A stretch of DNA of 64,000 nucleotides, from positions 1,937,564-2,001,563 of the forward strand of contig CM057062.1 in NCBI GenBank assembly GCA_029945375.1, given 5' to 3'. Shown piece by piece: positions 1 through 64,000 of the stretch (position 1 is its first letter; every line of letters begins with the position of its first letter). This DNA is from Agaricus subrufescens. Its lineage: Eukaryota > Basidiomycota > Agaricomycetes > Agaricales > Agaricaceae. The notes beneath the pieces were generated by a model. The model made no database searches and was not told the DNA's origin. It saw only the letters and a program-made list of their open reading frames with translations. Made by a program: the position numbers and the translations under genes.

Positions 1-1396
1 GAGAGGTCACAGGGGAGTGTAGAGACTGAAAAAGCGGCCTCCGAGGTCAGAGTTGACCCATCTAGCTCAGCAGAGTTGTTTGGATGGATTGTAGCGGTGA
101 AAAGCGTCCTCCCCTTGCAGCAGAAGGCCATAGAACGAGCAGAAATTGTGATAATAAAGTTCTTGTGCTGTGCAAGATATAGACAGGACAGCAGATTACT
201 CCGGAGAGCAGGAACATGTAAGACTCTAGTAAACTCGACCGCTCTAGCCACTTTTCCGCTCAAAACTGGCTCAAAGACCACAGACCCCACCCCAGCAGAG
301 TAAACAACTGAATTATCAGCTAAGCGGATGGGAATGCGATGGGGGGAGTAGGATTTGAACCAATGCTTGTGGGGGGTCATATGAGAAGTGGCCCCTGTAT
401 CTGCAAGCCAGTGGAAGTCAGCATCGAGCTGCAGGGGGGCAGAAAGCAAAGGGGAAGAGGTAGGGGAGGGAGCACTTGCATTTCCAGCAAATTCTCGGAC
501 TCTCTGCGCTTTTTCAGCACCAGGAGTCGAGCTAGAGCTTCCAGAAGCGGTGGGGGAGTCATTGGAGCTGTCCTGGGCCTTGTTGGCCTTGTTTCCTCGA
601 GTTCTGGGCTTCTGAGCATCCTCCTGAGTGCGTTTCTTTGCTTTTTCGAACATTCAGCAGTTAGCCACCTTGTGACCAGTCCTCCCACAGAAATTGCAGG
701 TCTCCGACATGTTTTTGAAGCCAGAACGCGCTGCTAGGGCCTGGGAGCCTCCCAAGGCGTCCTGAGCACGTTCCCTTCGCTGGATATCCTCAGTAACAAA
801 GGCCTGATGGATTGTTGTCTTGTCCAGCTTGTCCATAAGCAGGAGAGACGAAGTAAAGGCTGAAAACTCGTCCGGGAGCGCCCTAATGAGTGCCATAGAG
901 GCCAGCTCATCATCCAGCCTATCTAGAGGACCCCCCCTCCGGTCTAAGCTCCTTCAGACGACGTGAGCTCCTTCAGACGACGCTTGCAGCCCTCTACACG
1001 GTTTATAAGCGACTGAGGGACCTCTCTTCGAGCTTCACGGATGCTAAACAGCTCATCATAGGCATTGAATCGCATTCCAGCCTTCTTCTGACGATGTACA
1101 GCCTCCAGAGCAGCCCACATCTTGATTGGATCGTCCTGGATGCCTGTAAAATGCACCCTTTGGTCTTCTTCAACCATTAAGTAGAGCCAGCCAGCAGCCT
1201 TATCGAGTTTATCCTCCCAAAGTGACTGGGAAGCGAAATCCTGGGCAGTAGGGGAAGAGGGAATGGTGGGAGCACTCTGCTTGCCTGAAACAAGTCTCCA
1301 TAGGCCTGAGGCACGTAGCCAGGCCTCCATCTCGCTGGACCATGTGGCATAGTTCTCCCCGTTGAGCTTAACGAACGCTGGCAAACCCGAAGCCAT
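1..1396 (-). pseudogene. copia gag-protease, broken
   Basis: The start encodes the capsid-like Gag typical of copia elements. A zinc knuckle with the CX2CX4HX4C pattern (CNFCGRTGHKVANC) follows near residue 240, then the aspartic protease region with LADTGA near 390-440. The frame is broken between about 900 and 945 by a short tandem duplication containing AGCTCCTTCAGACGACG and by a lost stretch. A second stop replaces the tryptophan after the zinc knuckle (TGG to TGA). The rest of the polyprotein lies outside the window. No functional product is expected. Confidence 0.85.
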
Positions 1397-1518
1397 ACGA
1401 TCAAAATTGCGGGCAGGGGAAGTAAAATAGTTTGAGGGGGGAGGGAAAGGGAGAGAGTAGGTGTTGAGTTGAAGATGGTTGAAGGATGAAAAGTCAATTT
1501 GTAGGTCGTTAGAAGCTG

Positions 1519-1530
1519 GGGCCCATAACC
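1519..1530 (-). promoter_or_regulatory. primer binding site (half initiator tRNA-Met type)
   Basis: Directly next to the LTR the minus strand reads GGTTATGGGCCC, then CAGC. This is complementary to the anticodon arm of eukaryotic initiator tRNA-Met (GGGCCCATAACC, anticodon CAT), not to a tRNA 3' end. Drosophila copia is known to prime with a cleaved 5' half of initiator tRNA-Met. The same site lies beside the LTRs of C2 and C5. Confidence 0.8.
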
Positions 1531-1797
1531 TGTTGGAACGAGAACGTAGAGTTCGCAGTGGCGATCCTAACGACGCTAGTATCGAGCGGATCGGATAAGA
1601 ATTGAGCTAGTATTAGCACAGTTAATCTGTGGACAAGTATAAGAAGCTAAAGACTTCTAAGTCGTCCACAGGCAAGTTCAACATGCGCTGACTAATCTAT
1701 CACGTGAGCGGAAGCGTCCGCTTTACTCTAAGTTGAGATATACACAAAACAAATTGTCCAGTCACTCTAATAACTGAATGCTTGGGTCATTCTAACA
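1531..1797 (-). repeat. copia LTR, short form, shared by C1 and C2
   Basis: The repeat starts TGTTAGAATG and ends CCAACA when read on the minus strand. It is about 50 bp shorter than the roughly 317-bp LTRs elsewhere in the window. The missing part is one copy of an internal direct repeat (AGCTTCTTATACTTGTCCACAG-like, with its spacer), which suggests a deletion between the two repeat copies. On its right side lies the truncated reverse transcriptase region of C2; on its left side lie the primer site and gag of C1. Confidence 0.9.
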
Positions 1798-3488
1798 TCA
1801 CCACCTCTGTAGACAAGCTGGTAGTGCAGGGTGCCCTTCAAATAGCAAAGTAAATGCTTCACTGCAAGCCAGTGGGCAGGAGCTGGGTTATGATTGAATC
1901 TCCCGAGATAGGAGACAGCATAGGCAATGTCGGGACGAGTCATGGTGGCCAGATACTGCAGGGCACCTACAGCAGCAAGATAAGGAACTGATTTCATCTC
2001 AGCTTGCTCCTCGAGAGAGGGAACAATGTCAGAGAGCTCAGAGCCAGGTGCAAGTGGGGTGGAAAGGGAGTTGGAATCATCCATATGGAATCGTTCTAGC
2101 AGCTCCTTGATGTAGTGCTCTTGTGAGAGCAAAATGGTGCGCTTAGAACAGTCCTGCTTCACCTGAATACCTAGTAGCAGAGTGGTAGATCCGAGATCTC
2201 GCAGTTTGAAGTGGCTAGACAGCTCAGAGACAGCAGCAGAGACAGCAGAATTGCTTTTAGACACCAGAGTGATATCATCAATGAATACCCTCTAGGACAC
2301 TTCTGAGCTTCTTGCTCCATTGTCTGGCAGCCTGCTTAAGGCCATAGAGCAATTTTCGGAGCCTGAAGACCATATTAGGTCCCCCAGTGTGGTAGCCTTC
2401 TGGTTGTCTCATGTAGATCTCCTCTTTGAGTTCCCCATACGTAAAGGCAGAAGAGATGTCAACAGAGCACATTTTGAAGCCTTCTCTTGCAGCTAAGGCT
2501 ACAATGAGGCGCAGGGAGGCAGGGCGGAATGTAGGGGCAAAGACCTCGGTGTAATTGAATCCTGGACGCTGGGAGAAGCCCTTAGCAACAAGGCGAGCCC
2601 AGTAGCGCTCAATTGAGCCATCGGCATGCCTTTTAACCTTGAATACCCATCCAGAGTTGACTACCTTCTTTCCAGGAGGCAAATCAACGAGTTCCCAGGT
2701 CCTGTTGGCCTCCAGATTGAAAATCTCGGTGTTGCAAGTGTCCTGCCAGTGAGAGCGGTCAGGGGACTGCATAGCCAGCCTGTAGGAGCGAGGATCTGCA
2801 TTAGAAACTGCTCCAGCAAACTCTACATCACAGAAGTCACTGTCAACCAAAAAAGCGGCCTCTTCTTCCAGTTCTGGGTTGTCTCCAGGTAGGTCGATGT
2901 TTTTGACCCTCCACCACTCACCAGGGGGTCGTCTAACTCGATTGGTGCGCCTAGGGACTTGTGGAGGCTCAGCAGGCACAGGAGCAGTCGGAGGAGTGAC
3001 AGGGAGCGGTGCAGGAGGTTGTGGAGGCGTTCTAGGTGGAGAGGGAGCAACAGGAGATGCAGGAGCGATCACAGGAGGTGCAGGAGCGATCACAGGAGCT
3101 TCAGGAGCATTCTGAGGTACTTTAGGCTCTTCAGGAGGAATATCACTTGCAGGAGTCGAACTAGGCGGCGGAGACGGTGCAGGGAGAGGCCAGATACCAC
3201 CCCCTTCATCCTGGAGAGGTGGGAAGTCGAAATGCGACGAGGGGAGCGCTGGAGAGGGCTCTGAAGCGATAGGAGTCTCAGGAGAGCTGGGAGGGCCAGC
3301 AAATGAAGGGATAGCGTCGAGTTGGGCTCTAGAAGTGCCAGGGAAGTACCTTTCATCGAATTCAGCCCTTTCAGAGATGATTGAACGCTTGGTGACTGGG
3401 TTATAGAACTTCCAGCCCTTGTAGCCAGTAGGATAGCCTATGAAAACGCATTTTTCATAGTGAGGCTGAAGAGAATTGCGTTTATCTC
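1798..3488 (-). pseudogene. copia C2 linker and reverse transcriptase, broken
   Basis: On the minus strand this begins after the integrase and holds the proline-rich linker (repeats of the type APPVIAPASPV), then the reverse transcriptase with GWVFKVKRHADGSIERYWAR, VDISSAFTYGELKEEIYM and LLYGLKQAARQW. A deletion joins LEGI directly to the DDITLV stretch, removing part of the catalytic FIDD region and shifting the frame. Downstream motifs continue to LVYRGGD, after which the element is truncated into an LTR. It is clearly related to the same region in C3, C7 and C8. Confidence 0.9.
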
Positions 3489-5671
3489 TTTTTTTTTTTT
3501 GTAATCAGTGGGATTTATTTCAAAATCGACCTCGTACATGGGATGCCATAACGCGTATCCCCGCCTTTCAACCCTCGGCAGCGTACATTAAGCTCCAGAC
3601 AACATGCACTAACCTGTGTTCTCGTATCCGCGCGACTAGGTCAAGCGCTCGACATTAAAAAACAAAACAATCAGACCAGTAGAAAATAAAACTACATAAA
3701 GGCCGTCACAGTGCATAGAAAAGAAAACGATCGAGCCTACGCTTTAGGAACGAGGAAACTGACGATGAAGCCAGTTCCTATCAAAACGATTGCGCCAGAA
3801 CGGACAAGAGCAGTCCGTAGCGGCATGATTAGTCTTTGCACGCTTGGAAGCAATGCAATTGATGCACTTCTTTTGATCAACGAGTTTGTCGCCGACCATT
3901 AAATGATGGTTGGCCTCAAGATGAGGCCCCCCGCGTAGGGGACAGCGCACACCTTGACGGCGGCACTGGTTGGCATGATGGCCCCATCGCTGACAGCGAG
4001 TACAGCAGACGGAACCGGAATGTGGCTTAGCGCCTTGAATGCGGCAGTTCACCCCGGAGACCGAGATGACTGAGCCAATGAGGTCGCGAGCATTAGAGCC
4101 CGCTGTGGAATCATGGATGTCGACCCATGCAACGCATGAGTCAGCTTTAGGAGAAGTCCGCATGAGACGGACTTGATTGCGGATGAGTGGGCCGAGGCGG
4201 GCCGTGGTGGAATGCGAGATTGCTGTAAGCAAGAAACCTCGAGTGGCATTGACCCAATCGGTGTGTGGCAGGGTCGGGGAGATGGGAATGTCGACGATCT
4301 TGAGGTAGCTCGTTGACGTGGCTTTGTCGGATTGGATAACCGCATCTGGTGATCCAGTAGGGATAAGGCGACGAATGTGTTTGAGCACAAACGCTGTCTC
4401 GGAGGCGGTGGGGACGATGTCGGTGGAGAGGAAAATCTTGTTTCCGACACCCGATTCAGAATGAATGATCGATAACTTGGAAGAACCAAGATCCGACTGG
4501 ATAAGCTGATTGACCTTATTGATAAGGCCCGGAGTAAAGTTGCGGACAGAAATAGAAGATCCGGCCGGTGGAGTAATGGTGATACCACGGCGCGAAGTGC
4601 CGTGGACAGTGTGTCGAGCACGCTTCGGCTTCGTTCCCCGAGGTGGAGCCCGAGGCGCAGCAGGAGCGCGCAATACTGGTGGTGCCGCCTTAGGTTTGGC
4701 AGGCTTGGAGAGGACAGGGACCTCAGAAGACACTGGTGCTTCAACGACCTCCATTGCTGGAGGCGGGGCACTTGGTGCAACTGGGGTAGTCGGCGGAGCT
4801 GGCGTAGCGGTCCCAGAGCGGGGCTTCTTACGAGGGGGAGATGCATCACCGGGGGTAACGATCTTGAGTTTCTTCTCAGGCGGTTGTGCCCTAAGAATAA
4901 GTCGGTCTATCCCCGCAGACATAGACATGCCGTTAGAGAGGACCGTGCGTTTGTGCTCGCCATGCTGAACAGCGACGAGCAAAGAATTGAGAGCTTCAAA
5001 GGCGAAGTAGCCCATGAACTCCCTGTCTTTGTAAATCTCCCTATTGTTAGAGAGCCAGAAGAGCACATCTGCTGGGCCAATGGCTGGTGGAGGTGCGGGG
5101 GCCGGGGTGGGGACCGGGGTAGCTGAGCGCACTGTCTGCTGCTCCAAGCTAGATTCTTCGTCCCAGTTCTCCGGGGGAGCCGTAGAGGATGGGGAAGGAG
5201 GGGGAGGAGGCGCAGCTGCACTGGATGATCCAGATACAGCTGGTTGGACAGGGAGGGAGGGGAATGGCTGGCGCACGTCAAATCCCATCGATTGGGCAAT
5301 GGAGTGGGCCTCGGCCCAGTCCTTGATTTCTTCGAAGAGTTTGTTGTCTAGATATTCGGCAAACTCGGGATAGACCTTGAGGACACTCTCCTTCGGAAGG
5401 TGAGGGGGAGCAGTGACTTGTGAGAAGGGGTTCGACCCGAACGTGATCTTGGCGGGATTGGGAGTGCCTGCTGGGAGGCGGGGGTTTTTAGAATGCATGA
5501 GAGCTTTGGCATGATCCCAAATCTCTTGCGGCACATTGCTGGAACTCAACGACTGTCGAGCAGGCTGTTTCGAACACTTAGGAGGCATATCGATGGCTTG
5601 AAAACTACTTCTAGGCTCTAGCACTGAGGCTTCCAAAAGAGGAAGGTAGTGGTAAGAGGTCAAGAAGTGAT
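3489..5671 (-). mobile_element. ORF1-only LINE relative H1 (half-LINE)
   Basis: A 2.2-kb insertion in copia C2, flanked by the 16-bp duplication GAATTGC[G/A]TTTATCTC (3,473-3,488 and 5,672-5,687). On the minus strand it starts with the family 5' box (CTTCTTGACCTCTTACCACT), encodes one ORF1-type protein, and ends in a 3' UTR with the conserved GACCTAGTCGCGCGGATACG box, TGAAATAAATCCCACTGATTAC and poly(A). There is no endonuclease or reverse transcriptase. Its 3' end is the closest of the short elements to that of L1. Confidence 0.88.
3744..5588 (-). CDS. ORF1-type gag-like zinc-knuckle protein of H1
   Basis: Predicted to be a nucleic-acid-binding protein of about 614 residues, like ORF1p of Tad1/I-type LINEs. 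I take the ATG giving MPPKCSKQ because upstream sequence in this frame is copia integrase. The N-terminal 380 residues are proline/alanine-rich and low in complexity. A conserved globular part follows from about residue 400 (KRARHTVHGTSRRGITITPP), then CTRCQRWGHHANQC (CX2CX4HX4C) and a tail with CPFW and RNWLHRQFPRS. The second knuckle reads CPLRGGPH instead of CPHCGGPH, so one zinc ligand is lost. The frame is uninterrupted. Its role in transposition is inferred from family position. Confidence 0.8.
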   Translation of the reverse strand: MPPKCSKQPARQSLSSSNVPQEIWDHAKALMHSKNPRLPAGTPNPAKITFGSNPFSQVTAPPHLPKESVLKVYPEFAEYLDNKLFEEIKDWAEAHSIAQSMGFDVRQPFPSLPVQPAVSGSSSAAAPPPPPSPSSTAPPENWDEESSLEQQTVRSATPVPTPAPAPPPAIGPADVLFWLSNNREIYKDREFMGYFAFEALNSLLVAVQHGEHKRTVLSNGMSMSAGIDRLILRAQPPEKKLKIVTPGDASPPRKKPRSGTATPAPPTTPVAPSAPPPAMEVVEAPVSSEVPVLSKPAKPKAAPPVLRAPAAPRAPPRGTKPKRARHTVHGTSRRGITITPPAGSSISVRNFTPGLINKVNQLIQSDLGSSKLSIIHSESGVGNKIFLSTDIVPTASETAFVLKHIRRLIPTGSPDAVIQSDKATSTSYLKIVDIPISPTLPHTDWVNATRGFLLTAISHSTTARLGPLIRNQVRLMRTSPKADSCVAWVDIHDSTAGSNARDLIGSVISVSGVNCRIQGAKPHSGSVCCTRCQRWGHHANQCRRQGVRCPLRGGPHLEANHHLMVGDKLVDQKKCINCIASKRAKTNHAATDCSCPFWRNRFDRNWLHRQFPRS

Positions 5672-5687
5672 GAATTGCATTTATCTC

Positions 5688-7786
5688 GCTGTATATGCAC
5701 ATAGGCAGTGCACCCCCATACTCGGAGGTGGGAGACATTGGGTTTTCGCTTATAGAACGCTTGGAAGGGTGTAGAACCAGGGAGAGACGATGTAGGAAGC
5801 CTATTCCATACATGCACCATAGAAGAGATGCATTCACCCCAGAAACTCGGAGGCAATTTCGACTCAGAGAGCATTGCAGTGATCCTTTCCCCCATAGTTC
5901 TGTTAGCCCTTTCAGCTAGACCGTTCTGCAGAGGCCTGTTGCGAGTAGAATGCCTCCTGTCGATGCCACACCGCTCCGTGAAGGCTAGGAAGGCTTTAGA
6001 CATGTATTCACCGCCTTTATCGTCCTGTAGAGCGTGCATTTTCACTCCTAGTTGGTTTTCAGCCCAAGATTTGTAGATTTTGAACGCTTCAAAGGCCTCT
6101 GACTTGCTTTTCAGCAGATATACAGCCCGGAAACGCGTTGCATCGTCTATAAACGTGATCCAGTACTTGTAGCCTGAGTGGGAAGCAACTGGGAGCGGTC
6201 CATGAAGGTCTGAGTGCACCAGCTCGAGTGGAGATCGATTATGGCTGGTAGAGGAGGGGAAAGGAAGCGAATGCATCTTGCCAGCAAGGCAGGGCTCACA
6301 AATGGGGTCAGGGGACGCTTTAGAGTCGAGTTTGAGGCCTGTAACAAGCTCCTTGTTCACCATAGACCTCACATCAGCATAATTATGGTGAATAAAGCGA
6401 CGATGCCATAGGGAGAGGTCACAGGGGAGTGTAGAGACTGAAAAAGCGGCCTCCGAGGTCAGAGTTGAGCCATCTAGCTCAGCAGAGTTGTTAGGGTGGA
6501 TTGTAGCGGTGAAAAGCGTTGTTCCCTTGCAGCAGAAGGCCATAGAGCAAGCAGAAATGGTGATGATGAAATTCTTGTGCTGTGCAAGGTATAGACAAGA
6601 CAGCAAGTTGCTCCGGAGAGCAGGAACATGCAAAACTCTAGTAAACTCGACCGCTCTAGCCACTTTTCCGCTCAAAACTGGCTCAAAGACCACAGACCCC
6701 ACCCCAGCAGAGTAGACAACTGAATTATCAGCCAAGCGAATGGGAATGTGATGGGGGGAGTAGGTTTTAAACCAATGCTTGTGGGGGGTCATATGAGAAG
6801 TGGCCCCTGTATCTGCAAGCCAGTGGAAGTCAGCATCGAGCTGCAGGGGGGGAGAGAGCGAAGGGGAAGAGGTAGGGGAGGGAGCACTTGCATTTCCAGC
6901 AAATTCTCGCACTCTCTGCGCTTTTTCGGCACCAGGAGTCGAGCTAGAGCTTCCGGAAGCGGTGGGGGAGTCATTGGAGCTGTCCTGGGCCTTGTTGGCC
7001 TTGTTTCCTCGAGTTCTGGGCTTCTGAGCGTCCTCCTGAGCGCGTTTCTTCGCCTTTTCGAACGTCCAGCAGTTAGCCACCTTGTGACCAGTTCTCCCAC
7101 AGAAATCGCAGGTCTCCGACGCGTTTTTGAAGCCAGAACGCGCTGCCAGGGCCTGGGAGCCTCCCAAGGCGTCCTGAGCACGTTTCCTTCGCTGGATATC
7201 CTCTGTAACGAAGGCCTGATGGATGGTAGTCTTATCCAGCTTGTCCATAAGCAAAGGAGACGATGTGAAGGCAGAAAACTCGTCCGGGAGCGCCCTAATG
7301 AGTGCCATAGAGGCCAGCTCATCATCCAGCTGCTCTAAAGTGAATTTCTCCGGTCTGAGCTCCTTTAGACGACGTTTGCAGCCCTCTACACGGTTTATAA
7401 GCGACTGGAGGGACTCCTCCTCGAGTTTACGGATGCTAAACAGCTCATCATAGGCATTGAATCGCATTCCAGCCTTTTTCTGACAATGTACAGCCTCCAG
7501 AGCAGCCCACATCTTGATTGGATCGTCCTGGATGCCTGCAAAATGCACCCTTTGGTCTTCTTCAACCATAAGACAGAGCCAGCCAGCAGCCTTGGAGTTT
7601 ATCCTCCCAGAGTGACTGGGAAGCGAAATCCTGGGGAGTAGGGGAAGAGGGAATGGAAGGAGCACTTTGCTTGCCTGAAACAAGTCTCCATAGGCCAGAG
7701 GCTCGTAGCCAGGCCTCCATCTCGCCGGACCACGTGGCATAGTTCTCCCCATTGAGCTTGACGAACGCTGGCGAACCCGAAGCCAT
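5688..7786 (-). pseudogene. copia C2 gag, protease and integrase, broken
   Basis: From the right: Gag start MASGSPAFVKLNGENYATWS, a frame break near 7,592 where other copies read LDKAAGWL, then one long open stretch. This holds the zinc knuckle CDFCGRTGHKVANC, protease LADTGATSHMT, and the GAG-pre-integrase zinc region (HRRFIHHNYAD...CEPCLAGK). The integrase core shows D (HSDLHGP), D (DDKGGEYM) and E (GLAERANRTMGE). It ends at the insertion of H1, so integrase is cut off from reverse transcriptase. Outside the frame break it is among the better kept copies. Confidence 0.9.
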
Positions 7787-7919
7787 AGGAGCGAAAATGA
7801 GAGCAGGGGAAGCGAAATAGATTGAGGGAGGAGGAAAGGGAGAGAGTAGGAGTTGAGTTGATGATGGTTGAAGAATGAAAAATTGATTTGTAGGTCGTTA
7901 GAAGCTGGGGCCCATAACC

Positions 7920-8236
7920 TGTTGGAACGAGAACGTAGAGTTTGCAGTGGCAATCCTAATGACGCTAGTATCAAGCAGATCGGATAAGAAATGAGCTAGT
8001 ATTAGCACAGTTAATCTGTGGACAAGTATAAGAAGCTTTAACAACAATACAAAGAGATTGCTCACCTGTGGACAAGTATAAGAAGCTAAAGACTTCTAAG
8101 TCGTCCACAGGCAAGTTCAACATGCGCTGACTAATCTATCACGTGAGCGGAACCGTCCGCTATACTCTAAGTCGAGATATACACAAAACAAATTGTCCAG
8201 TCATTCTAAAAGCTGAATGCTTGGGGCATTCTAACA
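7920..8236 (-). repeat. 5' LTR of copia C2
   Basis: A full-length copia LTR of 317 bp, TGTTAGAATG to CCAACA on the minus strand. It contains both copies of the internal AGCTTCTTATACTTGTCCACAG repeat and the CTGTGGAC/GTCCACAG inverted pair. The primer site GGTTATGGGCCCC lies immediately after it at 7,908-7,919. On its outer side it joins, seven bases later, to the 5'-truncated body of C3 in the opposite orientation. Confidence 0.92.
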
Positions 8237-8243
8237 CATCCAT

Positions 8244-8713
8244 TTTTTTTTTTTGTATCAACGGCACCTCTCGGTGGACCTTTATTCACAAGTAGCTATA
8301 GGACATCCAGGTAGATAATCTGGGCACACTACAAGGAAACGGATGCCATGACGCGTATCCAAAAGAGAAAGAACATTAAGCCCCGAACAACAAAGTTAAA
8401 CGTATCCGGCGGAAAGATCATCGCCTCGAGGAGAGAAAAGAAAAGAAATCATAAAGGAAAAAGAAATGATAAGTCCATACATGATAAGGTGGGCGAAACG
8501 AACAATAGCTCAGCAAACACATACCACCCACATACGAACCTGGATACAGCCCCGATTTTCTGTCGAGCCGGTTTACGATCGCGGACGAGATAGTGAAGGG
8601 AAAATGATGGGTACCGAACAACGCGCGCTCCCGAAATAAGGCATGACTCCTACTACTTCTTGGATGGGAACTGGCGGCGTAGCCAATCCCGATCGAAGCA
8701 ATTATTCCAGTTT
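8244..8713 (-). mobile_element. 5'-truncated half-LINE H2
   Basis: A 470-bp 3' fragment, poly(T) on the plus strand, flanked by TAACACATCCAT at 8,232-8,243 and 8,714-8,725. It keeps only the last codons of ORF1 (FDRDWLRRQFPSKK then TAG at 8,655-8,653) plus the 3' UTR, with AATAAAGGTCCACCGAGAGG and a TTGATACAAAA end. The 3' UTR nearly matches those of H5, H7 and H11. The duplication shows it inserted exactly at the C2 LTR/C3 junction after that junction formed. Confidence 0.88.
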
Positions 8714-8725
8714 TAACACATCCAT

Positions 8726-8999
8726 CCCAACAACTCTGCTGAGCTAGATGGCTCAACTCTGACCTTGGAGGCCGCTTTTTCGGTCTCTACACTCCCCTGT
8801 GACCTCTCCCTATGGCATCGTCGCTTTATTCACCACAATTATGCTGATGTGAGGTCTATGGTGAACAAGGAGCTTGTTACAGGCCTTAAAATCGACTCTA
8901 AAGCGTCCCCTGACCCCATATGTGAGCCCTGCCTTGCTGGGAAGATGCATTCACTTCCTTTCCCCTCCTCTACCAGCCATAATCGATCCCCACTCGAGC
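8726..8999 (+). pseudogene. copia C3 pre-integrase zinc region fragment
   Basis: Encodes the end of the protease spacer and the HHCC-type zinc region of copia integrase: LWHRRFIHHNYADVRSMVNKE and CEPCLAGKMHS. It is cut after SHNRSPLE by the insertion of S1, and the integrase core resumes past S1. The first seven bases of this fragment lie on the other side of H2. Confidence 0.88.
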
Positions 9000-10318
9000 C
9001 ATTCCCTTCTTGACCTCTAACCACCACCTTCCCTTTTGGGATAGGTGGGGCGTCCGCCTTAGTAGCTGGGGTGCCACTCCCTGGCGAAATCGGACGAGGA
9101 GCTGAGTAGGCGGGGTGTTACTCCCTGCTGAAATCCCAGAGCTCACGTTGAATAGCACGGCTGTCTTTTGTGCTATCGTTTGGATGTCGAGGCGGCCACC
9201 GTTGGGCAGACTGGGGTATGTTACTCCCCTACTGCTTGACCCCCCGGGACGAAAACCCTTCGTTCCACCCTCGCGCCCATCGCTTTCGCGGGCGCACCCC
9301 CTCGTCTAGACTGGCCAAAGCCCTCTGGACACCACCGCGTCGGCGCCGCTCACAGCGCCCACTTTCCCTTCCTTCAACAGACGTCGGATGCGACCACGTC
9401 CAATTCTTGCCGTCCCACCCCATCGGACGGTCCGATCCTCTCCCGCACTGGGCTGCGGTGTCTTCAAGAGACCCTCCCATCGTGCACCATTTTTCAGCGG
9501 CATCGCGCTGCTCGATCCCCCCCGGTCGTCACCTCTCTGGCGGCCACCACCTTGCTGCGCACTTGTGCGTGGCTCCCCTCCCCTCTTCCCGGCCGGATCC
9601 TACCCTGGGTCTGGCCACCATTGGCTAGCTATTTTTGGCTGGCACCGAGTAGTTGCGTTACTTTGTGACGTGACCTCACGCTCCGGGTCTACTGGCCCAC
9701 CACTTGGAGAGCCCAATTCCCCCCGGCTTTTCCGTTCTGTCTCTGACCGGCCCCGGCGACTCTAGAAGCCGGCTCACACCATTCGTTCCAGGCACTCAGC
9801 TGCCCCGACACTCCTTCCTCCCGCCTTCGGGCATCATTGTTCCGCTGCTCATCGTCAAAGCGGCGTCCACCGCCCTCCCAAGGGCATCTCCGTAGGTGAC
9901 GCCTTTTGCGGCCTACATCATCAGCGTCGATTCCGATTGGCGCACCGCTGGTCACCATGCCGGCTTTCCGGGCTCGTATCTTGGGTGGCATGTGGCTGAA
10001 ATAGTCCCTCACTCACTGTATGCGGGTCCACCATTACGCTAGGGCTTGAGCATTGCGCTCGCCCGACTGCGACCTCGCCTGTGGATAAAATTTAGAAAAT
10101 GTAGGTGTATATAAAAAGCGATTATTCTTCGAGCGCTTGACCTAGTCGCGCGGATACATTTCTTTCCCTCCTAGCCTTAGGCTGAAGAGGTATGGGTCTG
10201 GGGGCCCCTATAAGGCAACGCGTTATGGCAGCCATTTCGTAGTGGTATGGTACTTACGATCCATTTGTATTCGAGAGCCACTGTGAATAAAGGTCGACCG
10301 GGAGGTCCCATTGATTAC

Positions 10319-10345
<27 letters not shown>
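9000..10345 (+). mobile_element. ORF-less LINE-tailed retroposon S1
   Basis: A 1.35-kb insertion in C3 flanked by ATCCCCACTC[G/A]AGC (8,986-8,999 and 10,346-10,359). Its first bases (TTCTTGACCTCTAACCACC) match the 5' box of L1 and the half-LINEs. Its last 250 bp carry the same 3' boxes (GCGCTTGACCTAGTCGCGCG, AACGCGTTATGGCAGCC), GAATAAAGG and CCATTGATTAC before about 27 uninterrupted A. The GC-rich middle has three degenerate copies of GGGGTGTTACTCCCTG. Open frames there are not convincing as genes. The unbroken tail suggests a young insertion. Confidence 0.8.
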
Positions 10346-10350
<5 letters not shown>

Positions 10351-10359
10351 CACTCAAGC

Positions 10360-13138
10360 TGGTGCACTCAGACCTTCACGGACCGCTCCCAGTCGCTTCC
10401 CACTCAGGCTATAAGTACTGGATCACGTGTATAGACGATGCAACACGTTTCCGGGCTGTATATCTGCTGAAAAGCAAGTTAGAGGCCTTTGAAGCATTCA
10501 AAATATACAAATCTTGGGCTGAAAACCAACTAGGAGTGAAAATGCGCGCTCTACAGGACGATAAAGGCGGTGAATACATGTCTAAAGCCTTCCTAGCCTT
10601 CACGGAGCAATGTGGCATCGATAGGAGGCATTCTACTCGCAACAGGCCTCAGCAGAACGGTCTAGCTGAAAGGGCTAACAGAACTATGGGGGAAAGGATC
10701 ACTGCAATGCTCTCTGAGTCGAAATTGCCCCCGAGTTTCTGGGGTGAATGCATCTCTTCTATGGTGCATGTGTGGAATAGGCTTCCTACGTCGTCTCTCC
10801 CTGGTTCTACACCCTTCCAAGCGTTCTATAAGCGAAAACCCGACGTTTCCCACCTCCGAGTATGGGGGTGCACTGCCTATGTGCATATACAGCGAGATAA
10901 ACGCAATTCTCTTCAGCCTCACTATGAAAAATGCGTTTTCATAGGCTATCCTACTGGCTACAAGGGCTGGAAGTTCTATAACCCAGTCACCAAGCGTTCA
11001 ATCATCTCTGAAAGGGCAGAATTCGATGAAAGGTACTTCCCTGGCACTTCTAGAGCTCAACTCGATGCTATTCCTTCATTTGCTGGCCCTCCCAGCTCTC
11101 CTGAGACTCCTATCGCTTCAGAGCCCTCTCCAGCGCTCCCCTCGTCGCATTTCGACTTCCCACCTCTCCAGGATGAAGGGGGTGGTATCTGGCCTCTCCC
11201 TGCACCGTCTCCACTCCCTAGTCCGACTCCTGCAACTGCTATTCATCCTGAAGAGCCTAAAGCACCTCAGAGTGCTCCTGAAGCTCCTGTGATCGCTCCT
11301 GCATCTCCTGTGCTCACTCCTGCATCCCCTGTCGCTCCCTCTCCACCTAGAACGCCTCCACAACCTCCTGCACCGCTCCCTGTCACTCCTCCGACCGCTC
11401 CTGTGCCTGCTGAGCCCCCACGAGTCCCTAGGCGCACCAATCGAGTTAGACGACCCCCTGGTGAGTGGTGGAGGGTCAAAAACATGACCTACCTGGAGAC
11501 AACCCAGAACTAGAAGAGGAGGCCGCTTTTTTGGTTGACAGTGACTTCTGTGATGTAGAGTTTGCTGGAGCAGTTTCTAATGCAGATCCTCGCTCCTACA
11601 GGCTGGCTATGCAGTCCCCTGACCGCTCTCACTGGCAGGATGCTTGTAACACCGAGATTTTCAATCTGGAGGCCAACAGGACCTGGGAACTCGTTGATTT
11701 GCCTCCTGGAAAGAAGGTAGTCAACTCTGGATGGGTATTCAAGGTTAAAAGGCATGCCGATGGCTCAATTGAGCGCTACTGGGCTCGCCTTGTTGCTAAG
11801 GGCTTCTCCCAGCGTCCAGGATTCAATTACACCGAGGTCTTTGCCCCTACATTCCGCCCTGCCTCCCTGCGCCTCATTGTAGCCTTAGCTGCAAGAGAAG
11901 GCTTCAAAATGTGCTCTGTTGACATCTCTTCTGCCTTTACCTATGGGGAACTCAAAGAGGAGATCTACATGAGACAACCAGAAGGCTACCACACTGGGGG
12001 ACCTAATATGGTCTTCAGGCTCCGAAAATTGCTCTATGGCCTTAAGCAGGCTGCCAGACAATGGAGCAAGAAGCTCAGAAGTGTCCTAGAGGGTATTGGC
12101 TACTCCAGACTTCGCTCCGACAACTCTATCTACATTTATTCCAAGGGAGACATCAAGGTCATAGTGCCTGTCTTCATTGATGATATAACTCTGGTGTCAA
12201 AAAGCGATTCTGCTGTCTCTGCTGCTGTCTCTGAGCTGTCTAGCCACTTCAAACTGCGAGATCTCGGGTCTACCACTCTGCTACTAGGTATTCAGGTGAA
12301 GCAGGACCGTTCTAAGCACACCATTTCGCTCTCACAAGAGCACTACATCAAGGAGCTGCTAGAACGATTCCATATGGATGATTCCAACTCCCTTTCCACC
12401 CCACTTGCACCTGGCTCTGAGCTCTCCGACATTGTGCCCTCTCTCGAGGAGCAAGCTGAGATGAAATCAGTTCCTTATCTCTCTGCTGTAGGTGCCCTGC
12501 AGTATCTCGCCACCATGACTCGTCCTGACATTGCCTATGCTGTCTCCTATCTCGGGAGATTCAATCATAACCCAGCTCCTGCCCACTGGCTTGCAGTGAA
12601 GCATTTACTTCACTATTTGAAGGGCACCCTGCACTACCAGCTTGTCTACAGAGGTGGTGACTCTGGGGAACTGTTTACCACCTATTCTGATGCCTCTCAT
12701 GGCGGCTGCAAGGCCACAGGTTGAGCTACAGGTGGATATGTGACCATTGTCTCTGGTGCTGCTGTGGGCTGGTCCTCAAAGTGTCAGCCCTTTGTGACTC
12801 TCTCGAGCACTGAGGCCGAGTTTGTGGCTGCTGTTGAGGCTGGAAAGGAGATCAAGTGGACCAGGAACATTCTCAGCGAGTTTGGCTACCCCCAGACACT
12901 TGCTTCGACTTTATTTGTTGATAACAAGTCTGGAATCAGTGTGGCAAAGAATCCTGAACACCACAGGCACATGAAACACCTGGATCTTTGGTTCTACTGG
13001 CTCCGGGAGGCTGTAGAAGAAGGAATCATCGATCCACTCTATGTTTCTACTGATCAGCAAGTGGCAGACATTCTGACCAAGGCTGTGGCACCAAAGGTGA
13101 TTGATTTTGCTATCCTGCTATTGGGACTTGGACACTAG
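10360..13138 (+). pseudogene. copia C3 integrase, reverse transcriptase and RNase H, broken
   Basis: Reads integrase core (HSDLHGP, DDKGGEYMSKAF, GLAERANRTMGE), the proline-rich linker, reverse transcriptase (VDISSAFTYGELKEEIYM, active site VPVFIDDITLV) and RNase H (TYSDASHGG, SSTEAEFVAA, DNKSGISVAK), ending GLGH. Two defects are seen. A one-base deletion near 11,484, where other copies read KNINLPGD, shifts the frame. An in-frame TGA at 12,722 stands where copy C7 has CGA (CKATGRATGG). This is the most complete pol of subfamily A in the window. Confidence 0.92.
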
Positions 13139-13443
13139 ACTGCTTGGATCAAGGGGGTGTGTTAGAATGCCCCAAGCATTCAGCTATTAGAGTGACTGGA
13201 CAATTTGTTTTGTGTATATCTCGACTTAGAGTATAGCGGACGGTTCCGCTCACGTGATAGATTAGTCAGCGCATGTTGAACTTGCCTGTGGACGACTTAG
13301 AAGTCTTTAGCTTCTTATACTTGTCCACAGGTGAGCAATCTCTTTGTATTGCTGTCATAGCTTCTTATACTTGTCCACAGATTAACTGTGCTAATACTAG
13401 CTCATTTCTCATCCGATCCGCTCGATACTAGCATCGTTAGGAT

Positions 13444-15721
13444 TTTTTTTTTTTTTATAATCAACGGGGCCTGCCGGCCGGCCTTTATTCAAGTACGCTA
13501 CTACATCAGTTGCAAATCCACGCATACGTACAAGAAATGGAAGCCATAATGCGTCTCCAAAACCGGGCCACAAGTTCGGTACATTGAGTCAAGCTATACA
13601 TAGGTGGCGGAAGAAACATATCCTGCGCAACAAGGTCAAGCGCTTGAAGAGAAAGAAAAAACAAACATATAGAATCGAAATAATAAGTGTCCTAACCTTC
13701 AAGGCAGGACAATGCCTGAAACAGACCCTCTCCAGTTCGGACTGACTTGGAGCGCCACGTTGGCAGCGGTATTCATACACGAAACGATTGTTGATAAGGA
13801 AAAGAAATGAATCAATGAATGAAAAAATAATGGGATGGCAGCGTGCCATTGCCCCAAAAAGCCCGGCGAAAGGTCCTACTTGTTCGATGGGAACTGGCGC
13901 TTGAGCCAGTCGCGATCAAACCAATGTTCCCAGAACGGACACGAAGTGTCCGTGCTGGAGTGCGTCGTCTTCTTCTTCTTGGCTGCAGAACAGTTGACAC
14001 AATGACGGATGGCGGCATCGACGCGGGACGCGGCGCATGAGGAATCGTGGTTGTCGGCAGAGTGCGGACCACCGCAGTGAGCGCAACGTATGCCTTTAGC
14101 ACGGCAGACGTTGGAATGATGGCCCCACCGCTGGCAATGAGTGCACAGGGTGGAACCGGGCCAAGGGGCAGCGCCCTGGATCTGACAGTTGCGTCCTCCA
14201 ATCAGGACCTGCTTACCAATAAAGTTCCTAGCATTGCTACCAGAAACAGTGTCTGTGATGTTGATCCACGCGACACAAGTGTCAGCGTGGCGGGAGGTGC
14301 GCATGAAGCGTGGGGCATGGGCGATGTGGTGGGCGAGTTGCTGGCCAACAGGGGAGATAGCGAGCGCTGCCTGAAGGGTGGCACGTTGAGTGGTGAGCCA
14401 AGTGCGGGACTCAGCGGGGATAAGTGGAACATCAATAATCTTGAGATAAGAAATCGATGTGATGGGGGCGGTGGTGATTGGGATAATCCCAGGGATGGTG
14501 ATGAGACGGCGAACGTGTTTGAGAACACAGTTGCCCTCGGGCGCGGAAGGGACTCGGTTGCCGGCTAAGAAGAGGCTGGTCTTGAGGTTGATGGTGTGTT
14601 CTACCAAGAAAGTCGACTTGAGGTCGGACTTTAGGTGGGCATTGATTTCGGCTATGATAGCCGGAGTGACGTCGGTGGCACGGACTGTAGTTCCGGCCGG
14701 GGGAATGATGCGGACTCCACAGCGGGAGAGTCCATGGTCAGTATGCTTGCCTTTGGCCTTGCGCTTGGAGGGGCGCTTGATGGAGACAGCGGGGGTGGTG
14801 GCAGGGAAAGGCGCAGAGGGGGAGGAAGGGAGCGCAAACTTGACCTGTTTCTTGGCCTTAGAAGGTGCCGCAGCAGCTGCAGGTGCAGCCGGAGCACGAC
14901 TTCTAGAAGCCGTGGGTTTAGGGGGTGGGGCCGGTGGCCGCGTCAGCCTCGGCCTCGGCCATAGGAGACCGAGGGCGTGGTGTAGGCGTGGCCGAGGGGG
15001 GAGGGGGCGTGGCTGGGACCGGGGTGGGAGTGGGGACCTCAGGAGGGGGGCCAGCGGATGCGATGGTCTGCGCGAGCTGAACATCGAACGGCGCGAAGCC
15101 GCCCATGCCCATGAACTGGCGCTGGGAGAGGTTGGGGGCCTTGAGAATGGTCCAGAGTGAGCAAAGAAGCTCGTCCGCGAGCGAATCGAACTTCTCGGTG
15201 GGGCCAGCTTGCTTGGCGGCGTTGACGGCCTCCTTGAGCTGCTTGGCAAGGGAGTTGTGGGCTCGACGCGCAGAGCGTCCAACCAACGGAGAGGGAACAG
15301 GGGAAGAGGTTGCCGCAGGGGGCCTTGGCGGACCAAATGGAGTTTTCAGGCTCTGAGTCGCATACAACAATGGGGTCGTCGTCGCTGCTTGCGAAGGGCC
15401 TGGCGTCGGAGTGACAGGGGGGTCGGGAGAAGAGAAGAAGCCAGTACCACCAGCTTTCCCCTTCATCTTCAATTGTGAGCGTAGCTTTTCAGCTCTACTC
15501 GCCTTTGGTGTCTTGGGCGGCAGCCCGAACACCTCTACTTCCATTGCCTCCTTCATTGTGCGCAAATCGGGGGGCAAGTTCTCATTGTCGCTGCTCTCCC
15601 AGCCTCCATCATCAAAGTCGGGTCAAGTATCCATAGCGTAGACAGTATATTACTCCTTGTACGGCTCTAGCACTGAGGCTTCCAAAACAGGAAGGTAGTG
15701 GTAAGAGGTCAAGAAGCGTGT
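13444..15721 (-). mobile_element. half-LINE H3 (subfamily B)
   Basis: A near full-length ORF1-only element of 2.28 kb in the LTR of C3. On the minus strand it has the 5' box CTTCTTGACCTCTTACCACT, ORF1, a 3' UTR with GAATAAAGGCCGGCCGGCAG, and a CGTTGATTATAAAA end. Subfamily B is recognised by MKEAMEVEVFGLPPKTPKAS near the ORF1 start and by its 3' UTR, shared with H6, H8 and H9. No reverse transcriptase is present. Confidence 0.88.
13876..15634 (-). pseudogene. ORF1 of half-LINE H3, broken
   Basis: Starts at the conserved MDT motif, but codon 4 is TGA where H6 has CGA (MDTRPDFDDGGW). It then reads through the subfamily B N-terminus and AQTIASAGPPPEVPTP. A small deletion near 14,930 shifts the frame, and the conserved C-terminal half follows: GKHTDHGLSRCGVRIIPPAG, CTHCQRWGHHSNVC, CAHCGGPH, a third Cys-rich stretch, and FDRDWLKRQFPSNK before TAG. 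Compared with H6, the missing piece includes the NKWPKVSHP region. Confidence 0.85.
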
Positions 15722-15768
15722 AGCGTCGTTAGGATTGCCACTGCGAACTCTACGTTCTTGTTTCAACA

Positions 15769-15806
15769 ATTGCACCAGGGAGCTCTAACCACTGAGCTAC
15801 ATGGTC
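15769..15806 (-). pseudogene. 5' half of a tRNA (GCA anticodon), joined to the copia LTR
   Basis: Read on the minus strand, these 38 nt fit positions 1-38 of a tRNA: acceptor strand GACCATG, then TA, a D arm with A-box-like TAGCTCAGTGG and GAGC, one spacer base, anticodon strand CCCTG, and loop GTGCAAT with anticodon GCA (Cys). The sequence stops in the anticodon loop, where the C3 LTR begins. No 3' half is visible. It is either a tRNA gene cut by copia insertion or a copied half-tRNA primer. AT-rich sequence (TATAATATCC) lies on the 5' side of the tRNA. Confidence 0.5.
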
Positions 15807-15975
15807 TTGGTATTATAGGAGCTAGGATATTATACATATATATGTACCCTAGGCCTAGAGTTGGAACTCACTACTGCAGGCCCACTCCAGGGGCTGGGGC
15901 ACTAGGCAGTTTCTTGTGAGAACTCAGAGCTTCAAAGCTGTCAGATGACTTGACCTGTCATCACCTGACAACTGG
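15807..15975. other. 169-bp stretch of unassigned sequence
   Basis: Lies between the tRNA-like half and half-LINE H4. I see no ORF and no match to the repeat families here. It contains an AT-rich part with ATACATATATATGTA and the short repeat GTCAGATGAC near 15,940 and 15,970. Because the copia LTR remnant on the far side of H4 would otherwise continue here, it may be a diverged LTR remainder or original flanking DNA. Confidence 0.4.
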
Positions 15976-17673
15976 ATGTCAGATGACGACGATCAGCTCC
16001 CCCCACAGCTGGAGGCAGCAGTGCTCAAAACACCAATGACTCCAAAGGCAAGCCGTCTGGAGAAGATGCGCTCACATTTACGGTCCAAAGGCAAGCTTAC
16101 TGACGCTGTTTGGGCTGCTGCCACCACCCCCACCCCCGTGGGCCCTTCACAAGCATCGGCGACACTGTTGTCGTATGCGACTCAGAGCCCTCACACTCCT
16201 GGTAACCCCCCGGCTACCCCCTCCCGCGCTTCTTCAATCTTCTCACCCTCTGCGGTACCTGGAAAGAAGAACTGACTTGCATCCATGTTGGCCACAGCGT
16301 CCGACATGGTCCGCTCCACCTCCCCAGACAAAGACTACGTGGCTTACGCCTCAGAGCTTTTGATTCTGATCTACAACCTCCTCAACTCCTCTGCCTACAA
16401 GCAGATGGAGTTCCAGAACATGACCAGCTCAACCTCGTTCGAGGAAGCGCTGGCCATCATCATCGCGCAGACTGGCCCGCCCCCTCCATCCCCAGTCAAG
16501 CCCACCACCCCCCTTCCCCCTCCTGCTCCGACTACACCCTCTAGACCCCGGTCCCTGATGGCCGAGGTTGAACATGAGGCTGCTGCGCCGCAGCCGAAGA
16601 AAGTCTGGGTCCAATCCCCACCTGGCCCCACTCCTAAATCCGCCGCTTCTCGGAAGTGTGCCCTGGCTGCACCTGCCGCTGTCTGAGCACCTCCAAAGAG
16701 CATCCTCAAGGCGAAGCCGGCCTCAATCCCATCCTCCCCCAAGGCCCCTTCCCCCGCCACTGCCCCTGCTGTGTCCAAGTGTGCCCCGGCACACAAGGGC
16801 AAGCATACAACTCACGGCGTCTCAAGGCGAGGTGTCCACATCACTCCCCCAGCCGGATCTAGCATCCACGCTATTAATATCACCCCCGAGGTTCTTCGGG
16901 AATGTAATCGGCACCTCAAGGACGACCTCAAGGCTGAGGTCGTTCTGGAATCTTCTTCAGACACGGCAACCGGTATCTTCATAGCCGCATCCCAAGTTCT
17001 ATCCCACCCCAAGTCTGCGTGCGTCCTTAGGCACGTCTGCCGCCTTGTCGATCCCAATGGCCTCGTCCCGCTCCAGGCCACCACTCCCTCTTCCACATCG
17101 TACCTGAAGATCATCGATGTACCGCTAGTTCCGGCCCCTCCTGCCACCTGGATCACCACGCAACGTGACAGCTTCACCGTTGCTATGCACAACTCCCCTG
17201 TAGGTCACGCTCTGTCATGTCACCTCAAGCATGCTGTCCGCTTCATGAGGACGTCACGCCATGCTGACACTTGTGTCGCTTGGCTCGACATATCTGACTC
17301 CGTATCAGGCCGTACGGCCTGTGACTACATTGGTAAGCACATCCTCATAGGCAGGCAGAACTGTCAAATCCGGGGCACTGCACCCCGGCCCGGCTCTGCG
17401 CTGTGCACTCGCTGCCAGCATTGGGGCCACCATGCTGAGGTTTGCCGATCCAAAGGTATCCGATGCCCCCACTGCGTGGGACCGCACTCTGCGGAGTCCC
17501 ATATTCAGGCTGTGATCGCGATGAAGAAGAATCCCAACGACTGCCACTGTGCAAATTGTTCCGCTGCCAAGAAGAGCAAGACTGCGCACTCCACGACAGA
17601 CAAGGCCTGTCCGTTCTGGGACAATCGCTTCAACCGGGACTGGATCCATCGCCAGTTCCCATCGAAGAAGTAA
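15976..17673 (+). pseudogene. ORF1 of half-LINE H4, two in-frame TGA
   Basis: One continuous frame from DDDDQLPPQLEA to FNRDWIHRQFPSKK and TAA, broken by TGA at 16,273 (H13 has CGT, Arg, in PGKKNRL) and TGA at 16,684 (after APAAV). The layout matches the family: low-complexity N-terminal half, KGKHTTHGVSRRGVHITPPA, a conserved region of about 180 residues, CTRCQHWGHHAEVC, CPHCVGPHSAESH, CANCSAAKKSK, and CPFW. It is closest to H13. Confidence 0.85.
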
Positions 17674-18100
17674 GAGGCTGTCATGGTCACTTTTGGGAGC
17701 TGCGGCAAGCACGCCCACCATTTTCCTTCGCTATATCGTTTGCTTTGGAAGCCGCTGATCGGAGGTCGGTGTATACGGGGCGGAAACCCCTGGGGATGTT
17801 GGCTTGAGCCAAGGCTCGTCACGTTCTGGGGTAGGATCTGTCTCATCATCTTTTTTCTTTTGTTATCAGGTTTGCAGTTTGGGTTCTTCGAGCACTTGAC
17901 CTCGTTGCGCAGATATGTTTCCTTCCCTCCACATGTAAGTGTTCAATTTTGTAGCGGTCTGGGGGCCCATACATGGCAACATGTTTAGGCAGCCGTATTA
18001 GACTAGTGAGCCCAGAGTATCTAACTGGATGTCGAATAGCTAGTCTAATAGAAGGTCCACCGAGAGGTGCCATTGATTATAAAAAAAAAAAAAAAAAAAA
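15976..18100 (+). mobile_element. half-LINE H4 (subfamily A), 5'-truncated
   Basis: A plus-strand ORF1-only element lacking the 5' box and the first codons. It ends in a 3' UTR with the GACCTCGTTGCGCAGATATG box and GAGAGGTGCCATTGATTATA, then about 20 A. A weak duplication AACTG[G/A]ATGT may flank it (near 15,965 and 18,100). It interrupts the LTR of copia C4, of which only 25 bp remain on its right side. Confidence 0.82.
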
Positions 18101-18138
18101 ACTGAATGTTTGGGGCATTCTAACACACCCCCCTTGAT
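18101..18138 (-). repeat. LTR and polypurine-tract remnant of copia C4
   Basis: Only the first 25 bp of a minus-strand copia 3' LTR (TGTTAGAATGCCCCAAACAT) and the preceding polypurine tract ATCAAGGGGGGTG remain. They sit between H4, which cut the LTR, and H5, inserted just inside the tract. They mark the 3' end of the copia copy whose body resumes at 19,351. Confidence 0.8.
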
Positions 18139-19335
18139 TTTTTTTTTTTTTTTTTTTCTTTTGTATCAACAGCACCTCTTGGTGGACCTTTATTCACAAG
18201 TAGCTATAGGACATCCAGGTAGATAATCTGGGCACACTACAAGGAAACGGATGCCATGACGCATATCCAAAGGAGAAAACATTAAGCCCCAAACAACAAA
18301 GTATAAATGTATCCGGCGGAAAGATCATCGCCTCGAGGAGAGAAAAGAAAAACAAATCATAAAGAAAAGGAAATGATAGGTCCATACATAATAAGGCAAG
18401 CAAAGCGAGCCATGGCTCAAATAAACACATATCACCTACATATAGACCTGGATACAGCCCCAATTTTCTGTCAAGCCGGTTAACGATCGCGGACAGAATG
18501 GCGAAGGATAGTGGTGGGTGCCGGTGGCGTGCGCTCCCAAAATAAGGAATGACGCTTACTACTTCTTTGATGGGAACTGGCGCCGCAGCCAATCCCAATC
18601 AAAATGATTGTTCCAGAATGGATACGAAGCGTCCATTGTGGAGTGCGCCGAGTTCTTCTTCGCTGCAGAGCAGTTGGCGCAATGACGGTCGTCCGGATTC
18701 TTCTTCATTGCTATGGACACCTGGATATGCGAGTTGGCTGAGTGTGGGCCCGTGCAGTGAGGACAGCGTATGCCCTTAGAGTGGCATACATCAGCGTGGT
18801 GGCCCCACCTCTGGCACCGAGTGCAGAGGGCAGAGCCGGGCCGCGGGGCAGCACTGCAGATTTGACAATTTTGCCCGCCAATGAAGACGTGCTTACCAAT
18901 AAAGTCCCGGGCCATGCGGCCAGAGATGGAGTCTGCAATGTCGACCCAAGCTATGCAAGTGTTGGACTTATGTGATGTCCGCATAAAGCGGACGGCGTGC
19001 TTGATGTGTGCGGATAAGGGTTTACCCACAGGAGAGTTGTGCAACGTGATGGTGAACACCTCGTGCTGCGCTTGGATCCAGGTGGCAGGGGGAGCCAGGA
19101 CGAGTGGTACGTCCAGAACCTTGAGGTAGGACGTGGAAGTGGGAGTGGTGGACTGGAGCAGTACTAGTCCGTTGGGATCGATGAGGCGGTGTACATGCCT
19201 AAGCACGCACGCAGATTCCGGTTTAGACAGAACCCGGGAGGCGGCAATGAAAATGCTGGAAGCCGAGTCGATGGAAGATTCTAGAATGACCTCAGACTTG
19301 AGGTCATCCTTGAGGTGGCAGTTACACTCCCGGAG
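18139..19335 (-). mobile_element. half-LINE H5 (subfamily A), 5'-truncated
   Basis: A 1.2-kb insertion with poly(T) on the plus strand, flanked by ACACACCCCCTTGAT (the left copy has one extra C) at about 18,124-18,138 and 19,336-19,350. It holds the last 260 codons of ORF1 and the 3' UTR type found in H2, H7 and H11. Its target is the polypurine tract of copia C4. Confidence 0.88.
18559..19335 (-). pseudogene. ORF1 C-terminal fragment of H5
   Basis: The open fragment starts at RECNCHLKDDLKSEVILESS and runs to DWDWLRRQFPSKK and the stop codon. It carries CTRCQRWGHHADVC, CPHCTGPHSANSH and CANCSAAKK. It is very close to the same region of H7. One Lys codon is lost after the third Cys pair, and CPFW has become YPFW. 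The 5' truncation removes any start codon. Confidence 0.85.
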
Positions 19336-19350
19336 ACACACCCCCTTGAT

Positions 19351-19975
19351 CCAAGCAGTCTAGTGTCCAAGTCCCAATAGTGGGACAGCAAAATCGATCA
19401 CCTTTGGTGCTACAGCCTTGGTCAGAATGTCGGCCACTTGCTGATCAGTTGAAACATAGAGGGGATCGATGATTCCTTCTTCTACAGCCTCCCGGAGCCA
19501 GTAAAACCTAAGATCCAGGTGTTTCATGCGCCCATGGTGCTCAGGATTCTTTGCCACACTGATTCCAGACTTGTTATCAACAAATAAAGTCGAAGCAAGT
19601 GTCTGGTGATAGCCAAACTCTGTCAGGATGCTCCTAGTCCACTTGATCTCCTTTCCAGCTTTGGCAGCAGCAACAAATTCAGCCTCAGTACGAGAGAGAG
19701 TCACAAAGGGTTGATGCTTTGAGGACCATCCTACAGCAGCTCCAGACACCAGAGTCACATAACCACCTGTAGCTTGACCTGTGGCCTTGCAGCCACCATG
19801 GGAAGTGTCAGAATAAGTGGTGAACAGCTCTCTGGAGTCACTACCTCAATAGACAAGCTGGTAGTGTGTGCCCTTCAAATAGTGAAGTAAATGCTTCACC
19901 ACAAGCCAGTGGGTAGGAGCAGGATTATGATTGAATCTCCTGAGGTAGGAGACAGCATAGGCAATGTCAGGCATC
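19351..19975 (-). pseudogene. copia C4 RNase H region
   Basis: Encodes the end of reverse transcriptase and RNase H of the minus-strand copia C4 (TLVSGAAVGWSSKHQPF, DNKSGISVAKNPEHHGRM, ending LLGLGH), with frame breaks near 19,760-19,850. The body is cut at 19,975 by half-LINE H6 and picks up again at 24,544-24,580 and 27,991-31,219. The whole copia copy therefore spans 18,101 to 31,219 including insertions. Confidence 0.88.
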
Positions 19976-20058
19976 GCTTCTTGACCTCTTACCACTACCT
20001 TCCTGTTTTGGAAGCCTCAGTGCTAGAGCTGTACTAGGAGCAATACACTGTCTACGCT

Positions 20059-23000
20059 ATGGATACTCGACCCGACTTCGACGATGGAGGCTGGGAGAGC
20101 AGCAACAATGAGAACTTGCCCCCCGATTTGCATGCGATGAAGGAGGCAATGGACATCGCTTCTTGAACTTAAACCACTACCTTCCTCTTTTGGAAGCCTC
20201 AGTGTAAGAGCTATGAGTAGCAATAAACGCAGTGACATGGACACGTCTGGCGACTGGTTCAAAGATACTGCCCCTGCTGTCTCTGATATGGACTTTGAGT
20301 GTCTTCTCATGGAGGCGCAGGAGTCCACATCCCGTATAATGGCCAAGGACGACCCACCACCCAAGCCAAAGACGCACGCTGAGAAGATGCGTGCAAAATT
20401 CGGAAAGGCCATCGCTCATGACGACCCCCCGCTCCCCACCACACCGGTAACCCCCACCCCCTCATCCTCTTGCCAGGGCAGGGGAATGACACCTGAACAC
20501 CTGACAAATCTCCTCAATTTGCCAGCGCTCTCCACTGCCTCCTGTGCCGCTTCAATCTACTCGCCCTCCCAGGTGCCTGGAAAGAAGCATCATTTGGCCA
20601 ACATGCTGTCGATGGCCGCTGACATCGTGCAAACCACCTCCCCTGACAAGAACTTTGTTGGCTATGCTGGTGAACTTCTCCATCTCATCTTCATCATCTT
20701 GCGGAGTGGCGCCCACAAGAATCTGGAATTCCAAAACATGACTGGTAACAACTCCTTTGAAGTCGCACTGGCCATGCTCATCGCTCAAGCTGGACCGCCA
20801 CCCCCTTCCCCAGTCAAGCCCACCACCCCCCTCTTCCTCCCTTCCACCCCGGTCGTTCCCTCAAGTCGCCCCCGGTCCCCGATGGCCGAGGGTGAGGTAG
20901 CCACCCCGGTCCCGAAAAAAGTCCGGATCCAGTCACCTGGGTCCACACCCAAGCAAGCCACTTCTGGAAAGCGTGCCCCGGCTGCGCCCGCAGCTGTTTG
21001 AGCACCTTCCAAGAGCAATCTCAAAGCCAAGCTGACCCCAGTCCCCTCTCTTCCTAAGGCCCCGGCTCCCTCCTCTGCCCCCGCTGTGTCCCGCCATGCT
21101 CCAGCATGCAAGGGCAAGCACACCAGCCACGGTGCTTCGCACTGTGGGGTCCTTATCCATCCACTGGCCAGATCTCAAATCCGTGCCATTAATATCACTC
21201 CCGGAGGACCTCGGGAGTGTAACCGCCACCTCAAGGATGACCTCAAGTCTGAGGTCATTCTAGAATCTTCCATCGACTCGGCTTCCGGCATTTTCATTGC
21301 TGCCTCCCAGGTTCTGTCTAAACCGGAATCAGCGTGCGTGCTTAGGCATGTATGCTGCCTCATCGATCCCAACGGACTAGTACTGCTCCAGTCTGCCACT
21401 CCCACTTCCACGTCCTACCTCAAGGTTCTGGACGTACCACTCGTCCTGGCTCCCCCTGCCACCTGGATCCAAGTGCAGTGCGAGGTGTTCACCATCGCAT
21501 TGCACAACTCTCCTGTGGGTAAACCCTTATCCGCACACATCAAGCACGCCGTCCGCTTTATGCGGACATCACGTAAGTCCAACACTTGCATAGCTTGGGT
21601 TGACATTGCAGACTCCGTCTCTGGCCGCACGGCCCGGGACTTTATTGGTAAGCACGTCTTCATTGGCGGGCGAAATTGTCAAATCTGCAGTGCTGCCCCG
21701 CGGCCCGGCTCTGCCCTCTGCACTCAGTGCCAGAGGTGGGGCCACCACGCTGATGTATGCCGCTCTAAGGGCATACGCTGTCCTCACTGTGCGGGCCTGC
21801 ACTCAGCCAACTTGCATATCCAGGCATCCATAGCGATGAAGAAGAATCCGGACGACCGTCATTGCGCCAACTGCTCTGCAGCAAAGAAGAAGAACTCGGC
21901 GCACTCCACAACGGACGCTTCGTGTCCATTCTGGAACAATCATTTTGATTGGGATTGGCTGCGGCGCCAGTTCCCATCAAAGAAGTAGTAAGAGTCATTC
22001 CTTATTTTGGGAGCACGCGCCGCCGGCACCCACCACTTTCCTTCGCCATTCTGTCCGCGATCATTAACCAGCTTGACAGAAAATTGGGGCTGTATCCAGG
22101 TCTATATGTAGGTGATATGTGTTTGTTTGAGCCACGGCTCGCTTCGCTTGCCTTATTATGTACAGACCTATCATTTCCTTTTCTTTATGATTTGTTTTTC
22201 TTTTCTCTCCTCGAGGCGATGATCTTTCCGCTGGATACATTTATACTTTGTTGTTTGGGGCTTAATGTTTTCTCCTTTGGATACGCGTCATGGCATCCGT
22301 TTCCTTGTAGTGTGCCCAGATTATCTACCTGGATGTCCTATAGCTACTTGTGAATAAAGGTCCACCGAGAGGTGCCGTTGATACAAAAAAAAAAAAAAAA
22401 AAAAAGGAGGCAATGGAAGTAGAGGTGTTCGGGCTGCCGCCCAAGACACCAAAGGCAAGCCGAGCTGAAAAGCTTCGCTCACAACTGAAGATGAAGGGAA
22501 AGGCTGGTGGCACTGGCTTTTTCTCTTCTCCCGACCCCCCTGTCACCCCGACACCAGGCCCTTTGCAAGCTGCAATGATGACTCCGTGGTCGTATGCGAC
22601 TCAGAGCCCGAAGACTCCATTTGGTCCGCCAAGGCCCCCTGCGGCGACCTCTTCCCCTGTACCCTCTCCCTTGGTTGGACGCTCTGTGCGTCGAGCCAAC
22701 GACTCTCTAGCCCAGCAGCTCAAGGAGGCCGTCAACGCCGCCAAGCAAGCTGGCCCCACTGAGAAGTTTGATTCACTCGCAGACGAGCTTCTTCGCTCAC
22801 TCTGGACCATTCTCAAGGCTCCCAACCTCTCCCAGCGCCAGTTCATGGGCATGGGTGGCTTTGCGCCGTTCGATGTTCAGCTCGCGCAGACTATCGCATC
22901 TGCTGGCCCCCCTCCTGAGGTCCCCACTCCCACCCCGGTCCCAGCCACGCCCCCTCCCCCCTTGGCCACGCCCACTCCATGCCCTTGGTCTCCTATGGCC

Positions 23001-24110
23001 GAGGCTGAGGCTGATGCAGCCAAAATGAATAAGTGGCCCAAGGTAAGCCACCCAGCCCCACCTCCTAAACCTGTGGCTTCTAGAAGTTGTGCTCCGGCTG
23101 CGCCCATAGCTGCTGTGGCACCTTCCAAGGCCAAGAAACAGGTCAAGTTTGCGCTCCCTTCCTCCCCCTCTGCGCCTTCTCCTGCCTCCACCCCCACTGT
23201 CTCCGTCAAGCGCCCCTCCAAGCGCAAGGCCAAAGGCAAGCACACTGACCACAGGCTCTCTTGCTGTGGAGTCCGCATCATTCCCCCGGCCAGAACTACT
23301 ATCCATGCCACTGATGTCACTCTGGCTATCATAGCTGAAATCAATGCCCACCTTAAGTCCAACCTCAAGTCAACTTTCTTGGTGGAACATGCTATCAACA
23401 TCAAGACCGGTCTCTTCTTAGCCGGTAACCATGTCCCTTCTGCACCTGAAGGCAACTGTGTTCTCAAACACATTCGCCGTCTCATCACCGTCCCCAGGAT
23501 TATCCCTATCACCACCGCCCCTGTCACATCGATTTCTTATCTCAAGATAATCGATGTTCCACTTATTCCCGCTGAGTCCCACACTTGGCTCACCTCTCAA
23601 TGCATTGCCCTCCAGGCGGTTCTCGCTATCTCCCCTGTCGGCCAACAACTTGCCCGCCACATTGCCCATGCCCCGTGCTTCATGCGCACTTCCCGCCATG
23701 CTGACACTTGTGTCGCATGGATTGACATCACAGACGCAGTTTCCAGTAGCAATGCCAGAAACTTTATTGGTAAGCAAGTCCTGATTGGAGGACGCAACTG
23801 CCAGATCCGGGGCGCTGCCCCTCGGCCCGGTTCCGCCCTGTGCACTCGTTGCCAGCGGTGGGGCCACCATTCCAACGTATGCCGTGCTAAAGGTATACGA
23901 TGTGCTCACTGCGGTGGTCTGCATTCTGCCGACAACCACGATTACTCATGCGCCGCGTCCCGCATCAACGCCACCATCCGTCACTGCATCAATTGTTCTG
24001 CAGCCAAGAAGAAGAAGATGACGCACTCCAGCACGGACACTTCATGTCCGTTCTGGGAACATCAGTTCGATTGCGACTGGCTCAAGTGCCAATTCCCATC
24101 GAACAAGTAG
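20059..24110 (+). CDS. ORF1 of half-LINE H6, open apart from H7 insertion
   Basis: The two parts, 20,059-20,153 and 22,418-24,110, together make 596 codons in one frame with no internal stop, from MDTRPDFDDGGWESS to DWLKCQFPSNK and TAG. The domains in order are an acidic N-terminus, a proline-rich region, KAKGKHTDHRLSCCGVRI, the conserved central region, CTRCQRWGHHSNVC, CAHCGGLH, CINCSAAKK, and CPFW. The second zinc unit has Leu before its His (GGLH). The element was probably coding when H7 landed. The product is inferred to bind the element's RNA, as ORF1 proteins of LINEs do. Confidence 0.8.
20154..22403 (+). mobile_element. half-LINE H7 (subfamily A), nested in H6
   Basis: A 2.25-kb full-length copy bounded by AAGGAGGCAATGGA at 20,140-20,153 and 22,404-22,417. 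It starts CGCTTCTTGAACTTAAACCA, encodes ORF1, and ends AATAAAGGTCCACCGAGAGG, GTTGATAC and about 20 A. The perfect duplication and intact tail make it one of the later insertions in this block. Confidence 0.92.
20213..21988 (+). pseudogene. ORF1 of half-LINE H7, single TGA
   Basis: Starts MSSNKRSDMDTSGDWF and ends DWLRRQFPSKK and TAG, about 592 codons in one frame. The only stop inside is TGA at 20,999 after APAAV, the same place as in H4, H13 and H14. The middle has KGKHTSHGASHCGV, the conserved region with LKDDLKSEVILESS, CTQCQRWGHHADVC, CPHCAGLHSANLH and CANCSAAKKK. Except for this stop and a few ligand-adjacent changes it looks functional. Confidence 0.85.
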
Positions 24111-24580
24111 GACTTTTCGCCGGGTCTTTCAGGGCAATGGCGCGCTGCCATCCCATTATTTTTTCATTCAGTGATTCATTTCTCTCTTTGCATATCGACA
24201 ATCGTCTCGTGTATGAATACCGCTGCCAATGCGGCGCTCCAAGTTAGTTCAAACCGGATAGGGTCTGTTTCAGGCGCCGTCCTGCCTTGAAAGTTAGGAC
24301 ACTTATTATTTCGACTCTATATGATTTTTTCTTTTCTCCTCGAGTGCTTGACCATGTCACGCAGGATACGTTTCTCCCGCCACCAATGTATAGCTTGACT
24401 CAATGTACCGAACTTGTGGCCTGGTTTTGGATACGTGTTATGACATCCATTTCTTAGTAGTATGCTTGGATTTGCGACCTTGTAGTAGCTACTTTGAATA
24501 AAGGCCAGCTGGCAGGCCCCGTTGATTTTAAAAAAAAAAAAAATAGGCATTGAATCGCACGAGTCATGGTGGCAAGATAC

Positions 24581-25063
24581 TTTTTTTTTTTTTATAATCA
24601 ATGGCCTGCCGTTTTTATTCAAAGTAGCTACTACAAGGTCGCAAATCCAAGCATACTACTGAGAAAGGGGTGCCATAACCCATATCCAGAAGGGGCCCAA
24701 TCCAAAACAGGGAGTCATGCTTACAAAGTGGGCAAAAGAAACGTATCCGCACGATGAGGTCAAGCGCTCGAGGAGAAAAAAAAAAACAAATCATAAGAGT
24801 TGAGATATTAGGTGGACGAACCATCAGTCCGGGACGAACAAAACACAGTCAACCTCTGGCCAATCCTTCCCTGGAACCCCGTGTTGGCAGGTGAGATGCG
24901 AATATGAGACAAATATCAATGAAAAAGGAATATGTCACATAAATGGTGGAACAGCAGTGTGTCAGAACTCCGAAATGCCCAATGAGAAGTGCTACTTGTT
25001 CGACGGGAACTGGCGCTTGAGCCAGTTGCGGTCGAACCGATGTTCCCAGAACGGACACAAAGT
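24581..25063 (-). mobile_element. half-LINE H8 3' fragment (subfamily B)
   Basis: Poly(T), 3' UTR and only the last codons of ORF1 (CPFWEHRFDRNWLKRQFPSNK-type) on the minus strand. It is cut at the copia LTR of C5. Its left duplication TGGTGGCAAGATAC (24,567-24,580) is not found at its own broken end but at 27,977-27,990, beyond H9. H8 and the 5' part now attached to H9 therefore appear to have been one insertion. Confidence 0.82.
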
Positions 25064-25381
25064 TGTTAGAATGCCCCAAGCATTCAGTTATTAGAGTGAC
25101 TGGACAATTTGTTTTGTGTATATCTCAACTTAGAGTAAAGCGGACGCTTCTGCTCATGTGATAGATTAGTCAGCGCATGTTGAACTTGCCTGTGGACGAC
25201 TTAGAAGTCTTTAGCTTCTTAGACTTGTCCACAGGTGAGCAATCTCTTTGTATTGTTGTTCATAGCTTCTTAGACTTGTCCACAGATTAACTGTGCTAAT
25301 ACTAGCTCATTTCTTATCCGATCCGCTCGATACTAGCGTCGTTAGGATTGCCACTGCAAACTCTACGTTCTACTTCCAACA
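25064..25381 (+). repeat. 5' LTR of copia fragment C5
   Basis: A complete copia LTR of 318 bp, TGTTAGAATG to TTCCAACA, with both internal repeats and the CTGTGGAC/GTCCACAG hairpin arms. The primer site GGTTATGGGCCCC follows at once (25,382-25,394). Its left neighbour is the ORF1 end of H8 (ACAAAGT then the LTR), so C5 inserted in that half-LINE. Confidence 0.92.
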
Positions 25382-25505
25382 GGTTATGGGCCCCGGCTTC
25401 TAACGACCTACAATCATTCTTCAACCATCTTCAACTCAACATCTACTCTCTCCCTTCCCTCCTCCCTCAAACTATTTCGCTTCCCCTGCCCTCATTTTTG
25501 CTCAT

Positions 25506-25718
25506 ATGGCTTCGGGTTTGCCAGCGTTTGTTAAGCTCAATGGGGAGAACTATGCCACATGGTCTGGCGAGATGGAGGCCTGGCTACGTGCCTCTGGCCT
25601 ATGGAGACTTGTTTCAGGCAAGCAAAGTGCTCCCTCCATTCCCTCTTCCCCTACTCCCCAGGATTTTGCTTCCCAGTCACTCTGGGAGGATAAACTCGAC
25701 AAGGCAGCTGGCTGGCTC
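25506..25718 (+). pseudogene. copia C5 gag N-terminus
   Basis: The first 71 codons of Gag (MASGLPAFVKLNGENYATWS to LDKAAGWL) are intact, then cut by the tail of H9. The 124 nt between the primer site and ATG form the normal 5' leader of this family. Nothing further of C5 is present, so most of the element was lost after H9 inserted. Confidence 0.88.
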
Positions 25719-27976
25719 TTTTTGTTTTTGTTTTTGTTTTTTTTTTTTTATAATCAATGGGGCCTGCCGGCCGGCCTTTATTGCAAGTAGCTACTACATC
25801 GGTTGCAAATCCAAGCATACTACAAGCAAACGGAAGCCATAACGCATCTCCAGAAGGGGCCCAATCCAATACAGGGAGTCATGCTTACAAAGTGGGCAAA
25901 AGAAACGTATCCGCGCGACAAGGTCAAGCACTTGAGGAGAAAAGAAAAAACAAATCATAAAAGTCAAAATATTAGGGGAACTAACCATTGGTCCGGGATG
26001 AACAAAACACAGTGAACCTCCGGCCAGTCCTTCCCTGGAACCCCGCGTTGGCAGGGGATATGCGTACATGAGACGAGAGTTGAATGGAAAGGATAGAATG
26101 AAACACATAGATGATGGAACAACATCACGCCAGAACTCCGAAACACCCAATGAAAAGCACTACTTGTTCGACAGGAACTGGCACTTGAGCCAGTTGCGGT
26201 TGAACCGATGTTCCCAGAATGGACACAAAGTGTCTGTGCTGGAGTGCGTCGTCTTGGTCTTCTTGGATGCGGAACAATTGACGCAATGGCGGATGGCGGC
26301 GTCGACGTGGGACGTGGCGCAGGTGGAGTCGTGGCAATCAGAGAAATGCGGACTGCCACAGTGTGCGCACCGGACACCTTTAGCCCAGCACACATTAGAG
26401 TGATGGCCCCATCTCTGGCACCGAGTGCACAGAGCAGAGCCGGGCCAGGGAGCAGCACCCTGGACCTGACAATTCCGACCACCTATAACAACAGTCTTAC
26501 CAATGAAGTCGCGGGCTGAGCGGCCTGAGATGGAGTCAGAAATATTGACCCATGCAACACATGAGTCTGCTTTTGGTGAGGTCTGCATGAAACAGACCGC
26601 ATGAATGATGAGGGGGGTAAGAGCATGGCCTACCGGTGATTCTTGCATAGCTGCCTGGAAAGCGGCCCTCTGCGCATAGATCCAAGTGCGTGACTCGGAC
26701 GGAATGAGGGGAACGTCGATAATCTTGAGGTAAGACGTCGATGTCACAGGGGCGGATTGGATGGGGATGACCCCAGGAGTGGTGACAAGGTGGCAGATGT
26801 GCTTGAGCACACAATTCCCCTCGGGAGCGGACAGGACTTGGTTACCGGTTATGAAGATGCCAGCCTTGATGTCCATAGCATGTTCTAGAATGAAGGTCGA
26901 CTTGAGGTCAGCCTTAAGGTGGGAGTTCACCTCGCTAATAATAGCGGGGGTGATAGAAGAGGCTAGAACGTTAGTTCTGGCTGGGGGAATGATACGGACT
27001 CCACAACGTGAAAGCCCATGGTCAGTGTGTTTGCCCTTCTGTTTACACTTGGGAGCGCAAACAGATACGGCTGGGGATGAGGGGAGGCCAGCAAACTTCA
27101 CCAATTTCTTTGACTTGGGAGGTGCCGCAGCAGCTGCAGGTGCAGCCGGGGCACGACTCTGAGAGCCGGCGGGTTTAGGAAGGGGACCCGGGTGGCTTAC
27201 CTTGGGTCACTTGGTAATTTTGGCCGCGTCAGCCTCGGCCTTGGCCATAGGAGACCGGGGGTGTGGTGTGGGCGTGGCCGATGGGGGAGAGGGTGTGGCT
27301 GGGACAGAGGGAGGGGGGGGGCAGAGATTCCGGGGGCAGTCCAGCACTGGCAATGACTTGAGCAAGTTGGACATTGAAGGCCGCAAAGCCTCCCATGCCA
27401 AAGAACTCACATTGAGAGAGGTTGGGTGACTTAAGAATAAGCCACAGCAATCATAGGAGCTTGTCCATCAAAGCGTCCAAGTGTTCTGTGCATCCATTGA
27501 CCTTGGCTGTGTGCATGGCTTCACCAAGGCTGTCAGCCAGAGAGTTCTTGGCCCTCTTCAGAGGAGTGGGGACCAAGGGGGAGGGGAGGGGAGAGGAAGT
27601 CGCAGGGGGGTGCGGCAGTCCAAAAGGTGTCTTCAGGCTTGCAGTCGCATATGACAACGGAGTTGTCACAGCTTGGGACAGGCCAGGGGTGGGGGTGGCG
27701 GGGGTGGCAGGTTGCTTACCCTTCGCCTTGAGATGAGACCGCATCTTGTCGATACGGCTCGCCTTTGGAGTCGCCGGTGGAGGCGGCGTCTCCCTCATAA
27801 TCAACTCTCACAGCTTGCACTGCAGCTCATTCGGCACTTCTCCATCGTCAGACCAGTCGCCAGAGTCGAAATCCGGGCAAGTATCCATCATTAGAGCAAA
27901 TGTATTCCTACTCAAGCACTTCCACTGAGACTTCCAAAACAGGAAGGTGGTGGTTGCGGTTCAAGAAGGGATGCTC
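25719..27976 (-). mobile_element. half-LINE H9 (subfamily B)
   Basis: A minus-strand ORF1-only element with 5' box CTTCTTGAACCGCAACCACC and a 3' UTR containing the GACCTTGTCGCGCGGATACG box and GCCCCATTGATTATAAAA. The poly(A) is interrupted by C at regular spacing (A5C units). The left flank is copia gag (C5), but the right flank (TGGTGGCAAGATAC) belongs to the H8 insertion site. H9 as seen is therefore probably a recombinant between two half-LINE copies. Confidence 0.82.
26160..27888 (-). pseudogene. ORF1 of half-LINE H9, broken
   Basis: Begins MDTCPDFDSGDWSDDGE. In-frame TGA codons follow at about codon 27 and again after DKLL, and a frame change lies near 27,230. The C-terminal 314 codons are open: KGKHTDHGLSRCGVRIIPPA, a conserved region with CVAWVNISDSISGRSARDFI, CTRCQRWGHHSNVC, CAHCGSPHFSDCH, CVNCSASKK, CPFW, and NWLKCQFLSNK before TAG. 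Confidence 0.83.
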
Positions 27977-27990
27977 TGGTGGCAAGATAC

Positions 27991-30900
27991 TGCAGGGCAC
28001 CTACAGCAGAGAGATAAGGAACTGATTTCATCTCAGCTTGCTCCTTGAGAGAGGGCACAATGTCAGAGAGCTCAGAGCCAGGTGGAAGTGGGGTGGAAAG
28101 GGAGTTGGAATCATCCATATGGAATTGTTCTAGCAGCTCCTTGATGTAGTGCTCTTGTGAGAGCGAAATAGTGCGCTTAGAACAGTCCTGCTTCACCTGA
28201 ATACCCAGTAGCAGAGTGGTAGACCCGAGATCTCGCAGTTTGAAGTGCCTAGACAGCTCAGAGACAGCAGCAGAGACAGCAGAATTGCTTTTAGACACCA
28301 GAGTGATATCATCAATGAAGACAGGCACTATGACCTTGATGTCTCCCTTGGAATAAATGTAGATAGAGTTGTCGGAGCAAAGTCTGGAATAGCCAACACC
28401 TTCTAGGACACTTCTGAGCTTCTTGCTCCATTGCCTGGCAGCCTGCTTAAGGCCATAGAGCAATTTGCGGAGCCTGAAGACCATATTAGGTCCCCCAGGT
28501 GTTACAAGTGTCCTGCCAGTGAGAGCAGTCAGGGGACTGCATAGCCAGCCTGTAGGAGCAAGGATCTGCATTAGAAACTGCTCCAGCAAACTCTACATCA
28601 CAGAAGTCACTGTCAACCAAAAAAGCGGCCTCCTCTTCTAGTTCTGGGTTGTCTCCAGGTAGGTTGATGTTTTTGACCCTCCACCACTCACCAGGGGGTC
28701 GTCTAACTCGATTGGTGCACCTAGGGACTCATGGAGGCTCAGCAGGCACAGGAGCAGTCGGAGCAGTGACAGGGAGCGGTGCAGGAGGTTGTGGAGGCGT
28801 TCTAGGTGGAGGGGGAGTGACAGGAGATGCAGGAGCGATCACAGGAGGTGCAGGAGCGATCACAGGAGCTTCAGGAGCATTCTGAGGTACTTTAGGCTCT
28901 TCAGGAGGAATATCACTTGCAGGAGTCGAACTAGGCGGCGGAGATGGTGCAGGGAGAGGCCAGATACCACCCCCTTCATCCTGAAGAGGTGGGAAGTCGA
29001 GATGCGACAAGGGGAGCGCTGGAGAGGGCTCTAAAGCGATAGGAGTCTCAGGAGAGCTGGGAGGGCCAGCAAATGAAGGAATAGCGTCGAGTTGGGCTCT
29101 AGAAGTGCCAGGGAAGTACCTTTCATCGAATTCTGCCCTTTCAGAGATAATTGAATGCTTGGTGACTGGGTTATAGAACTTCCAGCCCTTGTAGCCAGTA
29201 GGATAGCACTGGGCTGGTGTCACAATAAGGCACCTGTCTTATTGAAACATTATCAATTTTTTCGTGACTTTTTGTGACAAAAGTCACGAATTTTTCAGTA
29301 TTTACTCAATAAGACACGTGGCTTATTGTGACACCGGCCCAGTGATAGCCTATGAAAATGCATTTTTCATAGTGAGGCTGAAGAGAATTGTGTTTATCTC
29401 GCTGTATATGGACATAGGCAGTGCACCCCCATACTCGGAGGTGTGAGATGTCGGGTTTTCGCTTGTAGAACACTTGGAAGGGTGTAGAACCAGGGAGAGA
29501 CGACGTAGGAAGCCTATTCCACACATGCACCATAGAAGAGATGCATTCACCCCAGAATCTTGGTGGCAATTTCGACTCAGAGAGCATTGCAGTGATCCTT
29601 TCCCCCATAGTTCTGTTAGCCCTTTCAGCTAGACCATTCTGCTGAGGCCTATTGCAAGTAGAATGCCTTCTGTTGATGCCACACTGCTCTGTGAAGGCTA
29701 GGAAGGCTTTAGACATGTATTCACCACCTTTATTGTCCTGTAGAGCACGCATTTTCACTCCTAGTTGGTTTTCAGCCCAAGATTTATAGATTTTGAACGC
29801 TTCAAAGGCCTCAGACTTGCTTTTCAGCAGATATACAGCCCGGAAACGCGTTGCATCGTCTATAAACGTTATCCAGTACTTGTAGCCTGAGTGGGAAGCA
29901 ACTGGGAGCGGTCCATGAAGGTCTGAGTGCACCAGCTCAAGTGGAGATCGATTATGGCTGGTAGAGGAGGGGAAAGGAAGTGAATGCATCTTGCCAGCAA
30001 GGCAGGGCTCACATATGGGGTCAGGGGACGCTTTAGAGTCGATTTTGAGGCCTGTAACAAGCTCCTTGTTCACCATAGACCTCACATCAGCATAATTGTG
30101 GTGAATGATGCCATAGGGAGAGGTCACGACGATGTAGGGAGAGGTCACAGGGAAGTGTAGAGACCAAAAAAGCGGTCTCGGAGGTGATAGTTGAGCCATC
30201 TAGCTCAGCAGAGTTGTTAGGGTGGATGGTGGCCGTGAAAAGCATTGTTCCCTTGCAGCAGAAGGCCATAGAATGAGCAGAAATTGTGATAATGAAATTC
30301 TTGTGCTGTGCAAGGTATAGACAAGACAGCAAGTTGCTCCGGAGAGCAGGAACATGCAAGACTCTAGTAAACTCGACCACTCTAGCCACCTTTCCGCTCA
30401 AAACTGGTTCAAAGACCACAGACCCCACCCCAGCAGAGTAAACAACTGAATTATCAGCCAAGCAAATGGGAATGCAATGGGGGGAGTAGGATTTGAACCA
30501 ATGCTTGTGGGGGGTCATATGAGAAGTGGCCCCTGTATCTGCAAGCCAGTGGAAGTCAGCATCGAGCTGCAGGGGGGTAGAGAGCAAAGGAGAAGAGGTA
30601 GGGGAGGGAGCACTTGCATTTCCAGCAAATTCTTGAACTCTCTGTGCTTTTTCGGCACCAGGAGTCGAGCTAGAGCTTCTGGAAGCGGTGGGGGAGTCAT
30701 TGGAGCTGTCCTGGGCCTTGTTGGCCTTGTTTCCTCGAGTTCTGGGCTTCTGAGCGTCCTCCTGAGCGCGTTTCTTCGCTTTTTCAAACGTCCAGCAGTT
30801 AGCCACCTTGTGACCAGTTCTCCCACAGAAATCGCAGGTCTCCGACGCGTTTTTGAAGCCAGAACGCGCTGCTAGGGCCTGGGAGCCTCCCAAGGCGTCC

Positions 30901-31219
30901 TGAGCACGTTTCCTTCGCTGGATATCCTCTGTAACGAAGGCCTGATGGATGGTAGTCTTATCCAGCTTGTCCATAAGCAAAAGAGACGATGTGAAGGCCA
31001 AAAACTCGTCCGGGAGCGCCCTAATGAGTGCCATAGAGGCCAGCTCATCATCCAGCTGCTCTAAAGTGAATTTGTCCAGTCTGAGCTCCTTTAGACGACG
31101 TTTGCAGCTCTCTACACGGTTTATAAGCGACTGGAGGGACTCCTCCTCGAGTTTACGGATGCTAAACAGCTCATCATAGGCATTGAATCGCATTCCAGCC
31201 TTCTTCTGACAATGTACAG
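27991..31219 (-). pseudogene. copia C4 gag to reverse transcriptase, broken
   Basis: The upstream part of minus-strand copia C4. From the right: Gag from MRFNAYDELFSIRKLEE, zinc knuckle CDFCGRTGHKVANC, protease LADTGA, pre-integrase, integrase core (DLHGP, DNKGGEYM, GLAERANRTMGE), linker, and reverse transcriptase with VPVFIDDITLV. Defects: Gag lacks its first 100 or so codons and the 5' LTR, a local rearrangement lies near 30,110-30,190, a MITE sits in the linker region, and about 350 bp of reverse transcriptase are missing at 28,500 (GTCCCCCAG joined to GTGTTACAAG). Confidence 0.88.
29207..29344. mobile_element. 138-bp MITE
   Basis: An insertion with about 38-bp terminal inverted repeats that start CACTGGGC[T/C]GGTGTCACAA and differ at about three positions. 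It is flanked by the 4-bp duplication ATAG (29,203-29,206 and 29,345-29,348). Copies C2 and C3 show the empty site GGATAGCCTATG. The centre holds a second hairpin, CGTGACTTTT/AAAAGTCACG. CAC...GTG ends and a 4-bp duplication recall CMC-type (Chapaev-like) DNA transposons. The superfamily is inference. It has no coding capacity. Confidence 0.9.
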
Positions 31220-31642
31220 AAGCCTAGAGCTTGCGGAAACAAGGCTAACAAGGCTCAGGATGCTTCAAATGACGCCTCAGGCTCTGCAGCAAGCTCCTCT
31301 TCGAGTTCTAGCCCCAAAAAAGTGCAGAGAGTCCGTGAATTTGCTGGAAATGCAAGTGCCTCACATCCCTCCCCTTCCCCTTCGCTTTCTACACCTCTAC
31401 AGCTCAATGCTGACTTCCATTGGCTTGCAGACACTGGGGCCACTTCTCATATGACCCCACATTGTCACTGGTTCAAGAACTACTCCCCCAATCGCATTCC
31501 CATCCGATTAGCTGATAATTCAGTTGTATACTCTGCAGGAATAGGTTCTGTGGTGTTTAAACCAGTTGTTAATGGAAAGGAGGCTAGAGCGGTCGAGTTT
31601 TCGAGGGTACTGCATGTTCCTGACCTCAGGAGTAATCTGCTG
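31220..31642 (+). pseudogene. copia C7 gag end and protease
   Basis: Encodes the basic, serine-rich spacer after the zinc knuckle (RGNKANKAQDASNDASGSAA), FAGNASASHPSP, then the aspartic protease region with FHWLADTGATSHMTPH and SVVYSAGIGSVVF. It is cut after LRSNLL by L1, and continues beyond L1 with SCLYLAQHKG. It has no start codon of its own. Confidence 0.87.
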
Positions 31643-31730
31643 TTTTTTTTTTTGTAATCAATGGGATTTATTTCAAAATTGACCTTAAGGGTGCCATAAT
31701 GTGTTCCCTGTACTTTACATCACCTGTACA

Positions 31731-34700
31731 CTACCTCTGTTGGCACGAGACATTACATGGAGAAAGAGACAACATAGGCGCAAAAGAAACATATCCGGCA
31801 GATGAGGTCAACGCCATTTGAGAGAGAGAAAATGAAAATGAAAATGAAAAGGGGGAATAGTCCTGATCCTTCGAAACCGAATACAAGTACATGACATATA
31901 GAAGTGAAACAGATAAAAGGAAACGGTGAAATACCAATACAAAGAACAGAAACTCCTTGCACCTTCTCCTAACGTTCTGTGACGTCCACGGCTCCATCTT
32001 CATCAAGCTGTCAAAGAAGACCCCACTCCATTCGTTGACCTCCCAGACATTTTCATATAGCGAATTTATCGTCTCGTGATAAAAGATCTTGCCCATTAGT
32101 AAAGGAAGACATTTCTTCTTCCTTTCTTTATTCTCTTCATCCCTTTGGTGGTACACATCGTCATAGTACTTCTGCCAGTCAGGCTCAGCGATCCTCGGTA
32201 CTCGAGTGAGTTTGGCATTGTCTTCAAACGCAAACGCTTTGGGGTTATCATAGGAAAAGAATGAGTCCTTGGATGGATTTGATTCCGTTGATAGAGTAGT
32301 GCTCGGCTCTTCGAACATAGAGTGGACACACATTGAGGATATAGCTTTGGGTCTCTGGTGAATCTTGGTTACATCGACAGACCTTGAAGGGTTCGTTCGG
32401 AAAGAATCTAGCGCAATACAATCCAATTGGGGTGTGATTAGTGATCATGTGGGTGAGACGGGCGCATAGGGGGGCATGGTTGGCAATGGTGGCTCCACAA
32501 TGATTGCGGAGCCATGATCCTAAATTTAAGTGAGTGGGTTTGTCAACTTTATACTCATTCTTATCTGAGACAGCAGCACTGCCCTGTTTTAACTGTCCAG
32601 ATTTCTTCTGCTGATGTGGTTGATGGTCTGGTGAGGAGCTGTCCGGGCTCAACATCCCATCCCCGAAACCAACGTCCAAGTTTCTTTCAACGCGACCAAA
32701 GGGGGAGGTGGCTAGCCCTGCTCTCAATTGCTGCTTGGGATTGTCTACCCACATGTGATCCGGATACGAAGCACTATGCTTCAACCTCTCAGATCGATCC
32801 ATGCAGGAGAATGTATTGTACCAGCCGTGCCCCTTGAAGCACTGCCGGTCCTTTGGGTCGTCGAAACCCTCTTGCCAGACTGAGATAGCATCTTTGACTG
32901 TTTTGCTTCTTGCCCAGCTGTAAGATGCGGACTGTGGAAATTGGCGTCCCACTGTGTTGAATGTCTGTGCTTTGTTGGCGTTGTAATACACCTGGAAGGC
33001 TGCGAGTTGGAGACCTTCGTTATAATCTGGCTCCTTGGTTGCCCAGGACTCTCGAAAGCCCTTCACCAGAATGTCCACAGTTGGGAATTTGGTTACAAGA
33101 GCATCAAACATGAGAGAGATGGCAATGGATAATTGACCGCCTACAGGCTTGGAATTGGTCGCCATCAAATTACAAATGGTTGTGGGGGAAGTGGTGTAGA
33201 GAATGACTCTTTTGACGTCGAGTCCCTTCTCTAATTTGCGATAGGCTTTGAGGAGGCCAAGGAAAGCGGACCATCCTATAAGCGTTTCTTCCATAACTCT
33301 CCTACCAGCAGCTTGGGATTTGGACGATATCGTTCTCCTATGGTGGATGACAGAGAGAGCAATGTGAGAATGAGAATGATCCTCGAGATGATGATGAGGG
33401 TCATAGGAATGTTTGACGCCTGCTGTGATGATGTGAAGGTCATCGGTATTGTTGAGATTAGCAACTTGGATGTTGTCATGATAATCCCGTGATAACTTTG
33501 AGTTCAAGGGGGGCGTCTCGAACTTGATGCGGTCCAGGTATGTGTCAATGAATCTCCGTTCCGGTTGTACATGCTCAGAGAGGGGGTCAAATATCTCTTT
33601 GCAAGGGATGTTGATGATGGTGTCGAGGGCAACTTCATCTTCTTTTGGATTGCTTCGGTTTTAAATTCCAAAGCATTTGGATGGAGGGGAGTCTCCTTGG
33701 CTTTCCGCCGTTCCACAAGTGAGAGAACGGGATGGTGTGGATGAAGGGTGTTGAGTCGAGCGATGGCCCAATTGAACAATTTGCGGATGGTGATGGAGAT
33801 GGGCATGAGGCCAGCCACGGCACTCATTTCACCTAGGGGGGTTGTGCGGAATGCTCCAGTAATACAACGCGCTCCTTGATTGTGTGTAGCTTCCACCATT
33901 TTGAGATTGGTGCGGAAGCATCGGGTACCTGGGATATACCAACAGCGAAGGCCAAATGCTGCTATTGGTTGTATGCATGAGACGTAAAGAATGCGCTTTT
34001 GCTTGGCTGTGAGGCCGCACGCTGAGTTGCCTAGGACTTTCATACAGTGGACTGCAGAAAGCGACTTGGTAGCGTAAAATTTGACATGTTCTTTGAAATT
34101 GAGGTTGTGGTCGAACATGATCCCGAGGTACCTCCACACTGTTTTCGGGGTGAGGGGGCTTGAAGCATCGAAGGGGGCAAATCCAATATCAAGGGAGGGA
34201 TTGGCCAAATGGTAATTGCGGGCGGAATCTGCAAAGTGGAAAAGTTCCGTCTTTGTGTGTTCCATTACAAGACCAAAGTCGTTGAAAATGGAAGTGATGT
34301 GGGTGTACGCCTCTTTTAGAGAGTCCATAACGTTGTTTCTACAATCCCCCGTGGCAACAAGAAGTCCATCGTCCACAAAAGAAAGAAAAGCAGTCAAAGG
34401 AAAATGAATACGAGCCTCATCATCTGATAACCAAGAGTCCAATAAATGAAACACGGGCGCAATATACAATGCAGAAAGAATTGGAGAAAGAGCGCTACCT
34501 TGTCCTACACCTACATCCGAATCGAATAAAGGGGAGGTTTGATTGTTAATAGAATATTGAGTTTTTCGACCTACTAAATAAGAAGAAAAGAAGGAAACTA
34601 CTTTACTTGCAAAACCAAAATGTTTGATAATTTTAGATAATGCCTGATGATTAAGAGAAGGAAAAGATTGAGCCACGTCGAAAGCAATAACCGAAGTGAC

Positions 34701-36563
34701 CTTTTTGTTTGACCATCCCGCTCAGACATGATGAGTGAGGGATACAGCCACATCGTCAACAGATTGTTGGATGATACCACCAGTCTGACATGGGTGAATA
34801 GCTCCTGACGTGACCCCTTTGAATTGGAGCCGCCGTGTGATCATTTTCTCTATGAGTTTCCCCATAGTGTTGAGTAGGACGATTGGCTGAAAAGATTTGG
34901 CCGTGCTATAAGATGGTTTACCCAGCTTCGGGATGATGATGGATACCGAGTTTTTGAAATGCTTGGGCCAGTATCCTACTTTGATACAGGCATTAGCAAT
35001 GTTTGTTATGAGTTCACATATTTCGTTAGAAATGGCAAACTGTTTCCATAACCTCCAAGTGACGTTATCCGGCCCAGGCACGGTGTTCTTTGTGCAATTG
35101 TTAAGGGCGTCATGGAATTCTTGAAGAGAAAACAGCGGCCATTCTCTTTCTTCAAGTTTGTCAATCTTCTCCGTGAACCATTCAAGATTGATGGATCGGT
35201 TGTTGGCAGAGTTATATGTATGATGGAGGTTGTCAAAAAGCTTTTGAGGGCTATCGCATGGTGTTCCTTGTTGGTCTAGGATGGCTTCCACCACTGGAAG
35301 TTTGTGTTTGCAAGTCCATGGCATAAGGTCCCATGGTCTTTGATTGTTGGTTGCCATTTCCTCAATTTTCTTGTCGAAGTGTTCCTGTTTAGCTTTTCGG
35401 ATGGTGCGTTTGAGATTACCACATTCCACCCAATTGCATGAGCCACCATTTCTCCTCATCTTCTGGTACACCTCTTTACACTCCTCATTCCACCACTTTT
35501 TCCCATGATGGCTCGGTTTTCTTTCTTCCGCGAATTTCAGCCACGCACTCTCTAGGATGTCCGCCGCTCTTCCCATAGTCGTCTCTAGTTCCTCCTCTGA
35601 CCCTAGAATGTTTCTCTCTAAGCTTCCCAGCTCTCTCCATATCATCTTAACATATTCCTCCTCCTCCTCCGAATACGCCTCAATCTTTAACTTTCCCCTC
35701 TTCTCCAGTTCAGCCCCAAGTACAGGAATCTTGATGAGGAGAGGGCGGTGATCCGACGTCCATCTCCTTGCGTCTTGAGTTTGAATTTCATATCCAAATC
35801 CCTGTAAATTTAGTATATCCACCGAAGCAAATACTAGGTCAAGTACAGATGCCCTTGAGTTAGGGTTATCTGGGATGCGCATCGGTTCACCTCCATTAGA
35901 GGGCTGAACATAGATGATTTCTAGATTCGACATGACATTTTTTAGTCTCATATACGGGGAGGAGCAACCATATTGTGAGGCCGCTCCTTCATCTCATCCC
36001 CAGTCTTGGATATTAAAATCCCCAGCACATAGTGAAATAGGTGGAATGATATCACTTACTGCGTCTAGCTGGTGTACCGCCACATGGGTCTGGCCGTCGT
36101 TGTACACATTGAGGATATTGAATTTGCTGGGTACACCAGCTAGGGGTCGGTTAATATGCAGTGTGACTAGTGACATGTCATGATGCTTGATAATGTCGGA
36201 TCGGAGTTGAGGTCTGAAAATGTCAAGTCTTTTGTTAATATACGTGAGGACCCTTCGATCAAGTCTCTCTGCATCCCTATTGTTGTAAGCCTCTGTAAAT
36301 GGAGACCAAGATGGGTGGATGGGGGGGCCATATGCCATGTCCCCTTCCTTGTTAGTATTAGATGGCTGCCTACGCACGCCCCTCCAGCCGGGTTCTTGGA
36401 ACAAAATAATGTCAACAACCCCGGCGAGTTTGTCTAGTACGGTAGAAGTGGTTTCCTAGTTCTTCTGCACATTAAATGATAAAATAGTAAAATTATATGT
36501 ACTTAATGAATGTGGTGCGAGGTTTTGAGTCTCGCTTGATGATGGTTGGTCATCACTATTCAT
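31731..36563 (-). pseudogene. ORF2 of L1: endonuclease, reverse transcriptase, RNase H-like
   Basis: The ATG overlaps the ORF1 stop as ATGA. An APE-type endonuclease follows (FNVQK, DIILFQEPGW, AGDFNIQDWG, SDHRPL). Next are reverse transcriptase (NTVPGPDNVTWRLW, a TGA in HHV*AGWSNKKV, GVGQGSALSPILSALYIAP, active site FLSFVDDGLL) and a C-terminal part with an RNase H-like order of segments. The expected TDGS reads TAGV, so its catalytic acids look lost. The end has CRCNQ...CPLY. Stops fall after NVQKN, after FNIQDWG and in the reverse transcriptase, and frame shifts lie near 33,530 and 32,300. It is inactive as it stands. Confidence 0.88.
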
Positions 36564-39500
36564 TGGGATGAATCGGTGACCTCGATTACTTGGGAGGGCG
36601 GTGCCTCGAAAGCCTGTGTAATGTTAGCTTTTTGCCTCTTGCGCTTTGTGCATTCAGCGTTATTGTCAGCAATGCGGCATTGTTCATGCCACATGACATC
36701 GTGTTGGTGTCGTTTATAGACACATTTAGAATTGTTGGCAGCATGTGCGCTACCACAGTTGAGACATTTAGGAGCGTGCTTACATCCTTTGAAGTCCAGT
36801 TTCTTTCTTTCTTCACCACAGCAGGGTCCAAATGTGTCATGGTTTTCCGTTCGGTGAGGGTTCTTGCATCTTGCACAGATATTGTGGTTGATGTGACACC
36901 TGGAGGTTCCGTGATTCCATTTCCAGCACTTTTGGCACTGGGGAACAAATTCACGTTGGCAAGCGTATTTGAGCCGGATGAGGCGACCTCGCATATTGTA
37001 GACTTTGTTGACCAGGTTCTTTGTGAGAAGTCTGGCCTTGGAATCCCAAACGTCTAAGAAGACGACGCATTTGTCATTAGAGCCTTTGCACTTGACGACA
37101 GTGGGTTCAGCTTTCGCTTCGAGTCCGCGGAATTGTACCACGTTCTGCATAGCTGCTAAAACTTGCTCGCCGGTTAGTATACTTTCCGGATTGCGAGCGG
37201 GGAGATTGGTCCAGTAGTCGAACCCTTTCATGATGAGGTGAGCCACTGATTGTGGTGCTTGTGGATCTTCGATTTGTTTGTCTGCTGGGATGTCCAGAGT
37301 GAACATGAGTGCCTCTTTGACGGCATTGAAACCCTGTTTAGATGGGACAAGGTTAAGGTAGAAATGAATGACCATCTTGAATAGATGGCCGCTTTGGACA
37401 CGAAGTTATGACTCTGACGTCATCAGAGCCTGGTTCATTTTGTCAACAACCGCTCCCATGTCTTTGAAGCATTCTGGTTGGACAATGTGGCTGAAGCCAA
37501 ATTGGGTGGACTTTCTGTTGAGTCCAGCCAAGATACCTTGCACTGCTTTTTGGGCCGTGGTCTGGTTGTGTCCTTTAGACACATGGGAATTGGATCCGGC
37601 TGAAGCCAATGAGCCCGATGAGGGGGGGGTAGTTACCATCGGTGCTACTGTCTTGAGTGCCTCCTGAATGGACATTTCAGGGTATGCCTTCTTGAGTTCC
37701 ACAGCCCATTGGACAGCCTCAGCCGGCATGTTGGGGGTGATGGGAGGTTTGACGGTTACCAGCTTCTTGAGGGCCGATGCATAAGAAACAGGGGCAGGCT
37801 TAGCTTGGGCCCATGGTTTGGTGGCTAGGTTTGCCTTAGGAGCGTTAACGTTAGCCTTATGCAGGGAAATGGGAGGAGGAACTGCTTGTCCTTGGAGGAG
37901 TTCCTCCAATTGGATGACGAGATTTTTAGATGGCCCGGCCTTTGGCTAAGCCTTACCTTTACTATTCGCCTGTTGTTGTGCGGCAAATTGGACGAATTTA
38001 TTGGCCTTGGGCATGGCCACAATCTTGATGGGGGAAGGGGCCAGGATAGGGGCTGGCTTGGGAATGGGGGCAGGAGGGGTGGGGATTTTCTTATCTTTAC
38101 CTTTCTCCTTTGCAGTAAGATGCGGAGGCTCTGTGTCAACCTCCATGGGGGCGACAGCACTTGGAGTCAGGGCCACATTCTGTGGTTGCTGGACTTGATG
38201 GGAGGGGGTCGGGTTGATGGGGAGGGGGGGGAATCCTTCTCTCATCTCATCTCTTCTCTTCTTCGCATAAAACTCAACCATATGGCTGAGAGACCCACGA
38301 TTAGGAACAATGACATTTGCCCAGTCCGTTCCGAGGAGCAGACTGACAAAGTCAACAAGGCGTTCGGCAACGGCAGGAGCATTACCGACTTGATTGGGAG
38401 TAATTTGCATGAACGGATTTAATACCGCTCGTAGTTCCCTCAATAGATCGTTGAGCTCATCTAGTTCAAACATGATGTGCTCAGAGTGTTGTTTGGGGAG
38501 TGCTGGGGAGCTGTGGCACATTTCCTTGTCAACAATTTTGCTGGTAATTTCTTTTGATTTAGAAATATTGGCTTGGAATTCTTGAGCGGATTTTGTCTTT
38601 TCACTGCTTGTGACAATTTCAGCCGAAGATGACCGATTGGCTTCCTTGACCTTGAGGGCATAGAGCTGTGCCACGGTCGCTTTCTGAATGCACAGCAAAG
38701 TAGGGGTCTTGTCAAGGTCTGGAATTGGACCTCAGCTCGGGGGGGTGATTTGCCGGACTCGGAGAGCCAGGCTTTTGATTCCTGACGGTTCTGCAGAAGT
38801 CGCATAATCCGTAGGTGGGTTGGCTGGTGTGGCCTCTGTGGTCTTCAAAGCTGGATAGCTAAGAAGAGCCGGATCGGGAGTCAGAATGCCGAAGCTTTCC
38901 GATTGGACAGACAAGGGGATGGTCTGTGCGGGCTTGAGAGCCAGATGACTCATCAATGCTGGTTTGGGTGTAGGAAAGACCAGGCTTTCCGATTGGGCAG
39001 GACGGGGTGACGTGGCCTTTAGAGCTGGGTGGTCCAAAAGTGCAGCATCTGGGGTGGGCTGTCCATAGCTGGGGGTAGCATAGGACAGGGGAGTAGCGCT
39101 CCATCTTGGGGCAAGGTGGAGGTTGTCAAGCATCTCTGGACCAGGTGTAGAGAAACCATAGTCGCTTGAGGTTTGTCCAGTGGCAGCGGCTTCTTCTTCC
39201 TCTTGTCTCCACAACCTCCTGATTCTCTCTCTCTCAACTCTCTCAAATACCCTTGGATTGTCCTCTGGCTCGCTCTCCTCCTCACTCGACTCCTCTTCCT
39301 TGTCCTCCTCTTGGGCAATCTCCTTATCTGTTGCTGGATCCTTGGGAGTGGGTCCAGCTTCCTCCACTTGTTGAGCCTCTTCAGCTCGCACTTGGTCGAG
39401 GGTTTTGAACGCCGATGGTGCCAAAATACCCTTCAACTCTCTGGACATGGTTCCCTTCTTGGCCGGGACCATGGCTTTAATAGCTCCTTTGACCTTCAAT

Positions 39501-39607
39501 CTGAATTTCGAGGTTGTAGAAGCATGGGAAGCAACAGAGCGGATGCTCCCTGTGGGTGATGGTGGTCGCGATGGATGTTCGTACGGCTGGGGTCGCTTTC
39601 CAGACAT
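36560..39607 (-). pseudogene. ORF1 (gag-like) of L1, three in-frame stops
   Basis: About 1,016 codons in one frame from MSGKRPQPYEHPSRPPS, stopped by TGA at 38,734-38,732, TAG at 37,948-37,946 and TAA at 37,408-37,406. The N-terminal half is charged and repetitive, with several units of the form LLxxPALKxTxxxP. The C-terminal part has three Cys-rich knuckles: CQKCWKWNHGTSRC, CARCKNPHRTENH and CLNCGSAHAANNSKC. This is the layout of Tad1/I-clade ORF1 proteins, which bind the element RNA. It is longer than, and clearly different from, the half-LINE ORF1, though the knuckle order is alike. Confidence 0.85.
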
Positions 39608-39747
39608 ACTGGGGCACAGGGGGTCACGAGATATCAAGTGTTATCCCTGTAGAGCAGAATATATTCCAACTAAATGCACGTCCAACACCAAAATCCTAAA
39701 TAGGAAGGTGGTGGTAAGAGATCAAGAAGGAATGGAGTAATCTGCTG

Positions 39748-42700
39748 TCATGTTTATACCTTGCTCAGCACAAGGGCTTCAATATTACCATTTCTGCTTG
39801 CTCTATCGCTTTCCAGTGCAAGGGAACAACACTTTTTATGGCCACTATTCACTCCAACAACTCTGCTGAGCTAGATGGCTCTACAATCACTTCCAAGGCT
39901 GCTTTTGCTGTCTCTACACTGCCAGCTGACCTCTCCCTGTGGCATCGTTGCTTCATTCATCACAATTATGCTGATGTGAAGTCTATGTTGAGTAAGGACC
40001 TTGTTACAGGCCTCAAACTCGATTCTAATGCTCTCCCTGACCCTATATGCGAGCCCTGCCTTGCTGGCAAGATGCATTCACTACCATTTCCTCCCTCCCT
40101 CAATCACAATCGATCCCCTCTTGAGCTGGTGCATTCAGACCTTCACAGACCGCTCCCAGTCGCTTCCCACTCAGGCTACAAGTACTGGATCACCTTTATA
40201 GATGATGCAACACAATTCCGGGCTGTACACTTGCTTAAAAGCAAGTCAGAAGCCTTTGAAGCATTCAAAGTCTACAAATCTTGGGCTGAGAACCAACTTG
40301 GAGTCAAAGTTCGGGCTCTACAGGATGATAAAGGCGGTGAATACATGTCTAAAGCATTCCTAACGTTCACGGAGCAGTCTGGGATCAAAAGGAGGCACTC
40401 TACTTGCAACAGGCCTCAGCAGAATGGCCTTGCAGAAAGAGCTAATAGGACTATGGGTGAAAGAATCACTGCTATGCTCTTGGAATCTCAACTTCCTGCC
40501 TCTTTCTGGGGAGAATGTGTATCTTCTATGGTCCATGTCTGGAATAGGCTGCCTACAGTGTCGCTCTCTGGCACTACACCCTTCCAGGCCCTCTATAAGC
40601 GAAAGCCTGATGTCTCCCACCTCTGAGTATGGGGGTGCACTGCCTATGTGCATGTACAGCGAGATAAGAGGACTTCTCTGGAGCCTCACTACAAAAAATG
40701 CGTCTTTATAGGCTATCCTGCAGGCTACAAAGGCTGGAAGTTCTACAATCCAGTCACTAAGCGTTCAGTGATCTCGGAGAGAGCTGATTTCGATGAAAGG
40801 TACTTTCCTGGGACTTCTAGAGCCCAACTCGATGCTGTTCCATCATTTGCTGGCCCTCCCCCCTCCCCTGAGTCTCAGAATGTTTCTGAGCCCTCTCCTG
40901 CACCACCAACGTCACATTTCAGAGTGCCACCTCTCCTAGATGAAGGGGGTGATATTAGCCCTCTCCCTGCTTGCTTTCAGTCTCCCAGTCCGAGAACTCC
41001 TTCTGTTCCTCTCGAAGAGGAGGCTCCTCCTCCTCCTCCTAGCCCTGCTACTCTGCCTCCACAAGCTCCAATTCTGCTCCCTGTGACTCCTCCCACTTCT
41101 GGAGTGCCCCCTGAGCCTCCAAGAGTGCCATGTCGCACTGGGCGCGTTCGGAAGCCCCCTGGTGACTGGTGGAAGGTCAGGCAACCTAATCTGCCTGCTA
41201 GAGACCTAGAAGACAACAACGAGGCTGCTCTTTCAGCTGATACTGACTTCTATGAGGTCAAGTTTGCTGGGGCTGTTTCTACAGCTGATCCTCGCACCTA
41301 CAGGCTGGCTATGCAGTCCCCTGACAGGGAACACTGGGTCAATGCCTGTAACACCGAGATCTTCAATCTCGAGGCTAACAGGACTTGGGAACTCACTGAG
41401 CTGCCTCCTGGTAAGAAGGTAGTCAACTCTGGATGGGTATTCAAGGTTAAAAGGCATGCCGACGGCTCAATTGAGCACTATAGGGCTCGCCTTGTTGCTA
41501 AAGGGTTCTCCCAATGTCCTGGCTTCGATTACACTGAGGTCTTTGCCCCTACATTTTGTCCTGCCTCTCTGAGACTCATTATAGCTCTGGCTGCTAGACA
41601 AGGCTTCAAAATGCGCTCTGTTGATATCTCCTCTGCCTTCACTTATGGGGAACTCGAGGAGGAGATCTACATGAGGCAACCAGAGGGCTATCATACTGGG
41701 GGACCTCATATGGTCTTCAGGCTCCATAAATTGCTCTATGGCCTTATGCAGGCTGCCAGACAGTGGAGTAAGAAGCTCCAAGGTGTTCTAGAGGGTATCG
41801 GCTACTCCAGACTTCGCTCCGACAACTCCATATACATCTATTCCAAGGGAGACATCAAGGTCATTGTACCAGTCTTCATTGATGACATTACCCTAGTCTC
41901 TAAAAGCAATGCAGCCATGGCCTCTGCTGTCTCAGAGCTGTCTAGGCACTTCAAACTGCGAGATCTAGGCTCTACCACTCTTCTGCTGGGCATTCAGGTG
42001 AAGCAGGATTGCTCTAAGCGTTCCATCTCCCTCTCCCAAGAGCACTACATCAAGGAGCTCCTAGAACAGTTCAATATGGACGATTCTAACTCCCTTTCCA
42101 CCCCTCTACCTCCTGGCTCTGAGCTCTCAGACATTATTCCCTCACTTGAGGAGCAGGCTGAGATGAAGTCAGTTCCTTATCTCTCTGCTGTAGGTGCCCT
42201 GCAGTATCTGGCCACCATGACTCGACCCAACATTGCCTATGCTGTCTCCTACCTTGGGAGATTCAATCACAATCCTGCTCCTGCCCATTGGCTTGCTGTA
42301 AAGCATTTACTTCGCTATTTGAAGGGCACAATGCACTACCAGCTTGTCTACCAAGGTAGTGACTCTAGAGAGCTGTTTACCACCTATTCTGATGCTTCCC
42401 ATGGTGGCTGCAAGGCCACAGGTCGAGCTACAGGTGGTTATGTGACTCTAGTGTCTGGGGCTGCTGTAGGATGGTCCTCAAAGCATCAGCCCTTTGTGAC
42501 TCTCTCGAGTACTGAGGCTGAATTTGTTGCTGCCATTGAAGCTGGAAAGGAGATCAAGTGGACTAGGAACATTTTGACTGAGTTTGGCTATCACCAGACA
42601 CTTCCTTCAACACTTTTCATGGATAACAAGTCTGGTATCAGTGTAGCCAAGAATCCTGAGCACCACGGGCGCATGAAACACCTAGATCTTCGGTTCTATT

Positions 42701-42840
42701 GGCTCTGCGAGGCTGTAGAAGATGGAGTCATTGATCCTCTCTATGTATCCACTGACCAGCAACTTGCGGACATCCTAACCAAGGCTGTATCAAGGAAAGT
42801 TGTTGACTTTGCTGTGCCGTTGTTAGGACTTGGAGCTTAG
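39748..42840 (+). pseudogene. copia C7 protease end, integrase, reverse transcriptase, RNase H
   Basis: Continues C7 past L1: SCLYLAQHKG, pre-integrase HRCFIHHNYAD...CEPCLAGK, integrase core HSDLHRP, DDKGGEYM and GLAERANRTMGE. A TGA at 40,624 follows (C3 has CGA in SHLRVWG), then an unbroken 730-codon frame with linker, reverse transcriptase (SVDISSAFTYGELEEEIYM, VPVFIDDITLV) and complete RNase H (TYSDASHGGCKATGRATGG, SSTEAEF, MDNKSGISVA). Apart from the single TGA and L1 the reading frame is intact. Confidence 0.93.
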
Positions 42841-42866
42841 TATGGACTGGTTGGATCAAGGGGGTG

Positions 42867-43124
42867 TGTTAGACTGCCCCAGCAGTCAGATGGTACGACT
42901 TTCTGATCATGTGATATATTAGTAAGCACATGTTGAACTTGTCTGTGAACGCTCTAGAAGCCCTTAGCTTCTTAGACTTGTTCACAGGTGAGTATAGAGT
43001 TCTGTATATTCATAGACAGCTTCTTAGACTTGTTCACAGGATTGCTATATCAATTCTTATCCAATTCACTTGTGACTACCACTGTTAGAACCGTCTCCGC
43101 ACGCACTATGTTCTACCTCCAACA
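42867..43124 (+). repeat. 3' LTR of copia C7 (subfamily B)
   Basis: A 258-bp LTR, TGTTAGACTG to CCTCCAACA, preceded by the polypurine tract AAGGGGGTG. It is diverged from subfamily A LTRs but keeps two copies of CTTCTTAGACTTGTTCACAG. The hairpin arms CTGTGAAC (42,943-42,950) and GTTCACAG (42,980-42,987) differ from subfamily A by paired changes that keep the stem. It is followed with no gap by the truncated body of C8. Confidence 0.9.
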
Positions 43125-44256
43125 CTTCTAGAGCTCAACTCAATGCTATTCCTTCATTTGCTGGCCCTCCCAGCTCTCCTGAGACTCCTATCGCTTTAGA
43201 GCCCTCTCTAGCGCTCCCCTTGTCGCATTTCGACTTCCCACCTCTCCAGGATGAAGGGGGTGGTATCTGGCCTCTCCCTGCACCGTCTCCGCCGCCTAGT
43301 TTGACTCCTGCAAGTGATATTCCTCCTGAAGAGTCTAAAGCACCTCAGAATGCTCCTGAAGGTCCTGTGATCGCTCCTGCATCTCCTGTGCTCGCTCCTG
43401 CATCCCCTGTCGCTCCCTCTCCACCTAGAATGCCTCCACAACCTCCTGCACCACTCCCTGTCACTCCTCCAACCGCTCCTGTGCCTGCTGAGCCTCCACG
43501 CGTCCCTAGGAACACCAATCGAGTTAGACGACCTCCTAGTGAGTGGTGGAGAGTCAAAAACATCAACCTACCTGGAGACAACCCAGAACTGGAAGAAGAG
43601 GCTGCTTTTTTGGTTGACAGTGACTTCTGTGATGTAGAGTTTGCTGGAGCAGTTTCTAATGCAGATCCTTGCTCCTACAGGCTGGCTATGCAGTCCCCTG
43701 ACCGCTCTCACTGGCAGGATGCTTGTAACACTGAGATTTTCAATCTGGAGGCCAACAGGACTTGGGAACTCTTTGATTTACCTCCTGGAAAGAAGGTAGT
43801 CAACTCTGGATGGGTATTCAAGGTTAAAAGGCATGCTGACGGCTCAATTGAGTGCTACAGGGCTCGCCTTGTTGCCAAGGGCTTCTCCCAGCATCCTGGC
43901 TTCGATTACACCGAGGTTTTTGCTCCTACATTCCGCCCTGCCTCCCTGCGCCTCATTGTAGCATTAGCTGCAAGAGAAGGCTTCAAAATGTGCTCTGTTG
44001 ACATCTCTTCTGCCTTTACCTATGGGGAACTCAAAGAAGAGATCTACATGAGACAACCAGAAGGCTACCACACTGGGGGACCTAATATGGTCTTCAGGCT
44101 CCGAAAATCACTCTATGGCCCTAAGCAGGCTGCCAGGCAATGGAGCAAGAAGCTCAGAAGTGTCCTAGAGGGTATTGGTTACTCCAGACATCGCTCCGAC
44201 AACTCTATCTACATCTATTCCAAGGGAGACATCAAGGTCATAGTGCCTGTCTTCAT
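43125..44256 (+). pseudogene. copia C8 linker and reverse transcriptase, first part
   Basis: Open from the linker (repeats like PVIAPASPVLAPASPV) through GWVFKVKRHADGSIECYRAR, FDYTEVFAPTF, VDISSAFTYGELKEEIYM and LYGPKQAARQWSKKL to IKVIVPVFI, where H10 interrupts it one codon before the DD of the active site. No stop is seen in this part. Confidence 0.9.
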
Positions 44257-46555
44257 TTTTTTTTTTTTTTTTTTTTTTTATAATCAGTGGCACCTCTCAG
44301 TGGACCTTCGATTCAAAGTGCTACTACATCAAGGAGATAATTTGAGCCTACACTAAGAACCCGGATGCCATAACGCGTATCTGATGTGAGCCCGGTGGTC
44401 ACTACATGGAGTCATTCTATACAAAGTGGGGGGAGAAACTGTATCCACGCGACGTGGTCAAGCGCTCAAAGATGACAAAAGAAAAATCATAACCCAAAGC
44501 CAACAATTCAAAAGAAAGGAAAAATAATGAGGTGAGAGTGGTACAGACCAAAAAGGAACCGAAGCTCAACCTATACAACTCCATAGACCCACACCCCGGA
44601 TACGCTAGCGACTATAGGCCAGCGGTTGTCCACGCAGACAATAGAGTGAGGAAAGATGATGTGTGCACTAATAGCAACTCACGAAATAGGGCGATGCTAC
44701 CCTACTACTTCTTGGATGGGAATTGGCGGCAAATCTAATCCTGATCAAAGTGGTTAGCCCAGAACAGACATGAAGTGTCCATAGTGGAGTGTGCGGTCTT
44801 CTTCTTCTTGGCTGCAGAACAATTAGCACAGTGTTGGTCGTCCGGATTTCTCTTCATCGCAATGGTGGCCTGAACATGGGACTCCGCAGTGTGCGATCCC
44901 GTGCAGTGGGGGCAATGGATGCCTTTGGAATGGCAGACATCAGCATGGTGACCCCACCTCTGGCACCAAGTGCAGAGGGCAGAGCCGGGCCACAGGGCAG
45001 CGCCACGGATTTGACAGTTTCGTCCACCTATGAGGACGTGCTTACCAATAAAGTCACAGGCCATACAGCCCAAGATGGAGTCAGAGATGTCCAACCATGT
45101 GATGCATGTGTTGGAGTGGCGTGAAGTCTGCATGAAATGGACGGCATGTTTGAGGTGGCGGGATAAAGAAATTCCTACCGGTGAGTCATGCATTGCAAGG
45201 GTGAAGGCCTCGCGCTGCACCTGGATCCAATTGGCCGGTTTGGCCAGAATAAGAGGAATGTCTATCACTTTGAGATATGATGTGGAAGAGGGGGTGGCGG
45301 CCTGGAGGGGGACGAGGCCATTAGAGTCGACAAGACGGCAAATATGCCTAAGCACACATGCGGACTCGGGATGGGAGAGTACCCAGGAGGCAGCTATGAA
45401 AATGCTGGTACCCAAGTCGACAGAAGATTCAAGAACAACCTCAGACTTGAGGTCATCCTTAAGATGGTGATTGCATTCCCAGAGGATTTGGGGTATGACA
45501 CTAATGGCATGGATGTTAGATCCGGCCAGGGGAGTGATGTGGATGCCTCGTCGTGAAGCGCCATGTGTGGTGTGCTTGCCCTTACGTGCAGGTGCACGTT
45601 TGGACACAGCGGGAGCGGTGGCAGGAGCAGGAGCCTTTGGGAGGGAGGGGACAGCTGCGGGCTTAGCTTTGAGAATGCTTTTGGCCAGTGCTTGAACAGC
45701 TGCGGGAGCAGCCAGGGCATGCTTGCCTAAAGTGGGTTTCTTGGGTGGTCCAGGGGGCGACTGGATCCGGACTTTCTTCGGGACTGGGGTAGTGACTCTG
45801 TCCTCAGCCATTGGGGACCGGGGACGAGATTGAGGCACTAGAGGGGTTGAAGGGGGGAGGGGGGTGGTGGGTTTGACTGGGGAGGGGGGGGGGCGAAGCA
45901 GTGCCAGTCTGGCCAATGATGATGGCAAGGGCAGTCTCAAAGGAGGTGTTGCCAGCCATGTTCTGGAATTCAATATTCTTGTGAGTGCCACTCAACAAAA
46001 TATTATAAATGAGATGCAAGACTTTGCTGGTGTAGCCAGTGAAGTCTGCGTCAGGGCTCATCTGGGGTACTAAGTCAGCCGCCGTGGTGATTGACGCAGC
46101 CAATCTGTTCTTCTTACCAGGTTGGGACAAGGGCGAGAAGAGGGATTTGCGGGATGGGGTCAATGGATCTCCATGACCTGGAGTTTGTGGGCTTGCAGTC
46201 GCATACGACAACGGAGTCATTGTTGCTTGGGACGGGCCCGCGGGGGTAGGGGTGACGGGGATGGCCGGTTCCTTAGCCTTGCCCTTCTTTGCCAGATATG
46301 CGCACATCTTCTCCAGTCACGCGGTTTTCCTCAGAGAGTCCTTGGGGGGTAAGCCCCAGACCTCCGCCTCAGTACTCTTTGCAATCACCACCAAGACGGG
46401 TGGCAACCTCGTATCATCGTCACTGTCGGTCTCCCAGCCTCCGTTGTCGAAGTCTGGACGAGTATCCATGTTGTGTAGCAGATATATTACTCCTCAAGCA
46501 GAAACACTGAGACTTCCAAAAGAGGAAGGTGGTAGTTCTGGTTCAAGAAGTGATG
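44257..46555 (-). mobile_element. half-LINE H10 (subfamily A)
   Basis: A 2.3-kb full-length minus-strand copy flanked by AGTGCCTGTCTTCAT (44,242-44,256 and 46,556-46,570). It has the 5' box CTTCTTGAACCAGAACTACC, ORF1, a 3' UTR with GACCACGTCGCGTGGATACA and GAGAGGTGCCACTGATTATA, and poly(A). The usual AATAAA is replaced by GAATCGAAGG here. The 3' UTR is shared with H12. Confidence 0.9.
44705..46469 (-). pseudogene. ORF1 of half-LINE H10, broken
   Basis: Starts MDTRPDFDNGGWETDSDDD. A TGA interrupts just before LEKMCAYLAKKGK, a frame shift falls in a run of eight G near 45,890, and TAG replaces a Trp in FDQDW near the C-terminus. At the APAAV position it has CAA (APAAVQALAK) where four related copies have TGA. 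The conserved parts are KGKHTTHGASRRGIHITP, LKDDLKSEVVLESS, CTWCQRWGHHADVC, CPHCTGSHTAESH, CANCSAAKKKK and CLFW. Confidence 0.85.
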
Positions 46556-46570
46556 AGTGCCTGTCTTCAT

Positions 46571-47531
46571 TGATGATATAACTCTGGTGTCTAAAAGTGA
46601 TGCTGCTGTCTCTGCTGCTATCTCTGAGCTGTCTAGCCACTTCAAACTGCGAGATCTCGGGTCTACCACTCTGCTACTGGGTATTTAGGTGAAGCAGGAC
46701 CGCTCTAAGTGCACCATTTTGCTCTCACAAGAGCACTACATCAAGGAGCTGCTAGAACGATTCCATATGGATGATTCTAACTCCCTATCCACCCCACTTG
46801 CACCAGGTTCTGAGCTCTCCGACATTGTGCCCTCTCTTGAGGAGCAGGCTGAGATGAAGTCAGTTCCTTATCTCTCTGCTGTAGGTGCCCTGCAGTATCT
46901 GGCCACCATGACTTGACCCAACATTGCCTATGCAGTCTCCTACCTTGGGAGATTCAACCACAACCCTGCTCCTGCCCACTGGCTTGCTGTGAAGCATTTA
47001 CTTCACTATTTGAATGGCACCCTGCACTACCAGCTTGTCTACAGAGGTGGCGACTCTGGGGAACTGTTTACCACCTATTCCAATGCCTCTCACAGTGGCT
47101 GCAAGGCCACAGGTTGAGCTACAGGTGGATATGTGACCATTGTCTCTGGTGCTGCTGTGGGCTGGTCCTCAAAGTGTCAGCCCTTTGTGACTCTCTCGAG
47201 CACTGAGGCCGAGTTTGTGGCTGCTGTTGAGGCTGGAAAGGAGATCAAGTGGACTAGGAACATTCTCAGCGAGTTTGGCTACCCCCAGACACTTGCTTCG
47301 ACTTTATTTGTTGATAACAAGTCTGGAATCAGTGTGGCAAAGAATCCTGAGCATCACGGGCGCATGAAACACCTAGATCTTCGGTTCTACTGGCTCTGGG
47401 AGGCTGTAGAAGAAGGAATCATCGATCCACTCTATGTTTCTGCTGACCAGCAAGTGGCAGACATTCTGACCAAGGCTGTGGCACCAAAGGTGATTGATTT
47501 TGCTGTCCCGCTATTGGGACTTGAACACTAG
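46571..47531 (+). pseudogene. copia C8 reverse transcriptase end and RNase H
   Basis: Continues C8 after H10: DDITLVSKSDAAVSAA, LGI then TAG (other copies CAG), SQEHYIKELLERFHMDDSN, ATMT then TGA (others CGA), TYSNASHSGCKATG then TGA at 47,115 (C7 has CGA), RNase H SSTEAEFVAA and DNKSGISVAK, ending LLGLEH. The first catalytic Asp of RNase H (TYSDAS) is changed to Asn. All parts are in one frame. Confidence 0.88.
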
Positions 47532-47552
47532 ACTGCTTGGATCAAGGGGGTG

Positions 47553-47869
47553 TGTTAGAATGCCCCAAGCATTCAGTTATTAGAGTGACTGGTTAATTTG
47601 TTTTGTGTATATCTCGACTTAGAGTACAGTGGACGGTTCTGCTCACGTGATAGATTAGTCAGCACATGTTGAACTTGCCTGTGGACAACTTAGAAGTCTT
47701 TAGCTTCTTATACTTGTCCACAGGTGAGCAATCTCTTTGTATTGTTGTTATAGCTTCTTATACTTGTCCACAGATTAACTGTGCTAATACTAGCTCATTT
47801 CTTATCTGATCCACTTGATACTAGCGTTGTTAGGATCACCACTGTGAACTCTATGTTCCACTTCTAACA
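47553..47869 (+). repeat. 3' LTR of copia C8
   Basis: A 317-bp subfamily A LTR, TGTTAGAATG to CTTCTAACA, with a polypurine tract AAGGGGGTG just before it and both internal repeats. It abuts the integrase of C9 in opposite orientation at the next base, so C8 and C9 meet tail to tail and C9 has lost its 3' part there. Confidence 0.9.
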
Positions 47870-47979
47870 CAACCAGGGAGAGACGACGTAGGAAGCCTAT
47901 TCCATACATGCACCATGGAGGAGATGCATTCACCCCAGAAACTCAGGGGCAATTTCGACTCAGAGAGCATGGCAGTGAT

Positions 47980-48612
47980 TTTTTTTTTTTTTTTTGTATC
48001 AATGGCACCTCTCGGTGGACCTTTATTCACAAGTAGCTATAGGACATCCAGGTAGATAATCTGGGCACACTACAAGGAAACGGCTGCCATGACACGTTGC
48101 CAAAAGAGAGAAAACATTAAGCCCTGAACAACAAAGTTAAAACATATCTGGCAGAAAGATCATCGCCTCAAGGAGAAAAAAGAAAACAAATCATAAAGGA
48201 AAAAGAAATGATAAGTCCATACATAATAAGATGGGCAAAACGAGCCGTGGCTCAGCAAACACATACCACCTACATACAAACTTGGATACAGCCCCAATTT
48301 TCAGACAAGCCAGTTTATGATTGCAGATGAAATGGCAAAGGAAAATGATGGATACTGACAGCGTGCGCTTCTGAAATAAGACATGACTCCTACTACTTCT
48401 TGGATGGGAACTGGTGGCGTAGCCAATCCCAATCAAAGCGATTATTCCAGAATGGACACGAAGTGTCCATTGTGGAGTGCGCCAAGTTCTTCTTCTTCGC
48501 TGCAGAGCAGTTGGTGCAGTGGCGGTTGTCTGGATTCCTCTTCATTGCTATGGACGCCTGGATGCGCGAGTTGGCCGAGTGCGGGCCCACGCAGTGAGGA
48601 CAGCATATGCCC
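47980..48612 (-). mobile_element. 5'-truncated half-LINE H11 (subfamily A)
   Basis: A 633-bp insertion flanked by AGCATGGCAGTGAT (47,966-47,979 and 48,613-48,626). It keeps poly(T) on the plus strand, the 3' UTR of the H2/H5/H7 type, and the last 73 codons of ORF1 (CPHCVGPHSANSR, CTNCSAAKKK, CPFW, DWDWLRHQFPSKK). By chance its frame is continuous with the copia integrase it interrupted. Confidence 0.9.
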
Positions 48613-48626
48613 AGCATGGCAGTGAT

Positions 48627-49434
48627 CCTTTCACCCATAGTTCTGTTAGCCCTTTCAGCTAGACTGTTCTGCTGAGGCCTGTTGCGAGTAGAATGCCTCC
48701 TGTCGATGCCACACTGCTCTGTGAAGGCCAGGAAGGCTTTAGACATGTATTCACCACCTTTATTGTCCTGTAGAGCGCGCATTTTCACTCCTAGTTGGTT
48801 TTCAGCCCAAGATTTATAGATTTTGAATGCTCCAAAGGCCTCAGACTTGCTTTTAAGCAGATATACAGCCCAGAAACGCGTTGCGTCGTCTATAAATGTG
48901 ATCCAGTACTTGTAGCCCGAGTGAGAAGCAACTGGGAGCAGTCCATGGAGGTCTGAGTGCACCAGCTTGAGTGGGGATTGATTATGGCTGGTAGAGGAGG
49001 GGAAAGGAAGTGAATGCATCTTCCCAGCAAGGCAGGGCTCACATATGGGGTCAGGGGACGCTTTAGAGTCAATTTTGAGGCCTGTAACTAGCTCCTTGTT
49101 CACCATAGACCTCACATCAGCATAATTATGGTGAATAAAGCGACAATGCCATAGGGAGAGGTCACAGGGGAGTGTAGAGACCGAAAAAGCGGCCTCCGAG
49201 GTCAGAGTTGAGCCATCTAGCTCAGCAGAGTTGTTAGGGTGGATTGTAGCAGTGAAAAGCGTTGTCCCCTTGCAGCAGAAGGCCATAGAACGAGCAGAAA
49301 TGGTGATAATGAAATTCTTGTGCTGTGCAAGGTATAGACAAGACAGCAAGTTGCTCCGGAGAGCAGGAACATGCAAAACTCTAGTAAACTCGACTGCTCT
49401 AGCCACTTTTCCACTCAAAACTGGCTCAAAGACC
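48627..49434 (-). pseudogene. copia C9 protease end to integrase core
   Basis: From the right: FEPVLSGKVARAVEFTRV, LSCLYLAQHKNFII, pre-integrase HCRFIHHNYADVRSMV and CEPCLAGKMHS, then integrase HSDLHGL, TFIDDATRF, DNKGGEYMSKAF, NSLAERANRTMGERITAML. At H11 the frame runs into the zinc-knuckle tail of that half-LINE, giving one open frame of about 350 codons (48,393 to about 49,434). It ends at H12 on the right. It is probably an accident of insertion, not a selected gene. Confidence 0.88.
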
Positions 49435-50865
49435 TTCTTGCCATTGGCCCAACCGGGCAAGAAGAACCATCTCGCTGCGTCGATCGCCACGGCGGCTGAC
49501 TTGCTACCTCATATGAGTCCCGACGTGGATTTTACTGGCTATGCCAGCGAAGTTTTGTGTCTTATTTTCAATATTTTGTCAAGTGGTGCTCACAAAAACA
49601 TTGAGTTTCAGAACATGGCCAGCGTAACCTCCTTTGAGACCGCCCTCGCCATTATCATCGGCCAGACTGGTGCCGCTGCACCCCCCTCCTCAGTCAAACC
49701 ATCCACCCACCTCCCACCTTCGACTCCGAGTGCCCCCTCTAGACCCTGGTCCCTGATGGCCGAGGTTGAGCATGAGGCTGTGGCACCTCAGCCAAAGAAA
49801 GTTCAAGTCAAATCTCCCCCTTCGACTCCCAAGAAAACTGGATTTGGAAGGACTCTGGCTGCTCCCACAGCCAAGCAAGTTCTCCCAAAGCCCATCCTCA
49901 AGGCAAAGCCAGCCACTGTCCCCTCTCTCCCCAAGGCCCCGGCTCCCTCCTCTGCCCCCGCTGTCTCCAAGCATGCCCTGGCGCGCAAGGGGAAGCACAC
50001 ATCGCATGGCGCCACTTGACGAGGCATCCACATCACACCCCCGGCCAGATCTAGCATCCGCGCCATCAACATCACCCCCGGCATTCTTCAGGAGTGCAAT
50101 AACCAGCTCAAGAGCGACCTCAAGTCTGAGGTTGTTCTCGAAAGTTCCTCTGACACCGCCACCGGCATCCACATAGCCGCATCCTGGGTCCTCTCTCAAC
50201 CCAAGTCCGCCTTTGTGCTCAAGCACATCTGCTGACTTGTTGATCCCAACGGCCTCATTTCCCTCCAGGCCACCACACCCACATCCATGTCATACCTCAA
50301 GGTTATTGACATCCCTCTCATCCCCGCTGAACCAGCAAAATGGCTCACTGTGCAGCACGAAGCTTTTACACTCGCTCTTCAAGATTCCCCCGTCGGACTA
50401 TCCCTATCCCGCACCCTCAAACACTCTGCCTGCTTCATGCGGACATCATGCCATTCAGACATGTGCGTAGCGTGGCTGGATATTTCAGACACTGTCTCTG
50501 GCTGCGTTGCCAGGGACTTTATTGGTAAGCAGGTCTTCATTGGGGGCCACAACTGTCAAATCTGGGGTGCTGCCCCCCGGCCCGGCTCTGCCCTCTGCAC
50601 TCAGTGCCAGAGGTGGGGCCACCACACCAACATCTGCCACTCCAAGGGTGTCTGATGCCCCCACTGCGCAGGACCACACACTGCGGAGTCCCATGTCCAG
50701 GCCGCAATTGCAATGAAGAAGGATCCCAACACCCGCCATTGCTGCAACTGTTCTGCAGCCAAGAAGAAGAAGATGCAGCACTCCACAACGGACACTTTGT
50801 GTCCATTCTGGGACAATCGGTTTGACCAGGACTGGCTCAGGCACCAGTTCCCATCGCGCAAGTAG
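49435..50865 (+). pseudogene. ORF1 of half-LINE H12, broken
   Basis: The frame starts within QPGKKNHLAASIATAADLL and reaches FDQDWLRHQFPSRK and TAG. TGA codons interrupt at about 50,017, 50,233 and 50,653, each at a site where a relative has Arg (CGN). The conserved pieces are RKGKHTSHGAT, LKSDLKSEVVLESSSD, CTQCQRWGHHTNIC, CPHCAGPHTAESH, CCNCSAAKKKK and CPFW. At the APAAV position it has AKQVLPK instead of a stop. Confidence 0.84.
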
Positions 50866-51284
50866 AGGCTTTCATTGGCCTTTTCGGGAGTTGTTGCTGT
50901 ATGCACCCATTATTTCCTCATCGCTCTATCGTCTGTGTTTGGCACCAACGGCCCTCAAGCTGTTGTATCCGGGGTTGAAGTTAAGTGTAATGTTTTCGCT
51001 GTAGCTAATGCTCGCTTTGGGCACTTCTTCTTTTTCCTCATCATCTTTTTCGCGTTCATTTTGATATGTTTTTTCCTTTTTCATCAAGCACTTGACCTAG
51101 TTGCGCAGGATACAATCTCTCCCGCCCCTTTGTAAGTTTGACTTCATGTAATGGACTCGGGCCCCTATATGGAAACGCGTTATGGCATCCAGATTCTTAG
51201 CGTATGCTCAGAGTATCTAACTGTAGTAAATAGCGCTTTGAATCAAAGGTCCACTGAGAGGTGCCACTGATTACAAAAAAAAAA
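49435..51284 (+). mobile_element. half-LINE H12 (subfamily A), 5'-truncated
   Basis: A 1.85-kb plus-strand insertion flanked by AAACTGGCTCAAAGACC (49,418-49,434 and 51,285-51,301). It lacks the 5' box and N-terminus. The 3' UTR has the GACCTAGTTGCGCAGGATAC box, AACGCGTTATGGCATCC, GAGAGGTGCCACTGATTAC and poly(A), as in H10. Confidence 0.92.
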
Positions 51285-51301
51285 AAACTGGCTCAAAGAC
51301 C

Positions 51302-52399
51302 ACAGACCCCACCCCAGCTGAGTAAACAACTGAATTGTCAGCTAAGCAAATGGGAATGCAATGGGGGGAGTAGGTTTTGAACCAATGCTTGTGGGGAGTC
51401 ATATGAGAAGTGGCCCCTGTATCTGCAAGCCAGTGAAAGTCAGCATTGAGCTGCAGAGGGGCAGAGAGCAAAGGGGAAGAGGTAGGGGAGGGAGCACTTG
51501 CATTTCCAGCAAATTCTCGCACTCTCTGCGCTTTTTCAGCACCAGGAGTCGAGCTAGAGCTTCCAGAAGCGGTGGGGGAGTCATTGGAGCTGTCCTGGGC
51601 CTTGTTGGCCTTGTTTCCTCGAGTTCTGGGCTTCTGAGCGTCCTCCTGAGCGCGTTTCTTCGCCTTTTTCGAATGTCCAGCAGTTAGCCACCTTGTGACC
51701 GGTCCTCCCACAGAAATCGCAGGTCTCTGACGCGTTTTTGAAGCCAGAATGCGCTGCTAGGGCCTGGGAGCCTCCCAAGGCATCCTGAGCACGTTTCCTT
51801 CGCTGGATATCCTCAGTAACAAAGGCCTGGTGGATTGTGGTCTTGTCCAGCTTGTCCATGAGCAGGAGAGACGATGTAAAGGCCGAAAACTCGTCTGGGA
51901 GTGCCCTAATGAGTGCCATAGAGGCCAGCTCATCATCCAGCTGGTCTAAAGTGAATTTCTCCGGTCTAAGCTCCTTTAGACGACGTTTGCAGCCCTCTAC
52001 ACGGTTTATAAGTGACTGGAGGGACTCCTCTTCGAGTTTACGGATGCTGAAGAGCTCATCATAGGCATTGAATCGCATTCCAGCCTTCTTCTGACGATGT
52101 ACAGCCTCCAGAGCAGCCCACATCTTGATTGGATCATCCTGGATGCCTGCAAAATGCACCCTTTGGTCTTCTTCAACCATAAGATAGAGCCAGCCAGCTG
52201 CCTTGTCGAGTTTATCCTCCCAGAGTGACTGGGAAGCGAAATCCTGGGGAGTAGGGGAAGAGGGAATGGAGGGAGGACTTTGTTTGTCTGAAACAAGTCT
52301 CCATAGGCCAGAGGCACGTAGCCAGGCCTCCATCTCACTGGACCACGTGGCATAGTTCTCCCTGTTGAGCTTAACGAACACTGGTAAACCCGAATCCAT
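51302..52399 (-). pseudogene. copia C9 gag and protease
   Basis: Gag starts MDSGLPVFVKLNRENYATWS and is open for 272 codons through the zinc knuckle CDFCGRTGHKVANC. An extra T in a T run near 51,667 (CCTTTTTCG against CCTTTTCG) then shifts the frame. The other frame continues through KAKKRAQEDAQKPRT, FAGNASAPSPTSS and the protease FHWLADTGATSHMT to the H12 insertion. This is the longest continuous gag in the window. Confidence 0.9.
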
Positions 52400-52571
52400 A
52401 GGAGCGAAAATGAGAGCAGGGGAAGCGAAATAGTTTGAGGGACGAGAGAAGGGAGGGAGTAGGAGTTGAGTTGATGATCAATTGCTTCTTGAACCAGAAC
52501 CACCACCTTCCTCTTTTGAAAGTCTCAGTGTTTCTGCTTGAGGGGCAATACATAGCATCCACATTGTCTTT

Positions 52572-54320
52572 ATGGATACGTGCAAGGATTTTGACAACGG
52601 GAACTGGTCCACGGATGACGATGATCAGCTTCCCCCACAGCTGGAGGCAGTGGTGCTCAAAACACCGATGACTCCAAAGGCGACTCGTTTTGAGAAGATG
52701 AAGTCACATCTACGGTCCAAAGCCAAGCTTACTGACGCTGTTTGGGCCAAAGCCACCACCCCCACCCCTGCAGGCCCTTTGCAAGCATCAGCGACACCGT
52801 TGTTGTATGCATCTTGGAGTCCGCACACTCCCAAGCAGACTGGAGCTCCAGCTGCTTCCCCTTCCCCTTCCCGGGCCTCTTCAATCTTTTCACTGACCGC
52901 GGTGCCAGGAAAGAAGAACCGTCTCACTTCGTCGATCGCCACGGCAGCTGACCTCGTCAACCACATGCCCCCAGATGCTGACTTTGCAGCGTATGCTGCT
53001 GAAGTTTTGCGTCTGATTTATCAGATTCTCAACTTGCCTGCCCACAAGCAGGTAGAGTTCATGAACATGACTGGTTCATTGTCTTTTGAAGTTGCTCTGG
53101 CCATGATAATTGCACAGACTGGCCCGCCCCCTCCATCCCCAGTCAAGCCCACCACCCCCCTTCCCCCTCCTGCTCCAACCACTCCCTCTAGACCCCAGTC
53201 CCTGATGGCCGAGGTTGAACATGAGGCTGCTGCGCCACAGCCGAAGAAAGTCCGGGTCCAATCCCCACCTGGCCCCACTCCTAAATCCGCCGCTTCTCGG
53301 AAGCATGCCCCAGCTGCACCCGCGGCTGTCTGAGCACCTCTGAAGAGCATTCTCAAGGTGAAGCCAGCCTCCATTCCATCCTCCCCCAAGGCCCCTTCCC
53401 CTGCTACCACTCCTGCTGTGTCCAAGTGTGCCCCAGCACACAAGGGCAAGCATACAACTCACGGCATCTCAAGGTGAGGTGTCCACATCACTCTCCCAGC
53501 CGGATCTAGTATCCATGCTCTTAATATCACACCCAAGGTCCTTTGGGAATGCAATCGCCACCTTAAGGACAACCTCAAAGCTGAGGTCATTCTGGAATCT
53601 TCTTCTGACATGGCAACCGGCATCTTCATAGCCGCTTCCCAAGTTCTCTCCCACCCTGAGTCTGTGTGCGTCCTTAGGCACGTCCGCCGCCTCATCGACC
53701 CCAATGGCCTTGTCCCACTTCAGGCCACCACTCCCACCTCCACGTCGTACTTGAAGATAATCAACATACCACTCGTTCCAGCCCCTCCCACCACCTGGAT
53801 CACCATGCAGCGCAATGCCTTCACCGTCACCATGCACAACTCCCCTGTAGGTCATGCACTGTCACATCACCTCAAGCATGCTGTCTGCTTCATGAGGATG
53901 TCACGCCATGCTGACACTTGTGTCACTTGGCTTGATATTTTGGATTCTGTCTCAGGCCGTACGGCCTGCGACTACATTGGTAAGCACATCCTCATAGGCA
54001 GACGGAACTGTCAAATCCAGGGCGCTGCACCCTGGCCCAGCTCTGCATTGTGCACTTGTTGCCAGCGCTGGGGCCACCATGTGGACATACGCCGATCTAA
54101 AGGTATTCGCTGCCCTCACTGCGCAGGACCGCATTCTGCGGAGTCCCATGTCCAGGCTTCGATTGCAATGAAGAAGAATCCCGACAACTGCCACTGTGCA
54201 AACTGTTCCGCTGCCAAGAAGAGCAAGACCATGCACTCCACAACGGACAAATCATGCCCATTCTGGAACAACCACTTTGACCGGGACTGGATTCAACACC
54301 AGTTCCCATTGAAGAAGTAA
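52572..54320 (+). pseudogene. ORF1 of half-LINE H13, two in-frame TGA
   Basis: One frame from MDTCKDFDNGNWSTDDDDQ to DWIQHQFPLKK and TAA. Stops: TGA at 53,331 after APAAV, and TGA at 53,475 (H4 has CGA in THGVSRRGV). The conserved parts are KGKHTTHGISR, LKDNLKAEVILESSSD, CTCCQRWGHHVDI, CPHCAGPHSAESH, CANCSAAKKSK and CPFW. The last Cys of the first knuckle is changed (DIRRSKGIRC). The N-terminal MDTxxDFDxGxW motif is shared with H3, H6, H9 and H10. Confidence 0.85.
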
Positions 54321-54690
54321 GGGGCTGTCATGGCCACTTTTGGGAGCTGCAGCATGCGCACCCACCACTTTCCTTTGCTATATCGTTTGCTTTGGAGGCC
54401 GCTGATTGGAGGTCGGTGTATACAGGGTGGAATCTCATGGGGATGTTGGCTTGAGCTGTGGTTTGTCACAGGCTGTGCTGCGTTTCACTTCATCATTTTC
54501 TTTTCAATTGTTTTGTGTGTTTGCTGGTTTGGGTTCTTTGAGCACTTGACCTCGTCGCGTGGATACGTTTCCTTCCCTCCCTTGTAGCTCTTGTGGTTTG
54601 TAACGGTCTTGGGGCCCATATCAGATACGTGTTAAGGCATCCATATTAGTGTAGTAAGCCCGGACTATCTAACCGGATGTTGTATAGCTG

Positions 54691-55254
54691 TGTAGAGACG
54701 GCAGATCGGCTGCGCTTGACGCAGTCGATCAACCACTCTAGTTTCTCCCACGACATTCCTTGTCCACCAACGACCTCCACCACGCCACTCAAGCATGGAC
54801 CGACCCGGAGCCAGCAACCACTCACCGTATGACGTGTCCCCAGCGGCACGGCACCCACTGGACCTGGAGATGACGATGGAGTGCGCCTAGACAGCACAAT
54901 GCACGACTGAGCGTGCAATCGTGCGCTTTCTGCCTTTTCTTCTTCACCATTTACTCACACCCCCTCTCACCGCATAGACACCTTCCCTTATCGTATATAA
55001 ACCCCTCTTTGTCGTAGCTAGAGGCTATCAAATTACCAGCTCGTTTCTTCCCCCTTGAATTTGGTCAAAACTAAGCTCTCTATTGCTCTCACTGCCTCGT
55101 CGTCTCAACCCTCTCTCTCTATCACTGTCTTGTCTTCTCACTGCCTCTCTCTCTCTGTTTCTACATGTCACTCTGCCCTTTTGGTTTACCCCTGGTTCTG
55201 AAGCCTTGTGACTGTTTTGCCAGTCGCATTGTTAGAAGAACTTATCCCTCTTCA
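54691..55254 (+). repeat. 5' LTR of the gypsy element
   Basis: Starts TGTAGAGACG and ends CCCTCTTCA. A TATA box (TATATAA, 54,994-55,000) is followed by ACCCCTC and, about 70 bp on, CTAAGCTCTC, a likely start-site region. The downstream part is pyrimidine-rich (TCTCTCTCT). By eye it differs from the 3' LTR at a little over 20 positions, most of them CG in one copy and TG or CA in the other. Confidence 0.93.
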
Positions 55255-55256
55255 AC

Positions 55257-55276
55257 TGGAGCCCACTGCGAGGGGC
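55257..55276 (+). promoter_or_regulatory. gypsy primer binding site
   Basis: Two bases after the 5' LTR comes TGGAGCCCACTGCGAGGGGC, which begins with TGG as expected for pairing to the CCA end of a full tRNA. The tRNA would have acceptor strand AGTGGGC and U at position 73. I do not assign the amino acid; U73 fits only some tRNAs, such as Thr or Cys. This contrasts with the half-tRNA site of the copia elements. Confidence 0.65.
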
Positions 55277-55336
55277 TTCAAACTGGTTTATCCTATTATT
55301 CTCCGTACTCCATACTTATAAAGTCTTCCGCCATCA

Positions 55337-57718
55337 ATGGCTATGCCAGGTACCTTCGCTAACTCTGCAAAGGGTAAGCATCCTCAGGACCCAAAGCGAC
55401 CAGACAACCTCTATCCAAAATTCAGTATTCCCCTTCCTCCATGGCAAGCATCCCGCCCACGATCACTCTCCCACTCGTTCGCACAATCCCCTGCACCACC
55501 CGGTTTCTCTGCTCCGACTTGGCCAGCTGATAAAAAGAATCAACCACTGCCTTGAACACCATCCCCTATAACCCCAGATCCCCCCAAGCCACCTCAGCGC
55601 CGATCGGCAGCCAGCACCAACTACATGCCTTCACCCAGAGAACGATCCGCACCACGCTTCGACGGTACACCTCAGGGTCTAAGATGGTTCTTCGAAGAGA
55701 TAGAGATGTGGGGAAAGGAATGCGATCTCAGCTCGAAGGAATATGTCACATGGGCATTCCGCTATCTTGAGCCCCGAGATAGAGACATATGGAAAACGTG
55801 GTCATCGGGAATAACCTCGTGGGGAGTATTGAAAGGGAAGGCAATCTCGATGTACCCCGGGGCCAATGACAAATTCACAGCCACTGAACTTGAAAGCCTC
55901 GTCGAAACCCAGGCCGCATCCCTGATGATGAACGTCATCCAATTCGGAGAATATCATCGACAATTCCTCAACAAAGCTAACTGGTTGTTAACCAATGGGA
56001 AGATCAATCAGAAGGAGCGCAGTAAGATGTTCCTTGATGGTCTACATGTTGACTTTAGGAATCAAGTAAAACACCAACTACGTATTGCTCAGCCGTGGCA
56101 GTCGTCCGAAAAGCTCTGGACTGTTACGCAAATAGAAGAAGCAGCTAAGTTCCTATTGGAAAACCAAGTTTACATGTCCCCTGTTTATTCACCTGCTGGC
56201 CCACCTGTCACCCGACCACCATTCCCTGCATATGAACAATCAGCCGCTGCGTCACAGATTCCATACCCGACATACTCCCAGCCTGGCCATCCGACACAAC
56301 CATTCTACCCATCGCAAGTACCCCCGCATACCATTCCGGTCCCTCAAGAAACCTTTGACATGTCAGCCATGCAACAATACATGGCATCTATGAACGAAAG
56401 CCTAGGCAAGATCAGTGCTAGGTTAGATCAGAGGCCGATAGCGTCGTACCACCAACAATCACGCCCCTCAAACTCAGAATACCCAGCACAAGTTGGATGT
56501 CGGGCATGTTCCGACCCAGGACACTTCATCCGCTCTTGTCCCAAGGTACTTGAGTATATTCGTCAAGGACGCTGTATCCGAGATCAGACAAACCGAATCT
56601 GCCTTCCCAATGGAGTCCTTGTGTCCCCACACCTAGCACCCGGCAAAGATATCCTTGAACGAGTTGATAACTGGCATCAAGCTCATCCGACACCGTTACC
56701 AGCTTCAGCCTTGATTGCCCAGACCAACATTGTAGAAGCCATCCCAGCCGATATATCCTCACCCACAGCTAACTCGACTACGGCCACAACTCAATTCCAT
56801 GCTGCTACTGGTGCCAGTACCGAACTGCAGATCTTAGATGCAGTAACTGTGGGAGCCCTCAAGCGACAAGAGGAAATCCGGGTGTATCAGAAAGGTGGTT
56901 CCAATAAGCAGAAAGAAAACGCACCTAAAGGGAACCCAACATCATCATCATCTGCCAACAACACCACAACTAACCCTCTACCGGCATCAGCAACTCAACC
57001 ACAATTCCGCTACACTACCCCCATCGAGGATCCAGCTGTCACACAAGGTGTCATCCAACGAAGTCTCGATACTCCATTCGCTATCACTCTCCGGGAACTC
57101 TATTCCACATCACCAGATGTCCGCAAATTCATCAGGGATCAAGTTTCACCACGTCGCGTTGCTGTAGGTCAAGCTGCCACTGTTTCTGTTGAAGAGGTCC
57201 CAGATGAGGGTGACCCAGCTGTCACTTCGTTCATCCAAAATGCTCTCCAATCCCAATCAATGATAGTGGCTAACCAGATTGAAGATCTTCGTACACTGGA
57301 AGTAGAACTCGATGGATCAGTGACAGTAAATGCTATTCTTGATGAAGGTTCTCAGATCACTGCAGTACGACGGGATATATGGGAAAAACTAGGACTCCCC
57401 TTAATGACAAGTGAGAAGATGATTATGGAATCAGCCAACTCATCCAGGGAAGCAACTTTGGGTCTCCTCTGGGACCTCCCTGTGCGCATCAGTTGTAGCA
57501 CACTATACCTTCAAGTTCAAGTAGTAGAAAATGCATCATACGAAATGCTCCTTGGCCGACCATTCCTCACATTAACTGAAGCTCGAACACACCACTACAC
57601 CAATGGCGACTCACATATAACCCTCGTTGACCCAAATTCTCATGACACCTTCACTATCCCTACTAGACCTCGCATTTGCCCCACTGATTCGGCAAAATCA
57701 GCATTGGGTTTTCATTGA
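55337..57718 (+). pseudogene. gypsy gag with zinc knuckle and protease, one TGA
   Basis: I start at MAMPGTFANSAKG because the frame from there to the long gag frame is the same and is broken only by TGA at 55,553. The capsid-like part is PRFDGTPQGLRWFFEE to KFLLENQ, then a Pro/Gln/Tyr-rich spacer, zinc knuckle CRACSDPGHFIRSC, and a retropepsin-like region with AILDEGSQITAVRRDIWEKL, where DEGS stands in place of the usual D[S/T]G. The frame ends SALGFH then TGA. The pol frame overlaps in -1. If the TGA is read as Arg, the product has about 793 residues. Confidence 0.85.
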
Positions 57719-60700
57719 TCAATGATTCGGCTCCTAGTCGAGGAGATATGCCTATGAATAAACCAGTTTCCATATCAGTTCAAAGACTATCTTGCTTCAT
57801 GAATTCCCCTCTCGCCTTTACATCTTCTCCTTTCCCGCCTCTCAACTCCCCTCAAGAAATATACGAAATCTCCCTTACTAATACCCCTCTACAAAATTTT
57901 CCACCTAATGGCTCGTTATACGCTTACAAGAAAGTGTCAAGAAAAGTTTACCCAGTTGCCACTACCTTGCCTGAACAGTTCCGTATTGTCCAAAGAATTC
58001 CTACCAACCCACTTGAAAACATGCCAGTTCTCCCTTTTCATCCACCCAACTTCACTCCTGGAACCCGTTATACACAGGAACGCAAAGAATCTACAGATGT
58101 CAACCCAGATGGATTTTTAACAAACGAAGAAAAGCTAGTACATCACCTGATTAAGCTCCAGGAAATGGCGTTTGCGTGGAATGAAGATGAGAAAGGAAGG
58201 TTTTCAGATGAATACTTTGACCCAGTCACTATCCCCACTGTCGAACATGTCCCATGGGTATGTCATAACATGCCTATCCCACCCGGAAACTACCAAAAAG
58301 TTGTTGACGTCATCAAGGCAAAAATAGCTGCAGGAGTTTATGAACCATCAAACTCGTCTTACTGGTCTAGATGGTTTTGTGTGCTAAAGAAAGATGGAAA
58401 GTCCCTCCGGCTGGTACATGATTTACAACCCCTCAATGCAGTCACTATCAAAGATGCTGGACTCCCACCTATCGTTGAGCAATACGCAGAATCCTTTGGA
58501 GGACGTGACTGTTATGGTGTTTTTGACCTCCTAGTTGGATTTGATCAGCAATCCTTGGCACCACGTTCCCGAGATCTTACCACATTCCAGTCTCCAGTTG
58601 GCACTCTTCGTCTCACGTCAATCCCTATGGGATACACAAACTTGATGCAGATACAACAGGCTGATCTTGCACACATCCTCCAACCTGAAATACCACATCT
58701 CACCATGCCCTTTGTTGATGATGTTCCTGTAAAGGGTCCCCCTACACGATACGAGACAGAAGACGGCTATGAAACCATCCCCGAAAATCCCAGGATTCGC
58801 CACTTTGTGTGGGAACACCTAAATAATGTTAACCACGTTCTCCAACGTCTCAAGCATGCCGGAGGAACTTTCTCTGCCAAAAAGTCTCATTTCTGTGTTC
58901 CGAGTGTAGTTATTGTTGGGCACCACTGCATGTATGAAGGATGGATACCAGATGCCAGCCGTATTCAGAAGATTATTGACTGGCCAATATGTAAGACACC
59001 CACCAAAGTCAGAGGGTTTCTTGGAACTGTAGGGACTATTCGTATTTTCATCAAGAACTTTGCTGGAATCTCCCAACCTCTCGTAGAACTGACAAAGAAA
59101 GGAGTGGAATTTAAGTTTGGAAAGGAAGAAGAAGACACTATGAAGATACTCAAGGATCTAGCATGCAATTCACCAGCCATTCGTGCTCTGGACTACACCT
59201 CCGACAATGAAGTCATTCTTGCAGTCGATACCTCCAAGATAGCTGTTGGTTATATCCTGCAACAAATTGGCAAGGATAAGAAATGTTACCCATCTCGATT
59301 TGGCTCACTCACCCTTAATGAATGAGAATCACAATACTCCCAAGCTAAGCTGGAACTGTTCGGGCTTTTCAGAGCTTTGAAGGATGTCAAGATCTGGATT
59401 GTCAGCGTGAAGAACCTGGTTGTAGAAGTCGATGCAAAATACATCAAGGGAATGATCAATAATCCTGATGTACAACCAAACACATCAATCAATCGATGGG
59501 TCGCAGCAATACTTTTATTCAATTTCAAACTGCGGCACGTACCAGGAAAAGAGCACGGTCCGGATGGTCTCTCTCGACGACCACCTGCCCCAGAAGATCC
59601 CCCTGACAATGATGACTATGAGGAATGGATCGACAAAGCAAATGCCTTCACAGCCTCTGCAATATCACCATCTGAGGTTCAGCCATGGTTTCTTTCTATG
59701 AACACCTTCAGCATTGAAGTGATCAACGAAATACCACCCATCCAGCACACTCTCTTCCCCTCACAATGGGAATCCCAATCCACCACCGGCATACCAGTCA
59801 TTAAGGCACTCACCTCATCAGCCAGTACTCCTCAAGGCCCCGTCATTCCAAGATCTGACAAGGCAAAAGAACGCGATGCCAAACTAGATCAGGTCACCTC
59901 CTTTCTTGCCAATCCAGCCCGACCACCCAGCTTATCAGATGCCGAATTCAAGAAACTTGTTTGCCTAGCTACAGGTTTCTTCTCGCAGGAAGGAAGATTA
60001 TGGAAAAAGGACGATAGAAACAAGCACAAGCTAGTGATAAGGGATGAGGAAAAGCGAATGGACCTTGTAAGACAAGCACATGACTCACTAGGACACAAAG
60101 GAATTTTCACAACACGAACATGCCTCCTGGACCACTTCTGGTGGCCTGACCTCGATGCAGACGTTTGGTGGTACATCAAAACCTGCCATGAATGTCAGAC
60201 TCGCCTTACACACCATTTTCATATTCCACCTGCGGTCCCTACACCCCTCAGTCTATTTCGGAAAGTACACATAGACACCATGTTCATGCCACGGTCCCAT
60301 GGATATTGATACATAGTCCATGCCCGCTGCTCCCTTTCCTCCTATCCAGAGTTTCGCATGCTCCGTGCAGAAAATGCCCGCTCCCTTGCTACGTTCATAT
60401 TTGAAGACATCTTGTGCCGATGGGGCACAATTGAGGAGCTGGTTACCGACAATGGACCTGCCTTTGTTCAAGCAGCGGAATATTTGTCAGCCAAGTACAA
60501 AATCAACCACATCCGAATCTCACCTTATAACTCACAAGCAAATGGCATCGTTGAACGAAGACACCTAGATGTGCGGGAAGCATTAGTCAAGGCCTCCGAA
60601 GGACAAGATCAACAATGGACAGTCGCAGCACCATCAGTCTTCTGGGCTGAGCGGGTATCAATCCAGAAGTCTACTGGCTACTCACCTTACTACATCGCTC

Positions 60701-61347
60701 ACGGCATAGAGCCACTCCTCCCTTTTGACCTCGCTGAAGCAACATACCTGGCGCCTTCCCTCACCAAACCACTCTCTACGGAAGACCTCATCGCGGCTCG
60801 TGCCATACAACTACGAAAGCGACCTCAAGATCTGGCAGAAGTAAAAGAATCAGTGCTCAGGGCTAGATACTCGTCTGTGCGGGAATTCAACAAACGGTTC
60901 CAGAACAGCATCCGAGACTTCAATTTCGACGAGGGATCCCTAGTCCTGGTTCGCAACTCCCGGCATGACAAAGACCTTGGCAGCAAAACGGCACCCCGAT
61001 ACTTCGGTCCCATGGTTGTCCTCAGAAAGACTAAAGGCGGATCCTACATTCTCGCAGAACTTGACGGCTCTGTTTCCAAACTGCGGTTCGCTGCCTTCCG
61101 ACTTGTTCCCTATCACCCACGGAATCTACGGGCTGTTCCAATCACAAAACTCACGGATGCAACCCCTGAGCAACTGGACAACTACACATACGATGTCGAC
61201 ATCTCCGACCCCGATTTCACCTCGCCATTGCCACCTCAAGACTCGCCCACGTCACCAACCATACCTGACAGCGATATCGCCCTCGCCCAGCTCAATGGCA
61301 AGCTGTTGGAGAACTACCCGAGCCCTCAAAATAGCCTGTCGACTTAA
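57688..61347 (+). pseudogene. gypsy pol: reverse transcriptase, RNase H, integrase, two TGA
   Basis: One frame with TGA at 59,323 and 60,307. Reverse transcriptase: WFCVLKKDGKSLRLVHDLQP, FDLLVGFDQQ, active site MPFVDDVPVK. RNase H: ILAVDTSKIAVGYIL, then past the first TGA SQAKLELFGLFRALK and VEVDAKYIKGM. Integrase: zinc region HDSLGHKG...CHECQTR, core Asp in KVHIDTMF, second TGA in HGY*YIV, then TDNGPAFV and GIVERRH (D and E about 35 apart). The C-terminal module ends in GPMVVLRKTKGGSYILAELDGS. There is no chromodomain. Both TGA fit decayed CGA codons. Confidence 0.9.
57706..57712 (+). promoter_or_regulatory. putative -1 frameshift heptamer GGGTTTT
   Basis: In the gag frame the bases are TTG GGT TTT CAT TGA, so the heptamer G GGT TTT lies in the right phase for simultaneous -1 slippage, 3 nt before the gag stop codon. 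The pol frame is open from 57,688 and continues SLINDSAPSRGD after the slip. The same heptamer is used by barley yellow dwarf virus (established knowledge). Downstream there is a CATTGATCAATG palindrome and a CTCCT/AGGAG stem (57,731-57,745); a stronger structure is not obvious by eye. Confidence 0.65.
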
Positions 61348-61825
61348 CAGGCATCCGGTAACCCTTCAATTCACTCTCATTTCATTTCTCTCATTTCTCT
61401 TTCTTCGCTCCACTCTCCTTTCGCTCTCATCACTTTCTTTCGCTCGGTTTCTCCTTCTGGCTTCAACGCCCGCTGAGCTGGACGAGGCATTCAACTGCCT
61501 GTTCACCCAGATTTTCTTTTTCTGCACAAACATCTCTCCCTCGTTGATATGAGTTTCTACTATCCTATGCTCCTATCTCAAGCATCTTGCGCACAGCTGC
61601 CGCCTCACTCCTTCAACCTACACCGCCACGTCACCCGACCATCCCATCCACATCCAACCACAGCCAGTTAACCAACTAGAACACCCAGCTGAGGCAAAAT
61701 ACGCCTGCTGACTGTTCATGACACTCGCTACCAGATGGACCTGCCCACCTCTCCCTCAGGTCAACACCTTTCGCTGTTCGCTCTGCAGACTGACTGGGAG
61801 GTCAGTACGAAAACTCCCCGGTGGA
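61348..61825 (+). other. gypsy 3' untranslated spacer
   Basis: About 480 bp between pol and the 3' LTR, pyrimidine-rich in its first part (CATTTCTCTCATTTCTCTTT). It has no ORF that extends a known domain and no envelope-like gene. The bases before the LTR (CCCCGGTGGA) are only weakly purine-rich, so the polypurine tract is not certain. Confidence 0.7.
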
Positions 61826-62389
61826 TGTAGAGATGGCAGATTGGCTGCACTTGACGCGGTCAATCAACCTCTCTAGTTTCTCCCACGATGTTCCTTGACC
61901 ACCAATGACCTCCACCACGCCACTCAAGCCTGGACTGACCCGGAGTCAGCAACCACTCACCATATGACGTGTCCCCAGCAGCACAGCACCCACTGGACCT
62001 GGAGATGACGATGGAGTGTGCCTAGACAGCACAATGCACGACTGAGCATGCAATCGTGCGCTTTCTGCCTTTTCTTCTTCACCATTTACTCACACCCCCT
62101 CTCACCGCATAGACACCTTCCCTTATCATATATAAACCCCTCTTTGTCATAGCTAGAGGCTATTGAATTACCAGCTCGTTTCTTCCCCCTTGAATTTGGT
62201 CAAAACTAAGCTCTCTATTGCTCTCACTGCCTCGTCGTCTCAACCCTCTCTCTCTATCACTGTCTTGTCTTCTCACTGCCTCTCTCTCTCTGTTTCTACA
62301 TGTCACTCTGCCCTTTTGGTTTACCCCTGGTTCTGAAGCCTTGTGACTGTTTTGCCAGTCGCATTGTTAGAAGAACTTATCCCTCTTCA
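61826..62389 (+). repeat. 3' LTR of the gypsy element
   Basis: The same length as the 5' LTR, TGTAGAGATG to CCCTCTTCA. Many of its differences are TG or CA where the 5' copy keeps CG (for example GATGGC for GACGGC, GATTGG for GATCGG, CATATATAA for CGTATATAA). The target base pairs GCTG and the rest of H13 follow. Confidence 0.93.
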
Positions 62390-62407
62390 GCTGCATTAAT
62401 AAAAGGT

Positions 62408-63107
62408 CGTCCTTAAGATGGCGATTACACTCACAGAGAATTCCAGGAGTGATATTTATGGCATGGATGTTAGATCCAGCTGGGGGAGTGATGTGGACAT
62501 CTCGACATGAGGCACCATGGACAGTGTGCTTGCCCTTGCTTGCTGGAGCACACTTGGACACAGTGGGGGCAGTGGCGGGGGCTGGAGCCTTTGGGAGGGA
62601 GGGGACGGCCGCGGGCTTAGCTTTGAGAATGCTTTTGGCCAGTGCTCAAACAGCTGCGGGAGCAGCCGGGGCACGCTTGCCTAAAGCGGCTTTCTTGGGG
62701 GCTCCAGGGGGTGACTGGATCCGGACTTTCTTCAGGACCAGGGTAGTGACTCTGTCCTCAGCCATTGGGGACCGGGGATGAGATTGAGGCACTAAGGGGG
62801 TCGAAGGGGGAAGGGGGGTGGTGGGTTTGACTGGGGAGGGGGGCAAAGCAGCGCCAGTCTGGCCGATGATGATGGCAAGGGCAGTCTCAAACGAGGTGTT
62901 GCTGGCCATGTTCTGAAATTCAATATTCTTGTGAGCGCCACTTGACAGAATATTAAAAATGAGATGCAAGACTTTGCTGGCGTAGCCAGTGAAGTCTGCG
63001 TCAGGGCTCATCTGTGGTACCAGGTCGGCCACCATAGCAATTGACGCAGCCAGTCTGTTCTTCTTGCCAGGTTGGGACGAGGGTGAGAAGAGGGATTTGC
63101 GGGATGG
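62408..63107 (-). mobile_element. half-LINE H14, internal fragment (subfamily A)
   Basis: A minus-strand piece of ORF1 only, with both ends missing: left at the broken H13 tail, right at an LTR. The reading runs from RKSLFSPSSQPGKKNRLAAS through ASNTSFETALAIIIGQTGAA and SHPRSPMAEDRVTT, a TGA after APAAV (62,651-62,649), to KGKHTVHGASCRDVHITPPA and CNRHLKDDL. It is closest to H10. The left join lies exactly where H13 and H14 meet head to tail in opposite orientation. Confidence 0.83.
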
Positions 63108-63656
63108 TGTTATGATTTCAATTCCTTTTCCCTTTAATATGCCTACCTTTGCTGATGTAATCATATCAAATATTGTTTCTCTTTATTATGTAATATTTCT
63201 TAGTCAGCAAAGTCAAGAATCTTCCAACTCACAGTTATGAGTCGTTCTGACTCATAATGACTTGGAGGACTTACATGACTTGATACGACTCATTATGATT
63301 AGTTATGACTTGATATGACTTATTATGACTAGTTATGACTAGATATGACTCTTATTAGTATTACATAAGTAGATACTCGCTGTAGTATATAAACCCCTCA
63401 ACTCGACCATGTAGAAACAACGTTTCTACTTGGTTAGGTGGAGACTAATACTAAGCCTTTATCTAAAAGCTTTAGAACCTATAAGTCTTAATTGCTAAGC
63501 TCTCTCTCTTGCTTGTATAATCGTCTCAGTATTATTACCTTTGAAGTTGAATCTCCATTCAACCGAGAAGGCTCCTTTGATACGCTCTATCAGTAACTGT
63601 GTTATCGGTAGTGACGTATCGCCCCAGCTTAGGACCGGGCCGGGGTCACTATAACA
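63108..63656 (+). repeat. LTR of a second, different LTR retrotransposon
   Basis: A probable 549-bp LTR with matching inverted ends TGTTAT...ATAACA. The upstream part (63,234-63,355) is a run of degenerate TTATGACTAG-like units. A TATA box (TATATAAA, 63,386-63,393) is followed by CCCCTCAACTCG, the hairpin GTAGAAAC/GTTTCTAC (63,411-63,429), and CTAAGCTCTCTCTC, the same promoter layout as the gypsy LTR. The partner LTR is not in the window, so orientation and identity are inferred. Confidence 0.6.
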
Positions 63657-64000
63657 TTAAGTAGAAACGTTCCTTCTCCGTTGCTTGGAGACGAAACCGT
63701 TTGCTGCCCCATAAAACCCTAAACAAACGCTAGCGATCGTCAATTTTAGGGGTCGTAATAAAAGCACAAAGCTGTCCAAAAACTATTTGTGTTATTATTA
63801 CCGGGAGATTGACGGCACCTGCCAACTAGGGAAATAGTTGAGGCTGAGCCTACCAGCTAAGCGAGGTCGCGCTTGTAAAATATACGGGACGGTTGTTGTA
63901 CCGACTGCAGACCGTAATTGAAGTCTAGCAGGTCACATAACACAACTGTAGGAGGCCTGAAGAGGCTAGAGAACCCTAGTGAATCTCAGGTTACCGGAAT
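63657..64000 (+). other. leader or internal region after the last LTR
   Basis: 344 bp to the window end with no useful ORF and no repeat family seen elsewhere in the window. It starts TTAAGTAGAAACG. No classic TGG primer site is next to the LTR end. It may be the untranslated leader of the element whose LTR precedes it, with gag outside the window, or original flanking DNA. Confidence 0.4.

What the first reader, a model, noticed from the sequence alone, without database searches (positions are those of the whole stretch)
31643..39733. Three-tier retroposon family: autonomous LINE, ORF1-only half-LINEs and an ORF-less derivative with common ends
L1 has endonuclease and reverse transcriptase. 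H1-H14 have only a gag-like ORF1; S1 has no ORF. Copies with preserved ends begin with a box like CTTCTTGA..ACCAC[C/T]ACCTTCC and end with the same 3' boxes and TTGAT(T)ACAAAA. Known parallels are mammalian HAL1 (ORF1-only L1 derivatives) and SINEs that share LINE tails. A fungal set in which most members keep a gag-like protein but no polymerase, and share both ends with the driver, would be a notable system. The family reading is inference from shared ends.
Basis: partly seen in the sequence, partly recalled or inferred. Interest (0 to 1): 0.85.

Follow-up and report, generated by a model that had tools for sequence, protein, structure and literature searches.

The report
Half-LINEs sharing tails with neighbouring LINEs
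In a mushroom-type genome, many jumping elements that encode only an RNA-binding protein, and others that encode nothing, carry the same start box and RNA tail as a nearby LINE that makes the copying enzyme, so they probably borrow its enzyme while keeping a protein of their own.

Summary
A 27-nt 5' box occurs 290 times genome-wide with up to two mismatches (reversed control: 1). Of 131 scored H ORF1 copies one has an endonuclease/RT match within 2 kb downstream (an H inside an L), against 30 of 35 L and 36 of 41 other LINE copies. H is not a deleted L1: its ORF1 is 17-20% identical to L ORF1, 26-29% to two other LINE lineages, and groups with Agaricus bisporus proteins. ORF1 evolved under purifying selection (10 chosen pairs, 0 of 300 neutral placements as low in each). 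L, H and S tails share a hairpin kept by compensatory change; two other LINE tails lack the block. Two tail types occur in all three tiers (loop and end linked in 42 of 42 readable tails); in L the type goes with ORF2, not ORF1, in a natural module swap. Most likely H and S are copied in trans by L ORF2 while H keeps its own RNA-binding protein. Most copies sit in clusters like A. bisporus putative centromeres, where HaTad elements are annotated. Targeting and retroposition are untested.

The parts
31644..39733 (-). L1, 8.1-kb LINE copy with decayed frames
   Evidence: 15-nt TSD at 39734-39748 and 31629-31643; poly-A end; inserted in Copia
39703..39729 (-). L1 5' box
   Evidence: 290 genome copies of the box pattern
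36560..37405 (-). L1 ORF1 C-terminal part with zinc-knuckle motifs (by eye)
   Evidence: genome copies
34722..35993 (-). L1 ORF2 piece: end of endonuclease, start of RT
   Evidence: weak Exo_endo_phos_2 match below its cut-off; genome copies
33504..34721 (-). L1 ORF2 piece with RVT_1
31797..31815 (-). L1 3' hairpin GGCG-loop-TGCC
   Evidence: coordinates read
3489..5671 (-). H-a, divergent H group, with L-like last part of the tail
   Evidence: TSD 5672-5687 / 3473-3488; ORF1 42-49% to the other H rows compared
8244..8710 (-). H-b, 5'-truncated, tail type 2
   Evidence: TSD
9000..10345 (+). S1, ORF-less element
   Evidence: TSD 8986-8999 / 10346-10359; 44 exact S-type boxes genome-wide
13445..15720 (-). 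H-d, ORF1-only element, box to poly-A
   Evidence: TSD 15721-15736 / 13429-13444; ORF1 piece 13876-15345
13625..13643 (-). H-d 3' hairpin GCGC-loop-GCGC
15982..18099 (+). H-e, no 5' box found, start unsure
   Evidence: ORF1 16687-17673
18135..19335 (-). H-f, 5'-truncated, TTGATACA end
19973..20154 (+). H-i, 5' part, interrupted by H-g
   Evidence: 93% to H-d 5' end; box
20155..22403 (+). H-g, inserted in H-i, tail type 2
   Evidence: TSD AAGGAGGCAATGGA
22419..24544 (+). H-i, 3' part with ORF1
   Evidence: 88% to H-d
24581..25063 (-). H-h, 5'-truncated
25720..27972 (-). H-j, ORF1-only
   Evidence: 71% to H-d over 2.0 kb; box and tail
44258..46555 (-). H-l, ORF1-only
   Evidence: TSD AATGAAGACAGGCACT
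47980..48612 (-). H-m, 5'-truncated, tail type 2
   Evidence: TSD
49436..51283 (+). H-n, 5'-truncated
   Evidence: TSD
52481..54690 (+). H-o, 5' box, tail end missing (meets an LTR at 54691)
62404..63110 (-). H fragment
   Evidence: 87% to H-l
40627..42840 (+). pol part of the host Copia family in which the elements nest

Best explanation
Three tiers of one trans-mobilisation system. L (8 kb, ORF1+ORF2) supplies endonuclease/reverse transcriptase. H (2.2-2.3 kb) and S (about 1.35 kb) carry the same 5' box and a 3' tail with the same hairpin block and a TTGAT(T)ACA end before poly-A. The L ORF2 protein recognises this tail and copies H and S RNA by target-primed reverse transcription. H is not a broken L: it is an ORF1-only lineage whose protein (RRM-like units predicted, zinc-knuckle motifs) belongs to another LINE ORF1 lineage and has been kept by selection, probably because it binds H RNA in cis. 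Shown: architecture, shared ends, ORF1 ancestry, selection, hairpin covariation, link of tail type with ORF2, co-clustering. Inferred: recognition by ORF2, cis binding by H ORF1, that the clusters are centromeres.
For: Architecture: EN/RT match within 2 kb downstream in 1 of 131 H (that one is inside an L), 0 of 24 further H-like places, 30 of 35 L (25 of the distances are 569-570 nt), 36 of 41 other LINEs. Ancestry. ORF1-only state inherited within each of the two main H clades: the first 200 nt after the stop are alike (z 8.4-22.9 in 3 of 3 pairs; z 12-44.5 in 5 of 6 pairs). Selection: median dN/dS 0.17-0.25 in H by dS class; 0 of 300 neutral placements as low for each of 10 chosen H pairs, 8 of them within a clade. 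Tails: best z over six L tails is 5.9 or more in 16 of 17 H/S tails, at most 4.3 over two other LINE tails. Hairpin: all four pairs change on both sides and 48 of 48 cells pair in 12 chosen tails; 4 of 4 pairs in 28 of 39 distinct unselected tails against 5.3% of shifted anchors. Loop and tail end linked in 42 of 42 readable tails, both types in L, H and S. L-A and L-B: ORF1 part 92-99% identical, a 310-aa stretch of ORF2 59-62%, and the tail type goes with ORF2. TSD and poly-A.
Against: No retroposition, binding or expression data. H-e's tail scores only z 3.8. H ORF1 is closer to the LY/LZ LINEs than to L, and the LZ tail was not read, so a second driver is not excluded. Between the two main H clades the sequence after the stop is hardly alike (10 of 12 pairs z 2.4 or less, one 4.4, one 6.6), so a single ancient ORF1-only ancestor is not shown. 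Two H hits have an EN/RT match 4.2 and 5.1 kb downstream with no L ORF1 hit between; one (L036) has its own tail at the usual place, the other was not fetched. EN/RT was sought with the L1 protein only. Two of five covariation measures do not exceed shuffles (152 and 189 of 500). The loop/tail link rests on few lineages (8 type-2 tails of 42). Selection pairs were chosen by me.
Confidence: 0.77

Rival explanations
1. H copies are internally deleted L1-type LINEs, as HAL1 is of L1.
For: They share both ends and the genomic neighbourhood.
Against: ORF1 identity H-L 17-20%, separated by a 100/100 split; no EN/RT match in the 1.5 kb downstream of 29 of 30 fetched H copies, the 30th being an H nested in an L.
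Confidence: 0.03
2. H is driven by another LINE (LZ-like or unseen), and tail likeness to L is old common descent of cis signals.
For: H ORF1 lies on the LY/LZ side; the LY and LX tails also end in TTGATT.
Against: The LX and LY tails read lack the GGATAC-anchored block and score low; both tail types of L recur in H and S; other LINEs lie outside the clusters (1 of 41 inside).
Confidence: 0.12
3. H ORF1 is conserved because the host uses it, for instance in cluster chromatin, not for mobility.
For: Homologs in A. bisporus; copies mostly in the clusters.
Against: Many diverged copies with poly-A and, in part, TSDs; open ORF1 in several subfamilies; no single-copy orthologue was sought.
Confidence: 0.05
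4. Clustering is passive: elements insert anywhere but persist only in gene-poor nests.
For: Nested insertions are common and Copia is also enriched (50 of 61).
Against: Related LX/LY/LZ LINEs of the same genome do not accumulate there (1 of 41).
Confidence: 0.45

Closest known systems
HAL1 (half-L1, mammals)
   Same: Non-autonomous, encodes only ORF1p; arose several times (PMC5753468, passages)
   Different: HAL1 is a derivative of L1; H ORF1 does not derive from L. Whether the H groups predate the split from the A. bisporus lineage is open (unresolved forks)
HeT-A with TART/TAHRE (Drosophila telomeres)
   Same: [quoted passage not shown] HeT-A Gag binds its own RNA; TART Gag reaches telomeres only with HeT-A Gag (PMC6114517, passages)
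   Different: Here repeat clusters like centromeres, not chromosome ends; insertion with TSD, fungal LINEs, and an ORF-less third tier
HaTad non-LTR families of Agaricus bisporus
   Same: Four HaTad families, Copia-28 and two unknown repeats are exclusive to, and present in all, large repeat clusters that are putative centromeres (PMC7473861, abstract, passages and section 8); H ORF1 homologs are A. bisporus proteins that UniRef names Gag-like
   Different: The parts read do not say what HaTad encodes, nor describe shared ends, a driver or tail types; that HaTad means half-Tad and equals H is my guess
SINEs with LINE tails
   Same: S has no long ORF and shares the LINE 3' end (tail-sharing principle recalled)
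   Different: S also shares the 5' box, is 1.35 kb, and the window has no Rfam match at gathering thresholds

Membership tests
HAL1-like half-LINE | encodes ORF1 only | tested here: met
HAL1-like half-LINE | ORF1 derived from the driver LINE | tested here: not met
HeT-A-like dependent element | no RT of its own, RT-bearing partner in the same niche | tested here: met
HeT-A-like dependent element | protein binds its own RNA and locates partner protein | not testable with these tools
   needs protein assays
HeT-A-like dependent element | adds to chromosome ends | tested here: not met
   TSD-flanked insertions inside Copia and other elements
SINE (for S) | no ORF, LINE-like tail | tested here: met
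SINE (for S) | Pol III promoter head from tRNA, 5S or 7SL | tested here: inconclusive
   no Rfam match at gathering thresholds in the window; the tRNA finder was not run
Tad1-type LINE (for L) | ORF1 with zinc knuckles, then APE endonuclease and RT | tested here: inconclusive
   RVT_1 clear, endonuclease match weak, knuckles by eye; no RT tree, clade name recalled
HaTad (A. bisporus) | exclusive to and in all large repeat clusters | tested here: inconclusive
   126 of 131 H in clusters, but clusters were defined from H and L; HaTad sequences not available

The most novel reading that the evidence does not exclude
A two-way partnership at centromeres: L gives the enzyme, H ORF1 gives binding to the cluster chromatin, so that neither tier holds the niche alone, a centromere counterpart of HeT-A and TART; tail types act as exchangeable keys matched to two ORF2 locks.
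Probability: 0.18. Interest if true: 0.92.

Novelty: new variant of a known kind. Interest (0 to 1): 0.73.

Why it matters
ORF1-only retroposons are usually read as broken LINEs. Here ORF1-only elements whose ORF1 is not that of the tail-sharing LINE have kept their protein under selection, and nature has swapped ORF2 together with the RNA tail between LINEs with almost the same ORF1. That makes tail recognition by ORF2, and the reason why a parasite of a LINE keeps an RNA-binding protein, directly testable. The elements also crowd what look like mushroom centromeres.

Tried and rejected
Rejected: H as L1 deletion products. Rejected: chance end similarity. Not settled: LZ as driver (its tail was not fetched). 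Plain alignment scores did not separate L-A from L-B for H-g (59-62 and 58 against L-A/L-C, 55-63 against L-B); only the loop and end signatures did. More S copies could not be fetched. The H ORF1 model is weak overall (mean pLDDT 55.6), and its tandem-RRM matches have E about 1e-3 with rmsd near 15 A, so it is read as RRM-like units only. The L ORF1 model is too poor to use (mean pLDDT 35.7). Pfam found nothing at E 0.01 in the three H ORF1 pieces given. The listings of paper searches showed me no description of a shared-end three-tier system in fungi (search 35 met mostly an author name); only PMC7473861 bore directly on it. I did not search print for ORF2/tail swaps.

Dropped before counts: score only part of their candidates (150 of 329, 131 of 433, 138 of 304, 99 of 117, 61 of 649), so totals are lower bounds. 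Of, 35 rows were taken as L, 41 as other LINEs and 24 as further H-like places (by identity and place, not aligned); others repeat H places, and about ten fragment or weak rows were put in no group. One search listed only its first 100 places. One search used 61 of the 79 Copia rows. Of the 12 L 3' regions fetched, a tail was recognised in 9. In some searches three loci that repeat window copies, identical pieces, and tails without a readable loop signature were left out. In one search saturated pairs (2 H, 87 L) have no dN/dS. The 12 tails and the 14 pairs were chosen by hand. The z is a best of six L tails against a best of two others.
Full report
Setting. The window is G000:C6:1937564-2001563 of a 44.65-Mb genome in 44 contigs, unnamed. 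The protein relatives that bear a species name are from Agaricus bisporus, so I take it to be an agaric (inference). The window is a nest of Copia copies, one large LTR element and many retroposons inserted in one another.

Observation. L1 spans 39733-31644 on the minus strand with a 15-nt TSD. I count 14 H pieces and one S element beside it. L1's frames are broken, but L copies with long open stop-to-stop frames for ORF1 (about 1000 aa) and ORF2 (about 1570-1616 aa) are listed.

Ends. The 27-nt box CTTCTTGAN6ACCACYACCTTCC occurs 290 times with up to two mismatches; the reversed pattern occurs once. Its inner six bases go with the class: 44 exact S-type copies, 22 exact L-type copies. Just after the box the classes part: TTTTGGAAGYCTCAGTG in most H, TTTAGGATATTGGTGTTGG in most L, TTTTGGGATRGGTGGGGC in S. 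On C1-C7 the box is upstream of 34 of 57 H ORF1 hits (33 of them at 892-1101 nt), of 11 of 17 L hits (10 of them at 2.2-2.4 kb) and of 0 of 18 hits of other LINEs. At the 3' end L, H and S share blocks GCG-loop-CGC-GGATACG, GGAACGCGTTATGGCA and TTGAT(T)ACA, with variation. Local alignment of the last 230 nt gives a best z over six L tails of 5.9-52 in 16 of 17 H/S tails (H-e: 3.8), and at most 4.3 over the LX and LY tails. Two H copies (L020, L026) align with L tails over most of the 230 nt, which looks like a tail exchange.

Hairpin. The first block can fold as a 4-bp stem with a 10- or 11-nt loop. In 12 chosen tails all 48 cells pair and all four pairs change on both sides (AGCG/CGCT, GGCG/CGCC, GCGC/GCGC); shuffles give a mean of 59% paired cells and slid versions at most 62.5%. 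The covariation score exceeds all 500 shuffles, while the number of pairs with a double change and the number of pair types do not (152 and 189 of 500 as high). Without selection, 28 of 39 distinct tails keep four pairs, 9 keep three, 1 two and 1 one, against 5.3% with four pairs at shifted anchors; the broken ones mostly look like C-to-T or G-to-A decay (by eye). The two other LINE tails that I read have no GGATAC-type anchor in their last 260 nt.

Two tail types. Loop ATG.. goes with TTGATACA (or TTGATAAA), loop TTG.. with TTGATTAY and its decayed forms, in 42 of 42 readable tails: H 4 and 27, L 3 and 6, S 1 and 1. The L-A and L-B copies have nearly the same ORF1 C-terminal part (92-99%) but differ in a 310-aa stretch of ORF2 (59-62%). 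The L-A tails read are type 1 (L071, L072, L074) and the L-B tails type 2 (L075-L078). So the tail went with ORF2, as expected if ORF2 reads the tail.

Who is H? H ORF1 is 17-20% identical to L ORF1 and 26-29% to LY/LZ ORF1 in the rows compared; a branch with 100/100 support separates L+LX from H+LY+LZ (the root is a drawing midpoint, and the program warns that long branches meet). H, A. bisporus and metagenome proteins form one group with support 100/100; the forks inside it that would order H-a, the two main H clades and the outside proteins are open. The A. bisporus homolog's model shows a beta-alpha-beta-beta-alpha-beta unit followed by a second RRM-like unit, with tandem-RRM proteins (hnRNP A1) as best matches at E about 1e-3; Cys/His knuckles follow (by eye).

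ORF1-only and kept. Of 131 scored H ORF1 places, one has an EN/RT match on the same strand within 2 kb, and that is an H inside an L ORF2. Three more have one at 4.2-5.9 kb, one of them behind an L ORF1. Twenty-four further H-like places have none within 2 kb, three at 4.7-6.0 kb. L: 30 of 35; other LINEs: 36 of 41. The first 200 nt after the stop are alike within the clade of L010, L020 and L021 (z 8.4-22.9) and, in 5 of 6 pairs, within that of L035, L036, H-e and H-g (z 12-44.5), but between the clades only 1 of 12 pairs exceeds z 5. So an inherited ORF1-only state is shown within each clade, not for their common ancestor. Twenty of 30 fetched H copies have no stop in the part of about 300 codons. 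Median dN/dS is 0.17-0.25 for H and 0.07-0.09 for L by dS class. Placing the same changes at random with base and CpG context kept gives mean pN/pS 0.67-0.94 for H against 0.06-0.55 observed, 0 of 300 as low in each of 10 H pairs and 4 L pairs.

Where. H and L fall in 25 clusters of two or more (2.77 Mb with margins): 126 of 131 H and 34 of 35 L, by construction. Independent of that definition, 40 of 44 exact S boxes and 50 of 61 Copia places lie inside, but 1 of 41 other LINEs. Some large contigs have two clusters and C9 has only a small one near its start, so 'one per chromosome' is not shown. In A. bisporus each chromosome has one large methylated repeat cluster, a putative centromere, with Copia-28, four HaTad families and two unknown repeats exclusive to them (PMC7473861). 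An H-type (Agabi119p4_8323) and an L-type protein (Agabi119p4_8329) of A. bisporus are given contigs of the same length and have tags six apart, and one A. bisporus H-type protein runs into a Copia polyprotein like that of this window (P0025; likeness by eye). The nest is therefore probably shared between the two fungi.

Mechanism. Shown: unit structure, shared ends, hairpin, tail/ORF2 link, ORF1 selection, retroposition marks (12 of 22 rows with TSD against 0 of 110). Inferred: L ORF2 binds the tail and copies H and S; H ORF1 coats its own RNA. That S, with no ORF, is also spread (44 exact boxes) shows that ORF1 in cis is not strictly needed, so H ORF1 should give an advantage rather than be essential; what advantage is open.

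Known relatives. HAL1 encodes ORF1p only and arose from L1 several times (PMC5753468, passages). HeT-A likely depends on TART/TAHRE enzymes, and TART Gag reaches telomeres only with HeT-A Gag (PMC6114517, passages). The present set works like HeT-A but is not a member by site or insertion mode, and resembles HAL1 in content but not in ancestry.

Noticed in passing
window 54691-62393: Long LTR retrotransposon with 568-bp LTRs 96% identical (54691-55258, 61826-62393); it begins where H-o breaks off.
   Followed up: partly
L043-L048, L050, L051, L058 against each other: L-A and L-B LINEs share the ORF1 part at 92-99% but differ in an ORF2 stretch at 59-62%: a natural ORF2-plus-tail module exchange.
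   Followed up: yes
L020, L026 (3' ends): Two H copies carry an L-type tail over most of 230 nt, a sign of tail exchange between H and L.
   Followed up: partly
window ORF1 frames of H-g and H-o near 21001 and 53333: Stops and Arg-to-Cys/His/Gln/Trp differences between copies look like C-to-T decay, perhaps at methylated CpG (by eye).
   Followed up: no
L095, L096: Two other LINE families of this genome also end in TTGATT before poly-A but lack the GGATAC-anchored block.
   Followed up: partly
window 63275-63355: 30-bp tandem repeat of ATGACT-type units.
   Followed up: no
G000:C6:2622463, G000:C11:470572: Single 5' boxes far from the main clusters, possible rare insertions elsewhere.
   Followed up: no
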